Position numbers and translations under genes: made by a program. The notes below the pieces were generated by a model. That model was given only the letters and a program-made list of their open reading frames with translations, searched no databases and was not told the DNA's origin. From positions 682,001-746,000 of the forward strand of contig OY282455.1 in assembly GCA_958296195.1 (NCBI GenBank): DNA of 64,000 nt, given 5' to 3'. Source of the stretch: an uncultured Pseudomonadales bacterium (GTDB lineage: Bacteria > Pseudomonadota > Gammaproteobacteria > Pseudomonadales > Azotimanducaceae). This document shows, piece by piece, positions 1 through 64,000 of the stretch. Position 1 is the stretch's first letter. The number at the start of each line of letters is the position of its first letter.

Positions 1-80
1 GGGGAGGGATGAAGGGAGGGGAGGGGGAAGGGAGGGAAGGGGAAGGGAGGGAAGGGGAAGAAAGGCAGAGGGAAAGAAAG
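1..80. repeat. purine-rich microsatellite (GGGA/GGGAAG repeats)
   Basis: The first ~80 bases are almost pure G and A on the plus strand, built from irregular GGGA, GGGAAG and GGGGAAG units. It lies just upstream of the ABC exporter gene. It could be a slippage-prone tract or a G-quadruplex-forming element, or an artefact near an assembly edge. No gene overlaps it. Confidence 0.7.
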
Positions 81-187
81 TGAACGGAATGTGATGGCGG
101 CGACATCGGTGACTTTATGGTAAGTTGCGCACCGCTGAAGACTGCACAGTCCTTCCGCCGCGCACCAGCCACAAGCCCTAGAAACCC

Positions 188-2092
188 ATGCCGAGCGTCA
201 AACAGAAAGTCCCGGTGGAGGCGCAGTTCGACGCGCCGCCAGCCGTCGCCACTCCGATGACCGCCTTGCGCGGCGGCTGGCAACTCACAAAATCGCTGAT
301 CGCCTTCGCGCCGCGCCGCATGGCGCTCGCAATCCTGCTGCTGCTGATGGCGGGTGTGACCGAGGCTTTCGGCATCCTGATGCTCATTCCCCTGCTGCAC
401 ATCGTGGGCTTGGACGAGCAGCAGGCCGACGGCAACCCGGTCGCCGAAGCCGTTACCCGGGCGGCAAACACCCTTGGCGTTGAGCTGAGCTTGGTCACCG
501 TGCTGCTGACGTTTCTGGTGCTCGCCGTCATCCGCACCGCGACCGCTTGGCAACGCGAGATGCTGCTCACCAAGATTCGGCTCGGCTTCATCGACCGGAC
601 CCGTGAACGACTGTACGCCGCCATGGCGCAAGCCAAGTGGGAGCATCTGCTTGGCCACCGCCAATCCAACATCCTGCATACGGTGACTTCAAGCGTCAAC
701 CGCATCGGCAGCGCAGCGTTCACTTTGCTGCAATTGGCCGTCAGCAGCTTGCTGGCGTTGATGCAACTGGCGGTGGCGGCGTCCATTTCGCCGATGGTTA
801 CCGGCATAGTGCTCGCAACTGGCCTCGTCATGCTCGCCGCCACCTATCCGCTGACGCTGCATACCCGCAAACTGGGCGAACAATTAACCCGCGCCAACCG
901 CGGCATCTTCGCTTCCTCGACGGACTTTCTAGCTGGGTTGAAGTTGGCCAAGAGTCATGGCGCCGTGCAAGGGCATGTCGAGCACTTCGCGAAGACGCTC
1001 TCGGCGGCGCGCCAGCGCCAACTGGAGCACACATGGATGAGTTCCGCGACGCGGGCCGCGTTGAACCTGGCCACCGTCGCCATCCTCGTGGGGTTGGTCT
1101 GGTTCGCGGCGTCCTACGCCGCGGCGACAACGACGGAGCTGGCCATCCTGGCGTTGATCTTTGCCCGCATAACGCCAATGCTCTCCGGGCTGCAAAACAA
1201 CGCTCAGCAGTTGGCCAACAGCCTACCTGCCTACGAATACGCCCAGTCTATGCGCGAGGATTTTCAGCAAGCTGCGGAATCTGGTTGGGCGCGTCATCCC
1301 GCGTCGTCGCCGGCGTCGCGCATCGCGCTGCAGGCGCAGTTGGCGGTGCGCCATGTTTCCTTCACCTATGGAAAAGGCACATGGGCGCTGGACGACGTCA
1401 GCTTGGACATCCCCGCCGGCGAGATGACGGTCATCGCCGGACCCTCGGGTGCCGGCAAAAGCACCTTGGCGGACATTCTGCTCGGGCTGTTGACTTCCTC
1501 TGCAGGAAAACCGGGGCTAGCCAATGCAGAAACCCACCGTGGCCAAGTCTTGATCGACGGTGTGCCGCTCACCGAACGGAACCTGTCCGCTTGGCGGCAA
1601 TCGGTGGCGTATGCTCCGCAAGATCCGTTTCTTTTTCACGACAGCATCCGCGCTAACCTGCTCTGGGCGCGGCCGCAGGCGTCGGACACCGAACTTTGGG
1701 ATGCGCTGCGCCGGTCGGTCGCCGACGAATTCGTGACGGCCTTGCCCCAAGGCCTGGACACTCTGGTGGGAGACCGCGGAAGCTGGCTTTCCGGCGGCGA
1801 GCGGCAGCGCATCGCGCTGGCCCGGGCGTTGCTTAGAAGGCCCTCGCTGCTGCTGCTCGACGAAGCGACCGCGCACCTCGACGCGGCGACCGAGCGGCAA
1901 GTCGCCGTGGCCCTGCGGTCGCTGCCGGAAGGCGCCACGGTGGTCGCCATCGCCCATCGCACCAGTTTGATGGAGGTTGCCGACAGCATCGTGCTGATGC
2001 AAGCCGGCCGCGTCGCCGACGTCGGAACTTGGCGAGAACTGGCGCCCCGGCTCAGGGCGCCCTCTGTTGATGGTCAAGGCCGGTCGTTGTAG
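188..2092 (+). CDS. ABC transporter, fused permease and ATPase (type I exporter half-transporter)
   Basis: A 634-residue half-transporter, expected to act as an inner-membrane homodimer driven by ATP. The first ~330 residues are hydrophobic with several membrane segments (for example MALAILLLLMAG near residue 45). The ATPase domain shows Walker A GPSGAGKST near residue 418, the signature LSGGERQR near 534, Walker B LLLLDEATA near 555 and the switch His in AIAHRT near 588, so it looks catalytically intact. No accessory protein or substrate gene lies next to it, so the exported molecule cannot be told; lipid-, peptide- and protein-exporting half-transporters share this layout. The next gene, 145 bp downstream on the same strand, is a GntR regulator and probably not functionally linked. 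Confidence 0.93.
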   Translation: MPSVKQKVPVEAQFDAPPAVATPMTALRGGWQLTKSLIAFAPRRMALAILLLLMAGVTEAFGILMLIPLLHIVGLDEQQADGNPVAEAVTRAANTLGVELSLVTVLLTFLVLAVIRTATAWQREMLLTKIRLGFIDRTRERLYAAMAQAKWEHLLGHRQSNILHTVTSSVNRIGSAAFTLLQLAVSSLLALMQLAVAASISPMVTGIVLATGLVMLAATYPLTLHTRKLGEQLTRANRGIFASSTDFLAGLKLAKSHGAVQGHVEHFAKTLSAARQRQLEHTWMSSATRAALNLATVAILVGLVWFAASYAAATTTELAILALIFARITPMLSGLQNNAQQLANSLPAYEYAQSMREDFQQAAESGWARHPASSPASRIALQAQLAVRHVSFTYGKGTWALDDVSLDIPAGEMTVIAGPSGAGKSTLADILLGLLTSSAGKPGLANAETHRGQVLIDGVPLTERNLSAWRQSVAYAPQDPFLFHDSIRANLLWARPQASDTELWDALRRSVADEFVTALPQGLDTLVGDRGSWLSGGERQRIALARALLRRPSLLLLDEATAHLDAATERQVAVALRSLPEGATVVAIAHRTSLMEVADSIVLMQAGRVADVGTWRELAPRLRAPSVDGQGRSL

Positions 2093-2236
2093 AGTGTCGC
2101 TGTGGAAGTGCGCTGGAGCTGGACCCATGAGTGATCCATGCCGAAGTTGCCAAGCCTATGGGTTGCAGGTGCATTCCCCACGTTGCGCTGCCCAGCCCGC
2201 CGTTGGTGCGGCCGGCGGGCGGAGCGGCTGGGAAAG

Positions 2237-2938
2237 ATGCCTGACGCAGGGGCAAGCGACGTCACAGTGACCGAAGCTAAACTTCAAAAAGCGGCAACGG
2301 AGGGTGTACGCGAATCCCTGACCGAGCAGGCCTACGCCGCGGTCAAGCAGAAGATCATCAACCTTCAGTTCGGCCCCGGCGACTATCTGAACGTCATCAC
2401 CATTTCCGAACTGCTCGGCATAGGCCGCACACCGGTGCATCAGGCGGTGCGCCGTTTGGCCCACGAGGGCATGATCGAAATCATGCCGCGCAAGGGCATG
2501 ATCGTGAAGCCCGTGAGTCTCCATGACGTAATGCAGATTGCGGAGGTGCGGTTGGTGAACGAGCCCTACTGCGTACGCCTCGCCGCCGCAAACGCGAAAC
2601 AGAAGGACATCAGGGCGTTGGACCGCATTCTCGAGCGGGCCGGACGGGCGGCGCAAGAGAGCGACACCGAAGCCATGATGCTCGCCGACCGGGATTTCCA
2701 CTGCGCCATTTCGGGCATCGCCGGCAACAGGGTGCTGGCCGACATACTGCGGAACCTGCACGAACGCTCCTTGCGCTTCTGGTTTATTTCACTGCATCAA
2801 TCGACGCATCAAAAGGAAGTGGACAAAGAGCATTCGGACATTCTGGCGGCCATCCGCAACCACGACCCCGACGGCGCGGAACAGGCGATGCGCCGGCACA
2901 TCGAATCCTTCCGCAGCACCATCGCCCGAAACGTTTGA
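2237..2938 (+). CDS. GntR-family transcriptional regulator with FCD domain
   Basis: A FadR/VanR-type repressor of 233 residues. An N-terminal winged helix (ESLTEQAYAAVKQKI through a GIGRTPVHQAVRRL recognition segment) is followed by an all-helical FCD ligand domain that keeps likely metal-binding histidines in DRDFH, KEHSD and MRRHIES. I chose the ATG at 2237 because the upstream extension from 2138 is Arg/Cys-rich and unlike a GntR N-terminus. The gene converges on the large minus-strand hydrolase/amidohydrolase operon ending at 2982, 43 bp away. By analogy with other FCD regulators it may control that operon in response to a substrate or breakdown product; this is inference from position only. 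Confidence 0.9.
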   Translation: MPDAGASDVTVTEAKLQKAATEGVRESLTEQAYAAVKQKIINLQFGPGDYLNVITISELLGIGRTPVHQAVRRLAHEGMIEIMPRKGMIVKPVSLHDVMQIAEVRLVNEPYCVRLAAANAKQKDIRALDRILERAGRAAQESDTEAMMLADRDFHCAISGIAGNRVLADILRNLHERSLRFWFISLHQSTHQKEVDKEHSDILAAIRNHDPDGAEQAMRRHIESFRSTIARNV

Positions 2939-2981
2939 CCCCCGGCTGCCGCTCCGTGGCTGTTCGCTTCCGCCCCGGCTT

Positions 2982-5276
2982 CTAAAACCTGAATGTGTGG
3001 CTGATTTTGAAGGTGAAGTCGGTGGATGCGGTGTTGAAGCGGCGGTTTTCGTCGAAGTCCTCGGCGCCGTAGTTGAAGACCAGCACCAGTTCGCGGCCCG
3101 CTTCGGGCAACCAGCGCAACGTGCTGTTCCAGCCCAGCGTGTTGGACACGTTGTCGTATTGGGCGAAGTTCTCCCAAGACCAAGTGGAGGAGAACGCGAC
3201 GTCGCCCCTGAGCCTGAACAACCGAGTGATGAACTTCCCCTGCGGCAGATCCACATGGTTGACCTCCGCATCCAGCCCGAATTCGTAGCGGGGCGTAGGC
3301 CGCCAACTGGTGGACAGCTCCCAGATCAGGATGTCCCCGCCATAGAAACTGCCGCCATAAAGGCCCAAGCCCGCTGACAGAGGGCGTTGCGGTCCGCTTC
3401 CAAGGTAAAGGCCGATGTCGTCGTTGTTGTAGGTCCCCGGCGGCACGATGATGTCTCGGTGTATTGCAAAGGGCTCGGCCACGTTCTCCTTGCCCTGGAT
3501 GGTGCTCAACTGGAGGCTGTCGCCGGCGTGGTTCTCCAATTCCAGCAAGCGGAAGTTGAGGCTTTGCGACTGCAGGCCGCCGCCCAGCCTTTCGAAGCGT
3601 TGCGCATCGACGCCGGCGTATATCGAGCGGAGGAAATGATTGCTTGGCCGGTGCCTATAACCGAGTTCAAGCGAGTAGTTGCGCACGCCCACCCGATCGA
3701 CAAAGCCGAGCGCGGGGTTGAAGTTCTCCTCCAGCACCTTGTAGCCCACCGCTCCCCGCCAAAACTCCGTGTTGGCTAGGTGTAGGCTGAACCCGTAGGC
3801 GGCGTCCTTGCCAGTCAGCCCCTCGGTGTCGGACTGCTGGTACCAAGCCCCACCTTCAATGGTGCGGCCATTGGGGAGGCGGGTGTTCAGGTAGCGGAAA
3901 TCGGCCCCCACCAAGCTGTTGTCCAGATTGGCGGTGGGATGCCCGTTGGTCAGGATGACGCCTAGGGATGATTCCTTCAAGACCTTCATGGCCGCTCGTC
4001 CGACGAAGAGATTGCTGCGGTCAACATCGCCGAACTGGTCTTGGCGGACGTTCAGGACGCCGAAGTCCCAGCGCCCGATGCGCCCGGTCAGCTTGCCGCC
4101 GTAGTCGATGCCCACCTGTTCCCCGCTCTCGCTCAAGCCCACCCGCCGGGAGAAGAAGGGCCGTCCGTTTTCGCGGTCCGTGCGGGCGAAAGTGCTGGGG
4201 TCGTCGAATTCATCGACGCCACCGATGCGTCCGAATTCGAAGATATCGACGTCATGCAGGAAGAAGTCGCGCCGCTCCGGGAAGAACAGCCCGAACCGGG
4301 TCAAGTTGACCTGCACTTCGTCAACGGCGGTGCCGGAGAAGTCCGTGTTGACGGTGACGGCCGCGGTGATGGCTGGGGAAATACGGTAGAAGGCGTCCAA
4401 GGACGGCTCAAAGTCCTCGGCGCTGTCATTCAACAACAGGTTGCGGCGCCGGCTGAGCGCCATGCCGGGCACCAGATCCAGCCCGAACCCCTGGCCGATG
4501 TCCTGAAAGCCCACGGCATGGCCGAAACTGCTGGGGTCCTGCGAGCGATTGCGCGACATCCAACCCATTGTCTCCTGCCGGCGCGTTGCGTAGCGGGCGA
4601 AGTTGATGCCCCAAGTGCCGTTGTCCGGGTCGAAGGACAGCGTCTTGAAAGGAATGCGCATCTCCGCCACCCAGCCTTGCTCATCAATGCGCGAGCGGCC
4701 CTGCCAAATGCCCCCCCAGTCCCAGTTTTGGTTGGTGGTGTTTTGAAACAACCCGTCGTCCCGCACCCCGAAGGCGTTCAGTTCGAATATGTAGCCGCCG
4801 CGGCCCTTGTTGAACGGGTCCAGCATCAACGCAAAACGGTCATCCTGGAGTTCGGCGCCTTGCTTCATGATGAAGGCGTTGATGTCCTCGGGGCGGTCTT
4901 CAAGCATTCTGGCCGCAACGTACAGCGCATGGTCGTCATAGCCTATGTAGATGCGGGTGTTCTTGGACGGCGGGTCGTATTCGTTGGGCTCCACCTCGTG
5001 CAGGTCCACGAGCACCGCGGCCGAGCGCCAAGCCGGGTCGTCCAGCCGGCCGTCCAGCACCGGCGGCACCGGCAGTCGATTGATGCGGAACTTTTTGTCC
5101 GCCGCTCCTCTGCCCCGGCGATAGCGCATCGTCGTGACCGGAGTTAGGCGGTCCGCGCCGGGCTCGCCTTGTTCCTGCTCCGCCGCCGCGACGACCTGGG
5201 GAACGCAAAGCAAGCCCACGAGCGCCAGCGCCGCCAAGTAGCCAATCCGCTCGTTGTTTCGCGCCGCTTGTTCCAC
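2982..5276 (-). CDS. exported CBM9-like / DUF5916 outer-membrane protein
   Basis: About 764 residues. Near the N-terminus is a CBM9-like fold segment (PVLDGRLDDPAW, then IYIGYDDHALYVAARM), followed by a long region rich in alternating aromatic beta-strands ending in FKISHTFRF. A terminal Phe is typical of BAM-inserted barrels. This architecture matches DUF5916 proteins, which are presumed outer-membrane proteins of unknown ligand. A signal peptide (IGYLAALALVGLLCVPQVVAAAE) follows the GTG I chose at 5276; the frame is open to a TTG at 5423 directly after the upstream stop, so the start is uncertain. It is the last gene of the eight-gene operon and may bind or admit its substrate. Confidence 0.85.
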   Translation of the reverse strand: MEQAARNNERIGYLAALALVGLLCVPQVVAAAEQEQGEPGADRLTPVTTMRYRRGRGAADKKFRINRLPVPPVLDGRLDDPAWRSAAVLVDLHEVEPNEYDPPSKNTRIYIGYDDHALYVAARMLEDRPEDINAFIMKQGAELQDDRFALMLDPFNKGRGGYIFELNAFGVRDDGLFQNTTNQNWDWGGIWQGRSRIDEQGWVAEMRIPFKTLSFDPDNGTWGINFARYATRRQETMGWMSRNRSQDPSSFGHAVGFQDIGQGFGLDLVPGMALSRRRNLLLNDSAEDFEPSLDAFYRISPAITAAVTVNTDFSGTAVDEVQVNLTRFGLFFPERRDFFLHDVDIFEFGRIGGVDEFDDPSTFARTDRENGRPFFSRRVGLSESGEQVGIDYGGKLTGRIGRWDFGVLNVRQDQFGDVDRSNLFVGRAAMKVLKESSLGVILTNGHPTANLDNSLVGADFRYLNTRLPNGRTIEGGAWYQQSDTEGLTGKDAAYGFSLHLANTEFWRGAVGYKVLEENFNPALGFVDRVGVRNYSLELGYRHRPSNHFLRSIYAGVDAQRFERLGGGLQSQSLNFRLLELENHAGDSLQLSTIQGKENVAEPFAIHRDIIVPPGTYNNDDIGLYLGSGPQRPLSAGLGLYGGSFYGGDILIWELSTSWRPTPRYEFGLDAEVNHVDLPQGKFITRLFRLRGDVAFSSTWSWENFAQYDNVSNTLGWNSTLRWLPEAGRELVLVFNYGAEDFDENRRFNTASTDFTFKISHTFRF

Positions 5277-5423
5277 AGCAAAGATTCCGTTGCCTTTCAA
5301 TAGGTGCCTGAGCGCCCAATCCGTGGGCGTGGACCGAGCGCTAGGCCGTTGCATTTGCATCCGTGCGCAAGCGCTTGCCCGGCGTCGCGGCGCGAACAGG
5401 CGGCCCTTGGTGAAGCGGGCCAA

Positions 5424-6878
5424 TCAGCGCTGGTCGAGGACCACCGCGCCGCCTTGAATGACCATGCTTAGGTTCTGCAGGGCGTCAAGGTCCTGCAGCG
5501 GGTTCCCCTGCATCACGATCATGTCCGCGACATTGCCCACTTCAAGGGTGCCCACGTCCTCCAGCGCCAGCAGCCCTTGGGCGGCGTCCCTAGTGGCCGC
5601 CCGCAGCACCTCGGCGTTGCTTAGCCCCAAGCTCGACAGCGCCGCGACGGTGGTGCGCAAAACCTTGTCCGCCGGAAAGCCCGGCAGGTCGGAGCCCAGC
5701 ACCGGCTTGGCGCCGAACGCTATCATGGACTCGATGTTGGCCTTGGTGAGGCTGAATTCCGCAAGGTCCTCCTCGCTGGGTTCGCCGAAGGTCTCCGCCA
5801 TGATTTCCGGGGTGCCGAGGGTGATGGCCACGGCCAGCCCTTTGCGCCCGGCGGCGCCGAGCAAATCGCCGTTCTTGTCCGCCGTGATCCTTGGCGGATG
5901 GACGAAGCCGTCAACGCCCCACTCCACTAGCTGGTTCACGTCCCTGGCGTCCATGGCGTCAACCAGCGCCGGCAGGCCGACGCGGTTGGCTTCATCGATG
6001 ATGGCTTGCGCCACTTCGGGGGACAGCTTGGGGCTGTCCGGCTCGACGTAGGTGATCTTCAACTGATCGACGCCGCTTTCCGCATAGCTGCGCACCCAGG
6101 CCCGGGCTGCGTCGGCCTCGTCCACCTCCACGGCGACATGCCTGGCGCAGTACTCCCGACCGTCGCAAATGCCGACATTGGCAAGCAGGTCCGCCACCGG
6201 GGCGATGGCGGCGCACACCATGCTGCCGCTGCAGATGCCCACCGCCGGATGCCCGTCCGGGGCCGTGAAGATGCCGCCCGACACCAGAATGCGCGGGCCT
6301 TGCAGGTCGCCGCTCTTCTGCCGTTCACGCACGTCTATGATTTGCGGCCAAAAGTCCCCGGGGCTCATGATGGTGGTGAAGCCTTGCCGCAGCAGCTCGG
6401 CCAGCTTCTCCCGCATCCGCGTATCCACATACTCGGCGTACTCGGTGTCGGACTTGGGGAAGTACATGCCCATGCCCTCAAAATCGAAGGACAGGTGTAC
6501 ATGGGTATCCACCAGGCCGGGCATCAGGAAGGCGCCTTTAAGGTCGATGACGTTGGTTGCAGCGAGCGCGGCTGCGGAGGCGGCAGGCGCTTTGGCCGGC
6601 GCCGCACTGGCCGACACCTCCTGCTCGGCGGCGCCTGCCTGCGCCGGCCCGCCAAGCAAAGCGTCTCCTGCGGCGTGGATGGCCGCGATGCGGCCGTTTG
6701 CAACGACGATCGACGATACCGGAACCGTGAAGTCCTCGGTGCCGTCAAACAGCCGGGCGTTCTGGAGCACTAAGCTGTCGGCGGCTAGGCCGGCCGACCA
6801 GCCTAGCAGCGCGAAGGACAGCCCAATGATTGCGCCCAAGGGTGGCTTGGGATTTCGCTTCAGCAGTTCTTCCGGCAT
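5424..6878 (-). CDS. exported amidohydrolase-family protein with an altered metal site
   Basis: A TIM-barrel metal-dependent hydrolase related to imidazolonepropionase-like and dipeptidase-like amidohydrolases. It has a signal-like N-terminus (GAIIGLSFALLGWSAGLAADS), the HxH motif in LVDTHVHL, a candidate bridging Lys in QLKITY and a late Asp in LGSDLPGF. Where the tandem paralogue upstream has the metal-ligand His in VVAHAFS, this protein reads ALVDAMD, a His-to-Asp change, so its metal centre or activity may differ. Its linker near residues 80-105 is Ala-rich and low complexity. The ATG at 6878 has GAGGG nine bases upstream, inside the end of the preceding gene, so translation is probably coupled. 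An ATG at 6893 is an alternative. Confidence 0.88.
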   Translation of the reverse strand: MPEELLKRNPKPPLGAIIGLSFALLGWSAGLAADSLVLQNARLFDGTEDFTVPVSSIVVANGRIAAIHAAGDALLGGPAQAGAAEQEVSASAAPAKAPAASAAALAATNVIDLKGAFLMPGLVDTHVHLSFDFEGMGMYFPKSDTEYAEYVDTRMREKLAELLRQGFTTIMSPGDFWPQIIDVRERQKSGDLQGPRILVSGGIFTAPDGHPAVGICSGSMVCAAIAPVADLLANVGICDGREYCARHVAVEVDEADAARAWVRSYAESGVDQLKITYVEPDSPKLSPEVAQAIIDEANRVGLPALVDAMDARDVNQLVEWGVDGFVHPPRITADKNGDLLGAAGRKGLAVAITLGTPEIMAETFGEPSEEDLAEFSLTKANIESMIAFGAKPVLGSDLPGFPADKVLRTTVAALSSLGLSNAEVLRAATRDAAQGLLALEDVGTLEVGNVADMIVMQGNPLQDLDALQNLSMVIQGGAVVLDQR

Positions 6879-6882
6879 GGGA

Positions 6883-8295
6883 TTAGCCCTCATGTGTAGG
6901 GGTCGGCTTGGCAAGTGCGTCTTCGTCGAGCAGCATAATCAGCCCGACCGCGCCTCTGCCAAGGTATTCGTCCGTTGGCTGGCGCTTGTCGATGACGACT
7001 TCGCCGCCCTTGATGACCACGGTGGGACGAGTCGCCGCCGTCAGATCCGCAAGCGGGTCGCCGTCCAGAATGATGAGGTCGGCGAGCTTTCCTGGCGCCG
7101 CGGTGCCGACGTCGTCCGGCGTAAACGGGTGCTTGGCGGCCTGCCCTGTCATCATCTCAATGACCTCCATCCTGCTGAATCCGCTGGCCAGCAGCACACG
7201 CATTTCGGCCTCTATCAAAGGCCGCGGGTCGGCCGGCGTGCCGATGCCTTCAAAATCGGTGCCGAACAGCAAGGGTGTGCCGGCTGCGGCGAAGGCTTGC
7301 AGGCTGGGACCGATGTTGCGCTGGATGTTGCGGCTTCGCCTCGCCACGTCGAGCTGCGCAGTCGATTTCGGGCCTGGGTCGGCGAAGCGCACCGTGGTCG
7401 TCATCGAAATGTTGCGCTGGCTGAGCAGTTCCGGCAGGTGCTCGCCGCTTGCCGTCAGCAGCCTGCCGCCGCGGCCGGTCGCCGCATGCACCAAGCCGTC
7501 AACGCCAGCTTTGACCACCGCCACTACGTCCGCGACGCTGAAGGCATGGGCCACCACCGGCACTCCGAGCTTGTGGCCTTCATCGACCACGGCCTGCAGT
7601 ACCTCCTGGTTCATGCGCTCCTCGCCAAACCCTCCGTCATAGACCAGCTTCAGGCCGTCAACGCCGCCCGCCACTATGTCCCGTGCACATTGTCGGGCGG
7701 TTTCCGGGTCATCGGTGTTGCAGGTCAGGTGCTCGATGCACCACTCGTTGCCATTGCAAACGGTGACCGCGGGGTGCCCCCGCGGCGCGGTGAACAAGCG
7801 CCCGGAGACGTACATGCGCGGTCCTAGAAGCTCCCCAGCGGCAACCTGGTCCCGAATCTCCACCACGAAGGGCATGAAGCCGCCCGGGTCCATGATGGTG
7901 GTGACGCCGGCGTCCAGAAAGCTCAGCAGCCGGTCGGCGAGCCGCTCCGCCCGGAATTCGGCCATGTCGGCGTCGCTGGTGATGGCCACGTCCGGGCTTG
8001 GGTAACCGCCGGAACCGCCTTGGGTCCAAAACTCCACCGTGGAATGCACATGCAACTCCGCAAGCCCCGGCATCACCGTCTTGCCCTCGGCGTCGATGAC
8101 CATAGCGCCGGCGCTGGCGCCGGACCCGTCAACGGAGACGATGCGATCCCCAGTCACCACGATGGTGGCGCCCTCCACTGGGGCGGCGCTGGTGCCGTCT
8201 ATGAGCCGTGCGTTCCTGATGACCAGATCGGCTGATGTCGCCAGCGGTGTGGCCAACAGAATTAGGCATGCCAATAGGGATGTTTTGCGCCGCAT
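6883..8295 (-). CDS. exported amidohydrolase-family protein
   Basis: A 470-residue metal-dependent hydrolase with a clear signal peptide (MRRKTSLLACLILLATPLATSA). Motifs are the HxH in ELHVHS, Lys in GLKLVY, His in VVAHAFS, a second His in GLVHAA and Asp in LFGTDF, so the binuclear metal site looks complete. It hydrolyses an amide-like or cyclic bond, probably in the periplasm; the substrate is unknown. The start is well set by GGAGG six bases before ATG 8295. It is a tandem paralogue of the next gene, sharing the HPAV segment and overall layout. The 129 bp between it and the upstream lipoprotein gene hold no gene, so it could have its own promoter. Confidence 0.92.
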   Translation of the reverse strand: MRRKTSLLACLILLATPLATSADLVIRNARLIDGTSAAPVEGATIVVTGDRIVSVDGSGASAGAMVIDAEGKTVMPGLAELHVHSTVEFWTQGGSGGYPSPDVAITSDADMAEFRAERLADRLLSFLDAGVTTIMDPGGFMPFVVEIRDQVAAGELLGPRMYVSGRLFTAPRGHPAVTVCNGNEWCIEHLTCNTDDPETARQCARDIVAGGVDGLKLVYDGGFGEERMNQEVLQAVVDEGHKLGVPVVAHAFSVADVVAVVKAGVDGLVHAATGRGGRLLTASGEHLPELLSQRNISMTTTVRFADPGPKSTAQLDVARRSRNIQRNIGPSLQAFAAAGTPLLFGTDFEGIGTPADPRPLIEAEMRVLLASGFSRMEVIEMMTGQAAKHPFTPDDVGTAAPGKLADLIILDGDPLADLTAATRPTVVIKGGEVVIDKRQPTDEYLGRGAVGLIMLLDEDALAKPTPTHEG

Positions 8296-8424
8296 TTTTC
8301 CTCCTTGCTTGGCCGCTGCTCGGCCGGCGCTAGTACCCGATGCCTCGCATGTTCGAGGACTTGCTTGGCGACCGTCCGCCAGTCGGGGTCTGGGCGACGA
8401 CTCTTTGAATGCTTGGGTCGCGCA

Positions 8425-8865
8425 TTAGCGCGGCTGGAGGCGGAAAATGCCGCCGTCCGCGACAAAGCTCAGGCCGTCGGCCGGATCCTCCTCGTACTTT
8501 GCGATGTAGGCGTCAACCACCCTGCGCCGCTCATCGGCGTCATCGACCTCAACCGCCGCAAGGGAATAGACGGCGTCGTCCATGCGCACGCGGACATTGC
8601 CGTCCGCCCGGATGTAGCTTATCCAATTCTTCCCCTCCGGGTCACCGGCGACATACAGCGCCGGGCCAACGCCCACCGCCCAGACGTTGACCGAGTAAGG
8701 GTCGGCCGGACGCACCTCAAGCTGCACGGCGTCCGGAACGCCTTCCCAAACAGCCGGCGCGGCCATGTTTTGGCCGGAAAGGGCGCCGCCAGCGAAGGGG
8801 CCTATCGGGTCTGCACAGCCGAACAGCGCCAAAACGCCGGCGGCTAGGATTTTGCGTGGGTGCAT
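8425..8865 (-). CDS. small lipoprotein, weakly similar to flavin/DUF2255-like split-barrel proteins
   Basis: A 146-residue predicted lipoprotein. The N-terminus MHPRKILAAGVLALFGC carries a lipobox with Cys near residue 17. The body contains a stretch (GNVRVRMDD through DAYIAKYEED) that reminds me of DUF2255/deazaflavin nitroreductase-like split barrels, in which a small beta-barrel binds a cofactor; this likeness is by eye and weak. The ATG at 8865 is preceded by AAGGAG. It lies 13 bases downstream of the TonB receptor stop, so the two are surely cotranscribed. A periplasmic or outer-membrane helper in the operon is likely. Confidence 0.75.
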   Translation of the reverse strand: MHPRKILAAGVLALFGCADPIGPFAGGALSGQNMAAPAVWEGVPDAVQLEVRPADPYSVNVWAVGVGPALYVAGDPEGKNWISYIRADGNVRVRMDDAVYSLAAVEVDDADERRRVVDAYIAKYEEDPADGLSFVADGGIFRLQPR

Positions 8866-8878
8866 TGCTTGAAACTCC

Positions 8879-11224
8879 TTACTCCCAAGTGCGGGAAACT
8901 GTGATGCCGTAGCTGACCGGCTGCGCCAAGCCGCCGGCCGTGTAGGTCGCCCCTTCCGGGTCAACGCCCAAGAAGGTGTTGAACACGAAGCCCTCCAAGG
9001 CGCCGCCGATCTGGAAATTCAGCTCCTGCTCATTGGTGAGGTTCTTGCCCCAGACGGAGATGCGCCAGTTGTTGATGCTGTAGGAGACGTCGGCGTTCAG
9101 CTTGGCGTAATCGGTCAGCGGGGTGACGCCGACTTCCGCTGCTTCGTCCTGGCCGAAGGTCTTTTCGGAGCGGTAGGACCAGTTCAGGGCGAAAGCCAGC
9201 TCCCCTTGGCCGACCGCCACGGCGTACATGAGGTCCATATTGACGGCGTGCTTGGGCGTCTGCTCAATGCGGTTGCCGCTTAAGTCATCCTCGCCGCTCA
9301 CCAATTCGTCATAGACCGCATCGGTCAACGAGTAGCTCAGGCTGGCGGTCAGGTTTTGCGAGAGCAGCGCCGTCGCCTCCATCTCCAAGCCCTTGATGGT
9401 GGCCTTGCCGGCGTTCTGCTGCGAGGTGAACGGGAACCCGGCCTCGTTAACGGTGATGACGCCGGTCACCAAGTCCGTGTAGTCCGTGTAGTAGCCGGTG
9501 AGGTTGAACTGGGCGCGATTCTCCCAGAAGCGTGTCTTCACGCCGAGCTCGTAGTTGAGCGCGTACTCCGGGTCGTAGCCGCGCACCGCCGCCTCGGGGT
9601 TGGTGTCCACGGCGAAGCCGCCGGAGTTGTAGCCCCGGGCGATGGAGGCATATACAAAGAAGCTGTCGAAGCCGCCCCAGTCCTCCAACGTGAAGTCGTA
9701 GGTGGCCTTCGGGGTGAAGGCGGTCCAGGAATCCTTGTAGGTTACGTCGTAGGGCTGCAACGCAAAGGGGTTGAAGATGCCGTAGTCCCCATAGGTGAAG
9801 GAGCGGCCCTTGCGCTTGTCCTTGGTCCAGCGCATCCCGACGGTCAGGTTGGAGATGTCGTTCAGCGCCCAGCCGACTTGCCCGAACGCGGCGAAGCTGT
9901 TGGTATCGACGTCGGCCACGCCGCTGGTGTTGAAGCCGACCGGCTGGTTGGGCGAATCCGCCGGCGCCAGCAGGGTGTTGGCGCCGCCCGGCGGGCAGGC
10001 GCCGAACATTTCGCAATTGGCGTTGATCAGGGCGGTGTCCGACAGCGGATGCCACTGCGCCACGACATTGTTCAATTCATAACGCTCGATGTCCAAGTAG
10101 TACAGGCCCGTCGTGTAGGTGAGACGATCCGTCTGCCCGCTCAGGCGCAGTTCCTGGGAGAAGGTCGTGTCCTCTGGATAGCGATTGAACAGAATGTACA
10201 CCTCCGGGGCGCCGGCCGCCGCCTGGTCCGGCCCCTCCGCCTTGCTGTCGTTGGTGTGCCAAGCGGTGATTGAGGTGACGGTGGAGTTGGCCAGCCAGTC
10301 GGTGTCCCACTCCAGGCGCAACGTCGCGCCGTAGGCTTCCCGGTCGGTGCCGCCGTCGAAGGAGTTGGTGACCTTGTCGTCCTCGCCCACCAAGGTGTTG
10401 GGAATTAGATTGGGAACGTTGGAGCCTTCCAGAACGAAAAACGGAATGCCGCCCGAGTTGTCCTTCATGTAGCTGAAGGTCAGGTTCGCCTCCAGACCGG
10501 CGTCGGCAAAGTAGCGCAGCTTGCTGCGCATCGACCATTGGTCGATGTCGCCCATGTCATTGCCGGTGGTGAGGTTGTCGGCCCAGCCGTCGGTGTTCTC
10601 CGTCTTGACGGCCACGGAGCCGAACAGATTGTCCGCCAACGGGCCGCTGACCTTGCCTTTGAAGATCATCTGGTTCCAGCGGCCGTAGGTGAACTCCAAG
10701 GCGCCATCAACGTTTTCGTCCGGCTTCTCGGTGACCACGTTGATGGCCCCGCCCACCACGTTGCGCCCGAACAGGGTGCCTTGCGGGCCGCGCAGCACCT
10801 CGATGCGCTCCACGTCGAACAGATCCACGCCCATGTCCGAGCCGGCGTAGAACACCTCGTCGATGAAAAGGGAAACGCCGCTGTCTTCGCCGGCGGTGCT
10901 GCCGCCGCCGTTGCCGCGAATGAAAAGCTCCGGGTCGGAGCGATCCACCGTCTCGAACGCAAAGCCGACGACGCGGTTGCCCATTTCCTGAATGCCGTCG
11001 ATGCCGTAGTCTTCCAAATACTGGCCGTCCAAGGCGGTGACCGAGATGGGCGTAGTTTGCAGGTTGGTCTCCCGCTTCTCGGCGGTGACGATGATCTCCT
11101 CAAGGCCGTAGCCTGCGGGGGCCGAATCGTCCTGCGCCCAAGCCGAAGCCGCAACAAGCACGGCGCAAGCGCCCAGCCCCCTCAGCAGCAGATGCTGCAA
11201 AGCCAGTCTTTCCTTCCTGTTCAT
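8879..11224 (-). CDS. TonB-dependent outer-membrane receptor
   Basis: A 781-residue receptor. A signal peptide ending SAWAQ is followed by a TonB-box-like EEIIVTAEKRE, a plug with the typical GPQGTLFGRN and GGAINVVTEKP motifs, and a beta-barrel to the C-terminus (SYGITVSRTWE). It should take up a ligand across the outer membrane using TonB/ExbBD energy. The ATG at 11224 has AAGGAG upstream; the longer open frame to 11458 runs antisense-like over the neighbour's end and is not used. Set between three exported hydrolases and two amidohydrolases, it probably imports the substrate or products of those enzymes rather than a classic siderophore, but that is inference. Confidence 0.95.
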   Translation of the reverse strand: MNRKERLALQHLLLRGLGACAVLVAASAWAQDDSAPAGYGLEEIIVTAEKRETNLQTTPISVTALDGQYLEDYGIDGIQEMGNRVVGFAFETVDRSDPELFIRGNGGGSTAGEDSGVSLFIDEVFYAGSDMGVDLFDVERIEVLRGPQGTLFGRNVVGGAINVVTEKPDENVDGALEFTYGRWNQMIFKGKVSGPLADNLFGSVAVKTENTDGWADNLTTGNDMGDIDQWSMRSKLRYFADAGLEANLTFSYMKDNSGGIPFFVLEGSNVPNLIPNTLVGEDDKVTNSFDGGTDREAYGATLRLEWDTDWLANSTVTSITAWHTNDSKAEGPDQAAAGAPEVYILFNRYPEDTTFSQELRLSGQTDRLTYTTGLYYLDIERYELNNVVAQWHPLSDTALINANCEMFGACPPGGANTLLAPADSPNQPVGFNTSGVADVDTNSFAAFGQVGWALNDISNLTVGMRWTKDKRKGRSFTYGDYGIFNPFALQPYDVTYKDSWTAFTPKATYDFTLEDWGGFDSFFVYASIARGYNSGGFAVDTNPEAAVRGYDPEYALNYELGVKTRFWENRAQFNLTGYYTDYTDLVTGVITVNEAGFPFTSQQNAGKATIKGLEMEATALLSQNLTASLSYSLTDAVYDELVSGEDDLSGNRIEQTPKHAVNMDLMYAVAVGQGELAFALNWSYRSEKTFGQDEAAEVGVTPLTDYAKLNADVSYSINNWRISVWGKNLTNEQELNFQIGGALEGFVFNTFLGVDPEGATYTAGGLAQPVSYGITVSRTWE

Positions 11225-11264
11225 TGTCCGTCTCTCCTTGCAGGTTCTCAAATGTTTTTGGCGC

Positions 11265-12797
11265 TCAACCGTTCTCCGCCAAAGGCGGGGATTCGGCATC
11301 CGCCGAGCTAGGCTGCCGCCTCTGCAAGCCCATCGACTCCACGGCCACCGCGGCGGCCTTGCCGAAGGCGTAGGAATTGCAGTGGTGCGACTGCTCCATG
11401 TGCCAGCGCCGATTCGCCGCCGGCTCGATGCGATTGAAGATTTGCATGAAATGGCCAAGCAGGGAGAACTCGTCCCCTGGCTCGAAGGCGGTCTGCCCCA
11501 TGTAGGTGGCGGTGGCGCCGCCCACGTCCACCAAAAGGTCCACGCGGTGGTCGAAGTTCCAGTCCACCTCCTGCATCAGGCCATAGCTGCTGTTGTCGAA
11601 GTCCGCGTAGCGCTCCGTGCCGGGCTCGCCGATGTTGCAGGCGTTGGCCGCATGCATGTGGTTGACGGCGGACTCGTACAGACGGCTGGCAAACTCGAAT
11701 TCGCCGTTGGCGATGACGCCGGGCAGCTTGCAGAAGTTGCCCTCGCCGCCGCATTCCTCGTCGGCGGCGCAGGCGGTGGCGCCATCGGCGGCGCAGAAGC
11801 CCCGTTCGTAGGTGGTGGGCAGGTTGCAGGCGCGATGCACGTCCCAGAAGAAGGGGCCGCCGGTGAAGGATTGGTAGTCGATGATGTCGTCCAGGCCGTG
11901 GAACAGCACCGGCCCGATGATGGCGTTGGTGCCCATGCTGCAGGCCATGGCGCCGAAGGCGGGTTCGCCGGCCATTTCCTCGTGAATCCACGCCATGATG
12001 GCGGCGACGCGACGCGTGGTCTCGCGGATGTTGGAGCCTTCGGGCTGGGTGCGGGTCAGAAAGCCCCAGCCTTCGGATTCGCCGGATTCGGGATCCAGGG
12101 AGAAGCGGAAGCCATCCGCCCAGCGCACCATCGCCGTGCGCACTTCGGCGCGCTGTTCGAGATCCTTGGCGGTGAGCACGGACCACTGGGTGCCGCCGCC
12201 GCCATCCTGCAGGTAAATCAGCGGGGCGTCCCGATAGCCATCGTCCGACCAGGACAGGTAGCCGCCCATTTGGTCCGCAACGAAGGCCAGCATCGGCTTG
12301 GACCGCTCCGGGTCGCGCCCATGCGTCACCACCATCTCCAGCTCAGGGCTTTGCACTCCTTCCGGACCTTCGCCGCCCGAGGACAGCACTTCGCCCGTTT
12401 CCGGGTCAATGGCCTCCAGGGGAACGGGTCCCGAGCCGAAGTTCCGGGTGGGAACGGCGCATTGCGCATAATCGGCGCAGATCTCCTTGCAGCTGTAGCG
12501 CACCCAGTAGTCCGGCATCCAGCCGCCCGGTGCGGTGGCCGGTTCGCCTTGCTCGACATGGAAGGCGGAGGCGGGATCCATCGGGTCCGGGATGGCGCAG
12601 ATCTGCACCAAGCCCTCTAAGGGAGAGGTGGCCGGCGACGCATCGGCGACGGCGGCTTCCGACGCCGGCGCGGTCTCCTGCATCGGTGCAGGCGCTTCGG
12701 GTGCTTGGCCATCGCAGGCCGCCAGCAGCCCCAACAGTGCCAAGGGCAGCGCCTTAAGGCACCATCTTGTTGGAGCTTTGAATCCATATTCAATCAT
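11265..12797 (-). CDS. exported alpha/beta-hydrolase-like lipoprotein, paralogue 1 of 3
   Basis: About 510 residues. The N-terminus ends in LLGLLAACDG, a lipobox, followed by a Pro/Ala-rich linker. The core keeps an oxyanion-type Gly run (YLQDGGGG), a nucleophile-elbow-like ACSMGTNA with Ser in the GxSxG position, and a late His in QSHHCNSY. These suggest an alpha/beta-hydrolase, although I do not recognise a named family. Cysteines come in two clusters, CKEICADYAQC near the start and CAADGATACAADEEC in the middle, fitting disulfides in an exported enzyme. The ATG at 12797 has GGAGAG upstream. It is the third gene of the operon and a clear paralogue of the next two upstream genes. Confidence 0.8.
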   Translation of the reverse strand: MIEYGFKAPTRWCLKALPLALLGLLAACDGQAPEAPAPMQETAPASEAAVADASPATSPLEGLVQICAIPDPMDPASAFHVEQGEPATAPGGWMPDYWVRYSCKEICADYAQCAVPTRNFGSGPVPLEAIDPETGEVLSSGGEGPEGVQSPELEMVVTHGRDPERSKPMLAFVADQMGGYLSWSDDGYRDAPLIYLQDGGGGTQWSVLTAKDLEQRAEVRTAMVRWADGFRFSLDPESGESEGWGFLTRTQPEGSNIRETTRRVAAIMAWIHEEMAGEPAFGAMACSMGTNAIIGPVLFHGLDDIIDYQSFTGGPFFWDVHRACNLPTTYERGFCAADGATACAADEECGGEGNFCKLPGVIANGEFEFASRLYESAVNHMHAANACNIGEPGTERYADFDNSSYGLMQEVDWNFDHRVDLLVDVGGATATYMGQTAFEPGDEFSLLGHFMQIFNRIEPAANRRWHMEQSHHCNSYAFGKAAAVAVESMGLQRRQPSSADAESPPLAENG

Positions 12798-14136
12798 TGC
12801 GTCTCTCCAGGCCATAGCGTTTTTTGGCGGCCGCGGGACGTAGGCGGGGCTTCAGCCCCATACCTTCAATGGCGATCCGCACGGCATCGCCATTGTCGAA
12901 CGCCCGGCAGTGGTGGGAGTCGCCGAAGGCGTGCCAGCGGCGGTTCTCCGGCGGTTCAATCCGATTGTATATCTGCATGAAGTGGCCGAGCAACGCCGCT
13001 TCATCGCCGCCTTCCAGCTCCCCGTCTATGGGGAAACCGCCCACATCGACCACGAAGTCCGTCCGGTGGTCGATGCGCCAGTCCGCCCCGGCGCGGAAGC
13101 CGAAGCTGCCTTCGTCAAAGGCCGGATCGCGGGGCGCGTCGGGATTGGCCGACGATTGCAGTATCTGACAGTTTTGGGTGGCGTAAACATGGTTGATGAC
13201 CGACTCGTAAAGCCATTCCTCGCCTTGCTCAATGGACTTGGGATAGCGGCAAAAACTGTTGTTGTCCACATCCGCACCCGGACAATCCACATCGTTGGCG
13301 CAGCGGGTGACGCCGTCCAGACTGCAATAACCGTGGTCATAGGCGCCCACGCCGCAGGCGCGGTTGATGTCCCAGAAGAACGGGCCGCCGGTGACCAGTT
13401 GGTAGTCGATGGCGTCGTCCAGCCCGTCCCAAACCACGGGGCCGAAAATGGCGTTGGTACCCATGCTGCACGACATGGTGCCAAATGGCTGGCCCTCCGC
13501 TAGGTTGGCCTGCACCCAAGCCAACAGCGCCGCCACCCTGGAGATCATGTTGGGGACGCTGGACGGTGCCGCCGAGGTGCGCGTCAGGTAGCCCCAGCCC
13601 TCCCAACCGGGGGGCCAGGGGATGTCGAAGACGAAGCCGTCCTGCCAATCCGCCATGACGGTGCGCACCTGCGCCTTGTGCTCGAGAAAATCCGCCGTGT
13701 CGGTGGGGAAGTAGGAACCGCCGCCGCCGTGCTGAATGAACATCAGCGGTTCCGCTTCAAAGCCGTCGGCGGTCCAAGCCAAATGCCCGCCCATGCCGTC
13801 CACCACAAAGGCTAGAGATGGCTTGGGCAGGCTGGACTGGCGAAAGTGGGAGAGTTCCTGCCCGCTGTTGCGCTGCACCGCCGGCGCCGTGCATTGCCGC
13901 CAGTCCGCGCAGACTTGGCGGCAGGCGTAGCGCACCCAATAGTCGCCGTGCTCATTCGGTTCGCCCTTGGTGACCGCAAAGGCGGAGGAAGGTGCCTGCG
14001 GATCGGCAACTTCGCAAATCTGGATGCGCTGGGCCAGCGCATCAAGGGAAGCCGCGCCGCCCGTGCTCGCCGCCAACAGGGACGCCGCCGCTGCGAGCCA
14101 CCTTGAGAAGCTGGCCAGCCGGGTCAAAACTCCCAA
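12790..14136 (-). CDS. exported alpha/beta-hydrolase-like protein, paralogue 2 of 3
   Basis: About 448 residues, sharing with its two neighbours the QHGGGG, SCSMGTNA and DSHHCRAF motifs and the two Cys clusters (CRQVCADWRQC; CSLDGVTRCANDVDC). The likely start is TTG at 14136: it follows AGGAGG at ideal spacing and gives a clean signal peptide (LAAAASLLAASTGGAA). A GTG at 14166 overlapping the upstream stop is the alternative. Unlike the other two it has no lipobox Cys and is probably soluble in the periplasm or secreted. Its end overlaps the start of the next gene by 8 bp, which implies translational coupling. Confidence 0.8.
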   Translation of the reverse strand: MGVLTRLASFSRWLAAAASLLAASTGGAASLDALAQRIQICEVADPQAPSSAFAVTKGEPNEHGDYWVRYACRQVCADWRQCTAPAVQRNSGQELSHFRQSSLPKPSLAFVVDGMGGHLAWTADGFEAEPLMFIQHGGGGSYFPTDTADFLEHKAQVRTVMADWQDGFVFDIPWPPGWEGWGYLTRTSAAPSSVPNMISRVAALLAWVQANLAEGQPFGTMSCSMGTNAIFGPVVWDGLDDAIDYQLVTGGPFFWDINRACGVGAYDHGYCSLDGVTRCANDVDCPGADVDNNSFCRYPKSIEQGEEWLYESVINHVYATQNCQILQSSANPDAPRDPAFDEGSFGFRAGADWRIDHRTDFVVDVGGFPIDGELEGGDEAALLGHFMQIYNRIEPPENRRWHAFGDSHHCRAFDNGDAVRIAIEGMGLKPRLRPAAAKKRYGLERRND

Positions 14137-14165
14137 GCGCAGTCCTCCTCTTTGCGTCAGAGACA

Positions 14166-15527
14166 CTAGCGCCTCTCCAACTCCATGCCGTCGATGACCA
14201 GCCCGATGCTCCAGCCCTTGTCGAAGGATTGGCAGTGGTAGGAGTTGTGGAACGCCGTCCAATGCCGATTCCTGGCTGGCCTGATGGCGTTGAAGATGGG
14301 GAAGAAGTGGCCCATTTGGGAATAGGAGTCGTCCCGTTCCCCATCAAGCTCGTTCTTGCCGCCCAAGTCCACCACCAAGTCGATCTCGTGGTCCACCTCC
14401 CAATCGCCCTCGGTGAAGGCCATGCTGTTCTCGTCAAAGGGCGGATAGGGTTCCGCGTTGTTCTCCACATCCAAAATATGGCAGGCGTCCGTGGCCAGCG
14501 GGTGGTTGGCGAACGCCTCGTAGAGAAACTCGTCCCCCGAGCCCATGACGCTGGTGAAGTCGCAGTAGTTGCCTTGGCCGCCGCATTGGCCGTTTTCGGT
14601 GCAGCGGGTCACGCCGTCGTTGGCGCAGTAGCCCAGATCGTGTTGGCGGCGCCCGCAGCCGGCGTTGATGTCCCAGATGAAGGGGCCGCCGGTCAGCAAC
14701 TGATAGTCGATGATTTCGTCCAATCCGTACCAATAGACCGGGCCGAAGGTGGCGTTGGTGCCCACGCTGCAGGCGGCGGTGCCGAACAGGCCGCCGCCGG
14801 TTAGGTGCTCGTGCGTCCAGGCGATGACGGCCGCCATGCGCCGCGTGAGCTTTTTGTGGCCGGCCGGTGCCGGGCTCGGTCGGGTCAGCCAGCCCCAGCC
14901 TTCATCACCGGTGATGTAGGTGGTGGAGATCACGAAGCCGTCCGCCCAGGCGGACATCGCCGTGCGCACGTTGGTTTGCGCCTCCAGCATGTCGGCGACC
15001 TGGGGCAGGTAGTCGGTGCCGCCACCGCCGGATTGCAGGAAGATGGTCTTGTCGTTGGCGGCGTCATCGGTGCTGAACGCCAAGTGGCCGCCCATGCCGT
15101 CCACCACAAAGGCGATTTGCCGCTTGGGCAGGCCGGTTTGGCGGCTGTGCTCAATGACTTCGCCGCTCCTTGGATCGTAGGCATCCGCGGTGCATTGGCG
15201 CCAATCCGCACAGGCTTGGGCGCAGGCGTAGCGAACCCAATAGTCGCCATCTTCGTTCGGTTCGCCTCGTTCGACCGCAAAGGCCAACCCTGGATCCGTT
15301 GGTTCGGGAATTTCGCAGACTTGCAGCAAGCCGGCCAGTTCCGCTGGGCTAAGGGCGGCACCGGTTGCAGGCACCTTGATGGCGGCGCTCTCGGCGGGAG
15401 CTTCGGCGGCTGCCGACGGCCCCTTGCTGGCGCTTGGCTGCTCCGCTCCGCAAGCCGACAGCAGGAAAATCCACAAAGCCCCGACAATGGCCTTTCCCAA
15501 AACTGAACCTCTTATCACCATCGTCAT
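14166..15527 (-). CDS. exported alpha/beta-hydrolase-like lipoprotein, paralogue 3 of 3, first gene of the operon
   Basis: About 453 residues with a lipoprotein signal ending LLSACG. It carries the family motifs LQSGGGG, ACSVGTNA and NSYHCQSF and the Cys clusters CAQACADWRQC and CANDGVTRCTENGQC. It is co-linear with the two following paralogues along its length apart from the linker after the lipobox. ATG 15527 was chosen because the signal peptide starts there; the frame is open further upstream to 15590, past the promoter's expected start site. As promoter-proximal gene it should be the most expressed of the three. The reaction is unknown; ester or amide hydrolysis is the family expectation. 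Confidence 0.8.
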   Translation of the reverse strand: MTMVIRGSVLGKAIVGALWIFLLSACGAEQPSASKGPSAAAEAPAESAAIKVPATGAALSPAELAGLLQVCEIPEPTDPGLAFAVERGEPNEDGDYWVRYACAQACADWRQCTADAYDPRSGEVIEHSRQTGLPKRQIAFVVDGMGGHLAFSTDDAANDKTIFLQSGGGGTDYLPQVADMLEAQTNVRTAMSAWADGFVISTTYITGDEGWGWLTRPSPAPAGHKKLTRRMAAVIAWTHEHLTGGGLFGTAACSVGTNATFGPVYWYGLDEIIDYQLLTGGPFIWDINAGCGRRQHDLGYCANDGVTRCTENGQCGGQGNYCDFTSVMGSGDEFLYEAFANHPLATDACHILDVENNAEPYPPFDENSMAFTEGDWEVDHEIDLVVDLGGKNELDGERDDSYSQMGHFFPIFNAIRPARNRHWTAFHNSYHCQSFDKGWSIGLVIDGMELERR

Positions 15528-15580
15528 CGTGCTTCCCCGGAAGTCCTCAATCGACCCCAATATGCTACTGCCACGCCAGT

Positions 15581-15608
15581 AAAATATCACAGCCGATTAG
15601 ATTGTCAA
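15581..15608 (-). promoter_or_regulatory. sigma-70-like promoter of the hydrolase/receptor operon
   Basis: On the minus strand a perfect -35 TTGACA (15608-15603) is separated by 16 bases from TATTTT (15586-15581), a 4/6 match to the -10 consensus. Transcription would start near 15574, giving a leader of about 47 bases before ATG 15527. It lies in the 163-bp gap to the divergent bolA-like gene. Confidence 0.55.
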
Positions 15609-15690
15609 CACCCGACCACCATTCTATCTTGTTCCGGAAAGTCTGGTGCGGCGTCGCCGCCGACGCAGGTTCCAAGGAGGTTCAACAGGC

Positions 15691-16059
15691 ATGTCCGTCG
15701 CCGCAAGCATCGAGCGCAAACTGGTCCAAGGGTTGAATTTGATGCATCTTGAGGTCGTCAACGAGAGCGGCAACCACAATGTTCCGCCGGGCGCCGAGTC
15801 GCACTTCAAGGTGGTGGTCGTGGCCGGCGAATTCGATGGCGAACGCCGGCTCGCGCGGCATCGGCGCATCAATGCCTTGCTTGCGGAGGAACTGGCCGGG
15901 GAGGTTCACGCCTTGGCCATTCATGCCTACACTGCGGAGGAATGGCGGCGGCGCTTTGGCGCGGCGCCGCTGTCGCCGCCGTGCTTGGGCGGGGAAAAGC
16001 GCGCATCGACGCCGGGGAACAGCCTTAGGGCGCCCACAACCGACCGGGGCGAATCCTGA
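15691..16059 (+). CDS. bolA: BolA-family protein
   Basis: A 122-residue protein whose first ~90 residues match BolA: MSVAASIERKL, then HLEVVNESGNHNVPPGAESH, then RHRRINALLAEELAGEVHAL and AYTAEEW. BolA proteins partner monothiol glutaredoxins in Fe-S/iron handling and influence cell shape and biofilm. The C-terminal ~30 residues are an extra tail. AAGGAGG ten bases before ATG 15691 fixes the start and rejects the Arg-rich upstream extension. It is followed at once by trhO, and is divergent from the hydrolase operon. Confidence 0.93.
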   Translation: MSVAASIERKLVQGLNLMHLEVVNESGNHNVPPGAESHFKVVVVAGEFDGERRLARHRRINALLAEELAGEVHALAIHAYTAEEWRRRFGAAPLSPPCLGGEKRASTPGNSLRAPTTDRGES

Positions 16060-16103
16060 CCATGGGCCATTCGGGGGCTGCGCCGAGCTCGGCAGGGGGA
16101 GCA

Positions 16104-16919
16104 ATGGAAGTCGCCGCCTTCTACCGCTTTGTGGACCTTGACGACCTTGAGGCGCTGCGCTTCAGCCTGCACGCCCGCGCCGCCGACCTAGGGCTCAAGG
16201 GCACCGTCTTGCTGGCGGCGGAAGGCGTGAACGGCGGGCTGTGCGGCGGGCGAGCGCAGCTTGACGCCTGGCTGGACGAACTGCGTCTGGACGAGCGTTT
16301 CCGCGGCCTGCCGGTTTCCTATTCCTCTGCGGCCCTTGGCAATCCGGTCTTTGCTCGGCTGAAGGTGCGGGTGCAGCCGGAAATCGTCAGTTTCGGCCAG
16401 CCCAACTGCCATCCGGCTGACCGGGCTGGAACGCCGGTCGATGGGGTGGATTGGAATGCTCTTCTGGACGACCCCGAAGTCGTCGTGGTCGATGTGCGCA
16501 ACCGTTACGAGATCGCCATTGGCGCATTTCCCGACAGCTTGGACCCCGGCACCAGCGCCTTCCGCGAATTTCCCAGCTTTGTGCGGCGGGCGCTGGACCC
16601 CGCTAGAGACCGCTCAGTGGCCTTGTACTGCACCGGCGGCATTCGCTGCGAAAAGGCGTCCGCGCATCTCCTGAACCAAGGTTTTGAGAACGTCCATCAA
16701 CTCAACGGCGGCATTCTTGGCTATCTGGCGAATGCGCCCGACTCGGAAAACCGCTGGCAAGGCGAGTGCTTTGTGTTCGATCAGCGGGTGTCCGTGGACC
16801 GCCAATTCCGCCAAGGACGGCATCGGCTATGCCCGGCTTGCGGCCAGCCCCTTGGCCTTGGGGATGCGCGGTTGGCCCAATGTGGGCAGGGCACCGCCTG
16901 CCCGGTCTGCTGCGACTAA
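16104..16919 (+). CDS. trhO: tRNA uridine(34) hydroxylase TrhO (rhodanese-domain protein)
   Basis: About 271 residues. An N-terminal acylphosphatase-like part (TVLLAAEGVNGGLCGG) precedes a rhodanese domain (VVVVDVRNRYEIAIGAFP) with the active-site loop CTGGIRCEK. This is the YceA/TrhO layout, which makes 5-hydroxyuridine at the tRNA wobble position using molecular oxygen. A C-terminal Cys pair (CPACGQ, CPVCCD) closes the protein, as in many TrhO. The ATG at 16104 has GGGGGAG just upstream; a start at 16062 is possible but adds a Gly/Ala/Ser-rich extension. Confidence 0.93.
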   Translation: MEVAAFYRFVDLDDLEALRFSLHARAADLGLKGTVLLAAEGVNGGLCGGRAQLDAWLDELRLDERFRGLPVSYSSAALGNPVFARLKVRVQPEIVSFGQPNCHPADRAGTPVDGVDWNALLDDPEVVVVDVRNRYEIAIGAFPDSLDPGTSAFREFPSFVRRALDPARDRSVALYCTGGIRCEKASAHLLNQGFENVHQLNGGILGYLANAPDSENRWQGECFVFDQRVSVDRQFRQGRHRLCPACGQPLGLGDARLAQCGQGTACPVCCD

Positions 16920-16971
16920 CCAAACGGCGCTAGGGGCAGCCGAGGCAAGCAGTCAGGATTCGCCCTCAAAA

Positions 16972-18987
16972 CTAAGCCAGCAGCCGCTCCTCCCGAATGC
17001 TTTGAATGCGGTCCCGAACCACCGCCGCCTCCTCAAACTCCAGGTTCTTGGCGTGCTCCAGCATTTCGTTCTCCAGCCGCTTGATCAGCTTGCCCAGCGC
17101 CTTGGGGTCGTCCGGAATGTCCAAGGGTGCGCGGCGGCGGTCGCGGAGCTTGGTGGCTTTGCGGGCCGTGCCCGGCGCTCGGGCACCGTCCATCACGTCC
17201 GCCACCTGCTTGCGAATGGTCTGCGGGGTGATGCCGTGGGCGGCGTTGAAGGCGACCTGCTTGGCACGGCGCCGCTCGGTCTCCGCAATGGCTTTTTCCA
17301 TCGACCCGGTGCGCTGGTCGGCGTAGAGGATGGCGCGGCCGTTGACGTTGCGCGCCGTGCGGCCGATGGTCTGGATGAGGGAGCGCTCGCCGCGCAGAAA
17401 GCCCTCCTTGTCCGCGTCCAGGATGGCGACCAAGGACACTTCGGGAATGTCCAGCCCCTCACGCAGCAGGTTGATGCCCACCAACACGTCGAACCGGGCC
17501 ATGCGCAGGTCGCGGATGATCTCCATGCGCTCCACGGTGTCGATGTCTGAATGCAGATAGCGCACCCGAACGCCGTGGTCATCCAGATAGTCGGTCAGGT
17601 CCTCCGCCATGCGCTTGGTCAGGGTGGTGACCAAAACGCGCTCGCCGTTGCCGACAACCTCGTTGATCTCGCCGAGCAGATCCTCCACCTGAGTGGAGGC
17701 GGGGCGCACGATCACCTCCGGGTCCACCAACCCAGTGGGGCGCACCACCTGCTCCACCACCTGCCCGGCAAACTCACCCTCGTAGGGGCCGGGGGTGGCC
17801 GAAACGAAGATCATCTGGGGGCTCATCCACTCCCACTCGTCGAAGCGCAGGGGCCGGTTGTCCAAGGCCGAGGGCAGGCGAAAACCATATTCGACAAGGG
17901 TTTCCTTGCGCGACCGGTCGCCCTTGTACATGCCGCTAATCTGCGGCACGGTGACGTGGGATTCGTCGATCACCAGCAGGGCGTCCTTGGGCAGGTAGTC
18001 GAACAGGGTGGGCGGCGGCTCTCCAGGGGCGCGGCCCGAAAGATAGCGGGAGTAGTTCTCGATGCCGGAGCAGTAGCCCAGCTCCTGAATCATCTCCAAG
18101 TCGAAGCGGGTGCGCTGCTCCAGTCTTTGCGCCTCCACCAGCTTGTTGCGCTCCGTCAAATGGGCTAGGCGCTTCCGCAACTCCTCCTTGATCTCGTCGA
18201 TGACGCCGATGATGCGCTCCCTAGGCGTGACGTAGTGGGTCTTGGGAAACACCGTGTAGCGCGGCACTCGGTTGACGACTTCGCCAGTGAGCGGGTCAAA
18301 GGTGGACAGGTTTTCGATCTCGTCGTCGAACAGCTCCACCCGCAGCGCCTCCCTCTCGGACTCCGCTGGGAAGATGTCCACCACGTCGCCGCGCACCCGG
18401 TAGGCGCCCCGCTGGAAGGCCGTGTCATTGCGCGTGTACTGCAGCTCCGCCAACCGCTGCACCACATAGCGTTGGTCCACTCGGTCGCCGCGGTCCAGGT
18501 GCAGCACCATGCGCAGATAGGACTGCGGGTCCCCCAAACCGTAGATGGCGGACACCGAGGCGACGATCAGGGTGTCGCGCCGCTCCAGAAGCGCCTTGGT
18601 GGCGGACAGGCGCATCTGCTCGATGTGGGCGTTGATGGAGGCGTCCTTCTCGATGTAGGTGTCCGAGGCCGGCACATAGGCTTCCGGCTGGTAGTAGTCG
18701 TAGTAGGACACGAAGTACTCCACCGCGTTGTGGGGGAAGAACTCGCGGAACTCTCCGTACAGCTGGGCCGCCAGGGTCTTGTTCGGCGCCAGCACCAGGG
18801 TGGGCCGATTCATCGCCTGCACCACGTTGGCGATGGCGAAGGTCTTGCCGGAACCGGTCACCCCCAGCAGGGTTTGATGGCTTAGACCGGCCTTAAGCCC
18901 CTCCACCAAGCCGGCGATGGCCGCCGGCTGGTCGCCGGCCGGTTGGTAGCCGGACACTACCTTGAAGTCCGCCATCGCTTGGGTCAT
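16972..18987 (-). CDS. uvrB: excinuclease ABC subunit B (UvrB)
   Basis: The 671-residue damage-verification helicase of nucleotide excision repair, which loads with UvrA and recruits UvrC. It shows Walker [10 protein letters not shown], the damage-inserting beta-hairpin around [10 protein letters not shown], helicase motifs including DESHVTVPQ and QTIGRTARN, and a C-terminal UVR motif ([17 protein letters not shown]) for UvrC contact. Length matches E. coli UvrB (673). Start MTQAMADF at 18987; a second ATG at 18975 is equally possible. It converges with trhO. Confidence 0.98.
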
Positions 18988-19051
18988 GGAGCATTGCGCT
19001 CGGCATGTTTGAGCGTTGTATGAATCGTCGATCTCAAATGCGCAGGAGCAA

Positions 19052-19336
19052 CTATTCCGGAGGCCATTTCTGCGCACCGTGGAGTACGCGGAGTATCAAC
19101 ACCGCTTCGGTTTCCACTCGATACACCACAACAAAAGGCGTGGCGGCCACAATTAGCTCCCGTGTGCCGGGAACCCTTCCGACTCTGCCGATTTTGGGGA
19201 ATTCGGTGAGCCGTGAAATCGCCAATTGGATGGCTGACGCGATTCGCTGCGCCGCCGAGGGATTGCTGTCAGCAATATAGGATAGCTGCCGACCCAAGCT
19301 CCTATCAGCCTCCGGTAGCCACTCAATTCGCGTCAT
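19052..19336 (-). CDS. RelE/ParE-family toxin
   Basis: A 94-residue protein with the ParE/RelE fold pattern: [31 protein letters not shown], then [29 protein letters not shown] and [12 protein letters not shown]. ParE types poison gyrase and RelE types cut mRNA on the ribosome; sequence alone favours ParE-like but does not decide. Its ATG overlaps the antitoxin stop in an ATGA, as usual in such operons. Its end lies about 65 bp upstream of the uvrB start on the same strand. Confidence 0.9.
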
Positions 19337-19641
19337 GGACCATCAAAGTCCGATGATTCCGGCTGTTGACCAACGCAAGGGCTTGCGTGGTCTAGAAGAC
19401 TGTTCACCAAGCCGTGCGGAATGCGTTGCACACTCTGGTCATCTGCTTCTCGCAGGGCTCTTCCCACCTCCCCTTGAAACCAAGCATCATGCTCCTCCGC
19501 GACCTTGCGGCGACTGGCGACTTCCTTTTCCACTAGTGTCCGCAAGAGCTGCCGCGGCGTTAGGCTCCGCGCTTCAGCGGCCTCAATGAAAGCGGCTCTG
19601 AGTTTGCCGCTAAGCTCGATGGTAAGGGTCGCTTCAGCCAT
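19333..19641 (-). CDS. antitoxin of the RelE/ParE pair (RHH-like)
   Basis: About 102 residues. The N-terminus MAEATLTIELSGKLRAAFIE looks like a ribbon-helix-helix DNA-binding arm, then LTPRQLLRTLVEKEV forms helices and HDAWFQGEVGRALRE is a typical toxin-wrapping segment of this antitoxin class. It probably neutralises the overlapping toxin and represses its own promoter. The last ~20 residues (after RIPHG) are longer and less typical than usual antitoxin tails. The reading frame also opens at 19653. Confidence 0.85.
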   Translation of the reverse strand: MAEATLTIELSGKLRAAFIEAAEARSLTPRQLLRTLVEKEVASRRKVAEEHDAWFQGEVGRALREADDQSVQRIPHGLVNSLLDHASPCVGQQPESSDFDGP

Positions 19642-19708
19642 GGTGTGCATCACCGCAGGTCAGGTTAAAGATATGCCCACGAAGCCAAGTAGGCTGCTCT
19701 CTTTCTAG

Positions 19709-19714
19709 TAGAAT
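19709..19714 (+). promoter_or_regulatory. candidate -10 element for the oxidoreductase operon
   Basis: TAGAAT (5/6 match to TATAAT) lies 40 bases before the GTG at 19755. No good -35 is seen at 16-18 bases. If real, transcription starts near 19721, inside the frame that opens at 19713, which supports the GTG 19755 start. Confidence 0.35.
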
Positions 19715-19754
19715 GGCCGCCGTTTCTCTGATCGTCAAGGCTTTTGGAGGCTGC

Positions 19755-21617
19755 GTGTCCGAACAACTTGCCGAAAGGACTAGCCATGTGGTGCGGTTCG
19801 CCGGGGACTCCGGGGACGGCATTCAACTGCAAGGGCAGCAGTTCACGAATGCTTCGGCCTTGGCCGGGCACGATCTGTCCACCCTGCCGGACTTTCCGGC
19901 GGAAATACGCGCACCGGCCGGCACTAGGTACGGCGTTTCCGCCTTCCAGATCCAGTTCGGCGGCGAACGGATCACCACACCGGGGGATGCGCCGGATGTG
20001 CTGCTGGCCTTCAATCCGGCGGCCCTGATCGTCAACTTGCCGCACTTGCTGCCGGGAGCGTTGATAATCGTTGACGAGAGCGCCTTCTCCGCGCAACGCC
20101 TCAAACGCGCCAATCTAACCGCCAACCCCCTTGAGGACGGCAGCTTGGATGCCCACCAAGTTTGCCGCATCGACATCTCCCATCTCACCTTGGAGGCCGT
20201 CAAGCCCTTCGGCCTCGGCGCCAAGGACTCCGCCCGCTGCAAGAACTTCTGGGCGCTCGGCTTGGTGCTGTGGATGTTCGACCAGCCTCGGGATGGAACC
20301 TCGCACTGGATTCAGGCCAAATTCGCCGGCAACGAAGCGGTGCGCAACGCCAATCTGGCGGCCCTGAACGCCGGCCACGCTTATGGGGAAACGGTGGAAA
20401 TGCAGCCGGTGCTGGCTCAGCAGCCCATTCCTGAAGCACCTCTGGCCGCCGAGGAGTACCGCACCATCACGGGTGCCGAAGCCTTGGCGTTGGGGCTGGT
20501 GGCCGCCGGGGAACTGGCCGATGTTGAGCTTCTGTTTTGCTCCTACCCCATCACCCCCGCTTCGAGCCTGCTGCATCACCTGACCGGCCTGGACGAGGCT
20601 GGCGTCGCCACTTTTCAGGCGGAGGACGAAATCGCCGCCATCTGCTCCGCCATCGGCGCCTCCTACGCCGGCAAACTGGGCGTGACCTCAAGCTCCGGTC
20701 CCGGCATGGCCCTCAAAACGGAGGCTTTGGGATTGGCCGTGGCGGCGGAGTTGCCCCTGCTCGTGATCGATTCGCAGCGCGCCGGGCCGTCCACCGGCAT
20801 GCCTACGAAGACCGAGCAAAGCGACCTTTACCAAGCCGTCTATGGCCGCAATGCAGACACGCCGCTGCCGGTGCTGGCGCCTCACTCTCCCGGCGATTGC
20901 TTTGAGACCGCCATTGAAGCCGTGCGCATCGCCCTGCGCCACATGACGCCCGTGATTCTGCTCACCGATGGCTACCTCGCCAACGCCTCCGAACTCTGGC
21001 CCATCCCCGACCTCGACGGCTTGGCCCCGATAACCCACCGTAAACCGGCCGCCACGGCTACAACCGGCATCTGGGAGAGAGAGCCAAGCAGCTTCGCCCG
21101 GCTTTGGGCAACGCCGGGGGACGAGCGCTACGTCCACCGAGTGGGCGGCTTGGAAAGGGACTTCCAGACCGGCCACATCTCCTACGATCCGGCCAACCAC
21201 CAAGCCATGACGAACCTGCGCCAGGCCAAGGTGGAGAAGGTGGCGGACCACCTGCCGGAACAAGAGGTGGACCAAGGCGTGGCCGGAGGGCTGGCGGTGG
21301 TCGCTTGGGGGTCAACCTACGGCGCCGTGCGCCAAGCGGTCAAGGAGTGCCTAGCCGAGGGGCTGACCGTGGCCCAGATTCATCTGCGCCACCTCAATCC
21401 CCTGCCGCCGAACCTTGGCGAGCTGCTGGCCGCCTACGACAAGGTGCTGGTGCCCGAACTGAACAACGGCCAACTCGCCACCCTGCTGCGCGACCGGCTG
21501 CTGCTCGGCCCAGCGCAGCTCAACAAGGTGTCCGGGCAGCCATTGCATGTGGGCGAAATCAAGTCCGCCATCGCTGAACATGCGCCGCCGCGCCTGCAGG
21601 AGGCCGTTCATGGCTGA
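19755..21617 (+). CDS. korA: 2-oxoacid:ferredoxin oxidoreductase, fused gamma-alpha subunit
   Basis: About 620 residues. The N-terminal gamma domain starts RFAGDSGDGIQLQG, and the alpha domain has YPITPAS near its start and a long pyrimidine-binding core. This gamma-alpha fusion with a separate beta subunit is the 2-oxoglutarate ferredoxin oxidoreductase type found in aerobic bacteria; it converts a 2-oxoacid plus CoA to acyl-CoA, CO2 and reduced ferredoxin. 2-oxoglutarate is the likeliest substrate but is not proven here. GTG 19755 is preceded by TTGGAGG. It overlaps the beta gene by 8 bp. Confidence 0.92.
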   Translation: MSEQLAERTSHVVRFAGDSGDGIQLQGQQFTNASALAGHDLSTLPDFPAEIRAPAGTRYGVSAFQIQFGGERITTPGDAPDVLLAFNPAALIVNLPHLLPGALIIVDESAFSAQRLKRANLTANPLEDGSLDAHQVCRIDISHLTLEAVKPFGLGAKDSARCKNFWALGLVLWMFDQPRDGTSHWIQAKFAGNEAVRNANLAALNAGHAYGETVEMQPVLAQQPIPEAPLAAEEYRTITGAEALALGLVAAGELADVELLFCSYPITPASSLLHHLTGLDEAGVATFQAEDEIAAICSAIGASYAGKLGVTSSSGPGMALKTEALGLAVAAELPLLVIDSQRAGPSTGMPTKTEQSDLYQAVYGRNADTPLPVLAPHSPGDCFETAIEAVRIALRHMTPVILLTDGYLANASELWPIPDLDGLAPITHRKPAATATTGIWEREPSSFARLWATPGDERYVHRVGGLERDFQTGHISYDPANHQAMTNLRQAKVEKVADHLPEQEVDQGVAGGLAVVAWGSTYGAVRQAVKECLAEGLTVAQIHLRHLNPLPPNLGELLAAYDKVLVPELNNGQLATLLRDRLLLGPAQLNKVSGQPLHVGEIKSAIAEHAPPRLQEAVHG

Positions 21618-22599
21618 ACTTTCGTTCAAGGACTACGCATCCGACCAAGAGGTGCGTTGGTGCCCGGGATGCGGTGACTACTCCATCCTGAAGGCCGTGC
21701 AGCGCACCTTGGCGAACATTGGGGCCAAGCCGGAGAACACCGTGTTCGTCTCCGGCATCGGCTGCGCCGCTCGTCTGCCCTACTACATTGAAGCCTACGG
21801 CTTCCACACCATTCACGGGCGGGCGCCGGCCATCGCCACTGGCGTCAAACTGGCCAATCCCGCTCTGGACGTCTGGGTTGTCACCGGCGACGGGGACGCC
21901 CTCTCCATCGGCGGCAATCACTTGATGCACAGCCTGCGGCGCAACGTCAACCTCAACATCCTGCTGTTCAACAACGAGATCTATGGGCTGACGAAGGGGC
22001 AATACTCGCCCACTTCGCGCATCGGCACCACCAGTCCGTCCAGTCCTGGCGGCTCGGTGGACTCCCCGTTGCATCCCTGCGCCTTAGCGGTCGGCGCCGG
22101 CGCCACCTTCATCGCCCGGGGAATCGACATCGACCAAAAGGGCCTGCCCGTCATTCTGGCGGAGGCCCAGCGCCACCAAGGCGCCGCCTTCGTCGAAATC
22201 CTGCAGAACTGCATCGTTTACAACAAGGACGTGTTCGACAGCGTGGCCAACAAGAAGACCGCCGCCGACCATCAGATTCGTGTTGAGCACGGCCATCCCC
22301 TCATCTACGGCAAGGACCGGCATCGCGGTCTGCGCTTAAACCCTGCAAAGCTGCGCTTGGAGGGCTTCATGATCGGCGAGGACGGCGCCGACAGCGACGT
22401 GCTGGTGCATGACGAAACCAATCCGACGCTGGCGCTGATGCTGGCGACCATGGCGCCGCCTCTGCCAACAGCCTTAGGAGTGATTCACCGTCGCCAAGCC
22501 GAGTGCTTCGACCGCGCCTTTTGGAACAGCAAGTCCCACTCCCGGCGGCGCAAGGTGGAAAGCCTGCTGCATCAGGGCAACGTGCTGGACCGGCGGTAG
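21610..22599 (+). CDS. korB: 2-oxoacid:ferredoxin oxidoreductase, beta subunit
   Basis: A 329-residue thiamine-diphosphate subunit. WCPGCGDYSIL near the N-terminus and the TPP/Mg motif GDGDALSIGGNH are the family signature, followed by NILLFNNEIYGLTKGQ. It pairs with the upstream gamma-alpha protein. ATG 21610 follows AGGAGG inside the end of korA. No ferredoxin gene is adjacent. Confidence 0.95.
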   Translation: MAELSFKDYASDQEVRWCPGCGDYSILKAVQRTLANIGAKPENTVFVSGIGCAARLPYYIEAYGFHTIHGRAPAIATGVKLANPALDVWVVTGDGDALSIGGNHLMHSLRRNVNLNILLFNNEIYGLTKGQYSPTSRIGTTSPSSPGGSVDSPLHPCALAVGAGATFIARGIDIDQKGLPVILAEAQRHQGAAFVEILQNCIVYNKDVFDSVANKKTAADHQIRVEHGHPLIYGKDRHRGLRLNPAKLRLEGFMIGEDGADSDVLVHDETNPTLALMLATMAPPLPTALGVIHRRQAECFDRAFWNSKSHSRRRKVESLLHQGNVLDRR

Positions 22600-22804
22600 G
22601 TGAGGCCCAGATTGAACACTTGGTCTATGCCTCCCAACGCTTGCTGAATTGCCGGCGCTCGGACGCCTTTCGCCCTCGAGTCCCATGCATGACGCCCCGT
22701 AGCTGGAAGAGGGTCCCGGACTGGATGGGCTTGGCGATGGGTCGCGGGCTAGTTAAGCGGCTTCCGTTTTTGGCTGTTAGCCCTATGGCCGAACGGCCCT
22801 TGCT

Positions 22805-23656
22805 TCAAGGGTCATTGAGGCTCCAGTCGTATTCGTAGTCCAGCCCTCCGTCAAAGCCGCGCAGGCGCACCGCCAATTCCTCGTCCGCGTATTCCATTAG
22901 GTGTTTGATGACGGCGGCTTCGCTGTTGCCGAAGTCCTCCTGATACCAATCGTAGATGCTGGAGACGACCAAATCGCCGTCCGCGAAGGCTGCGCCCCTT
23001 GGGTGGTTCACATAATCCGTTGCGCCCTGTTCGAGCTGCCCCTCCAAGGTGGAGGAGGCGTAGGCCTTGGGGGCAAGGTTTGGACAGCCCAAGCTGGCGC
23101 AGTTCACAGCGTAGTGAATGCGCTCGTCGCGCCAGATGGGCCTTAGGATGCGGTGCTCAATGTCGTTGAGGGTCAGCTCCCGCCCGGCGACCTGGGCGCG
23201 GACGTCATCCCAAGGGCCCGTGTTCAGCCAGCCTTCGTGGATCTCCCAAATGGAGTCCACCGGATAGTCGTCCACCACCACCTGTATGGTCAGTGCGTTG
23301 TAGAAGTTGATCCAATAGGCCATCTGCTCCACCCCAGACAGGCGCCTGGGGTCCAGCGCCTGCAGGGTGGTTAGGTAGTCAGCCAGACGTTCCCGATCGA
23401 CGGTGTTGCTTTGCAGCGCACTGTAGTCGAACCGGTTGACGCCAGCGGCCGGCGTAGGCCGGAGGGCACCGGCGGCCTTGGATGAGTCGATTATTAAGTA
23501 TGTGTCCAGAATGGACTGCCAAGCACTGTGGTCAACTTGCTCCTGGTTGGCGTCGTCCCGTTCCCCCCAAAAGGCCGTCCATTCGGAGGCGGCGGATTCG
23601 GCCAGCCACAAAAGACCGGCCAAGCCTAGCGCCGTCAGGGTGCCGGTGCGCCTCAT
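22805..23656 (-). CDS. DUF547-domain protein with signal peptide
   Basis: A 283-residue exported protein. After a signal peptide (LTALGLAGLLWLAESAAS), the DUF547 core is recognisable: YWINFYNALTIQVVVDDYPV, SLNDIEHRILRP-like ELTLNDIEHRILRP, and HYAVNCASLGCPNL. The fold has papain-like features in some models, but the biochemical role of DUF547 is not established. ATG 23656 overlaps the stop of the upstream glycosyltransferase fragment (ATGA). Confidence 0.9.
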   Translation of the reverse strand: MRRTGTLTALGLAGLLWLAESAASEWTAFWGERDDANQEQVDHSAWQSILDTYLIIDSSKAAGALRPTPAAGVNRFDYSALQSNTVDRERLADYLTTLQALDPRRLSGVEQMAYWINFYNALTIQVVVDDYPVDSIWEIHEGWLNTGPWDDVRAQVAGRELTLNDIEHRILRPIWRDERIHYAVNCASLGCPNLAPKAYASSTLEGQLEQGATDYVNHPRGAAFADGDLVVSSIYDWYQEDFGNSEAAVIKHLMEYADEELAVRLRGFDGGLDYEYDWSLNDP

Positions 23657-23982
23657 TTGGACGCCGCCTCCCGCCGCCACAGCCGCTTGCTGAGGAAGCC
23701 GGCGAGGCGATTGCCCAGCAGTTGGGCCGCCGACAGGGCGCCCGGCTCCATTTGGCCGAGTGTCCAGGAGCCTATGGCCAAGTCAGCGCCGGCGGCAATG
23801 GCCTCGAGCAGCCTTAAGGCGTCAGCGGCTTTGAACGAGCGGTCGCCGCCAGTGAAGAGCACGATGTCAACAGGTTCAAGGACGTCTGCTGTGGTCTGAC
23901 CGAAAGAAATCAAGGGAGAGAACGCCGGACGGGGTGAGCGCGGTCGCCGGAAGCAGGTCCGGACTTCATTGCAGCATGGCAA
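23653..23982 (-). pseudogene. fragment of a GT2-family glycosyltransferase
   Basis: About 85 of the 109 residues resemble the middle of a GT2/DPM1-like glycosyltransferase: DIVLFTGGDRS, then LAIGSWTLGQMEPGALS and LLGNRLAGFLSKRLW. The nucleotide-binding N-terminus and everything after the LLGNRLAG helix are missing, and the usual Asp-rich motif reads FTGGD. It begins directly after the hipA stop, so hipBA may have replaced the 5' part of the gene. It probably makes no active enzyme, but its stop overlaps the DUF547 start and could still feed translation into it. Confidence 0.65.
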
Positions 23983-23983
23983 G

Positions 23984-25318
23984 TCACAACCGCAGACACC
24001 GCCTCATCATCTCCCGGTCCGCTCGTCCAACGCCAGCCTGGGCCGCAAATTCAGACCACCGCGCCACCGCCGCCTCCACCTCGTCCGCGCACTGCCGAAC
24101 CTGGAGTTTGCCAAGGCCGAACACCTGGCCCATGCGACGGGCCTTGACGGGCGACGGCGGCCAAGGATCATAGCCGAAGCCGGCCGCGTGGTACTCGCCC
24201 ACTGCCGGGCTTGGGACGAGGTCGTACGCCGGCGACAGCCGATAGCCCTGCAAACGTGGATGCGCGTCCTCACCGGCCGGCGCTGCGTGGATGAGGCTGA
24301 AGTTGCGGCTGTGGTCGTCCGTGTTGTTGATGCAGCGGTTGAACAGCGCCAAACGCAGCAGTTGCGCGAGGTCGGTTTCCACGTCCGCGGAGTGGCGGCG
24401 CAGCAGTTGCGCGATGTCGTCGTAGCGGAACAGCAGCCCGGAGTCGCGCTCTGTGCCGGCCTCCTTGAGCAGGCCGTTCACGCTCAGCAAGTGCGAACGG
24501 CTGCCGTCCGGCGCGATGTCGAAACGCCGCACCAGCAAGGCTTCCCGCCCGCCAATACTGGGCGCAACGCGGCCTTGCGCCGCTTTGATGCCGGCGGCCC
24601 GTGCCATCAGCAGGCAGGCGAGTTCCATGCGGGCGTGGTTGTAGAGGTCGCCAGTGAGGCGGTTGAATTTGGCGAGACAGTGCTCATTGCCGTCGCTGAC
24701 CAGCGCCTTGGGGCGAGCGCCGCCAACGCTGCTGCCGGCGTTGGCGAGGTGCGCCAGCGCTTGCGCCCCCAACGGCGCGTCGGCGTTGCCAGTCTGCAAC
24801 GAACGTCCCTGGCGCCAAGCATCGATGTCCTGCGTCGCCGCGGACATGCCCATATCCACCGCCAAGGCGGTGCGCTCCGCCTGCGCCAAGGCCGTCAGAG
24901 GAAGACCGACATCGAACCGCGGAGCCTCGCCGCGGCTGCTGAAATACAGTGCGCCGATGCGGCTACCGCCCATCATGGCGAGGGTCTCCATCGCGCTGTC
25001 AGCGTTGAATTGGCGCCTTCCTTGGTGGAAGGCCAAGCCGGCAAGCACTCTGCGGCCCCACCGGTCCGGCAGGTGGTCGTCAATGAACGCCGGCTGGCCG
25101 CCGGCCGCACAGGGAAGGACGATCTCGCCGGTCGCCAGCGGCAGCCGCTCCGGATCCAGCGCGAAGGCGGAAGGGTGGCGCAGGTAGTCGTCGCGGTAGC
25201 GGAAGGCCACTTGCCGCACACGGCCGGCGTCCTCCTCGATCACGCAGTCGGCGGCGTGGATGACGCCGGTGGCGGCGGTGTTCAAGTGAATGTCGTAGCG
25301 GGCGCGTTCAGTCGTCAA
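23984..25318 (-). CDS. hipA: HipA-family toxin kinase
   Basis: About 444 residues. The HipA N-terminal domain is followed by the kinase core: RPKALVSDGNEHCLAKFN, LLVRRFDI, then the catalytic INNTDDHSRNFSL and AYDLVPS. HipA kinases phosphorylate glutamyl-tRNA synthetase or related targets and induce persistence. The start is uncertain: TTG 25318 has AGGAGAG close upstream and gives TTERARYDIHL; a GTG at 25336 also fits. Both overlap the hipB end, so the pair is coupled. Confidence 0.92.
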   Translation of the reverse strand: MTTERARYDIHLNTAATGVIHAADCVIEEDAGRVRQVAFRYRDDYLRHPSAFALDPERLPLATGEIVLPCAAGGQPAFIDDHLPDRWGRRVLAGLAFHQGRRQFNADSAMETLAMMGGSRIGALYFSSRGEAPRFDVGLPLTALAQAERTALAVDMGMSAATQDIDAWRQGRSLQTGNADAPLGAQALAHLANAGSSVGGARPKALVSDGNEHCLAKFNRLTGDLYNHARMELACLLMARAAGIKAAQGRVAPSIGGREALLVRRFDIAPDGSRSHLLSVNGLLKEAGTERDSGLLFRYDDIAQLLRRHSADVETDLAQLLRLALFNRCINNTDDHSRNFSLIHAAPAGEDAHPRLQGYRLSPAYDLVPSPAVGEYHAAGFGYDPWPPSPVKARRMGQVFGLGKLQVRQCADEVEAAVARWSEFAAQAGVGRADREMMRRCLRL

Positions 25319-25550
25319 AGAGGCTCTCCTGCACACGCAGCAGTCCCGTGAACGGCTCGGTGAGGCGCAGCAGCTCGGCGGCCCGGTAGTATTTGCCGAT
25401 GCCCACGGACAGATCCCCCTTCTCCATCTTCTGCAGGGTGGCCCGGCTCACGCCGATGCGCAAGGCGAAGGCCGCCAACCCGTCGTGCGGGTAGCGGCGC
25501 TTGCGGGCAGTGCGCAGGTTGGCGCCTAGTTGTTCCAGATGATCTGTCAT
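25308..25550 (-). CDS. hipB: HipB-like XRE-family antitoxin/repressor
   Basis: An 80-residue helix-turn-helix protein (LGANLRTARKRR, then FALRIGVSRATLQKMEKGD). It precedes and overlaps hipA, the standard HipBA order. HipB binds its kinase and represses the operon. Two near-identical palindromes lie 17-72 bp upstream of its ATG and are the probable binding sites. Confidence 0.93.
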   Translation of the reverse strand: MTDHLEQLGANLRTARKRRYPHDGLAAFALRIGVSRATLQKMEKGDLSVGIGKYYRAAELLRLTEPFTGLLRVQESLFDD

Positions 25551-25566
25551 GGCGGACAGTTTAGCG

Positions 25567-25582
25567 TACTAGAATTCTGGTA
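25567..25582. promoter_or_regulatory. hipBA operator 1 (palindrome)
   Basis: TACTAGAATTCTGGTA is a 16-bp palindrome with one mismatched pair, 17 bases upstream of the hipB ATG. It matches the second copy at 14 of the last 15 positions. Spacing of 40 bp between copies places both on the same DNA face, as expected for cooperative HipB dimers. Confidence 0.7.
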
Positions 25583-25606
25583 ATTCAGGGATTTTTGGCC
25601 TAAAAA

Positions 25607-25622
25607 GACTAGTATTCTGGTA
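25607..25622. promoter_or_regulatory. hipBA operator 2 (palindrome)
   Basis: GACTAGTATTCTGGTA is the second copy of the hipBA upstream palindrome, with the right arm TTCTGGTA identical to operator 1 and a degenerate left arm. Confidence 0.65.
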
Positions 25623-25830
25623 TCCAAAGACAGCACCACGCCGCAAGGTTGTTGACCGGCGTTCGAGGAACATCCGGCGCAATTGGCCGAACACGGCGTC
25701 AAGGAAGGGGACGACACCTATCGGGGCGCCGCCGCTTTGCAGCGCGATGGAGCGGCGGTTGCATTTGCGCCCCATGCCGCTAGACTTGACGCCCCTCGCA
25801 GACTTGCAGCGGGGTCCAAGGAGCGTTCAT

Positions 25831-25906
25831 TCCGCCTTAGCTCAGTTGGTAGAGCAGCTGACTGTTAATCAGCGGGTCGCTGGTTCGAGCCCAGCAGGCG
25901 GAGCCA
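25831..25906 (+). tRNA. tRNA-Asn (anticodon GTT)
   Basis: A 76-base cloverleaf: acceptor TCCGCCT/AGGCGGA, D arm GCTC-AGTTGGTA-GAGC, anticodon stem GCTGA/TCAGC around CTGTTAA with GTT at 25864-25866, T arm GCTGG-TTCGAGC-CCAGC, and an encoded CCA end. No duplicated 3' end or integrase nearby suggests use as an attachment site. Confidence 0.98.
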
Positions 25907-25921
25907 CCTTCTCCCCAAGCG

Positions 25922-25943
25922 CCAAGCGCAGTCCCGCGCTTGG
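25922..25943 (+). terminator. hairpin after tRNA-Asn
   Basis: CCAAGCGC and GCGCTTGG form an 8-bp perfect stem around AGTCCC, 15 bases after the tRNA. There is no T-run after it, so it may aid processing or weak termination rather than act as a classic intrinsic terminator. Confidence 0.35.
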
Positions 25944-26027
25944 AGTGGATGCACTCTGACGCAAACCGCTCGCATCCACCGGCGAAATTGCCTAATCTTG
26001 CGCCAACATCCAATGGGCGGGGAGGCG

Positions 26028-27506
26028 ATGGGCAAGGTGGCCATCGACTGGAAGCAATATGACGCCACCGCTAGCTGGGATGAGTTGGTCACCCCCGCGG
26101 GCAGGGCGCGTTCCGGCGCCGGCCCGCTGCTGCGGGTGCTGTCCCGCCTGACCGATGCTGAACTGACGGAGCGCCAAGCGGCAGCCGAACTGGCCATCCG
26201 CTCCATGGGCATCACCTTCACCGTTTACAGCGGCGAGGACGCGTCGGGCATCGACCGGGCCTGGCCGTTTGACATAGTGCCGCGCTTGATTAGAAAGCGC
26301 GAGTGGGACCGCATCTCCCGCGGCCTAAAGCAAAGAGTGCGGGCGCTGAACGCCTTCATTGATGACGTTTACCACGGTCAGCGGGCGCTTCGGGACGGCG
26401 TGGTTCCCGCCCGCTACGTCAGGAAGTCCAAGGAGTTTCGGCAGCGCTGCGTAGGCATTGATCCGCCACACGGCGTCTGGGCGCATGTCTGCGGCACCGA
26501 CTTGGTGCGCGACCGCGACGGCGCTCTTTATGTGCTCGAAGATAACCTGCGGGTGCCTTCCGGCGTTTCCTACATGTTGGAGAACCGCGCCATCATGAAG
26601 CGGGTTTTTCCGGAACTGTTCGACGACTACGTCATTCATCCTGTGGATGACTATCCGCAAAGGCTCGCCGCCTGCCTGCGCTCCTTGGCGCCGCAGTCGC
26701 GCAGTTCGCCTAGAGTGGTCGTGCTCACGCCGGGCATCCACAACTCCGCCTATTTCGAGCACACCTACTTGGCGTCCGTCATGGGGGCGGACTTGGTGGA
26801 GGGCACCGACCTGACGGTGGGCAAGGACGACTGCGTTTACATGAAGACCATCGCCGGCCGGGTTCGGGTGGATGTGATTTACCGGCGCATCGACGACCTG
26901 TTCCTGGACCCGAGCGTCTTCAACCCGAACTCCATGCTGGGCGTACCCGGCCTGATGCGAGCTTGGCAGGCCGGCAAAGTAGCCTTGGCCAACGCCCCCG
27001 GCTGCGGCGTGGCGGACGACAAGGTGATCTACACCTTCGTGCCCGACTTAGTGCGCTACTTCTTGAACGAGGAGCCCATTCTCGCCAACGTGCCCTCCTA
27101 CCGCTGCGTGGAGAAGGAAAGCCGCGACTACGTGCTCGACAACCTGGATAAACTGGTAGTCAAGCCGGCCAACGAATCCGGCGGCTACGGCATGTTGATG
27201 GGCCCGGGCGCGTGCGCCAAGGAGCGCACCGCCTTCGCCCGGGCGGTGCGGGCCAATCCGCGCAACTACATGGCTCAGCCCATGCTCACCCTGTCTTCTG
27301 CGCCAACTCTGGTTGGCCCGCCGGGCAGCGACCAACGGATGCAGCCCCGGCATCTCGACCTGCGACCGTTCATACTCTCCGGCGCGGAAACCTATGTGAC
27401 CATGGGCGGCCTGACCCGCGTGGCGATGAAGAAAGGCTCCATGGTGGTCAACTCCTCCCAGGGCGGCGGCAGCAAGGACACTTGGGTGGTGGATCTGGAC
27501 CCATGA
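26028..27506 (+). CDS. circularly permuted type 2 ATP-grasp protein
   Basis: About 492 residues of the CP_ATPgrasp_2 (DUF404/DUF407) family, with features such as FTVYSGEDASGIDRAWPFD, LYVLEDNLRVPSGVSYMLENR and a Gly-rich KPANESGGYGMLMGPGA. Family members are presumed peptide-forming ligases in a widespread conserved operon; the product is not established. ATG 26028 has GGGGAGG before it. The next gene is the alpha-E partner. The transglutaminase-like and proteasome-like genes often found next in this operon are absent here. Confidence 0.93.
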   Translation: MGKVAIDWKQYDATASWDELVTPAGRARSGAGPLLRVLSRLTDAELTERQAAAELAIRSMGITFTVYSGEDASGIDRAWPFDIVPRLIRKREWDRISRGLKQRVRALNAFIDDVYHGQRALRDGVVPARYVRKSKEFRQRCVGIDPPHGVWAHVCGTDLVRDRDGALYVLEDNLRVPSGVSYMLENRAIMKRVFPELFDDYVIHPVDDYPQRLAACLRSLAPQSRSSPRVVVLTPGIHNSAYFEHTYLASVMGADLVEGTDLTVGKDDCVYMKTIAGRVRVDVIYRRIDDLFLDPSVFNPNSMLGVPGLMRAWQAGKVALANAPGCGVADDKVIYTFVPDLVRYFLNEEPILANVPSYRCVEKESRDYVLDNLDKLVVKPANESGGYGMLMGPGACAKERTAFARAVRANPRNYMAQPMLTLSSAPTLVGPPGSDQRMQPRHLDLRPFILSGAETYVTMGGLTRVAMKKGSMVVNSSQGGGSKDTWVVDLDP

Positions 27507-27552
27507 ACGGGATGCACGACCGCTGCCGCGTCGCCCCCACGGCGGGTCGCCA

Positions 27553-28491
27553 ATGAAGCACAGCCTACTTTCCAGCGCCGCGGAGCGCCTTTACTGGCTG
27601 GGCCGTTATATCGAGCGAGCCGAAAACACCGCTCGCCTCATCATGGTGAACGCCGGCCTGTTGATGGAAATGCCGGCGCGCCTGCCGTTGGGCTGGCGCC
27701 CGCTGATCGACATCACCGACACGGCAAAACGGTTCGACTCCCTCTACGCCGAAGCGACCGAGCGCAACGTCTGCCGCTTCCTCACCTGCGACAGCCGCCA
27801 CTCCTCCGCCATCACCAACGCCCTCGCCGCCGCTCGGGAGAACGCCCGAACGGTGCGCGAAACCATGCCCAGAGTCACCTTCGAGTACATCAACGACCTG
27901 CACGACTTCGCCCACTCGGAATTAACGCCAAACCCGTCCAGAGTGAAGCGTCGCGCCGCCTTGAACGGCCTGTCCCTGCGGGTGCAGCGCCTTGAGGGGT
28001 TTCTCTCCCAAAACATGCTGCATGACGCCCCTTGGCAGTTCCTGCGGCTGGGCAACCACATTGAGCGGGCCGACATGACCACCCGCATCATAGACGTGCG
28101 CACCGCGGACCTGCTGCCGCCGGGCCACGGTCTCGCGCCGTTTCAGGAAATCCAGTGGCGCAGCGTGCTCATCTCGCTCTTCGCCCGGCAGTCCTACCAC
28201 GCCACAATAAGCGCCGTGGTGCAACGTCCGCTAGTGCTCGAATTCCTGCTGTCCAACCTCGACTTGCCGCGCTCCTACGCCTACTGCCTAGAGGCCATCC
28301 GCCGCGGCATCCGTTCGCTGCCCCGCAACAGCAAGTCGCTAGGCGCCTGCAATCGGGCACTGCATGACTTGCAGGCCGCAAACGTTGGGGAGCTGGAGGG
28401 CGCAACCCTGCATCGCTTCATCGACAACTGCCAAACCCGCCTCGGCGAACTGCACACCGCCATGCAGGAGACTTGGTTCAGGGGCGGCTGA
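27553..28491 (+). CDS. alpha-E domain protein (DUF403)
   Basis: A 312-residue all-helical protein starting LLSSAAERLYWLGRYIERAENTARLI, the signature of the alpha-E family that always accompanies the ATP-grasp protein above. The second half repeats the helix pattern (FLRLGNHIERADMTTRIID). Its role is unknown; it probably forms a complex with the ATP-grasp protein. It follows by 46 bp on the same strand. Confidence 0.93.
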   Translation: MKHSLLSSAAERLYWLGRYIERAENTARLIMVNAGLLMEMPARLPLGWRPLIDITDTAKRFDSLYAEATERNVCRFLTCDSRHSSAITNALAAARENARTVRETMPRVTFEYINDLHDFAHSELTPNPSRVKRRAALNGLSLRVQRLEGFLSQNMLHDAPWQFLRLGNHIERADMTTRIIDVRTADLLPPGHGLAPFQEIQWRSVLISLFARQSYHATISAVVQRPLVLEFLLSNLDLPRSYAYCLEAIRRGIRSLPRNSKSLGACNRALHDLQAANVGELEGATLHRFIDNCQTRLGELHTAMQETWFRGG

Positions 28492-28505
28492 GTGCCCTTG
28501 CGCAC

Positions 28506-29714
28506 CTATTCCATTGTTGAGCGTATTGCCCCTGCTAACTGTGCTGCTAGAACAGGAGGCACGGCATTGCCCACTTGGGTAAACTGCCTCGCCGTGGGGC
28601 CTAAAAACCGATAGTCATCAGGAAATGACTGCAAACGGGCGCATTCACGAACGCTAAGAGTTCGCGGTATCTCCGGATGCAAATGAGACCGGCCGCCGCC
28701 CCCCGAACCACCAGCAATGACTGTCTTCGCCGGTTGCGATGGATCAAGCCTATCAACCCTGCCTAGGTGGTCCCTAGCGCCATAGTCCAATTTCATGTAA
28801 CGGGCGACCGAACCGGCTTTGTGTTTACGAGTTTCATTGTTGGGAGCGGTAGGCACCCCGTTCGGCAGTACGGCGCCACAGCCTATGGGGTGAAGTTTGA
28901 GCTCCGGCAGGCGTACCTGCCTACCCAATCGGCTGCCGATTACGAACAACCTGTTACGGTGTTGCGGCACACAAAAGTCCGCCGCATCCAAAACTTCCGG
29001 GCCAACAATGTCATATCCAGCCGCGGCTAACCTCTTTACGGCTGAAAACAGGCGAGAACCTCCGTCTATGTCTCTTAAACCAGGAACGTTTTCTATGACA
29101 AAAATGGCTGGGCGAAACTCGACTACCAATTCAACGTAGTCAAACAACAACCCACCGTTCTGCCCATGAGCAAATCCAACACGCTTGAAGTTCCTCCCGG
29201 ATCTAGAGTAACGTTGGTTCGCTGCAATCGAAAACGGCTGGCAAGGCGGCCCTCCAATAAACACCCCGTCGAATGGCGCTGCGATCCTTTCTCCCAAGAT
29301 CGTTATTACATCTTCGACTTCTGAAATATCCCCGGCATGGGAAGGTGGCCCAAAAACATCCCATTGCGGGCGGTTGCAGCGCAGTGTACTACAAAAAAGT
29401 TCATTGATTTCAAACGCACCTAGATGCTCGAAGCCAGCAGCCTCGAACCCCAAATCCATGCCGCCGCAACCAGTAAAGAAACTGACAAAGGGAATGCCGC
29501 AGAGGCTTTGACGAAATTGCTCCAACTCACAAGCCGGAGCCCCCGACCACAGCAGTTCGTCGCTGCGCTCATACCTCAAGTCATCGTAGGTAAGCCCATT
29601 CCGCTCAAGCACCGCGCTTAAGTGGTCTGGGCCGTTCGCAGCATCTGCAATTAGCCGCGTCTGCAATTCGAGGCGATCGCCAACCACAGATTTTTCACAT
29701 TTCAAGCTAGGCAT
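28506..29714 (-). CDS. DNA (cytosine-5-)-methyltransferase
   Basis: A 402-residue C5 methyltransferase with all key motifs: I FFTGCGGMDLGFEAAGF, IV GGPPCQPFS with the catalytic Cys, VI VIENVPG, VIII QHRNRLFVIG, and IX/X RLQSFPDDY with QVGNAVPP. The target-recognition region between VIII and IX is short (about 90 residues), so the recognised site cannot be guessed. Its ATG overlaps the stop of a frameshifted upstream gene, which would fit a restriction-modification pair. It converges on the alpha-E gene with a 14-bp gap and has lower GC than its neighbours, suggesting transfer. Confidence 0.95.
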   Translation of the reverse strand: MPSLKCEKSVVGDRLELQTRLIADAANGPDHLSAVLERNGLTYDDLRYERSDELLWSGAPACELEQFRQSLCGIPFVSFFTGCGGMDLGFEAAGFEHLGAFEINELFCSTLRCNRPQWDVFGPPSHAGDISEVEDVITILGERIAAPFDGVFIGGPPCQPFSIAANQRYSRSGRNFKRVGFAHGQNGGLLFDYVELVVEFRPAIFVIENVPGLRDIDGGSRLFSAVKRLAAAGYDIVGPEVLDAADFCVPQHRNRLFVIGSRLGRQVRLPELKLHPIGCGAVLPNGVPTAPNNETRKHKAGSVARYMKLDYGARDHLGRVDRLDPSQPAKTVIAGGSGGGGRSHLHPEIPRTLSVRECARLQSFPDDYRFLGPTARQFTQVGNAVPPVLAAQLAGAIRSTME

Positions 29715-30196
29715 TGGTAGTCTGTCTTATCCTTTGCTTGGCCATGTCATATACCTCGCGCACCTCATCAATGCCCGAAAAGCCCGACCTGCCACGCTTT
29801 CTTAACCAGGCATCGTAGTACCGATGAACTCCACAATGGCAGGTTGGCTACAGCTGTTGGCACAGACCGTTCGCCCTCCTCATACACGAGCAGGGCGCAT
29901 TTCAGGATGCGTGAGTAATTTCGCCAAGGTAGCGAATATTTTTTCGGCAAGAAAGGAAGTCCGGTTTCGGACTGGGCAATGCGTCTGTCCAACGATTTCA
30001 AGTCATGCTGCAACGCCAAGCGAGCGAGCACCTTCAGATTGTCAAACTGAAAGTAGTCCAGCCGGCCTCGATCCCAACGCCACATGGAGCTATTCCGTTG
30101 GTTTTGGGGAAAAATAGCACAGCGGCCTGCCCATTCCAACAGGCTGGTCGTAATTCTGTAGGCGGCGCGTAGCCTGTATGACCTTAGAGAACACAA
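29707..30196 (-). pseudogene. frameshifted gene upstream of the methyltransferase, possible restriction-enzyme remnant
   Basis: The open part (30196-29768) encodes 142 residues including RWDRGRLDYFQFDNLKVLAR and LPWRNYSRILKCALLVYEEG, a coherent folded-protein segment. In the +1 frame the DNA then continues HRYYDAWLRKRGRSGFSG to a stop at 29707 that overlaps the methyltransferase ATG by 8 bp. That overlap and the protein-like C-terminus argue that a single-base frameshift, between about 29850 and 29775, broke one gene. At ~160 residues it would also be short for a nuclease. I infer a restriction partner only from position; no catalytic motif is visible. Confidence 0.6.
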
Positions 30197-30376
30197 AGCG
30201 TCCCCTCTTTAGGGTTCTGTCGGTTTTTGTGTCTAGGGGGTGGTTGAAATTCGGCGCGTTGGGACGGGCGCGCGGGGGAGTCGGATGTCGCGGCGGCTAG
30301 CGGGTCCAACCCCCGTGCCCACCCGACGTGGCTTCCCGCCGCAGAAAAAGCCCCGGCGCCATGCTACACTCCGACC

Positions 30377-30904
30377 ATGAATCGCAGCGCTTTGGCTTTG
30401 GCTCTTTGTTTTGGGGCTTGCGCCGCTCAAGCCGGCGGGATCGACCTCGTTGGTGCTTGGACACTGAATGTGGAGCGCACGGAGGCGGTGCAGCCGGACA
30501 ACTCGACCTCCTCTTGGTGGGAGGGCCTTGGCGGGCGGTTCAGCACCAGCGTGACGGTGGGCGGCATTCCGGTTCCGACCGGCGGGCGGAACCCCCAGGA
30601 GCAGATCGGTGAACCCGGCAGCCCGCAAATGCTGCGCTGCCGGTCCTTCACCATCGAGCAGCTTGAAGACAGCTTGCTGCTTACCTACGAAAGCGTTGGC
30701 AGCGAAGTCATCAAGCCCGGCCCCTACCGGGGCATGCGCAGCCAATGGAACAGCCGCAAGCTCACCTCCAACTACGAGTCCACCACCCGCAAGGTCAAGC
30801 GCACGCTGGAGGTTGGCAAGGACGGGCGGCTGCTGATGTCCGTCACCATCAACCCCCGCAAGGGGAAGACAAGGCGGTTCAAAAGGATTTTCGACCGCGC
30901 TTGA
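30377..30904 (+). CDS. exported protein of unknown function
   Basis: A 175-residue protein with a signal peptide (MNRSALALALCFGACAAQA) and a mature part beginning GGIDLVGAWTLNVERT, like the first strand of lipocalin-like or TIGR03067-like beta-barrels; the likeness is weak. The C-terminal third is very basic (RKVKRTLEVG, RKGKTRRFKRIF). A TACACT hexamer seven bases before the ATG would make its mRNA nearly leaderless. It stands alone between the methyltransferase block and the LPS block. Confidence 0.75.
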   Translation: MNRSALALALCFGACAAQAGGIDLVGAWTLNVERTEAVQPDNSTSSWWEGLGGRFSTSVTVGGIPVPTGGRNPQEQIGEPGSPQMLRCRSFTIEQLEDSLLLTYESVGSEVIKPGPYRGMRSQWNSRKLTSNYESTTRKVKRTLEVGKDGRLLMSVTINPRKGKTRRFKRIFDRA

Positions 30905-30988
30905 GCCTACCGGCGCCTAAGTGCAACTCCTCGAACACAGCCTGCCGATGGATGCGTCCACCAGTGTGGCGATTGCAGGGCTAGGCCA

Positions 30989-32530
30989 GTGAACGCCAGC
31001 TTTTTCCGGCACGACATACTCGCATTTAGCATCCTGCTGAGCTTGGTGTTCTCCGCATGTGCGCTCCTGGGCGACCCTTTGTTGAACGCGGACGGCATAC
31101 TCTATTTGCGCACCGCACAGGCCTTTCTTACGGATGGCGTTGCGGCGGCCTTCGACCTCTACGAGTGGCCTTGGTACTCCATCGCAATCGGTCTGTTCCA
31201 CGATTTCAGCGGGATTCCTCTGCACTGGGCGGCGCATGTCATCAATGCCGCCCTGGCCAGCTTGATGGTGGTGGGCTTTGCATCCCTCTGTCGGGAGGCG
31301 GGCGGCGACAGGCTGACTGTTGCATTCGCAGCAATGTTGATTTTGGCCCACCCGGAGTTAAACGAGTATCGCAGCTTCGTAGTCAGGGATTTCGGCTTTT
31401 GGGCCTTTAGCCTATGCTCACTGCTCGCGTTGATGAGATACGCCCGGAGCGGGCGCTACAAGGACGTGTTCCTATGGAGCGGCTGCATCCTGGCGGCATT
31501 TTCGTTTCGCACTGAAACGTTGTTTTTGGCGCTGGCTGGGCCATTGTCCTTGTTCGCATCAAAAGCACCCTGGCAGAGACGTTTTGCAGCTTACCTAAAA
31601 CTCAACACCGCCCTGCTCGCGCTGATTCCCTTAGGGGCAGCTTACCTTTTTGCGTATCCAGACATTCTGGAGCGTTTCGCAACAACCTCTATGTACCAGA
31701 AGTGGGCCTACCCGTTGTTGGAAATGAAAAACGAGCTATGGCGCGCCTCGGTGGAACTTGGCGAAATTGTGCTGACCGAGCACTCTGAGGACCGGCACCT
31801 GCTGTTTCTGCTTTCCGGCTTGGCGGCCATCGTGGCCACGGAACTGCTTTCCGCCCTCGGCCTGCCGGTTGCCGCCCTTCTAACCTACGGCTGGTGGAAG
31901 TTGCACAGCAGCCCGCCTCCGCACATCAGGTGGCCCGTCCTGTTCTACGCCGGCGCCAGCCTGGTTTATCTGAGCGCATTTGTTCTGTTTCATCGGTTTC
32001 TGCAAGGCCGGCATCCCATGCTGTTGGCGCTGCTGATGATGTTGCCGGCACCGTTTTTCCTACGGCAAATTTACTCCAAGGCCATGCGCCTGCATAGACA
32101 AAGAATCTTCTTCTTCGCACTTGCCTTCGTTCTAAGCGCCTCCCTGGTAGATGGCTTTGTCAGCTTCGGCCACTCAAAGCGGCATCTGGTTGAGGCGCTG
32201 GCGTGGATGGAGGTGAATGTCGGCAGCGATGAGCCTGTCCGAACGAACAGCCAGAAACTTGCGTTTCACGGCGGCCGGCCCGTGGACTGGGATGAGGTTC
32301 TGTTTTTTGAGAGAGAGGGGGAAAGGGCCATAGGTGCGTTGCCGGCCGCCGGCGGCTATTGGCTAATGGAAGTCGGTCATGATGAACCTGCACTGGAGAA
32401 GGCTCTCAACAACAAGGCAATGCGGGGCGAACTGTTGGAACTATCGCGCTTTGCGAATTCGCAAGGGGATGGCGTCGTGGTCTATCGAGAGGCGAAAGAT
32501 ATCCCATTCGGAAGCCGCGTGAATGGTTGA
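30989..32530 (+). CDS. GT-C-like polytopic membrane glycosyltransferase
   Basis: A 513-residue membrane protein with about ten hydrophobic segments. The first extracytoplasmic loop has NADGILYLRTAQAFL, the Asp-containing motif of GT-C glycosyltransferases that use polyprenyl-phosphate sugars, and the C-terminal ~90 residues are soluble. It converges on the LPS core kinase gene with a 38-bp gap, so it may add a sugar to LPS or another envelope glycan, but acceptor and donor are unknown. GTG start at 30989. Confidence 0.75.
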   Translation: MNASFFRHDILAFSILLSLVFSACALLGDPLLNADGILYLRTAQAFLTDGVAAAFDLYEWPWYSIAIGLFHDFSGIPLHWAAHVINAALASLMVVGFASLCREAGGDRLTVAFAAMLILAHPELNEYRSFVVRDFGFWAFSLCSLLALMRYARSGRYKDVFLWSGCILAAFSFRTETLFLALAGPLSLFASKAPWQRRFAAYLKLNTALLALIPLGAAYLFAYPDILERFATTSMYQKWAYPLLEMKNELWRASVELGEIVLTEHSEDRHLLFLLSGLAAIVATELLSALGLPVAALLTYGWWKLHSSPPPHIRWPVLFYAGASLVYLSAFVLFHRFLQGRHPMLLALLMMLPAPFFLRQIYSKAMRLHRQRIFFFALAFVLSASLVDGFVSFGHSKRHLVEALAWMEVNVGSDEPVRTNSQKLAFHGGRPVDWDEVLFFEREGERAIGALPAAGGYWLMEVGHDEPALEKALNNKAMRGELLELSRFANSQGDGVVVYREAKDIPFGSRVNG

Positions 32531-32568
32531 ATGTGGGGTTTTGCAAAACGCCTTTGTTATCGCCGCAG

Positions 32569-34734
32569 TTACCCCTCGACGTCAAGCAATCCCGCTTCCA
32601 CAAATTTGGCTTCAGCGTCCAAACGCAGCACCCCGTCAAAGTTGTCCAAAAACCGGCGAATGTCGGCATCCCAGTTGTGGCCAACGCGCAAGCCGTCCAG
32701 ATCGATTAGGTGAACTCGATCGTTGTGGATGAGGAAGTTGGTGGCCTTGGTGTCCCCGTGGACTAGGCCGGCGGCGGCTAGTTGTTGGAGGAGGTTGGCA
32801 ATTTGCTCCAATCGGTCGGGGCGCCAACCGAAGGTGCGGGTTTCCGCGGCCAGATCCAGAGCGCCTAGGTCCCGCATCACCAAATGGCATTCGGCGGTGA
32901 AAGGTCCCCGGCGGCGTTCGATTAGCGCCAGAGGCTCGGCTGTCGGGATCTGCAACAGGTTTAGGACTTGCCCGTTGCGCCAAGCGATGCGCGGCCTAGG
33001 CTTGAACCAGCGGCGGAGGCGGTGGCTCGGGCCTTTGCTGCGGTAACGCTTCACCACCACTGGTTCGCCGGCCAGTTCCAGGCGAAAGACGCTGGCGGAG
33101 TTGCCGTCCTTGATTACTTTGGCGGCGGCCAGCGCACCTTGCAACGCTTGACTTAGGCTGCCGCCGCTCTGCGCAATTTGCTCAGCCCAAGCCCAGTTCC
33201 GCTTGCTTAGGCAGCGGTGCCGCCCGTCGTTGCGGAGGACAAACTCAGTGCAGTTCCGCTCGGTTTTAGGCAGGTAGCGCCTGATGCGGCGGCGTCGCGC
33301 CACCGCCAGCCAACGCTGCACCCGCGCAATCCGGGACGGGTCGGCAAGCCAGCCCCGAGCCTGTTCATAGCAAGCTAGAAGGTCGGAAGTGCGGCCGTCC
33401 GCGTACGGAGGGAACTCCGCTAAGAACGCCGCTAGCGCCTGAAGGCCAGCCCGCTCGGTGGCGGGGCGCAGCGGGGCGACGCCGTCGCCATCGACGATGT
33501 AAACCTCGCCGCGGCTGAAGATGAAATTGTCGAGATGCGCATCTCCGTGGGTGAGGCCCCGCTCATGCAGCTGGGCCAAAGCCCGCACCGCCAAGGCCGC
33601 TTCCGCCGCCGCGTCGGCACCGCCAACCGAGGCAATGGGCCGGCTGTCCGGCAGGTATTCAAACAGCAACGCCCCGCCATCGACCTCCGGCGCCGCCAGT
33701 TCCGCGAGCAGCCGCGGCGTTGGGGCGCCGCTGGCCTGCAATCGTCGCGCACCGCGCCCTTCCCTGGCGCAATGGCGCTGGCCGCCTCGGCCCAAGAACA
33801 ATTTGAGCACCACCTCCCGGCCTCGCCAGCCTGTGGCGGCGGTCAGCCGCCGTCCCGGCAGCCAACGGAAAAGGCGGCGGATGTGGAACGCTTCGCCCCC
33901 GCAAACAAGGGTGACAGGCGGCTGCAATCCATGCCCATGCCGACGACGGGTCGTCTTCTTGCGCAAAGCCTTAGCCCTCCCCTCCACAGAGCGCCACAGG
34001 TCGCCGTCCTTCTGAAAAACTTCCCGTAACGGTCGCCCAGTGTAGATGCGCACAAAGCGCAGCCAAGAGAACCGCGGCAGGTTCAAATGCAGGGTGGAGA
34101 ACAGCAGCGCCGCAAGGTCCCGCTTCCGCCAGAAAGGGGAAATGGGCGTCTGCAGCCGCGCCCGGTGCAGGTCGAGCACCGCCAACTCGACCTCCCCAGC
34201 AGCCCACTTGCGCCGGTCAATGAGCAGATGGCAAATGTAGAGGTCCCGATGCGCCAAGCCGATGCCGTGGAGCTGGCGGACAAACCGCCCCACCGCCACG
34301 ACCAGACGCCGCTTGGCCAAGGGGCTAGGCGGTTCAACGGCCCAGGCATTGGTCAGCGTCTCCAAGCTGTCGAACCCGGCCAGTTCCTCGCACAGCACCA
34401 ATGACCTGCGGCGGGCAAGGCTGCCGCGCTCCACGGCAAAAGCAGCCACCCGCGGGGCGGGAATCGCATACTGGGCCAAGTGCAGGCAGGCCCGGTATTC
34501 ATTTTCCGCGCCCAGCACCGCCTTTTTGCCCACCAAAAAATTCTTGAGGATTTCACCCCAACCCACGCCGAGATGTCTTTTCAGAAAGTAGGCGCGGCCG
34601 CCAATAACCGTGCGCAGGGTGCAACGACCCTGCACTTGCCGATGGATGTCGCCGGCAACCGTCCAAGCCCAATCGAGGAGTTGCTCCTCGGTGAAGTGCT
34701 CGGCGAGCCGGCTGTTTAGGTAAACCTCGGCCAT
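32569..34734 (-). CDS. waaP: triple-domain LPS core kinase (WaaP-like plus two InaA/Kdo-kinase-like domains)
   Basis: One 721-residue frame with three protein-kinase-like domains. Domain 1 (about 1-265) is WaaP/RfaP-like, with LKRHLG for the ATP Lys, AHRDLYICHLL at 161-171 and LDLHRAR near 187. Domain 2 (about 280-480) has VVLKLF near 308, THGDAHLDNF at 395-404 and DGDG at 415. Domain 3 (about 535-721) has VVVKRY, VHGDTKATNF at 658-667 and LIDLDG. In Pseudomonas these activities are separate proteins; here they are fused. They would phosphorylate core heptoses, stabilising the outer membrane. ATG 34734 lies 16 bp after the waaG stop. Confidence 0.88.
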   Translation of the reverse strand: MAEVYLNSRLAEHFTEEQLLDWAWTVAGDIHRQVQGRCTLRTVIGGRAYFLKRHLGVGWGEILKNFLVGKKAVLGAENEYRACLHLAQYAIPAPRVAAFAVERGSLARRRSLVLCEELAGFDSLETLTNAWAVEPPSPLAKRRLVVAVGRFVRQLHGIGLAHRDLYICHLLIDRRKWAAGEVELAVLDLHRARLQTPISPFWRKRDLAALLFSTLHLNLPRFSWLRFVRIYTGRPLREVFQKDGDLWRSVEGRAKALRKKTTRRRHGHGLQPPVTLVCGGEAFHIRRLFRWLPGRRLTAATGWRGREVVLKLFLGRGGQRHCAREGRGARRLQASGAPTPRLLAELAAPEVDGGALLFEYLPDSRPIASVGGADAAAEAALAVRALAQLHERGLTHGDAHLDNFIFSRGEVYIVDGDGVAPLRPATERAGLQALAAFLAEFPPYADGRTSDLLACYEQARGWLADPSRIARVQRWLAVARRRRIRRYLPKTERNCTEFVLRNDGRHRCLSKRNWAWAEQIAQSGGSLSQALQGALAAAKVIKDGNSASVFRLELAGEPVVVKRYRSKGPSHRLRRWFKPRPRIAWRNGQVLNLLQIPTAEPLALIERRRGPFTAECHLVMRDLGALDLAAETRTFGWRPDRLEQIANLLQQLAAAGLVHGDTKATNFLIHNDRVHLIDLDGLRVGHNWDADIRRFLDNFDGVLRLDAEAKFVEAGLLDVEG

Positions 34735-34750
34735 CTTTGCTGCCCCACGG

Positions 34751-35899
34751 TCACTGCTCGACGTTCGATTGATTCCGCGCCGCAAAGCGCTCCAAGAGGT
34801 CCACCGCCGCAGTCGCCATTTGATGGATGGTTGCATCTTCCGCCAAGGCGGCGCCGTTTTGCGCCCACCGCCGCCTGTCGTCGCCGGTAATAAGCTGCAT
34901 AAGCTGCGCGTTGAAGACCTCCTGGTCGTAGGGCAATGGCGTGACCAGCCCGGCATCGAGGTCCCTGACGTAGTGGGCGTAGCCACAATTCTCGGTCACC
35001 AACGCCGGCGTCCCGGCGATCAGCGCCTCAAGGATGGCCATGCCGGCGGTTTCATCATAGGCCGGCAACGCGAAGCCATCGGCGGCGAACAGGAAGTCCG
35101 GCACGTCTGATCGACCACCCATGAAGCGCACCCGGCCGGCAACACCCAGCCGTGCCGCCATGCGCTCAAACCGCGCCGCCTTGTCTTGGCCGAGCACATA
35201 CAGCCAAGTTTTCTCCAGAACCGCAGCGGGCAGCGCCTGCAGCCCCTTGAGCAGCCGGTCGAGACCCTTGGTGACAAATCCAGAGCCAATGAAAAGCAGT
35301 AGGTGCTCCGCTTCGCTTAGGCCGAACCTCGCCCTCGTTCGCCGCCGGACCGACTCTTTGTCCGACGGCGCGGCGCGGTCCCGTTCAATGCCTGGCGGCA
35401 GCGAATGGAAGCGTTCCAGCGGGGTGCCATAGTAGCGGTGGAAGGCCGGCGCTTGGGCGTCCGCCAAGGTTAAAATTTCAGTGGTGCTGTCCGTAGCGAA
35501 CACGGCCCGCTCCGCGTTCAGCAAGGAACGGTGCCGAGGCAGCAACCGCTGCAGGAAGGTGCGCTGGGTGAGGGCCTTTTCCTGGTAGCAAGTGTCGCCG
35601 GCGTAGTAAACGTCCAGCCCCGGCATCTTGTTCATGCCCACCACTAGGTCCACTGGCCGCCGCTCAAGATCGCGTGGCACCCAAGCCGCGAATTTTTCAT
35701 AAAGACGATGGTTGGCCATCGCCCGCACTGGCGCCAAGCAAAGCTCCACACCCTGCGGGGGAGGATTTTCGTCAAGCCAATGAATCGCATAGATCCGCAC
35801 TCTGTGGCCACGCCCAATGCACTCCCGCACCATCTTCAGCAAGTCCCTTTGGATGCCGCCGAAGGGGAAGTGCTTAAATATGCAGAACGCCAGCCGCAT
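34751..35899 (-). CDS. waaG: LPS core glucosyltransferase I (WaaG-like, GT4)
   Basis: A 382-residue GT-B enzyme starting MRLAFCIFKHFPFGGIQRD, the WaaG N-terminal acceptor-loop sequence, with LLFIGSGFVTKGLDRLL and the donor-binding AYDETAGMAILEAL motif. It adds the first hexose to heptose II of the core. ATG 35899 has GGAG upstream inside waaC, which it overlaps by 26 bp, so expression is coupled. Confidence 0.94.
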   Translation of the reverse strand: MRLAFCIFKHFPFGGIQRDLLKMVRECIGRGHRVRIYAIHWLDENPPPQGVELCLAPVRAMANHRLYEKFAAWVPRDLERRPVDLVVGMNKMPGLDVYYAGDTCYQEKALTQRTFLQRLLPRHRSLLNAERAVFATDSTTEILTLADAQAPAFHRYYGTPLERFHSLPPGIERDRAAPSDKESVRRRTRARFGLSEAEHLLLFIGSGFVTKGLDRLLKGLQALPAAVLEKTWLYVLGQDKAARFERMAARLGVAGRVRFMGGRSDVPDFLFAADGFALPAYDETAGMAILEALIAGTPALVTENCGYAHYVRDLDAGLVTPLPYDQEVFNAQLMQLITGDDRRRWAQNGAALAEDATIHQMATAAVDLLERFAARNQSNVEQ

Positions 35900-36908
35900 C
35901 CATCAGCTCCAAGGCCGTCGCCCAGACCCGGTCCGGCGCAAGCTCTGCGTAGCAAGGCGGCGCCACGGGCTCGTTGCGCCAAGTGCGCCCCGGACCGCGG
36001 TACCGGCAGGTTCTTGACTGACAGGGTGCGCAGCCAAAGGCGGAGGCCAGAATCCGCGTGTGCCGGCCCCGGCAGCCAGTCAGTTCGTGGGAGGTGCTGC
36101 CATGCAGCGCCAAGGTGGGAGCGCCAAGGGCCGCCGCCAAGTGGGTTAAGCCGGAGTCCACGCCGATGACCAGCCTAGCGCGTTGCAGCAGGGCAACTAA
36201 GTCCGACAAGTCCAAGGCGTCCAAAACCCGGCCGGCGCCGCCTTCCGCAATGCGCCTAGCTCGCCCCTGCTCCAACGCATTGCCCCAAGGCAGCAGGGGT
36301 TCGAGACCGACCGCCGCCGCCCTACGGGCGAGATCGATCCACATCGGCGCCGGCCAGAGCTTGGACGTCCAAGTGCTGCCGTGCAGAAACAGGCATAGTT
36401 CGCGAGGGCCGTCGGCTTCCGATACACCAAAATCAACCGCCTCATCAGCATCCCAAACGTAGCCAAAAGCACCGGCAAACAACTGACTTTGCCGGTCGAT
36501 GGCATGCTGCCGGCGGGGCGCTTCGACTCCGCGCCCATAAACCCAAGCGGCGGCGCGTTCGCGCACGTCCCGCTTCGCGAACCCCACGACCTCCGCCCCT
36601 CGGGCCAGCCGCACCACCGCGGCGCTCTTAGCCAAGCCCTGGGCATCCAGCAACAGGTCATACTCTTGGGATCTCAGCGCCTTGAGGAAGGCTCCCATCT
36701 CCCCGCCGAAACCCCAGGGAGCACTACGCCAGCGCCGCCAGGCGATGGGAATGACCCGGTCAACGGCGGGATGCCGCTCCACAATGGCTTGGTAGGCTTC
36801 CTCCACCACCCAATCAAAACGCGCACCCCGCGCCTGTGCGGCAGTGACCGCGGGCAAGGCATGCACCAAGTCGCCGAGGGAGGACATTTTGACCAACAGC
36901 GCTCGCAT
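35874..36908 (-). CDS. waaC: LPS heptosyltransferase I
   Basis: A 344-residue GT9 enzyme beginning MRALLVKMSSLGDLVHALPA, with TSKLWPAPMWIDLARR and the ADP-heptose-binding GVDSGLTHLAAALGAPT motif. It transfers the first heptose to Kdo2-lipid A. The C-terminal CRTCRYRGPG resembles that of other WaaC. The start at 36908 was chosen by family alignment; the frame extends to 37016. Confidence 0.95.
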   Translation of the reverse strand: MRALLVKMSSLGDLVHALPAVTAAQARGARFDWVVEEAYQAIVERHPAVDRVIPIAWRRWRSAPWGFGGEMGAFLKALRSQEYDLLLDAQGLAKSAAVVRLARGAEVVGFAKRDVRERAAAWVYGRGVEAPRRQHAIDRQSQLFAGAFGYVWDADEAVDFGVSEADGPRELCLFLHGSTWTSKLWPAPMWIDLARRAAAVGLEPLLPWGNALEQGRARRIAEGGAGRVLDALDLSDLVALLQRARLVIGVDSGLTHLAAALGAPTLALHGSTSHELTGCRGRHTRILASAFGCAPCQSRTCRYRGPGRTWRNEPVAPPCYAELAPDRVWATALELMDAAGVLHI

Positions 36909-37045
36909 TCGGGAATTATCAGGGCAAATTAGCCTCTCTGACGGCATTTGTTGCGCGGCCGCAGAAGGGCATTTGTCCAAACGGCGAGACATTTTGTTGA
37001 ATCGGCCGGCTTGCACCGACGGGTTCCTATGTTAAGGTGCGTGAA

Positions 37046-37318
37046 ATGAGCTTGATGGAAATGGGCGTGAGTGCGGAATTGCTTACCATTATCGCGGTTG
37101 GCGTCGCTTTGGCCGGCTTGATCTTGAATGGACAAAGGGGCCTGCGCGGCGACATCGACATCCTGCGCGGCGACATTGACGTCTTGCGCAGCACCGTTGC
37201 CAAACTCGAAAGCGGCATGGCCGACCTGCGTGAACGCATGGCTCGCCTTGAGGGTCTGTTTGAGGGCTTTACCGGGCGGCGGGCCGCGGAGCCAAGTCAA
37301 GAGCAGCAAAGCGCCTAG
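37046..37318 (+). CDS. small membrane-anchored coiled-coil protein
   Basis: About 90 residues: one membrane helix (LLTIIAVGVALAGLILNG) followed by a heptad-like coil with an internal tandem repeat (LRGDIDILRGDIDVLR) and ARLEGLFEGF. Such small TM-plus-coil proteins are common but uncharacterised. It is coded opposite to the waa genes on both sides, so it is not part of their operon. ATG 37046 was preferred over a GTG at 37037. Confidence 0.7.
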   Translation: MSLMEMGVSAELLTIIAVGVALAGLILNGQRGLRGDIDILRGDIDVLRSTVAKLESGMADLRERMARLEGLFEGFTGRRAAEPSQEQQSA

Positions 37319-37391
37319 GCGTTCAGCAAACTGGCCCGAACTTCTGCGCAAACAGGGCTCCTCGGCAGCAGCGTCGCCTGCTGCCAACTGC

Positions 37392-38396
37392 TTAGGGAGC
37401 CTCCCTCGCAAGCGCATCGGCCACCTCCTCCGGCTTCAACTCACGCAGGCAGTTCAGATGCCCCAGGGGGCAGGTGCGCTGCAAGCAGGGGCGGCAGTCC
37501 AGATCCTTCGCCAACACCTTGGCGTTGGCGTTCAGGGGCGGCGTGAAGTCCTCGGAACTGGCGCCGTACAGGGCCACCACCTTGAGGGACAGGGCGTTGG
37601 CCACATGCATCAGCCCAGAGTCGTTGGCCACCACCGCCTCCGCCAAGGAGAGCAGGTCCACCGCTTCCAGCAGGCTGGTGCGGCCAGTGAGGTCCGCCAC
37701 CCCCGGCGCAAGCGCCGCGATGGACGCGCCGATTCCCCGGTCGTTCGGCGAACCGAACAGCCAGACGGAGCGGCCCGCCTGCATTTGCGCTTGGGCCAAG
37801 GCGGCGAAGTGCGCCGCCGGCCAGCGCTTGGCTGGGCCGAACTCGGCGCCGGGGCAGAGCGCGACGACGGGCTTCTCCGTGTTTAGGCCCAAGCGGGAGA
37901 CCGCCGCGGCGCGTTGCGCGGCGTCAACCTGCAGCACGGGTTGCGGCAAAAGCGCATTGGGCGATGCATCGGGCGGCTGACCTAGAGCGAGGAACCGCTG
38001 CGCCATCTGCGGATGGCGGCTTGGGTCCAGCCGCCGCCAGTCATTGAGCAAACCGTAGCGGGCCTCCCCCAGCCAACCCGTGCGCCGGGGAATCCGCGCC
38101 CACCAAGGCACCAAGGCGGACTTGAAGCTGTTGGGCAGCACATAGGCGGCGTCGAACCGATGCGGGCGCAGGGCCAGTCCCATGCGCCGCCGCCGCCACA
38201 GCGCCATTTCGCCGTGGCCAACGGGCAGCTCATGCACCTCGGCGACACCCGGCATTCGCAGGCCCAAGGATGCGGTGGCCGGCGGGGCGAGCAGATGCAC
38301 CTCCGCATCCGCCTCCTGCTGCACGAGCGATTGCACCAAAGTGTGCGCCATCACCATGTCGCCCACCCAAGCCGGCGCGACGATCAAGGCTTTCAC
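37392..38396 (-). CDS. waaF: LPS heptosyltransferase II
   Basis: About 334 residues, a GT9 enzyme starting VKALIVAPAWVGDMVMAHTL, with LCPGAEFGPAKRWPA and ANDSGLMHVANALSLKVVALYG. It adds the second core heptose. GTG 38396 follows TAGGAGGGG at somewhat long spacing. The C-terminal CRPCLQRTCPLGHLNCL is usual for WaaF. It follows ilvE by 17 bp. Confidence 0.95.
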   Translation of the reverse strand: MKALIVAPAWVGDMVMAHTLVQSLVQQEADAEVHLLAPPATASLGLRMPGVAEVHELPVGHGEMALWRRRRMGLALRPHRFDAAYVLPNSFKSALVPWWARIPRRTGWLGEARYGLLNDWRRLDPSRHPQMAQRFLALGQPPDASPNALLPQPVLQVDAAQRAAAVSRLGLNTEKPVVALCPGAEFGPAKRWPAAHFAALAQAQMQAGRSVWLFGSPNDRGIGASIAALAPGVADLTGRTSLLEAVDLLSLAEAVVANDSGLMHVANALSLKVVALYGASSEDFTPPLNANAKVLAKDLDCRPCLQRTCPLGHLNCLRELKPEEVADALAREAP

Positions 38397-38413
38397 GGAG
38401 TGGTGCGCCCCTC

Positions 38414-39343
38414 CTACACCGCCGTATGCCATTCCGGGAAGGAGTTGCGGCGACCGCGCACCTGGTCGAAGTAGGCGCTTTGCAGTTGCTCGGTCACCGG
38501 CCCGCGCTTGCCGTCGCCGATCCGCCGCCCGTCGAGTTCGCGGATGGGCAGCACCTCCGCCGCCGTGCCGGTGAAGAAGGCTTCGTCGCAGATGTACACC
38601 TCGTCCCGGGTGATGCGCCGCTCCACGACCTTCAGGCCGGCCTCCGCCGCCAAGTGGAACACCGTGTTGCGGGTGATGCCGTCCAAGCAGCTGGTCAGCT
38701 CCGGGGTGTGCAGAACGCCGTCCCGGACGATGAAGATGTTTTCCCCGGAACCCTCCGCAACATAGCCCTCGTTGTCCAGCAGCAGCGCCTCGTCACAACC
38801 GGCGTCGAGGGCCTCGTGCAAGGCTAGGATGGAGTTGATGTAGTGGCCGTTGGCCTTGGCCTTGCACATGGTGATGTTCACATGATGGCGGGTGTAGGAG
38901 GACGTCCGCACCCGAATGCCGGCCTCCCGGGCGTCCGCATCCATGTAATCCGGCCACGGCCAAGCGGCCACGGCCAGGTTCACGGAGAGGTGGCTGGCGC
39001 GCAGGCCCATGCCCTCGCAGCCAAGATAGACCATCGGCCGGATGTAGCCCTCCGCCAGCCCGTTGGCGCGGAAGGTCTCCATTTGGGCGGCGCACACCTG
39101 CTCCCGGTCATAGGGCATGTTGATGCCCAGTATGTGCGCGGAGTTGAACAGCCGCTGCGTGTGCTCCCGCAGGCGGAAGATGCAGGGGCCCTTGGGCGTG
39201 TCGTAGGCGCGCACTCCCTCGAACACCCCCACCCCATAGTGCAGGGTGTGGGTCAGCACATGGACCTTGGCGTCCCGCCAAGGAACCAAGGCGCCGTTTT
39301 GCCAAATGCTGCCGTCGAAGTCCGCAAAGTTAGTAATGCTCAT
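38414..39343 (-). CDS. ilvE: branched-chain-amino-acid aminotransferase
   Basis: A 309-residue class IV PLP aminotransferase starting MSITNFADFDGSIWQNG, with HYGVGVFEGVRAYDT, the PLP-Lys region KANGHYINSILA and YVAEGSGENIFIV. It interconverts branched-chain amino acids and their 2-oxoacids. ATG 39343 has AAGGAA upstream. The glnE-ilvE-waaF order is conserved in many gammaproteobacteria. Confidence 0.96.
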   Translation of the reverse strand: MSITNFADFDGSIWQNGALVPWRDAKVHVLTHTLHYGVGVFEGVRAYDTPKGPCIFRLREHTQRLFNSAHILGINMPYDREQVCAAQMETFRANGLAEGYIRPMVYLGCEGMGLRASHLSVNLAVAAWPWPDYMDADAREAGIRVRTSSYTRHHVNITMCKAKANGHYINSILALHEALDAGCDEALLLDNEGYVAEGSGENIFIVRDGVLHTPELTSCLDGITRNTVFHLAAEAGLKVVERRITRDEVYICDEAFFTGTAAEVLPIRELDGRRIGDGKRGPVTEQLQSAYFDQVRGRRNSFPEWHTAV

Positions 39344-39371
39344 GTTCCTTCCGTTGCCAAGCTGTCGAGTC

Positions 39372-42122
39372 TTAGGCGCCCGCCACCCTCGAGGCGCCGA
39401 ACAACTGCTCCCACACCCTGCCGACCGCCCCCCGGTGGGCCGCCATGGCGGTGTCGGCGCCACCCCGGTCGCTTAGATCCAGCACGTTGCGGTGCCGTTG
39501 CGCCCGCAACGCCAAGTAGGCCCGTGTCAGGCTCTCCGCGTCGCCTGGCGCTAGCAGACCCGTTTCCGCCGCCGCCTCCAAAATGCGCACGTTGTCGGAA
39601 TGAACAGCCAGCGACGGCTCCCGGTGGGCGTAGGCGAGAACGAGATATTGGACCATAAATTCAATATCGACGATACCGCCGAAACCGCTCTTTAGGTCCT
39701 CGTCCTTGCCTTGGTGATCCGCCATGCGCTGCCGCATCTTGATGATTGCCGCCCGCAGATCGTCCCGGTTGCGCTGCTGCCGCAGCAGGCTGACCCGCAC
39801 CTCCTCAAAGCGTTGAGCCAACTCCGCGTCCCCCGCCACCACCCGCGCCCGCACCAGCGCCTGATGCTCCCACACCCAGGCGCGGTTGCGTTGGTAGTCC
39901 TCAAAGGCGCGCAGGCTGGAGACCATGGTGCCGGCGTTGCCGGAGGGGCGCAGGCGCATGTCGATCTCGTAGAGCGGCCCCAGATAGGTGGGCGCCGTCA
40001 GGCAGTGCAGCAGCTTCTGCGCCAGACGATGCACGAAGCGGGATTGGGAAAGCGGCAAGTCGTGCAGGAACACGAGGTCCAGATCCGAACCGGGGCCCAG
40101 CTCCACGCCACCGAGCTTGCCGTAGCCCACCACGATGAAGGGCCGCCTGTCCCCGCCGACCCCGCCGCCCTGCTGGGCCGCGCATTGCTCCCAAGCCCAC
40201 TTGAGGGTGTGCTCCAATATCGCTTCCGCTAGGTGCGTGAGGTAGTCGCTGACGTGCATCAGCGGCAGGACGCCCAAGGTTTCCGCCGCCGCCACTCGAA
40301 AGACATGTTGCTCCTTGAACGCCCGCAGCTCCTCCAGTACCGCCTCTTCGCCTTGGCCGGCGGCGAGGCGTTCGCCCAAGGCGTCCACCAAGGCTTGCCG
40401 GTCAAGGGCCAACTGCACGGGTGTGCCTTCAAGCAGCAGATTGAGCAGCATGGGGCGCTGCTGGATGCGGTCCGCCACCCATTGGCTGGCGCCCACCAGA
40501 CCGAGCAGGCGCTCCACCACTTCGGGATGCTCGCGCAGCAGCACCAAATAGGTGGAGCGGCGCAGGACCGTGCGCAGCACCGGCGCCACTCGCTTGAGAA
40601 CCTCCGCCGCGTCGGGGGTGAGGCCGATTCGGTGCAACAGCGGCGGCATCAGTTCATCAAGCCGCTGCCGACTTTCCTCCCCCACCGCCGGCCGAGCTTG
40701 GGCCGCCGCCAGCTCCAAGAGCATCTCCGAGGCGGAGGCGCCGTCGCCAAAGCCGGCGCGGGCCAAGCTCAGGGGGTCGCCGCGCAAGGCCCAAAGGTCG
40801 AGGTCGAATTCCGTGTCTCCCACCTGCAGAACCCGCTCAAACAGCGCCTCCACATTGGCCCGATGCCCCGCCAACGCCGACAGATAGGCGTCATAGCTGG
40901 GGTAGCCCAAGCTCAGCGCCAGCCGCAGGCGGCTGAGGTCCGTGGCCGGCAGTCGTTGACCCTGCTGGTCGCCCTCCGCTTGAACGCTGTGCTCGGAATG
41001 CCTCAGGAAACGGTAGGCTTGGCCCAGTTGCGCCGCCTCGTCGGGGGCAAAGACGCCTAGGCTTTCGATTTCCGCCAGCGCTTTGAGAAAGGAGGGTTCT
41101 TGCAGCGGCGGCTCCCGCCCACCGCGCACTAGCTGCTGGGCTTGGACGGCGAATTCCGCATCCCGGATGCCGCCGGCGCCGCGCTTGAGGTCGTCCGCGT
41201 AACGCCGGTCATGCACCCGCAGCGCCTTCATTTCGCGCATCGCTTCAATGGCCCCGAAGTCCAAGTAACGGCGGTAAATGAAAGGCCGGATGGACTCCAA
41301 AAAGGCGTTGCCGGCCGCTAAGTCCCCAGCGCAAGCCCGCGCCTTGATGAAGGCGAAGCGCTCCCAGTTGCGGCCCTCGGCTTCGTAGTATTGCTCCATG
41401 GCGCCGCTGTGCATCACCAGGGCGCCGCTGTCTCCGTAGGGCCGCAAGCGCATGTCCACCCGGAACGCGAAGCCGTCCTCCGTGACCTTGTGCAGCGCCT
41501 CGATCAAGCGCTGGCCCACACCCATGAAAAAGCGTTGGTTGGACAGCCCGTCGGCTGTTTGACCCGGTTCGGGGTAGCCGAAAGTCAAGTCGATGTCCGA
41601 GGACAGGTTCAGTTCCTGGCCACCCAGTTTGCCCAACGCCAGCACGAACAAGCGCTGCGGCTCTTGAGACGCGGCGCCGACGGGTTCGCCGTGCCGCTCC
41701 CGCTGCCAGCGCTCCACCACGGCAAGGGCGGCGTCAATGAGCTTGTCCGCCATGCAGGAAAGGGCGCCGACAGTCTCCTCCAGCGAGCCCAAGCCCAACA
41801 GATGCCGCCAGACAATCCAGAACTGGCGCCGATTGCGCACCAACCGCAGGGTGCGCTTGAGGTTGTCCATGTCTTGGGATTCGGCAACCGCCGCCAGTTC
41901 AGTTTCCAAGCTGGTGGCGTCCGGCGGTCCGGCAAAGGTCTCCGCCGCCAGCGCCGCGGCGAACCAATCCCGCTGGCTCTCCGCCACCTTGGCGGCAAAG
42001 TCGCTCAGGCCCAGCACCCAGCGGGCCTCCGGGGACAGGTCCAACCCGGTTTGCGTCGCCACCCGCAAGGCCCGGCCGGCAATGGCCGGGGGCAGGAGGT
42101 GGTAGTTAACGGCTCTGGTCAA
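39372..42122 (-). CDS. glnE: glutamine synthetase adenylyltransferase/adenylyl-removing enzyme
   Basis: A 916-residue bifunctional enzyme with two nucleotidyltransferase domains, each with its G-Lys-LGG and D-x-D motif: ALGKLGGQELNLSSDIDLTF near 161-183 and GYGKLGGVELGPGSDLDLVF near 660-685. It adenylylates or deadenylylates glutamine synthetase according to nitrogen supply. The start is a TTG at 42122 with GGGAG at good spacing; no ATG fits in the N-terminal region. Length is close to the E. coli protein. Confidence 0.97.
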   Translation of the reverse strand: MTRAVNYHLLPPAIAGRALRVATQTGLDLSPEARWVLGLSDFAAKVAESQRDWFAAALAAETFAGPPDATSLETELAAVAESQDMDNLKRTLRLVRNRRQFWIVWRHLLGLGSLEETVGALSCMADKLIDAALAVVERWQRERHGEPVGAASQEPQRLFVLALGKLGGQELNLSSDIDLTFGYPEPGQTADGLSNQRFFMGVGQRLIEALHKVTEDGFAFRVDMRLRPYGDSGALVMHSGAMEQYYEAEGRNWERFAFIKARACAGDLAAGNAFLESIRPFIYRRYLDFGAIEAMREMKALRVHDRRYADDLKRGAGGIRDAEFAVQAQQLVRGGREPPLQEPSFLKALAEIESLGVFAPDEAAQLGQAYRFLRHSEHSVQAEGDQQGQRLPATDLSRLRLALSLGYPSYDAYLSALAGHRANVEALFERVLQVGDTEFDLDLWALRGDPLSLARAGFGDGASASEMLLELAAAQARPAVGEESRQRLDELMPPLLHRIGLTPDAAEVLKRVAPVLRTVLRRSTYLVLLREHPEVVERLLGLVGASQWVADRIQQRPMLLNLLLEGTPVQLALDRQALVDALGERLAAGQGEEAVLEELRAFKEQHVFRVAAAETLGVLPLMHVSDYLTHLAEAILEHTLKWAWEQCAAQQGGGVGGDRRPFIVVGYGKLGGVELGPGSDLDLVFLHDLPLSQSRFVHRLAQKLLHCLTAPTYLGPLYEIDMRLRPSGNAGTMVSSLRAFEDYQRNRAWVWEHQALVRARVVAGDAELAQRFEEVRVSLLRQQRNRDDLRAAIIKMRQRMADHQGKDEDLKSGFGGIVDIEFMVQYLVLAYAHREPSLAVHSDNVRILEAAAETGLLAPGDAESLTRAYLALRAQRHRNVLDLSDRGGADTAMAAHRGAVGRVWEQLFGASRVAGA

Positions 42123-42290
42123 GCGAAGCTCCCAACGAGTTGGCCAACGCCGTCATTCTAACTTCCAAGCGTTTTTTCCACACCAGCGGCCCAGTCGTGC
42201 CGGAGGATCGCTAGCCCGGACATCGCGCCATGAGCCAGGCTGATCGCGGCTGGCGCAGTTGGCGCTTGGTGGGTTTCCGGAAAGGGGATC

Positions 42291-43499
42291 GTGAAATTAG
42301 CAAAGACCCCCAAAAAAGAGGACAATGCCGCTGCTGCGCTCCGGGGGGTCACCTTGTCATTGCCTAAGTTCCAAGAGATGCTGGGGACGTTGATTGCCGA
42401 GCCATCGGTCAGTTGCACCTGCCCGGACTTCGACCAAGGCAACCTGAAGGTGATTGCGCATTTGGCCGGTTGGCTGGAGGGCTTGGGCTTCGCCGTGGAG
42501 ACCCTGCCCTTGCCGGACAATCCCGGCAAAGGCAACCTAATTGCGACTCTGGGTGCCGGCGAAGGCGGCCTCGTTCTCGCCGGGCACACGGACACGGTGC
42601 CTTTCGACGAACAAGCCTGGAGCCTGGACCCATTGGCCATGACCGATCAGGAGCACCGTTTCTACGGCCTTGGCGCCTGCGACATGAAGGGGTTTTTTCC
42701 GGTCGCCTTGAGCGCCGCCGCCACCTTCGCCCAAGCCAAGCTGCGGGCGCCGTTGATGGTGGTGGCGACCTGCGACGAGGAAACCAGCATGGCCGGCGGC
42801 CGGTTTCTGCTGAAGTCCGGCCGGCCGCGGGCGGAGGCGGCCATCATCGGCGAACCGACCGGCCTCCATCCCGTGTACGCGCACAAGGGCTACATGCTGA
42901 TATCCATCCAGCTGCAGGGCACTTCCGGGCATTCGTCCAATCCAGAGGCCGGGCACAACGCCTTGGACGCCATGCAGGCGGTCATGGCGGAACTCATGCG
43001 CTTCCGCAAGGAATTGGCTGAGCGCCATCGCAATCCGCAGTTCAACATTGCCGCACCAACATTGAACCTCGGCTGCATGAGGGCTGGGGACAATCCGAAT
43101 CGGGTCTGCGGCCATGCCGAGCTGCAAATTGACCTGCGCCTGCTGCCCGGCATGGACGCCGACGTCATTGTGCAGGCGCTTTGCGCCCGCATTGAAGACA
43201 TCGCCCAAGCCCAAGGAACGCCGGCCACCCTTGCGCCGCTGCACCCTCCGGTGCCGCCGTTTGGGTCCGCGGAGAACGGCGCCTTGGTGCAGTTGCTGTG
43301 CAAGGCTTCCGGCAATCGGGCGACCACCGTGAACTTCGGCACCGAAGCGCACTTCTACCAGTCCTTGGGGCTTGAAACCGCGGTGTTTGGCCCCGGCAGC
43401 ATCGACCAAGCCCACCAACCGGACGAGTTCCTCGCCCAAGATCAGATCCTCCCCGCGCAGAACGCACTGGAAAGCGCCATCACCCACTACTGCCTTTGA
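42291..43499 (+). CDS. argE: acetylornithine deacetylase
   Basis: A 402-residue M20-family metallohydrolase. Zinc ligands and catalytic residues are in LAGHTDTVPFDEQ, GACDMKGFF and DEETSMAGG, with a late His in NFGTEAHFYQ. It removes acetate from N-acetylornithine. GTG 42291 has AAGGGG upstream. It is divergent from glnE across a 168-bp promoter region and overlaps or abuts argA. Confidence 0.94.
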   Translation: MKLAKTPKKEDNAAAALRGVTLSLPKFQEMLGTLIAEPSVSCTCPDFDQGNLKVIAHLAGWLEGLGFAVETLPLPDNPGKGNLIATLGAGEGGLVLAGHTDTVPFDEQAWSLDPLAMTDQEHRFYGLGACDMKGFFPVALSAAATFAQAKLRAPLMVVATCDEETSMAGGRFLLKSGRPRAEAAIIGEPTGLHPVYAHKGYMLISIQLQGTSGHSSNPEAGHNALDAMQAVMAELMRFRKELAERHRNPQFNIAAPTLNLGCMRAGDNPNRVCGHAELQIDLRLLPGMDADVIVQALCARIEDIAQAQGTPATLAPLHPPVPPFGSAENGALVQLLCKASGNRATTVNFGTEAHFYQSLGLETAVFGPGSIDQAHQPDEFLAQDQILPAQNALESAITHYCL

Positions 43500-43504
43500 T
43501 TCCC

Positions 43505-44812
43505 GTGAACACCCAAGACTACGCCCGCTGGTTCCGGGCCACGACCCCCTACATCAGCACCCACCGCCGGCAGACCTTCGTGGTGCTGCTGCCGGGGGAG
43601 GCATTGGCCCACGGCAACCTCACCAACATCGTGAATGACTTGGCGTTGCTGCATGTGCTGGGGGTCCGCCTAGTGGTGGTGCATGGCGCCCGCCCGCAGA
43701 TCAACGCCGCCCTGCCGGAAAGCCGGCTGGGGACCCACAAGGGCGTATCGCGTCGGGTGACCGATGCAGAGGCCATCGGCGTCATCGCCGGGGTGTGTGG
43801 GCAGTTGCGCTCGGAGTTGGAGGCGCTGTTCTCCACCGGCGTGCCCAGCAGCCCGCTGCACAATGCGGAGATTCAGGTGGTTTCGGGAAACTTCGTCACC
43901 GCCAAGCCCATCGGCGTGTTGGACGGCATCGACTATCAACTGACCGGCCAGCCGCGCCGCATCCGGGCGGACCGCATCCACAAGATGCTGGACGGCCCCG
44001 CCATCGTGCTGCTGCCGCCCCTAGGCTTCTCCCCCTCCGGCCAGGCCTTCAACCTAGCGGCGGACGATGTGGCCGAGCAGGTCGCCGTGCAACTCCAGGC
44101 CGCCAAGCTGATCGCCTTCGACGCCGCCCCTTGCCTTGCGCACGGCGACGGCCGGCGCTTGAGCCACCTCACCCCGGCTGGGCTGGATGCCGCGCTGGCG
44201 GCGGCCTCCCCTGGACCCGCCACCAAACAGCATCTGGCAATGCTGGCGCGAGCGGTGCGCGGCGGCGTGGCCAGCGGCCAATTGGTCAGCCATCAGGATG
44301 ACGGCGCCCTGCTGGCGGAACTGTTCACCGCCGATGGCGTGGGCACCCAAGTCACAGAGGATGACCGGCACCTCGTGCGCCAAGCGGAACCAAGGGACGT
44401 GGCGGACATCGTGGCGATGATCCGTCCGCTGGAGGAGTCCGGTGTGTTGGTGAAGCGCCCCAGAGACCTGCTTGAGCGGGAGATTGGGCGGTTCCTGGTG
44501 GCCGAGGTCGATGGCTTTGTGGTCGGCTGCTGCGCCCTATATCCTGCCGGAATCAGCGTGGAGTTGGCCTGCGTTGCGGTTCATCCCGCGCACCGCAACG
44601 GCGTCGGCACCGGCGCTAGGCTGCTGGCCGCCGCCGAGACCGCCGCCGGAAAGAAGGGCTACGACAGCATTTTCGCGCTCACCACCCAAGCCAAGGATTG
44701 GTTTGTGGAGAACGGCTTTAAGGAGGCGTCGGCCAACGACCTGCCGGCCCCGAAGCAAGCCATCTACAATTACCAGCGCAACGCCAAGGTTCTGATCAAG
44801 ACGCTGCACTAG
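43505..44812 (+). CDS. argA: N-acetylglutamate synthase
   Basis: About 435 residues: an N-terminal acetylglutamate-kinase-like domain (LVVVHGARPQINAAL) and a C-terminal GNAT domain (CVAVHPAHRNGVGTGARLL). It makes N-acetylglutamate and is normally feedback inhibited by arginine. The start is GTG 43505; a TTG at 43496 overlapping the argE stop is possible. Being next to argE, the pair forms the acetyl-cycle-free arginine route. Confidence 0.95.
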   Translation: MNTQDYARWFRATTPYISTHRRQTFVVLLPGEALAHGNLTNIVNDLALLHVLGVRLVVVHGARPQINAALPESRLGTHKGVSRRVTDAEAIGVIAGVCGQLRSELEALFSTGVPSSPLHNAEIQVVSGNFVTAKPIGVLDGIDYQLTGQPRRIRADRIHKMLDGPAIVLLPPLGFSPSGQAFNLAADDVAEQVAVQLQAAKLIAFDAAPCLAHGDGRRLSHLTPAGLDAALAAASPGPATKQHLAMLARAVRGGVASGQLVSHQDDGALLAELFTADGVGTQVTEDDRHLVRQAEPRDVADIVAMIRPLEESGVLVKRPRDLLEREIGRFLVAEVDGFVVGCCALYPAGISVELACVAVHPAHRNGVGTGARLLAAAETAAGKKGYDSIFALTTQAKDWFVENGFKEASANDLPAPKQAIYNYQRNAKVLIKTLH

Positions 44813-44845
44813 CACCGCAACCGCAACCTCTTTGGAGCCGGAAAC

Positions 44846-46516
44846 ATGAGCGACCAACGCCGCCACTCCTCCATCATCGTCGATGGGGTAACCCAAGCGC
44901 CCAATCGGGCGATGCTATATCCCGTCGGCTTCACCGAAACGGACTTCCAAAGGCCGCAGGTGGGCATCGCCTCGACTTGGAGCATGGTCACCCCATGCAA
45001 CATGCACATCAATGAACTGGCCGAGGCGGCCAGCCGCGGCGCCGATGAAGCCGGGGCCAAGAGCGTGCAGTTCAACACCATTACGGTTTCCGACGGCATC
45101 AGCATGGGCACTCCGGGAATGCGCTACTCCTTGGTGTCCCGGGAGGTCATCGCCGACTCCATTGAAGCGGTGGTCTGCGCTCAAGGCTTCGACGGCTTCG
45201 TCGCCATCGGCGGCTGCGACAAGAACATGCCCGGCTGCGCCATGGCCATGGCCCGCATCGACCGGCCCAGCGTGTTCGTTTACGGCGGCACCATTCAGTT
45301 GGGCGCCCAGCGGCGGGACATCAAATCGGTCTTTGAGGCCGTGGGCCAACAGGCCGCCGGCGCCATCTCGGACATCGAGCTGAAGGAGGTGGAGGCCACC
45401 GCGATACCCGGCCCCGGCTCCTGCGGCGGCATGTACACGGCCAACACCATGGCCTCGGCCATTGAAGCCCTCGGCTTGTCGCTGCCGGGAAGTTCGGCGC
45501 AGGAAGCCGTTTCCGAGGCCAAGCGCAGGGACAGCCATGCGGCCGGCGCCGCGGTGCAGGGGCTTCTTGAGCGCGGCATCAAGCCCAGCGACATCCTAAG
45601 CCGGGAAGCCTTCGAGAACGCGATTGCCGTCACCATCGCTTTGGAAGGCTCCACCAACGCCGTCCTGCACCTACTGGCCATCGCCAGCGCCGCCGGCGTA
45701 CCGCTGGAGCTTGACGACTTCACGCGAATAGGCAAGCGGGTGCCGGTGCTGGCGGACATACGCCCGGCCGGGCGCTTCGGCATGAGCGAACTCATCGCCA
45801 TCGGCGGCATTCAGCCCTTGATGAAGACGTTGCTGGACGCCGGCCTGCTGCACGGCGGCTGCTTGACGGTCACCGGCAAAACCTTGGCGGAGAATTTGGC
45901 GGCGGTGGCGCCCTATCCGGCGGAACAGGAGATCATCCGGTCGCTCGACAACCCCATCAAGCCGGACAGCCACTTGGTGGTGCTCTACGGCAATCTCGCC
46001 AGCGAAGGCGCAGTGGCCAAGATCACGGGACATGAGGGCCTGCGCTTCACCGGCGTGGCGCGTTGCTTCCACGGCGAGGAAGCGGCCATGCAGGCAATTC
46101 TGGGCGGCGCCGTCGGCAAGGGGGATGTGGTGGTGGTGCGCTATGAAGGCCCGAGAGGCGGCCCCGGCATGAGGGAGATGCTCTCGCCCACCAGCGCCAT
46201 CATCGGGCGCGGGCTTGGCGAGCATGTGGCCCTGATCACCGATGGCCGCTTCTCCGGCGCCTCCCACGGGTTCGTGATCGGCCATGTGACGCCGGAAGCC
46301 TTTGACGGCGGCCCCATCGCGCTGCTTGAGGACGGCGACCAAATCATCATCGACGCCGACCGCCGGGAGCTCAACGTGGCCTTAAGCGACGCCGAGCTGG
46401 CGGCAAGGCGCAAGCGCTGGCGGCAGCCAAAACCCTACGCCAGCAAGGGGCTGCTGGCCAAATACGCCAAACAGGTCAGCTCCGCCAGCCGCGGGGCGGT
46501 GACGGACCTGAATTGA
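44846..46516 (+). CDS. ilvD: dihydroxy-acid dehydratase
   Basis: A 556-residue Fe-S dehydratase with [30 protein letters not shown] and [17 protein letters not shown]. It makes the 2-oxoacid precursors of valine and isoleucine. GGAG lies upstream of ATG 44846. Confidence 0.97.
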
Positions 46517-46710
46517 CGCCGCGCCCAAGCCGAAGATGCGCAACCGCAAGGTAAGGCCCAACGCAACAACGTCCGTCCAGCGTTCGTAAGAACTATCTGG
46601 ACCCAAGGCCGCACGACAAAGTTAGGCGGGCGCACGGCGGCCCCCCGCCTAAACGGGCGACAAGGCCGCCGCTGCCAACTGGCCGCTCGGCGGTGCTTAT
46701 TTAGTGTGCC

Positions 46711-46727
46711 GGCCGGCGGAACCGGCC
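46711..46727 (-). terminator. hairpin downstream of the RRM gene
   Basis: GGCCGG and CCGGCC pair around CGGAA, 11 bases after the RRM stop on the minus strand. No T-run follows, so it is at best a weak terminator or RNA-stabilising hairpin. The rest of 46517-46737 shows no gene. Confidence 0.3.
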
Positions 46728-46737
46728 AGCGAGCCGA

Positions 46738-47007
46738 CTAGCGATGGCCTCGGTCCCGGGAATCCCGGGAGCGTTCCTTCGCTTGGCTAACGCGCAAGCG
46801 CCGCCCCTTCACTTCCGTCTCGTTCAGCGCCGTGATTGCGGTGCGGCCGTCATCATCGGCCATCTCCACGAACCCGAACCCTCGGGAACGCCCAGTCTCC
46901 CGGTCCATCACCACATTAGCCGACTGAACTGCGCCGTGCTCGGCGAACAGTTCCTCAAGCTGCGGATCATCAATGCCCCACGGGAGGTTGCCCACGTAAA
47001 TCTTCAT
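46738..47007 (-). CDS. RRM-domain RNA-binding protein
   Basis: An 89-residue protein that is almost one RNA-recognition motif: RNP2 in MKIYVGNLPW and RNP1 in SRGFGFVEM, with a basic RKERSRDSRDRGHR-like tail. Such proteins are typical of cold-regulated RNA chaperones in cyanobacteria and proteobacteria. ATG 47007 sits directly after GGAACAAGGA; a TTG at 47031 would add eight residues. Confidence 0.92.
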   Translation of the reverse strand: MKIYVGNLPWGIDDPQLEELFAEHGAVQSANVVMDRETGRSRGFGFVEMADDDGRTAITALNETEVKGRRLRVSQAKERSRDSRDRGHR

Positions 47008-47257
47008 TCCTTGTTCCAAACCTAAAGCCAATTAACCAAGGCCGACTCCGTTGCGCCGCCTCAAGGACAACACACTAAGCCAGCCGCACACCTGGGACAC
47101 CGCAAAGAACAAAGAACAAGAAACCACGGGTTTCACCCACTTGAACATCAAGGCGGAGAGCCAAGTCGCCGCCACCTTACGCCAAAGCGCGGCCCAAAAC
47201 AATCAAGTTTTTTAATGAATTCGGCTTGGCGCAAACGCGACAGCGGTTTGCCGTTGG

Positions 47258-48112
47258 TCATTCCCTCGCCAAAAGAGCCAGACTGGTGAGGTTCGACCCG
47301 CCGGGCTGCGTCGGCCAGGGCAACGCACCTAGGGGCAAGGCGACCAGGTGGGCGCCTTGCCGGCGCAGACAGCGCACGGCGAGGTAGGAGTCAGAGTTAA
47401 CGCGCTCTCCCGCCCGCAGGGGTTTCTTGCCCGGAAAGTAGGAATGAATCAACAGTTGTCCGCCCGGCCGCAGCGCCCTGATGGCCAGCGCGATGTCCCG
47501 GTAGGCGATGTCCGCGGCGGGGGCGTGGTCCAGGAGGATGAAATCGAACTCCGTTTCGCGCCCGCGCAGATAGTCTGTGGACCGGGCGATGGAAAATTCG
47601 ACCATGTCAGCACAGCCCAGCCGGGTCAGCATCTCCCGGGGCGGCGTGGAGATGCGGTATCGTTTCGCCTCGGCGGTGGCGGGATTGTTGACGTCAAACA
47701 AGTCCACGGTGACTAGGCGGGGAGGGCGGCCTACGTTCCGGTAGTCCCGCATGGCCATGGCGGCATGTAAGGTGGATGCGCCGCAGTTGGTGCCGATTTC
47801 CAGAATGAAGCGCGGTTGAAAACGGCGAATCAGATGGTAGATCGCCCGGCAGCTTTCGGGGTCCATGGCGTGAATCCCCGGCATGTATTCAAAGACTTCA
47901 CTTATCGAGGTTTTCGCCTTTCCCCAGCCATCGGCCATGCCGTCGCCTTGAAGCAGTTCCGAGAATGAAATCTCCGCCGCCCTGGGAAGCGGGGCAACGT
48001 CCGCCGTCATTACCGGCACCCGGTTGAGCCGCCGGGCATGGACCACCCGGCGGAGCGCGCCATGCACCCGCGCCGGGAGGATATTGCGGACCAGCCTTTT
48101 CAATGCTCTCAT
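47258..48112 (-). CDS. class I SAM-dependent methyltransferase (Methyltransf_24-like)
   Basis: About 284 residues, with the SAM loop FILEIGTNCGASTLHAAMAM, LVTVDLFD and FDFILLDHAP followed by LRPGGQLLIHSYF. This is the CmcI/Methyltransf_24 type, often methylating sugars in glycan clusters. ATG 48112 is chosen because the upstream extension is Cys/Arg-rich and atypical. It opens the glycan region on the opposite strand to the other genes. Confidence 0.85.
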   Translation of the reverse strand: MRALKRLVRNILPARVHGALRRVVHARRLNRVPVMTADVAPLPRAAEISFSELLQGDGMADGWGKAKTSISEVFEYMPGIHAMDPESCRAIYHLIRRFQPRFILEIGTNCGASTLHAAMAMRDYRNVGRPPRLVTVDLFDVNNPATAEAKRYRISTPPREMLTRLGCADMVEFSIARSTDYLRGRETEFDFILLDHAPAADIAYRDIALAIRALRPGGQLLIHSYFPGKKPLRAGERVNSDSYLAVRCLRRQGAHLVALPLGALPWPTQPGGSNLTSLALLARE

Positions 48113-48540
48113 GTCCACGCGGTAAGCCGTCGCTGGGCTGCGGATACGCCGATGGCAAGCATAGCACCCCGCCCGCTGAAGGTTGGGCACGAGTTCACGG
48201 ACACCCGTTTGGCCGGCTTCCGGGGCTGTTCCGCCTTGGCCTTGACGGAGGGGCAGGCCCTTGGCGCTGCGCCATCAGTCGTGCCGCCAGCGGCGTTGTG
48301 CTGACGCACACCAGCAAACATTCGGCCTTTCTATTGGAGCAGCGGAGTGCCGAAGGCATAATGAAGGTCAATATGCGGAGGAGAACGCTCATCAACTACG
48401 GCAGGGCAAGCCGGCCCCCTTAGGGAGTCGGATGGGCTCCCCACTCCGTCAGCGGCACGAACAACGCGGGCGGCCCTAGTGGGATGCGGCACCATGAACA
48501 TCAAAAGTCGGCAAACTTCGAGTCCTGAAGGTTATTCCAT
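48113..48540. other. 428-bp gap between divergent glycan genes
   Basis: No convincing gene is seen. A 20-codon open frame (48361-48423) and longer antisense frames lack recognisable protein features. It presumably holds divergent promoters for the methyltransferase and the GT2 gene, but no clear consensus boxes were found. Confidence 0.5.
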
Positions 48541-49557
48541 ATGAACACTTCCTTCCCCCGCGTATCGGTAATAATTCCGGTGCGCAATGCCGAAGCGACC
48601 ATAATTCCCACCCTTGACTCGATATTCGCTCAGAACTATGAGGGGCCGATGGAGGTCATCGTCGCCGACGGCTCCGAGACTCCAGCCGTGTCCGAACTTA
48701 TCCGACGGTCTCACCCGTCGGTGAAGTTGGTCTCCAATCCGGGAAGAACCCTCGTGCCCGGCGCCAACACAGCGTTTCGGGCGGCCACCGGAGACATCAT
48801 GGTGCGGTGCGACGCCCATACAACCCTTTCGCCCAGTTATGTGAGCCGCGCCGTGGAAACCCTGGAGCGAACCGGGGCGGCAAACGTCGGCGGGCGGCAA
48901 CTCGCGGTGGGAACCACCCCCTTCGAGCGAACGGTGGCTCTGGCCATGACCACCCTATTGGGAGTGGGCGACGCTCGCCATCGGATGGGCGGGCAGGAGG
49001 GTGCCTCCGACACCGCCTATCTGGGCGTGTTCTCGCGTAAGACGCTGGAGGAAATGGGCGGGGGCTATGCCAACCTGGCTTGGAACGAGGACTATGAGTT
49101 CAACTACCGGTTGCGCAAGCAGGGAAAGGTCGTCTGGTTCGATCCTGGACTGGTGGTGAACTACCGGCCCCGCGGCACGTTCCGGACGCTGGCGCGGCAG
49201 TATTTCAACTATGGTCGAGGGAAGTCGGCGGTTGTCATGAGGCATCCAGGCTCGCTTCGCCCTCGCCAACTTGCCGCTCCCGGGTTGGTGCTGGGCTTGG
49301 CGGCCGGGGTGGCGCTGGCTCTGGCCGGATTCCCTTGGCTGTTGGCGACGCTGCTGCTTGCTTACGTTCCGACCCTCGCAGTCGGCGCTGCGCTCGTGGG
49401 CTTGCGGCGACGGGACGCGATGGCCTTCCTCCTTCCGCTGGCGCTGGCGACCATGCACCTGAGCTGGGGGATAGGCTTCTTCATTCCGTCCTTACTACCC
49501 CCCCCCCCCCCCCCGCATATTCAGGGCGCTCATGAAGTGATGCGGGAATCGCGTTGA
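48541..49557 (+). CDS. GT2 glycosyltransferase with C-terminal membrane helices, ending in a poly-C tract
   Basis: A 338-residue GT2 protein: RVSVIIPVRNAEATIIPTL, then VIVADGSE and VRCDAHTTLS, catalytic-loop WNEDYEFNYRL, and two to three membrane helices near 240-320. It adds a sugar to a polyprenyl-linked or growing glycan. The last residues are encoded by a run of 17 C; with 16 or 18 C the ends become RIFRALMK or AYSGRS. In the present frame the stop at 49557 touches the TTG start region of the next gene. ATG 48541 has GAAGG nine bases upstream. Confidence 0.9.
   Translation: MNTSFPRVSVIIPVRNAEATIIPTLDSIFAQNYEGPMEVIVADGSETPAVSELIRRSHPSVKLVSNPGRTLVPGANTAFRAATGDIMVRCDAHTTLSPSYVSRAVETLERTGAANVGGRQLAVGTTPFERTVALAMTTLLGVGDARHRMGGQEGASDTAYLGVFSRKTLEEMGGGYANLAWNEDYEFNYRLRKQGKVVWFDPGLVVNYRPRGTFRTLARQYFNYGRGKSAVVMRHPGSLRPRQLAAPGLVLGLAAGVALALAGFPWLLATLLLAYVPTLAVGAALVGLRRRDAMAFLLPLALATMHLSWGIGFFIPSLLPPPPPPHIQGAHEVMRESR
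49498..49514. repeat. C17 homopolymer tract
   Basis: 17 consecutive C bases near the 3' end of the GT2 gene, 40 bases before the next gene. Length changes would alter the last ~10 residues and the distance between the stop and the next start (49535, 49540 or 49557). Confidence 0.9.
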
Positions 49558-49574
49558 CCGGGAAAGAGAGCCGA

Positions 49575-50645
49575 GTGCCCGGCATCCTGCTCATCGCTCC
49601 GATACAGAAGACCGGGGCGTCCGATACCAACGTAGTCGGGGGCAACAAGGTGATGGCCGACGAGCAGGTACAGGAATTGGGGGTGCGCGGCTTCGAGGTG
49701 GACGTCATCGACACGTCGGGGGGCGTGACCAATCTACCCACCTGGAGAATCAAGGCCAATCGTCTGGCGAGGGTCCTGAGAGTAGCCTGGGGCGCCGCAG
49801 GGAAGCTATGGCGCTCCGATGTCGTGTTCCTCATCATCGCGCCCTGGTCGGCGCTGAGCCTGGCATCTTTCCTGTGGGTCGTGTGCAAGATGACGCGCAG
49901 GCCCCTGGCGCTGCGTATCACCGGGGGCGACATGATGGTGGATTACCTGGGATATGGCGCGTTCGCAAACTGGCTGGCCAACCGGACCTATATGCGCTCT
50001 TCTCTGGTGTACGTGGAAACGCAGCATCTGCGCCGCAGCTTCGACAACCGGGGCAACTTCAGGTGGTTCCCGAATACGAGAAGCATGGAGGCACCCGCCC
50101 GGACCGGGCGCGACAGGGTGGAAAAGTTGATTTTCGTTGCTCGTCTGCATATGGAAAAGGGACTGGCCGAAGCCCTTGAGGCGTGCCGCCACCTGCCGGA
50201 GAATTGTCATCTCAACGTCTTCGGACCCGGCATGTCCGACACGGATTTCTCCCTGTTCGAGGGGCATCCCAGGGCGACCTACGGCGGCGTCCTGGACCCG
50301 GCGGAAATACCGCGGGTCCTCAGTGAACACGACCTGCTGGTGTATCCCAGCTACTACCGGAGCGAGGGTTACCCCGGCGCTATCCTCGAAGCCTTCCAGT
50401 GCGGCCTGCCCGTCGTCGCCGCCAAGTGGGGCGGCGTTGCTGAGCTGGTCAAGCACGAAGAGAGCGGGCTGCTGGTGGAACCCCGTTCCGCAGCGGAAGT
50501 CGAGTCCGCGATCAAGCGGCTGCTGGACGAGCCGGAGTTGTACCGGCGGCTCTGCGAGGGAGCAAGACAGCGAGGAAACCAATTTCGGAGCGCCAACTGG
50601 TATGATCGCGTCGCCGCCGATCTGCGCGGCCTGTGCCGGAACTAG
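49575..50645 (+). CDS. GT4 glycosyltransferase
   Basis: About 356 residues of GT-B type: VPGILLIAPIQKTGASDTNVVGGNK-like N-terminus (acceptor side, KTGASDTNVVGG), LIFVARLHMEKGLAEAL and a donor site with SEGYPGAILEAFQCGLPVVA. It transfers a sugar in glycan assembly. GTG 49575 is favoured by the family start; a TTG at 49554 that overlaps the GT2 stop would couple the two genes. It is followed 81 bp later by the radical SAM gene. Confidence 0.9.
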   Translation: MPGILLIAPIQKTGASDTNVVGGNKVMADEQVQELGVRGFEVDVIDTSGGVTNLPTWRIKANRLARVLRVAWGAAGKLWRSDVVFLIIAPWSALSLASFLWVVCKMTRRPLALRITGGDMMVDYLGYGAFANWLANRTYMRSSLVYVETQHLRRSFDNRGNFRWFPNTRSMEAPARTGRDRVEKLIFVARLHMEKGLAEALEACRHLPENCHLNVFGPGMSDTDFSLFEGHPRATYGGVLDPAEIPRVLSEHDLLVYPSYYRSEGYPGAILEAFQCGLPVVAAKWGGVAELVKHEESGLLVEPRSAAEVESAIKRLLDEPELYRRLCEGARQRGNQFRSANWYDRVAADLRGLCRN

Positions 50646-50726
50646 ATCCCACACGAGCGGTTGGGAGGCAGGATGAACCGGGTTCCCGGGGCGGTGCCAA
50701 CCTTCGACCCGAAGGAGCATAGCAGC

Positions 50727-51872
50727 ATGACAGCATCCCGGGACAACGATCATCTCTTGGCGGAAGATATCTCCTCTCGGGCGATTACCGTGAAGTCCTT
50801 TCCGTCCGTAATGTACCTCGAGGCGACGCGCGGGTGTCCATATACCTGCATCATGTGCAAAGTGCCCGACGAACACGGCAGAAAGTCGGTCGACGTCAGT
50901 CAAGACTTGCTCGACAGAGTAAGCCCGTATTTCCAATATCTGGAAATATTGGGCATTCATCTGTATGGCGAACCCCTGCTCAGCCGCAGCATCGATTACT
51001 TCATTGAGGCGACGCGCACGAACGACTGTTTTCTGCACATGAACTCCACCGGCTTCTTGCTTAGACCCAAATTGGCCGACCGCCTCCTGGCGACCAAGCT
51101 CCACATCATATTCTCCATCCACGCCGGAACATCTGCGACCTACCGGAAGATCATGGGGCAGGATCTACAACGGGTCATCGACAATATCTCTTACCTGACT
51201 GGAAAAAGCGCCCAGAGCGGTTCCCCGGACAACGAGTTCTGGTTCAGCTACATCGTCGTGAAGGAAACGGTAAACGAGATCGACGACTTTCTACTGCTAG
51301 CCCATCGCGCGGGAGTTTCCAAGGTGCGGTTCATGAAGCTGGATCCGAACCTGAAGATTCTAAAGGGAGCGTATCGTGATGCTGAAGACTTCGTTTATCG
51401 GTATCACCAGCAGTTCAATCGAGAGGTCGGCCAGGCATTCCTCGAACAGTTGCCGCGTGTTCGGGAACGGGCGCAGGAACTGGGCATCACCATTGAGACT
51501 GGCAACATGGAATTCGCCGCTGCTCATGGCGTGAGCCTGAAACAAATGATGCACCGGGCACCGAGGCTGCTTCCCATCAATCCCAATATGTTACCGCTTG
51601 TGAAGCGGCGAGTTGCCCCCTACGGAGGCTGCTTGGCTCCTTGGGCAGGGCAGATTCAGATCGGTCAGGACGGCAACGTAAACCTCTGCTGCTCCGCCAG
51701 ATACAGCTTGGGAAATGTCTTCGAAAAGAGCTTGGAGGAAATCTGGAATGACCACCGGATACGCGCTATAAGAGGCGATTTTCACAATGGTCTGTTCCCA
51801 CGAACGTGCGGCTATTGCAAGGGAGTGTCGGCCGATGAGTACGGCGTCAAAATCGTCGGCCGCCATGCCTGA
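50727..51872 (+). CDS. radical SAM/SPASM protein
   Basis: About 381 residues. The radical SAM cluster motif is RGCPYTCIMCK (CxxxCxxC), and a SPASM-like auxiliary cluster is suggested by GGCLAPWAGQ, NLCCSARY and RTCGYCKG. SPASM proteins in glycan clusters can oxidise or epimerise sugar or peptide groups; the reaction here is unknown. ATG 50727 has AAGGAG upstream. Its last ~13 codons recur, mutated, at 62382-62426. Confidence 0.9.
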   Translation: MTASRDNDHLLAEDISSRAITVKSFPSVMYLEATRGCPYTCIMCKVPDEHGRKSVDVSQDLLDRVSPYFQYLEILGIHLYGEPLLSRSIDYFIEATRTNDCFLHMNSTGFLLRPKLADRLLATKLHIIFSIHAGTSATYRKIMGQDLQRVIDNISYLTGKSAQSGSPDNEFWFSYIVVKETVNEIDDFLLLAHRAGVSKVRFMKLDPNLKILKGAYRDAEDFVYRYHQQFNREVGQAFLEQLPRVRERAQELGITIETGNMEFAAAHGVSLKQMMHRAPRLLPINPNMLPLVKRRVAPYGGCLAPWAGQIQIGQDGNVNLCCSARYSLGNVFEKSLEEIWNDHRIRAIRGDFHNGLFPRTCGYCKGVSADEYGVKIVGRHA

Positions 51873-51880
51873 GGTCGTGC
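51836..51880. repeat. left copy of 45-bp direct repeat (radical SAM gene 3' end)
   Basis: Covers the end of the radical SAM gene. It matches 62382-62426 at 39 of 45 positions, with an exact 21-bp core (51843-51863). See the right copy. Confidence 0.85.
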
Positions 51881-52126
51881 GCCAACTGACTGATGGACGG
51901 TCCCGTGTGCTCTCGTCGCCGGATATGCGCCAAACACAGAAGTTGCCCGCAGGCTTCGTGGCCGACCCATGTGTGACCGAACATCGGAGCGCCGATCATC
52001 ATCTACTTGATCGCCATCGGCTGGGCGGTCATCGCCGAGGCACCGCTAGCTTCCCAGGCTCGGGCTACCGCACGGCGCACGGAGTCGGGGCTGCTGGCCA
52101 AACAGACGTGACCCGAGGGTAAACGT
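51873..52126. other. 254-bp gap, possible short gene remnant
   Basis: Contains one stretch reading PNIGAPIIIYLIAIGWAVI (about 51978-52034) that continues to a stop at about 52110. It has a stop just before it and no ATG, so it may be a remnant of a membrane protein or chance. GAGGG before ATG 52127 serves the next gene. Confidence 0.4.
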
Positions 52127-53767
52127 ATGTTGCAGCTTGTTCCGTTACTCTGGAGAAGAGTCGAGTTCGCATCGGTCCCCTGCATCGCCTTCTCCTTCTG
52201 GGCGCTGGCCGTCCTAGTCCATATAAAACTGCAAGGCGGTATGATAGAGCCGCTCGTCCTTGGGACGATGCTCCTGTGTTGCCTGCTCCTGCTGGGTTTC
52301 GTGAGCCTCCGTTGGTGGAAGTCTCTTGGAACGCCTGGATGGTTCCTCCTCGCCTCGATCGCGTCCTACCTCTTCATTTCCTCCAGCGTTTCGCTCGCCA
52401 CCGACGCCGAATTGATGGTCAAGGACGTGGCGCGTCAAGGCTTTTTCCTCCTCGTCACCCTAGCCGCCATACTTGGCGGCCGCGAGCTGCTGGAGCGAAT
52501 TGGGGCCGAGATGTTGTTGAAGTGGACGCTCGTGATTCTGATGGCAAGCTGCGCCGTTGTTCTGGCCTCGCCGTTGCTGCGCGACATTGGCCTACTGCCG
52601 GAGTACCGGCATCCCTATCGCATGACTGGCACTTTTACCAACCCCAACGACGCGGGCTTCATCGCTTGCCTGACGGCAGCGCTGGCGTTGGCATTTCAAT
52701 CCAACGGACGGCAACGCCCACTTGGGTATCTGGCCCTGGTCCTGGGATGTGCCGCGGGACTCTCATCGGTTTCTTATACAGCGGCCATTGTTCTGGGCGT
52801 AATATTGATTTTGTTCCTGCTGCTGAACGTCCGCCGCCTGAGACAAGACCTCTTGCATACCGGCCTGATCGTTCTGTGCATGGCCGGCGTCCTGGTCTGG
52901 CTCATTCCGGGGCCGCCGATAGCGTATACCGACGAGGCCTGGGTTGTTGACTCGTACGAAGCGAAGCGGGTCGGAGACACCATCACCGTTTTCCTGGTTC
53001 ACGACAAGTCCCACAGGGCTGACGACAATCCGGTCAATCCTTGGCGATGGCAGCGGGCCGACGCCCGACCCGGCGATGCCGATACGCCCGACGATGCCAC
53101 TTGGACCAACATCGAAGGCGCACGCTCGCCCAACTACACCCCGGCGGACGAAGACGGAGGCAAGTTCTTGCGCGCCTGGGTGTCCTACGAGAAGAACGGC
53201 ATGACGCGACGGGTTCAGACGAAGGCCATAGGCCCGATACTGGCGGCATCCGCAGCGACCGCGACGGATGCCGACGCGCTGGTCCATCTACTGAAGGAAC
53301 CAGGCGAGACTGTGGCGGCTTTCCGAGGCAAAGACGATTCCAACTACAGCAGTAGGAGTTCTCTATCGAGACGAATGCTCCTGTGGGAGATAGGCTTCGA
53401 CAAGGTCCTGGAATCGCCCATCGCAGGTCACGGCTTGTATCAGCTCCACTATATGGAGGGCGCCCCTGTCGGACACCATGGGAGACCGACCGGGGTCCAC
53501 AATGTCTACCTGATGCTGTTTGGCGAAGCGGGCATGATTCCACTGGCACTATACCTGCTATCTCTGTTTTTCTTGATGCGGTTGCTTTGGACGGTGCCGA
53601 AGTCCCTAGGCAGAGACTTGGTCGTCGGATGGGTTATTGTGATGGGTCTGTGCGGCCTGACATATCACCATTTACTCACGATGGGGGCCTACAATTTCAT
53701 TATCGGTCTGGCGTGCGCCACGGCGGCGTTCCTCGTTCAGAAGCAAAGAGACCCAACGGCGGCGTGA
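52127..53767 (+). CDS. O-antigen ligase/polymerase-like protein with an Ig-like insert
   Basis: A 546-residue membrane protein. About ten helices in residues 1-270 and more in 440-540 match the Wzy/WaaL fold, with the conserved VHNVYLMLFGEAGMIPLA region near residue 465. Between them (about 270-390) is a soluble segment including WRWQRAD, NIEGARSPNYTPADEDGGK and LRAWVSYEKNG, a pattern of bacterial Ig-like domains. It may polymerise or ligate glycan while binding a surface partner. The Ig insert is unusual for this family. Confidence 0.85.
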   Translation: MLQLVPLLWRRVEFASVPCIAFSFWALAVLVHIKLQGGMIEPLVLGTMLLCCLLLLGFVSLRWWKSLGTPGWFLLASIASYLFISSSVSLATDAELMVKDVARQGFFLLVTLAAILGGRELLERIGAEMLLKWTLVILMASCAVVLASPLLRDIGLLPEYRHPYRMTGTFTNPNDAGFIACLTAALALAFQSNGRQRPLGYLALVLGCAAGLSSVSYTAAIVLGVILILFLLLNVRRLRQDLLHTGLIVLCMAGVLVWLIPGPPIAYTDEAWVVDSYEAKRVGDTITVFLVHDKSHRADDNPVNPWRWQRADARPGDADTPDDATWTNIEGARSPNYTPADEDGGKFLRAWVSYEKNGMTRRVQTKAIGPILAASAATATDADALVHLLKEPGETVAAFRGKDDSNYSSRSSLSRRMLLWEIGFDKVLESPIAGHGLYQLHYMEGAPVGHHGRPTGVHNVYLMLFGEAGMIPLALYLLSLFFLMRLLWTVPKSLGRDLVVGWVIVMGLCGLTYHHLLTMGAYNFIIGLACATAAFLVQKQRDPTAA

Positions 53768-53860
53768 CGGCGAGCGGGGCAAATATCAGGTTATGTGGAG
53801 TTCGCGTGGAATTGAATCATAGTTCCGAAGTTTTTTGCGGCTATCGCGCCGGGTAGGAAC

Positions 53861-54745
53861 GTGTACGACTATCTACTTGTCGTGGGGCCTGGGCGGTCGG
53901 GGAGCGAATTCCTGTACCGGCTCTTGAGAGGCCATCCCAGCTTCGTCTTCCCTGAAATCAAGGAGCGGTACTACTACCGCTCTCCAAGTGCGTTCAGGCG
54001 GGCGCGGAAACGGCTAGATGGGCAAGGGCGGGGTCATCTCCTGTGTGACGTGGCCAATTTGGCCTATGCTGACGCCAAGCTGTCCCGCAGTGTCGAAGCT
54101 CTAAGGGAAGAGGGTTTCAGGATATTGCTGGTGGTGCTTCTCAGAGACCACCAGGACCGCGCAATTTCGATGATGCAATTCCGCAGAAGCCGGGCGGAGC
54201 TTTCAGCGCTCTTGGGCGCACGGCGGCTGGAGGCGGCGGTGGTACGCGATAGATTGACCTCCGAGCGCTTGGCGGATGTTTTCCGGATCAATGTTGACAT
54301 CCTGACGCTCCATTTTTCTGCTATTACCAAGGATGCCGGCGCCGTGATGGCCGTCTTGCCTCCCCTCTGCGGAGTGCCGAAATTCGACCACACTCCACAA
54401 CAAGCCGTGAACCAGGCGGTTGCTCCTAGGTCTTTGTGGCTCTCGGCCTTTGGGCACTTGTGCGGCGTTGCTCTGCGCCTTCTTGGCTTCAGGCGTTTAT
54501 TGGCGCGAATCAAGGAAAGCAAGGTGGTCAACAAGGTGTTCTTCGTTCCCCTAACCGACGATGCGGAAAGGCACCGCCTCTCTGATGAATCCTTGAGGAT
54601 GTTGGACGCTTCGGCCGCTGCGTGCCGCTGGATGGTCAAGGGCTCATCCCGGCAGGTGAGGGAGGGGATATACTTGCGAAAAGCAGGGCAGCGGGACGAT
54701 GCTGCTTCCGGTGGTCGAGCATCTTCAAGGCTCACGCCGTTGTAG
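53861..54745 (+). CDS. sulfotransferase-family protein
   Basis: A 294-residue protein whose start YDYLLVVGPGRSGSEFLYRLL has the 5'-phosphosulfate-binding loop and whose VVLLRDHQDRAISMMQF matches the 3'-phosphate-binding region. It probably sulfates a glycan using PAPS. GTG 53861 follows TAGGAAC. Codon use is less GC-extreme than in the next genes, marking a compositional border near 54.75 kb. Confidence 0.85.
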   Translation: MYDYLLVVGPGRSGSEFLYRLLRGHPSFVFPEIKERYYYRSPSAFRRARKRLDGQGRGHLLCDVANLAYADAKLSRSVEALREEGFRILLVVLLRDHQDRAISMMQFRRSRAELSALLGARRLEAAVVRDRLTSERLADVFRINVDILTLHFSAITKDAGAVMAVLPPLCGVPKFDHTPQQAVNQAVAPRSLWLSAFGHLCGVALRLLGFRRLLARIKESKVVNKVFFVPLTDDAERHRLSDESLRMLDASAAACRWMVKGSSRQVREGIYLRKAGQRDDAASGGRASSRLTPL

Positions 54746-54837
54746 CGCGCCCAAGCGATCAAGTTGATCACCCGGACGGTCAGTCCCGCCTTATCCAAAC
54801 TGCCCCTGTGCGTGGGCGCAAAGCGCTGGAGCGTCTG

Positions 54838-55968
54838 ATGCAAAAGCCATGCGGCATGGGCGAACTCTGCCGGACGACCGACGAGGCGCCTGCCGAGCCG
54901 CCGTTGGTGGCGGTCTGGAAACGGGCGCGCCGCGTCATCGGGGTCGATCTTGCGGCGGGCCTTGCGCGCAAGTTGCGGGCGCTGGACGGCGCGGCCCGGT
55001 TCCTGCCCGGTCTCGGCGGTCGTCCGGGCGACTGGTTGCGGGCGTTGCGGCCGCACCAGTGGGTGAAGAACATGCTCGTGTTCGCTCCCCTCGTCGCGGC
55101 GCACGAGACTGACGCTGGGGCGTATCTGGTGGCCGCCGGGGTGTTCGCGGCGCTGTCGGCGGCGGCGTCGGGCGGCTACCTGCTGAACGATCTGCTCGAT
55201 CTCCCGCACGACCGCGGGCATCCCGCCAAGCGCCACCGCCCGATGGCGGCGGGGAAGGTGCCGCTGTTGCCGATGATCGGCATCGGCGCCGCGCTGGCGT
55301 CGGGCGGGCTCGCCCTGGCGTTCTGGCTGTCCGCCGCGGCGGGGCTTTGGGTCGTTCTGTATCTGGCCGTCACCTGCGCCTACTCGCTGTCGCTGAAGCG
55401 CAAGCTCTTCATCGACGTGGTCGCCCTCGCCATGCTCTATGCGGTCCGGGTGCTGGCCGGCGCGGCGGCGGTGTCGGTTCCGCTGTCGCCCTGGCTGCTC
55501 GCCTTCTTCCTGTTCCTGTTCCTCGCCCTGGCCATCGTCAAGCGCCAAGGGGAGCTGCGCGGGTCCAACCGGTCCGCCGCCGGCGGCCGGGCCTATCTTG
55601 CCGAAGACCTCCCGATAATGGCGGCGCTGGGCGCGGCGGGCGGCTTCGCTTCGGCGGTGATTCTGACCCTCTACATCCAGAGCCCGGAGACGGGGGAGCG
55701 CTACGCCCGCCCGGAGTTCCTGTGGCTGGTCTGTCCGCTGCTGCTCCACTGGCTGGGGCGCATGGCGCTCCTCGCCGGTCGGGAGGGGGGGGGGGGACTC
55801 CAAACGGGCATCGGGCAGCGACGACCCACTGGTCTTCGCGCTGCGGGACCGGACGAGCTGGCTGACCGGCCTCGCCGTCCTGGCCGCGTTCGCGGCCGCG
55901 CTGTGACGCGCATGGCGCCGCCCGCGTCCCTCGCCCTGCGCTTCGTGTTCCGGGAGCGGGCCGCATGA
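54838..55968 (+). CDS. UbiA-family phosphoribosyltransferase, interrupted by a G12 tract
   Basis: The frame encodes a UbiA prenyltransferase: RPHQWVKNMLVFAPL, the Asp-rich NDLLDLPHDRGHPAKRHRP and DVVALAMLYAVRVLAGA. Such proteins make decaprenyl-phosphoryl-5-phosphoribose, the first step to arabinose donors. At 55785-55796 a run of 12 G shifts the frame: the sequence then reads LQTGIGQRRPTGLRAAGP to a stop at 55966-55968. With 11 or 14 G it would read DSKRASGSDDPLVFALRD to a stop at 55906, the family's normal end. So the present copy is probably off. The HAD domain usually fused at the N-terminus is absent. Confidence 0.85.
   Translation: MQKPCGMGELCRTTDEAPAEPPLVAVWKRARRVIGVDLAAGLARKLRALDGAARFLPGLGGRPGDWLRALRPHQWVKNMLVFAPLVAAHETDAGAYLVAAGVFAALSAAASGGYLLNDLLDLPHDRGHPAKRHRPMAAGKVPLLPMIGIGAALASGGLALAFWLSAAAGLWVVLYLAVTCAYSLSLKRKLFIDVVALAMLYAVRVLAGAAAVSVPLSPWLLAFFLFLFLALAIVKRQGELRGSNRSAAGGRAYLAEDLPIMAALGAAGGFASAVILTLYIQSPETGERYARPEFLWLVCPLLLHWLGRMALLAGREGGGGLQTGIGQRRPTGLRAAGPDELADRPRRPGRVRGRAVTRMAPPASLALRFVFRERAA
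55785..55796. repeat. G12 homopolymer tract inside the UbiA gene
   Basis: 12 consecutive G at the 3' part of the UbiA gene. Loss of one or gain of two G restores the conserved C-terminus, so this is a candidate phase switch, or a sequencing length error. Confidence 0.85.
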
Positions 55969-57302
55969 TGCTCTCGGGCTGGGGCCGGCATCCGACCTTC
56001 GATTGCCGGCTGGAGCGCCTGCGTCGGCGCGAGGACCTGCCCGGTCTGCTGCAGCCCGGCGCGACGCTGATCGCCCGGGGCAACGGGCGGTCCTACGGCG
56101 ACGCCGCGCTCAACCCGGAGCTGACGCTGTCGATGCGGGCGATGGATCGGATGCGGGCGTTCGACGCCGGGACCGGCCTGCTCGACTGCGAGGCCGGCGT
56201 GCTGCTCACGGACCTCCTGGAGACCTTCGCGCCGCGCGGCTGGTTCCCGCCGGTGGTGCCGGGAACCCGGCTCGTCACCGTCGGCGGCATGGTCGCGGCG
56301 GACGTGCATGGCAAGAACCATCACCGCGACGGGACCTTCGGCGCGCATGTGGAGTCGCTGACGCTGGCGGGCGCGGACGGCGCGATGCGGACTTGCAGCC
56401 GTGCGGAGAACGCCGATCTCTTCCGCGCCACCCTCGGCGGCATGGGGCTCACCGGCGTGATCCTCTCCGTGCGCTTCCGCCTGCGGCCGGTCGAGACCGC
56501 CTTCGTGATGGCGGAGACCCGCGCCGCGCGCGACCTAGACGAGACGATGGCCCTGTTCGAGGCGTCCCGCGACTGGCCCTACAGCGTGGCTTGGATCGAC
56601 TGCCTGGCGCGGGGCGCGGGGCTGGGCCGTGCGGTAATGACGCGCGGGGCGTTCATGGAGCTTGGAGCGCTGCCGCCGCGCTTGGCGTCCAACCCTTTGC
56701 GCCTGGCCCCCGCGGGCAAGCTCCAGGTTCCCGCCGATGTGCCGTCCGCCCTGCTCAACCGGGTCTCGATCGGCCTCTTCAACGAGCTCTGCCACCGGCG
56801 CGGGCGGGGACGGGCGCGGGCCGGGGCGCAGCCGGTCCATTTCGACCGCTTCTTCTTTCCCCTCGATCGGATCGAGGCGTGGAACCGCCTCTACGGGCGG
56901 CGGGGGTTCGTCCAGCACCAGTGCGTGCTGCCCAAGGGCGGGAGCGCGGCCGGGGTCGCCGCCCTGCTGGAGCGCGCCGCCGCTTCCGGACAAGGCTCGT
57001 TCCTGGCGGTGCTGAAGCTGTTCGGCCCCGCCGGGGAGGGGCTGATGTCGTTCCCCTTGGAGGGCTATACGCTGGCGCTCGACTTTCCGCTGCGCCGCGG
57101 CACCGCTGCGCTGCTTGACGGGCTCGACGAGATCACCCACCGGCACGGCGGCCGCGTCTATCTCGCCAAGGACGCCCTCTGCGCGCCGGAACGGGTGCGC
57201 GAGGGCTATCCCCGCCTCGGCGCCTTCAAGGCGGTCCGCGCCGAGGCGGCCGGGGTGTCGCCCAGGTTCGCCTCCGAGCTGTCGCGACGGCTCGCGTTGT
57301 GA
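55965..57302 (+). CDS. DprE1-like FAD-dependent decaprenylphosphoryl-ribose oxidase
   Basis: A 445-residue FAD_binding_4 oxidase, with the FAD loop LIARGNGRSYGDAALNPE, PVVPGTRLVTVGGMVAADVHGKNHHRDG and LYGRRGFVQHQCVLPK. In the DprE1/DprE2 pair it oxidises the 2-OH of decaprenyl-phosphoryl-ribose on the way to the arabinose donor. The usual DprE2 reductase is not next to it. The stop overlaps the next start (GTGA). GC is much higher here than in neighbouring genes. Confidence 0.9.
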   Translation: MMLSGWGRHPTFDCRLERLRRREDLPGLLQPGATLIARGNGRSYGDAALNPELTLSMRAMDRMRAFDAGTGLLDCEAGVLLTDLLETFAPRGWFPPVVPGTRLVTVGGMVAADVHGKNHHRDGTFGAHVESLTLAGADGAMRTCSRAENADLFRATLGGMGLTGVILSVRFRLRPVETAFVMAETRAARDLDETMALFEASRDWPYSVAWIDCLARGAGLGRAVMTRGAFMELGALPPRLASNPLRLAPAGKLQVPADVPSALLNRVSIGLFNELCHRRGRGRARAGAQPVHFDRFFFPLDRIEAWNRLYGRRGFVQHQCVLPKGGSAAGVAALLERAAASGQGSFLAVLKLFGPAGEGLMSFPLEGYTLALDFPLRRGTAALLDGLDEITHRHGGRVYLAKDALCAPERVREGYPRLGAFKAVRAEAAGVSPRFASELSRRLAL

Positions 57303-59680
57303 GTGACAGGGACATGAACAAGCTGACCACGCCGGATGCCGCCGCGCCGATGGGTCGCGCCGCCCGCTGCCTGAATCAGCCGGGGGGAGGGGTAACTCTG
57401 TCCTCCCGGCTGCGCGACGTGCTGTTCGTCCTGTTCATCGGGGGCACCCTGGCCTACGGGGCCGGGTTCGCCTGGTACATGCTCGCCCGCTTCGATCTCA
57501 TCAACCTCATCTCCAACACGCACGATGACGCCTTCTACTACTTCCAGATCGCCCGCAACCTGGCCGAGGGGAAGTTCTCCACCTTTGATGGCGGCATCAC
57601 GCGCACCAACGGATACCACCCGATCTGGCTGCTTCTGGTCACGCCGTTCCACTGGGTGTTCGACAAGGAAGCGGCGCTGTTCGCCATCAAGGCGTTCGAG
57701 ATCATGCTGGTTGCCGGCGGCGTGGCCCTCGTCGCCGCGGCCGCCCAGCTAGCGCGCATGCCGTGGTATCTGATGTTCGCCGCGCTGCCGATGCTCTACC
57801 ACATCCCCATGTTGATTGCAGGAATGGAAGCAGCGGCGGCGCTGTTCATGCTGGGCCTGTTCATTCTGACCGCCTGCCTCTTTGCCCGAAGCCCGACGCG
57901 GTGGCAGTGGCCGTTGGCCGCAATCGCCTTCGCCCTGCCCTGGGTGCGCCTGGAGTACATCGCCATATCGCTGGCGACGACGGCGGCGCTGTGCCTGATT
58001 GAGTGGTCGTGGCAGGAACGAGCGCCCAGCGCGTCACTCGGAGAGCGGGCTCGTTCCGCGCGCTCCATGAAGGCGGTCGTCCCGTTTCTCGCCGCCGGCG
58101 CCAGCATCCTGGTGTATTTCGCCTACAACCGGCTCGTGTTCGGCGGCATCGTGCCGGTCAGTGGCGCGACCAAGCAGATGGTGTCGCAGCGGCTATGGGA
58201 GCAGGAAGGCGGATACAGCTTCGTTCAGAACTTCCGGGACGTCTTGCAGATTCCTGTCTTCCACGATGGGCTGCTGGTGGCGCTGGAGGTTTGCGCCTAT
58301 TTGCTGCTGGTCTGGTGGTTCGCCCGCCGCTCCCGGAGTCGGCAGGACTGGCTGTTGTTGGCCTTTCTGGTGGGCGTGTTCAGTTTGGCGGCCGGCCATC
58401 TGGCCAAATTCGCACAGACTGTTCTCATGATTCACGCTTCCTTGGGGCCTTGGTCTTGGTATTTTGTCCCGGCGTACCTGATGACGGTGCTGATTGTTCC
58501 CGTACGATGTTATGTCGCCATTTACTTCATTCGCCGGTTCATCGGGTCGAAGTCGCAGCACGCGGCCAACATGCTGAGTTTGGGCATCGTCCTTACGGGC
58601 GCGGCCTTCCTGTTTATCAAGGCCGATTTCACCGAGCCATTTCAGCGTTTTGAAGCGATTAGCGTCTCAACCAGAACTGACGACAAGTGGATTAAAGCCG
58701 TTTCTTACAACGAATGGACTGAAGCTGCTTACGGGGGTACGCAGCTTATGAATCGCGTGCTTCCCGAGGGCAGCGTGGTCGGGGCGTGGGAGGCCGGCGT
58801 CGTCGGGTATTTCTCGCGCTTTCCGGTGGTGAACCTAGATGGCCTAGTCAACTCCTACGACTATTTTCACGCAACGAACAACGTGGCGATAGGCGGATAC
58901 GCCGGCTGGGATGAAAAATTCATTCCTCTCTATCGAGAATTCGGGATAACTCATTTTACCGAAATTAAGCGCTTTGAAGGTTCACTACTGAATATCCTCA
59001 ATAGATGGGAACTCCAACTATGGCCCATCGGTCCGCCGGCGGATGAAAATGCCGTCGCCAGGACTTGGGAGAGGATTGAACCCCACTTCGACCATCAGTC
59101 GGATGGCGTCGGGCTGATCGTGGACGGACGGCTGGCGCTGGCGTTCGTCAGGAATTGCGCGCCGAACGAGTTGGCAGTGTTGGCCTGGGTTGGCCCAGGA
59201 GAGGAAACGGTCGCCACAGGCTGGCCGCAAACTGGGCTGTGCGTGGCCGCGTTCGTGCTGCCCCACAATGCGCACCCACGGGTCAGCGTAGAAATAACGA
59301 ATGTCCCTCTGGGCGATCATCTGGCAAGACTTCTCGGAGACAGCCTGCCGATAATCCGCTCCGACTGGGATGTGTATCTCGTTGAAGACAGCCTCATCTA
59401 CGCCAAGGACCAATGCAGCCCTGAGGATACTGAACCAATGTTCTTCCTCCACCTAGATTCGGTTGACATGAACGACCTCCCCAGCCACCGCAAGCAATAC
59501 GGCTTCGACAACCTGGACTTCGCTTTCAGGGACCACGGTGTCATCAAGGGAGGAGTCTGCGCAGCGAGGCGGGAGTTGCCTAATTACGCCATCACCGCGA
59601 TCCGCACCGGCCAGTTTCTCATCAACGAGGACGGCTCCTTCACAAACCTCTGGGAAGGCGAAGTCCGCCTCAATGAGTAG
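57299..59680 (+). CDS. large GT-C-like membrane protein with C-terminal Cys module
   Basis: A 793-residue protein with about eleven membrane helices. The first outer loop THDDAFYYFQIARNLAEGKF-like stretch (HDDAFYYFQIARNLAEG) and the following NGYHPIWLL are typical of GT-C arabinofuranosyl- or mannosyl-type transferases that use polyprenyl donors. A soluble region follows from about 460, and the last ~104 residues (690-793) form a module with two Cys that is repeated twice in the next protein. GTG 57299 overlaps the oxidase stop. With UbiA and DprE1 it may transfer arabinose; this is inference. Confidence 0.85.
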   Translation: MSDRDMNKLTTPDAAAPMGRAARCLNQPGGGVTLSSRLRDVLFVLFIGGTLAYGAGFAWYMLARFDLINLISNTHDDAFYYFQIARNLAEGKFSTFDGGITRTNGYHPIWLLLVTPFHWVFDKEAALFAIKAFEIMLVAGGVALVAAAAQLARMPWYLMFAALPMLYHIPMLIAGMEAAAALFMLGLFILTACLFARSPTRWQWPLAAIAFALPWVRLEYIAISLATTAALCLIEWSWQERAPSASLGERARSARSMKAVVPFLAAGASILVYFAYNRLVFGGIVPVSGATKQMVSQRLWEQEGGYSFVQNFRDVLQIPVFHDGLLVALEVCAYLLLVWWFARRSRSRQDWLLLAFLVGVFSLAAGHLAKFAQTVLMIHASLGPWSWYFVPAYLMTVLIVPVRCYVAIYFIRRFIGSKSQHAANMLSLGIVLTGAAFLFIKADFTEPFQRFEAISVSTRTDDKWIKAVSYNEWTEAAYGGTQLMNRVLPEGSVVGAWEAGVVGYFSRFPVVNLDGLVNSYDYFHATNNVAIGGYAGWDEKFIPLYREFGITHFTEIKRFEGSLLNILNRWELQLWPIGPPADENAVARTWERIEPHFDHQSDGVGLIVDGRLALAFVRNCAPNELAVLAWVGPGEETVATGWPQTGLCVAAFVLPHNAHPRVSVEITNVPLGDHLARLLGDSLPIIRSDWDVYLVEDSLIYAKDQCSPEDTEPMFFLHLDSVDMNDLPSHRKQYGFDNLDFAFRDHGVIKGGVCAARRELPNYAITAIRTGQFLINEDGSFTNLWEGEVRLNE
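59366..59677 (+). repeat. C-terminal module copy 1
   Basis: Residues 690-793 of the first GT-C protein: WDVYLVEDSLIYAKDQC, FFLHL, YGFDNLDFAF and IRTGQF. It is a homologue of two modules in the next gene. Confidence 0.8.
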
Positions 59681-62384
59681 CCCGGCAGGCGGGCGGCCCG
59701 ACCGCTTCACGCTGCTCCTCGCCGCGGCAGCCGTACTGGGCGCGGGTCTCGTGCTCCTGCGGCTGGCCAGCTACGGATCAAGCGTGGGTGCGGATGCGGC
59801 CAACTACATCACAGCGGCCCGCAGCCTCCTAGCGGGCGATGGTCTTGTTGGCCTGGGTGGTGGCCCTTGGGTGTACTGGCCACCGCTGTATCCGGCCCTG
59901 CTCGCCGGCGGGGGCCTGTTCGGGCTCGACCCGTACGCCGTTGCCGGGCCGCTCAACGCCGTCATCTTCGGGCTGACCGTTCTGGTCGCGGGTTGGTGGC
60001 TGCGGCACCATCTGCACTCCCGTCTCCTGTGGCTGTGGGGTTGCCTCTCGATCACGCTTGCCCTTCCCCTCGCCGAGATCGCGTCCCATGCCTTGACCGA
60101 CTCGGTTTTCGTTCTGTTCGTAACGCTCTCACTGACGCAAATCGACGCCCACCTGGGCGGCGCGGCGGGACGCGCACCCCTGATCCGGGCGGCGGCGTTC
60201 GGCGCACTGGCCTGCCTCACCCGCTACCTGGGCGCTTCCGTGATCCTAGCGGCGGTTCCGATGCTGCTTGCCGCACGGGTTGCGCCGCGGGAGAAGATGA
60301 AGCGCATCGTCGTCTATACGCTGATTGCCGGGTTGCCGTTGGGTCTGTGGATGCTGCGGAACTTTCTGCTTGCCGGATCAACGACCGGCGAAAGAGGCTT
60401 TGATTCCTACTCATTTGACTTCATCGTGGACGAGGTTTTGCGAGTCGCGGTCGGGCAAAGGTGGCTCGTCGGGTTGACCGCCCCGGTGCTGTTGGCGCTC
60501 GTGATGGCCGCCTGCCATGCGTACCACCGCCTTTCGCGCCGGGAAAAGGGCGCTCCCGTTGCTTCGGATGTCGCCTGGGGCCCGTTGCGCGTATTCGGTG
60601 GTTTTGCGCTCGCGTACCTCACGCTGCTCATCGCCGCGGTGATGTCGGGAGCTACCTTGTATGCTGGAGCCGAGATGGGGAGATACCTCCTCCCTGTTTA
60701 TGTTCCGCTCCTGTTCGCGGCGCTGTTGCTGATGGACGGGGCCCTCCGGTATGCGCGGAAGCGGGTGTCGCGGGGAATCGGTTCCGCGCCGGAGGGAGCT
60801 CAGGCGATCGGGTGGGTGCGGGGCCTTGCGGCCGTCCTGATGTTGGCGCTGTTCCTGCAGGCGGCGTGGCTGGTTGTGCTGCATGACCGCGAGATACGAG
60901 TCTGGAATGCCGGTGAGCGACAAGCGCAGGCCGCACCGCGGTGGAGGAATTCGGAGAGTGTGCGGTACATTCGGGAGGCGGCTCTGACAGGCACGATCCT
61001 GAGCAATAAACCGGTCATCCCGCGCTTGCACGCCGACAGTCCGGCACGCCATTACAGACTATTGTGTAGACCGGATCGCGTGAGGCCCGCATTGTCGCAC
61101 GCGCTTGGCAGAGGGGAGGTGCATGTCCTCAATTTCCATGACCTCTACAGTGACCGGACCTCGATGCACCCATGCTCCCGGCAGCAGGACGAGGATCTCC
61201 GTAGCGCCTTGTCTCGGGAGCCCTTGCTGGAACTGGTGGCGGAACTGGCGGACGGCACGCTGTATCGCCTGCGCGAACGCGACTTCCGGGAGTTCCCGCC
61301 CGCTATGTTCCACAGTTCCGATGCTCCGATGGAGGGTAAGTTGTTCGTCGCCTTTCTCAACATGTCCCACGGCCAGCGACTGCCCGGGGAACCGTGGCAG
61401 TGGGAGAAAGACGGTGATGCCGATAGCTGGACGAGCCTCCCCGCTCAACGGTCTGACTACGGGTACACCCCCACTATTGCCGACGTCGGGCATCGCCTGC
61501 GCGCTTCGGTGTACTACGCAGACCACCTCGGCAACCGGGTGAAAGCGATGACCAAGCCGTCCGAACCCGTACAGCCGGACATCCTGAAGGTATTGGCGCC
61601 GCTTGGAAGCGAAGATGGAAGGGGCGCGGCGGGCGCTTCTGAAGCGGACCGCGGCATTCGTTCCAAGTACGATCTGTACCTCTACGGAAACAGGCTGATC
61701 TATAGGAACCGGAACTGCAGATACGAAGACGAAGCCGGTACGCGGTTCCTGTTGATCGTCTATTTATTGGATTCCGAAAGTGGAACGCCAGAATACGATA
61801 CGCTGGATTTTGAATGGCACGAGGATTTCTGGAAGAACAACGGTACCTGTGTCGCCGAGCGCCAGCTTCCCGACAAGGACATCGTCGGCATCCAAACCGG
61901 CCAGGTTGACCGCGACGGGAACCTCCTTTGGGAAGTGGAGCACTGGTTCGAGGAGAAACGGGGGTGGTTTGACGGCTATTTGTCGTCGGCGACTTCCAGC
62001 GAGCCGGCGGTGCGCTCCGTCTTCGACATCCATCTCGGCGAGGGAAGTCTGATCTTCGTCAAGGACCCGTGCGCCCGCGCCGACACGGAGGCGAAGTTCT
62101 TTCTGCACCTGATTCCCGCTGACGAGGACGACCTGCCTGCAGAGCGCAAGCCATACGGCTTCGACAACCTGGACTTCGATTTCGACCAGCGCGGCGACCG
62201 ATTCGACGGCAAGTGCCTGGCAACAGTCCCTCTGCCGGAATACGGTATCTCCGAGATCAGGACCGGCCAGTACGTGCCCGTGGTCGGCGGTTTCAACAAC
62301 CTTTGGAAGGAGGAGTTCCCTTGGAGAGGCGCAAATGAGGAAGCTGGGCCCACTATGATCAATTCACTTACCCCAAACAACTGA
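59673..62384 (+). CDS. giant GT-C-like membrane protein with Ig-like and two Cys modules
   Basis: A 903-residue protein. Residues 1-~405 hold about ten membrane helices with the GT-C signature ADAANYITAARSLLAGDG and a WPPLYPALL loop. Residues ~545-635 look like an Ig-like domain (WQWEKDGDADSWTSL, YTPTIADVGHRLRASVYY). Residues 664-757 and 782-885 are two copies of the C-terminal module, the second highly like that of the preceding protein (KPYGFDNLDF, EIRTGQY). ATG 59673 overlaps the previous stop by 8 bp. A glycosyltransferase with surface-binding tails is the best guess; the sugar is unknown. Confidence 0.82.
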   Translation: MSSPAGGRPDRFTLLLAAAAVLGAGLVLLRLASYGSSVGADAANYITAARSLLAGDGLVGLGGGPWVYWPPLYPALLAGGGLFGLDPYAVAGPLNAVIFGLTVLVAGWWLRHHLHSRLLWLWGCLSITLALPLAEIASHALTDSVFVLFVTLSLTQIDAHLGGAAGRAPLIRAAAFGALACLTRYLGASVILAAVPMLLAARVAPREKMKRIVVYTLIAGLPLGLWMLRNFLLAGSTTGERGFDSYSFDFIVDEVLRVAVGQRWLVGLTAPVLLALVMAACHAYHRLSRREKGAPVASDVAWGPLRVFGGFALAYLTLLIAAVMSGATLYAGAEMGRYLLPVYVPLLFAALLLMDGALRYARKRVSRGIGSAPEGAQAIGWVRGLAAVLMLALFLQAAWLVVLHDREIRVWNAGERQAQAAPRWRNSESVRYIREAALTGTILSNKPVIPRLHADSPARHYRLLCRPDRVRPALSHALGRGEVHVLNFHDLYSDRTSMHPCSRQQDEDLRSALSREPLLELVAELADGTLYRLRERDFREFPPAMFHSSDAPMEGKLFVAFLNMSHGQRLPGEPWQWEKDGDADSWTSLPAQRSDYGYTPTIADVGHRLRASVYYADHLGNRVKAMTKPSEPVQPDILKVLAPLGSEDGRGAAGASEADRGIRSKYDLYLYGNRLIYRNRNCRYEDEAGTRFLLIVYLLDSESGTPEYDTLDFEWHEDFWKNNGTCVAERQLPDKDIVGIQTGQVDRDGNLLWEVEHWFEEKRGWFDGYLSSATSSEPAVRSVFDIHLGEGSLIFVKDPCARADTEAKFFLHLIPADEDDLPAERKPYGFDNLDFDFDQRGDRFDGKCLATVPLPEYGISEIRTGQYVPVVGGFNNLWKEEFPWRGANEEAGPTMINSLTPNN
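61662..61944 (+). repeat. C-terminal module copy 2
   Basis: Residues 664-757 of the giant GT-C protein: YDLYLYGNRLIYRNRNC, LDFEWHEDFW, GTCVAERQLPD and GIQTGQ. It is the most divergent of the three copies. Confidence 0.7.
62016..62327 (+). repeat. C-terminal module copy 3
   Basis: Residues 782-885: FDIHLGEGSLIFVKDPC, FFLHL, YGFDNLDFDF, GKCLATVPLPEY and IRTGQY. Closest to copy 1. Confidence 0.8.
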
Positions 62385-62426
62385 GTAGGGCGTCAAAATC
62401 GTCGGCCGCTACACCTGACGTCGCGC
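62382..62426. repeat. right copy of 45-bp direct repeat (radical SAM 3' end remnant)
   Basis: Matches 51836-51880 at 39/45 bases with a 21-bp exact core at 62389-62409. It reads GVKIVGRYT-stop, against GVKIVGRHA-stop in the intact gene, keeping the stop codon. It is a remnant of a second copy of the radical SAM gene end, 10,546 bp away. Confidence 0.85.
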
Positions 62427-62503
62427 ACTTACGACCGCCCTGTCCAACCTTAATTGAGGATGAACTAGAGAGCTGAATCCAAAGCAAGCCCAAGCAGGAA
62501 CGA

Positions 62504-63910
62504 TCAGTCGTAAAGCAGTTCGGTTGCAAGCCGTCGCGCTTGGCCAGCCAGGTACAGCGGCAGTGACAGAAGGCGGTAGGAAATCGCCGCGCCGCCCGGC
62601 AGTTTTTTCGAGTCCCGCAGAAGGCTGGGCGGCAGCGCGTTCAATCTCAGGGCGAGGTCGCTGCGCTTCTCGCCCAGGAACTGATGCAGGGACTTGAGCG
62701 AACCCGTGGTTCCGGCCTTGATTTCCACGGGCACGATGCGCCTTCCCGCGGCGATCACGTAGTCCACTTCGGCGTTGGAGTTTCTAGCCTCCCGCGCCCA
62801 ATAGTGCAGCGCCGGCGTCTCGTAAGGGCGGCCGCTGTGCAGCAGGTGCTGGCCCACAAACTGCTCGGCCACCGCACCGTTGTTCACCAGCGTCAAGTCC
62901 TCCCTGCCGAGGTCCAGGAGATTGAGACCCAACGCGGCGCACATCAGGCCAACATCCATGTACAGGCACTTGAAGTGGCGTTCGCTGGCCTCCGCCGCCG
63001 GAGGCACGCCGTTAGCCGCCGTGCGATGCACCTTGCTGGCGATCCGCGCCATGCACAGATGCCGCAAGGCGTCGGCAAGCTCCGCAGCGCGATGTTCCCG
63101 GCTTACCTGAACGTACTTGAACTTGCGCCCCACCATGTTCGGCAAGCGGTCGAACACCAGCTGAATGCGGGCCTTCAGCCGGCCGTGGCTGTACTTGTTG
63201 AAGTCGTCCCGGTAGGTTGCCGCCACGCTTTGCAGAACCCGCGCCGCACGCTCGAAGCCATAGACCGCCTCGCCGTCCTGGGCGTAGGCGGCAACCGCCT
63301 CCGGCAGGCCGCCGACCACCCAATACAGCCGCAGCAACTCCAAGCACCTTTCATGCACGATCTTCGGAAAGACGTCCCGCCGCGCCTCCGTGACCCTGTA
63401 GTCGCGCAGGCCGGCGGCCAATTGCGCGTGCCCCAAGGCGGTCAGAAAGTCCTCGAACGTCATTGGGCCGAGGTGCAGGTACTCGATGCGGCCCACGGGC
63501 ATGGGAAGCCGCCTGTCGCCGAGGGCGAACTCCAACAGGGAGCCGGCCGCCACGACATGCAGTTCCGGCATTTCCTCGCGGAAGTAGCGCAGCGCAGCCA
63601 ATGCCTCTGGAGCGGCTTGGATCTCGTCCAGGAACAGCAAGTCCGTGCCGGCGGCAAAGGTGCGCCCGGTGAGCAGGGCCAGTGTGTCGAGAATCCGCAC
63701 CGGATCCTTCGCCGCAAACGCCTCGCGCTGTTCCGGGTTGCGTTCAAAGTTGATCTCCAGCAAGGGCATCCGCGCCATGCGGGCGAACTCGCGCACCAGA
63801 GTGGATTTGCCGACCTGTCTGGCCCCCCGCACCACCAGCGGCTTGCGCCGCGGCTGTGCAGCCCACTGCTTGAGGTGTTCGATTTCATGGCGATCAAGAA
63901 ACCTTTGCAT
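62504..63910 (-). CDS. AAA+ ATPase with DUF4143
   Basis: A 468-residue protein of the AAA_14/DUF4143 type: Walker A VVRGARQVGKSTLVREF, Walker B DLLFLDEIQ, and a C-terminal DUF4143 domain (HYWAREARNSNAEVDYVI, a PD-D/ExK-like EVD...EIK arrangement). The role of this abundant family is unknown. It is divergent from the last 90 bases, which are AT-rich and hold no gene. Confidence 0.93.
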   Translation of the reverse strand: MQRFLDRHEIEHLKQWAAQPRRKPLVVRGARQVGKSTLVREFARMARMPLLEINFERNPEQREAFAAKDPVRILDTLALLTGRTFAAGTDLLFLDEIQAAPEALAALRYFREEMPELHVVAAGSLLEFALGDRRLPMPVGRIEYLHLGPMTFEDFLTALGHAQLAAGLRDYRVTEARRDVFPKIVHERCLELLRLYWVVGGLPEAVAAYAQDGEAVYGFERAARVLQSVAATYRDDFNKYSHGRLKARIQLVFDRLPNMVGRKFKYVQVSREHRAAELADALRHLCMARIASKVHRTAANGVPPAAEASERHFKCLYMDVGLMCAALGLNLLDLGREDLTLVNNGAVAEQFVGQHLLHSGRPYETPALHYWAREARNSNAEVDYVIAAGRRIVPVEIKAGTTGSLKSLHQFLGEKRSDLALRLNALPPSLLRDSKKLPGGAAISYRLLSLPLYLAGQARRLATELLYD

Positions 63911-64000
63911 GGCGCTCCCAGTGCTACTGCTCTTTCAACCCGGAGATTATTCATATCATATGACTTTTTACAATGTTGTTTAATCTACTTTTTTAACTAT

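Follow-up and report, generated by a model that had tools for sequence, protein, structure and literature searches.

A conserved operon joining three putative exported serine hydrolases with a TonB-dependent receptor and amidohydrolases in an uncultured Pseudomonadales bacterium

Introduction

In the loci with which Xanthomonas and aquatic bacteria scavenge carbohydrates through TonB-dependent receptors, the receptors and degradative enzymes cooperate, and pairing capture by a TonB receptor with hydrolysis by exported enzymes is an established strategy. A TonB-dependent transporter is also found in lasso-peptide isopeptidase clusters, along with sigma/anti-sigma pairs and a GntR-like gene; the isopeptidases, as described in the accessible part of the source, are of the prolyl-oligopeptidase type with a beta-propeller (PMC9266682). 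At the level of single enzymes, tannases (PMC7070470) and MHETase (PMC6461665) have a CS-D-HC motif with its own disulfide in the accessible portions of these two papers, where the quoted residue numbers give Asp-to-His spacings of 46, 36, and 40.

The locus described here lies in a 64,000-nt stretch of DNA from an uncultured Pseudomonadales bacterium (Azotimanducaceae), referred to below as the window, whose positions are used throughout. It encodes three proteins, HydA, HydB, and HydC (HydA-C), of a family that is unnamed by the models or solved structures searched and has a very specific active-site signature. Literature searches found no paper joining DUF5916 with TonB systems, nothing on a sponge symbiont combining TonB-dependent and amidohydrolase functions, and no tannase gene cluster with a TonB-dependent receptor and an aromatic compound; among the papers listed by a broader search, none looked like the hydrolase-receptor operon.

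Results

Operon structure

The eight-gene operon is real. Eight co-directional ORFs occupy the minus strand from 15590 to 2982, with short gaps or overlaps and a TTGACA promoter, as originally predicted. The promoter is sigma-70-like (TTGACA-16-TATTTT, 15581..15608, minus strand), matching 10 of 12 consensus bases; in a sister genome (G001) the two hexamers and the length of the spacer are unchanged, with two substitutions within the spacer. Promoter-like sites between 2000 and 16200 number five, vs. 1.9 ± 1.3 in shuffled sequences, while terminator-like sites show no excess (10 seen, 12.6 expected). The start of hydA is most likely the ATG at 15527, because the GTG at 15590 is upstream of the expected transcript start. 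Other likely starts are a TTG at 14127 (hydB), 12815 or 12797 (hydC), ATG codons at 11224 (receptor) and 8865 (small lipoprotein), 6893 or 6878 (ah2), and a position near the TTG at 5300 (DUF5916 protein). On this basis hydA and hydB are 38 bp apart, and hydB and hydC overlap by 26 or 8 bp depending on the start. Gaps of 40 bp (hydC to receptor), 13 bp (receptor to small lipoprotein), and 129 bp (small lipoprotein to ah1) follow, then an 11 bp overlap or 4 bp gap between ah1 and ah2, and about 123 bp before the DUF5916 gene. Judging from N-termini and lipoboxes read by eye, the operon products are putatively exported.

The HydA-C family

The first three genes, all on the minus strand, encode putative exported serine hydrolases: hydA (14166..15527, 453 aa, dN/dS 0.21), hydB (12790..14127, 445 aa, dN/dS 0.16, no family match), and hydC (11265..12815, 516 aa, or from the ATG at 12797, dN/dS 0.13). 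They had been described as paralogous, Cys-rich, and hydrolase-like; their pairwise identities are 44–49%. In an alignment of 11 family members, the pattern CS...D...HC and the 12 Cys are invariant in all 11, and an oxyanion-like GxGG accompanies the invariant Ser, Asp, and His, which come in hydrolase order. The candidate residues are S254 (14768-14766), D387 (14369-14367), and H431 (14237-14235) in HydA, with a Cys adjoining both Ser and His; C220-S221 (13470-13465), D361 (13047-13045), and H406-C407 (12912-12907) in HydB; and C292-S293 (11942-11937), D430 (11528-11526), and H478-C479 (11384-11379) in HydC. Several Asp between CS and HC are invariant in the alignment, so the choice of D361 as the catalytic Asp is a judgement. 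HydA and HydC, two of the three hydrolases, are probably lipoproteins: their N-termini contain LLSAC, presumably a lipobox-like motif, and the lipobox-like LLAAC, respectively.

These features resemble those of tannases, feruloyl esterase B, and MHETase, in which C-S, D, and H-C occur in the same order with a similar Asp-to-His spacing (44, 45, and 48 in HydA, HydB, and HydC). As in those enzymes there is an insert between Ser and Asp and probably export. In HydA-C, however, the insert is Cys-rich, the distance from Ser to Asp is 140 residues in HydB vs. 267 in MHETase (by the accessible part of PMC6461665), and there is no tannase profile match. The Pfam tannase profile did not match HydA-C at E = 0.1 and was unlisted for the 11 family members up to E = 10, a range in which HMMER filters discard most matches above 0.1; we take this profile to be PF07519.

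No family in Pfam or NCBIfam and no sequence in the PDB matched HydA-C better than expected by chance. The best Pfam match of HydA (E = 0.05) falls under the family cut-off, and HydA-C had no NCBIfam family match. A profile search of the PDB returned nothing with the three hydrolase sequences; a profile of all 11 gave six matches and a single stretch of 125 residues three, unrelated proteins only (E 0.95–2.1). No match was obtained with hhalign between the family and four ordinary alpha/beta hydrolases encoded at retrieved loci. Two AF2 models are both poor (mean pLDDT 43.6 and 40.5); at that low confidence, each puts Ser, Asp, and His at strands ordered as in an alpha/beta hydrolase. Foldseek listed alpha/beta hydrolases for the first model, but with low TM-scores and rmsd of 8–17 Å, while for the second no match reached E < 0.001 and the matches listed included almost no hydrolases. 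One of the two models, both too weak for reliance, points to a hydrolase fold for HydA-C.

The family looks very rare. It was found in 3 of 206 genomes from the same taxonomic family, in two of the nine genomes searched from the genus, and in one member of the Spirochaetia; there were no relatives of HydA-C in viral contigs or plasmids. The genome studied here has five copies at three loci. At the hydrolase loci the nearest copy is 1.4–2.4 kb from the center of a receptor gene, while 6–9% of random positions fall within 2–3 kb of one.

Receptor and small lipoprotein

The TonB-dependent receptor (8879..11224, minus strand) has plug and barrel domains, both above cut-off (PF07715, 9.3e-13; PF00593, 3.2e-37), and an N-terminal signaling domain is absent from its listed Pfam domains. 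Its nearest relative among 69 barrels, at 48%, is the other hydrolase-linked receptor, which belongs to a second locus with the order FecR-receptor-hydrolase. Elsewhere, a related receptor is found near an amidase and two proteins of the metallo-beta-lactamase fold.

Downstream is a small lipoprotein-like protein of 146 aa (8425..8865, minus strand) with weak similarity to DUF2255 (PF10012, 4e-5; 24.3 bits, short of the 29.8 cut-off). Its use as a marker of the same module in other genomes was rejected: in 12 of 12 neighborhoods picked from the listed matches, no operon-like receptor was directly beside it. In one of these (L059) there is a distant receptor (29%) one gene away.

Amidohydrolases

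Metal-dependent amidohydrolases have a ligand set of HxH, K, H, H, and D. By alignment this set is complete, with HVH, in ah1 (6883..8295, minus strand; PF01979, 2.5e-22), a putative exported enzyme whose nearest PDB entry is the L-arginine carboxypeptidase Cc2672 (3mtw, 1.4e-35). The second putative exported amidohydrolase, ah2 (5424..6893, minus strand; PF01979, 1.8e-16), has Asp at one metal-ligand His position (codon 5960-5958, GAC), where the sister genome has CAC. Both are nearest to the Xaa-Pro dipeptidase and arginine carboxypeptidase in NCBIfam and the PDB, but score far under the dipeptidase cut-off (NF051886; 154.5 and 125.1 bits for ah1 and ah2, cut-off 500). Strong profile relatives (E < 1e-100) occur in only two of nine genus genomes.

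In the sister operon ah1 is gutted, and with ah2 here lacking one ligand His, neither looks indispensable. We considered whether the two species had simply lost ah1 and ah2 reciprocally; this idea is weakened by a 74% ah1-like gene elsewhere in the sister genome, adjoining a DUF5916 gene. The amidohydrolase group is also found beside a receptor with sarcosine oxidase-like genes (read by eye) and beside an aminotransferase-like gene, neighbors which point to amino-acid-like rather than aromatic substrates.

Conservation and wider setting

The last gene of the operon (2982..5300, minus strand) encodes a DUF5916 protein with a CBM9-like domain (PF06452, 2.9e-9; PF19313, 1.5e-8; both above cut-offs, the latter with 34.3 bits against 22.6). 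In the sister genome its 86.9% ortholog lies elsewhere (G001, 246-248 kb), beside another amidohydrolase. The unit conserved there is hydA-hydB-hydC-receptor-small lipoprotein-ah2, with 88–97% protein identity; dN/dS between the two genomes is 0.13–0.29, so this core is under purifying selection.

The original prediction of a single gene set holds for these six genes but not, in the sister, for DUF5916 or an intact ah1. The outcome named as counting against it, a lack of conservation in related genomes, applies by half: the hydrolase family is present in two of nine genus genomes. The small lipoprotein is kept in the sister unit; its family matches in 161 of the 206 genomes of the taxonomic family, and in the 12 neighborhoods inspected it was not directly beside a receptor like this one. 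The GntR/FCD gene does converge on the far end (2138..2938, plus strand; PF07729, 8.6e-30; PF00392, 6.9e-14) as proposed, but it is within a 3.8 kb segment missing from the sister genome, which leaves its suggested role as operon regulator unsupported. The operon forms one end of a cluster of about 31 kb that extends beyond the window and also includes a UbiD-type decarboxylase, an MFS transporter, an amidase, FecR, a second TonB receptor, and a fourth hydrolase.

Discussion

We consider the operon to be an outer-membrane and periplasmic apparatus for capturing and cleaving a small, scarce ester- or amide-containing compound, with a probability of roughly one half. The grouping of hydrolases, receptor, and amidohydrolase as a functional set, proposed at the outset, gains from conservation, purifying selection, and the second receptor-hydrolase pair. 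Gene order, the receptor and amidohydrolase families, and the invariant CS...D...HC residues are likewise observed; the hydrolase fold, the identity of the catalytic Asp, the disulfide, localization, substrate class, and reaction order are what we infer beyond this. The receptor would import the compound or its fragments. HydA-C would be exported serine hydrolases, two of them probably lipoproteins, that act through a Ser-Asp-His triad; as in tannases and MHETase, a Cys-Cys bridge would join the loops carrying Ser and His. The amidohydrolases, also exported, might next cleave the product at an amide or peptide-like bond, and the MFS carrier and UbiD-type decarboxylase of the wider cluster could take an aromatic acid onward, a role that would make an ester or amide of such an acid the most likely substrate class, and plausibly the substrate.

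Some of the same observations would also suit salvage of a natural product or peptide, in the manner of lasso-peptide isopeptidase systems, with the receptor importing a modified peptide, the hydrolases opening it, and the amidohydrolases trimming it. The isopeptidase clusters share with this locus a TonB receptor next to a putative exported serine hydrolase, as well as FecR at the second locus, where it precedes receptor and hydrolase; their GntR-like gene and sigma/anti-sigma pairs, the peptidase-like affinities of ah1 and ah2, and the sarcosine oxidase-like genes (by eye) upstream of a related receptor-amidohydrolase pair lean the same way. However, the operon has amidohydrolases instead of a prolyl-oligopeptidase-type isopeptidase, none being found by Pfam and NCBIfam among ten proteins scanned, and the UbiD decarboxylase does not obviously fit peptides, so that this reading seems unlikely. 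The same ten operon-region proteins include no glycoside hydrolase, in contrast to carbohydrate scavenging loci.

Somewhat less likely again is that HydA-C are non-enzymatic surface lipoproteins that bind ligands and feed the receptor, SusD-style, leaving all chemistry to the amidohydrolases. Two of the three look lipoprotein-like by eye, three divergent copies would suit a variety of ligands, and the family matches no enzyme model; the invariance of Ser, Asp, and His, their hydrolase-type order, and the oxyanion-like GxGG argue for catalysis, and we know of no requirement for a Ser-Asp-His triad in SusD-type binding proteins. That the genes merely share a transcription unit, without a common substrate, is quite improbable. 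DUF5916, ah1, and the small lipoprotein family do occur in other contexts, but the core order is kept in two species with a conserved promoter and under purifying selection, and another locus repeats the receptor-hydrolase pair, the two receptors being sisters.

Within the preferred reading of capture and cleavage, a more specific proposal is tentative, though better placed than these alternatives: that HydA-C are an undescribed family of exported serine hydrolases with a tannase-like, disulfide-locked CS-D-HC site but no detectable homology, whether as an extreme outlier or by convergence, and that the three enzymes act together at the surface with a TonB receptor that co-evolved with them to take apart a specific aromatic ester or amide. 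If so, these disulfide-locked esterases would be a second lineage beside tannases, feruloyl esterases, and the PET-intermediate hydrolase MHETase, and would aid both the search for biocatalysts and the inference of the diets of uncultured bacteria.

Operon Organization and Gene Starts

The eight co-directional genes of the original prediction were all found, on the minus strand between 15590 and 2982. The TTGACA promoter proposed for them corresponds to a promoter-like site (TTGACA-16-TATTTT, 15608-15581) with the same hexamers and spacing in the sister genome, G001, and terminator-like sites showed no excess. Likely true starts are at 15527 for hydA, at a TTG at 14127 for hydB, and at 12815 or 12797 for hydC, which encode the three paralogous Cys-rich putative exported hydrolases. 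These are followed by the TonB receptor (11224), with plug and barrel domains; a small lipoprotein (8865) with a sub-threshold DUF2255 match; the putative exported amidohydrolases ah1 (8295) and ah2 (6893 or 6878), both Amidohydro_1; and, starting near 5300, the anticipated DUF5916 protein, which also has a CBM9-like domain. The GntR/FCD regulator placed at the far end is likewise present (2138-2938), on the strand opposite to the operon. In a PDB comparison, the nearest structures to ah1 and ah2 were L-arginine carboxypeptidase Cc2672 and prolidase-like; against the nearest named NCBIfam model, both scored far under the cut-off.

The Putative Hydrolase Family

HydA, HydB, and HydC are 44-49% identical pairwise, and two further copies are found in the same genome, at 666.8 and 2815 kb. 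Searches of Pfam, NCBIfam, and the PDB sequences did not find the family: the three proteins matched nothing above chance in the first two (top E=0.05, under cut-off), 11 relatives gave four Pfam families at E values of 0.05-7.3 (one to three members each) and none in NCBIfam, and there was no PDB sequence match. Its distribution is narrow in the overlapping genome sets compared. It occurs in two of 58 relatives, counting the window's own genome, and within the taxonomic family three of 206 genomes have it. Sampling at the level of order, class, and phylum gave a single genome each time (1/390, 1/369, and 1/398), always the window's own. A pattern scan of GTDB 220 contigs found four loci in three genomes: two in the sister species, one in a further Pseudomonadales (number three of the 206), and one in a Spirochaetia, which was the only genome with a copy among 148 of its class. 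Because few candidates were scored per genome in the large sets, and the scan depends on short conserved peptides, remote relatives may escape these counts. Directly 3' of the Spirochaetia gene, on the same strand, is an enolase-superfamily-like gene, by eye (locus L016, 9893-12295). When the family tree is rooted on the two outside copies, HydA-C group together (support 0.98), as do the remaining copies (1.0).

Twelve Cys are invariant in all 11 aligned sequences, as are C220-S221 of HydB, within a nucleophile-elbow-like xCSxG, and H406-C407, close to the C-terminus. Several Asp are also invariant; of these, D361 of HydB, located where a predicted strand ends, was chosen as the candidate catalytic acid. 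Passages of two papers on the tannase family describe a disulfide between neighboring Cys that joins Ser and His (PMC7070470; PMC6461665), with Ser206, Asp439, His485, Cys205, and Cys486 in one tannase (PMC7070470) and S225, D492, H528, and a C224-C529 disulfide in MHETase (PMC6461665). The Asp-to-His spacing is 45 in HydB, 44 in HydA, and 48 in HydC, against 46, 36, and 40 from the tannase/MHETase numbering in those passages. The likeness is confined to the residue pattern; since no match to the tannase profile was obtained, the family is not classed as tannases. In Foldseek searches, a first low-confidence model gave one match below 0.001, a lipase-esterase. Among the 50 matches listed (of 596), 48 were recognizable from their titles as alpha/beta hydrolases and two, titled PaL, could not be placed; TM-scores were low (0.24-0.33 on the query) and rmsd was 8-17 Å. 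With a second model, nothing scored below 0.001 and the matches listed showed no comparable series of hydrolases.

Conservation and the Wider Cluster

The claimed gene set is conserved in G001 in part: the order hydA-B-C, receptor, lipoprotein, ah1 remnant, ah2 is kept, while DUF5916 is at another locus. The middle ~1.23 kb of ah1 is missing there, leaving two ends (locus L013, 15804-15977) with the frame kept by tblastn coordinates. DNA identity is 95% over window positions 8193-16018 and 89% over 5383-6960; homology ends 41 bp beyond the ah2 stop, and the next gene in G001, on the opposite strand, is lpxD by reading. The dN/dS values (hydA 0.21, hydB 0.16, hydC 0.13, receptor 0.29, lipoprotein 0.21, ah2 0.24, DUF5916 0.15, and 0.15 for hyd4, a fourth hydrolase gene outside the window) indicate purifying selection on all eight compared genes. 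Synonymous divergence is 0.07-0.14 from hydA to the receptor (8879-15527) and 0.25-0.50 for the lipoprotein, ah2, and DUF5916 (2982-8865), a difference that would fit a more recent exchange of the front half between lineages. At 5958-5960, ah2 has Asp (GAC) at a family metal ligand where the G001 ortholog has His (CAC); this one-base difference may be a lesion, a functional shift, or an assembly error.

In G001, ~0.9 Mb from the operon, 244-263 kb holds an ah1-like gene (74% to ah1) beside DUF5916, a UbiD decarboxylase (PF01977, 5e-33), an MFS carrier (PF07690), a glutaredoxin-domain protein (peroxidase-related part sub-threshold), a cupin-like protein (sub-threshold), a PAF-acetylhydrolase-like protein, an amidase (PF01425, 1e-92), FecR, a receptor, and hyd4. 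The profile searches used the G001 copies as queries. All these genes are on one strand, overlapping opposite-strand ORFs being taken as spurious. The equivalent block in the window's genome (666.8 to 681.1 kb, 90.6-93.8% DNA identity) is followed by a 3.8 kb segment (681143-684981) that interrupts the cluster, beyond which lie DUF5916 of the window and the operon's other genes. The segment, which includes window positions 1-2981, carries the GntR gene and one that looks by eye like an ABC transporter; it is missing from G001, where the flanking neighbors are 168 bp apart. Since block, segment, and operon run on, the operon is one end of a ~31 kb cluster.

Receptor and Amidohydrolase Relatives

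The window's genome (4.31 Mb, single contig), in which the window spans 682001-746000, has 70 receptor-barrel matches, of which 69 were compared; one was left out because its 1102-residue frame is common with another match. The operon and hyd4-cluster receptors are mutual best matches (48%; pair support 0.97), joined by receptors at 2686 and 4074 kb in a four-member clade (support 1.0). The 2686 kb receptor, which comes just before a gene of GntR type (25% to that of the window), has an amidase and two metallo-beta-lactamase-fold proteins nearby and, by eye, a Rieske oxygenase and a fumarylacetoacetate-hydrolase-like gene. This set is not present at 4074 kb, where the neighbors by eye are amidohydrolase-like and MFS genes. 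The 2815 kb hydrolase copy is convergent with a receptor from a different clade. The same genome also has CRISPR-associated-like genes of a type I system, by eye (locus L055, 2300-6959).

Strong amidohydrolase profile relatives (E <1e-100) number six in the window's genome and three in G001; across seven further genomes from the genus, the top match had an E of 3.4e-45. Five of the six are within 3.5 kb of a receptor center, the sixth being 12 kb off. At orthologous loci in the two genomes (L069, 2839-10540; L072, 8376-16071), genes that by eye resemble sarcosine oxidase stand in tandem with a TonB receptor and an ah1-related amidohydrolase, and another locus has FecI-like and FecR-like genes, a receptor, and two amidohydrolases. 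In L070 (42-6656), FecR-like, receptor, and two amidohydrolase genes are followed by aminotransferase-like and ureide-type genes, by eye.

Possible Function

On the best-supported reading, the operon's products would capture a compound at the outer membrane by TonB-dependent uptake and cleave it outside the cytoplasm with disulfide-locked serine hydrolases and metallo-amidohydrolases. This general scheme has, in our estimate, about an even chance of being correct (probability about 0.5). Its main rivals are a peptide or natural-product salvage system and a role for HydA-C as non-catalytic binding lipoproteins.

Within the capture-and-cleavage scheme, an aromatic acid ester or amide is the most plausible substrate class, a doubtful assignment all the same, and the gene neighbors of the receptor/amidohydrolase loci suggest nitrogen compounds no less than aromatics. 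No such system was found in open-licence literature, approached by indirect terms only. In its architecture, the operon is a variation on an already known type.
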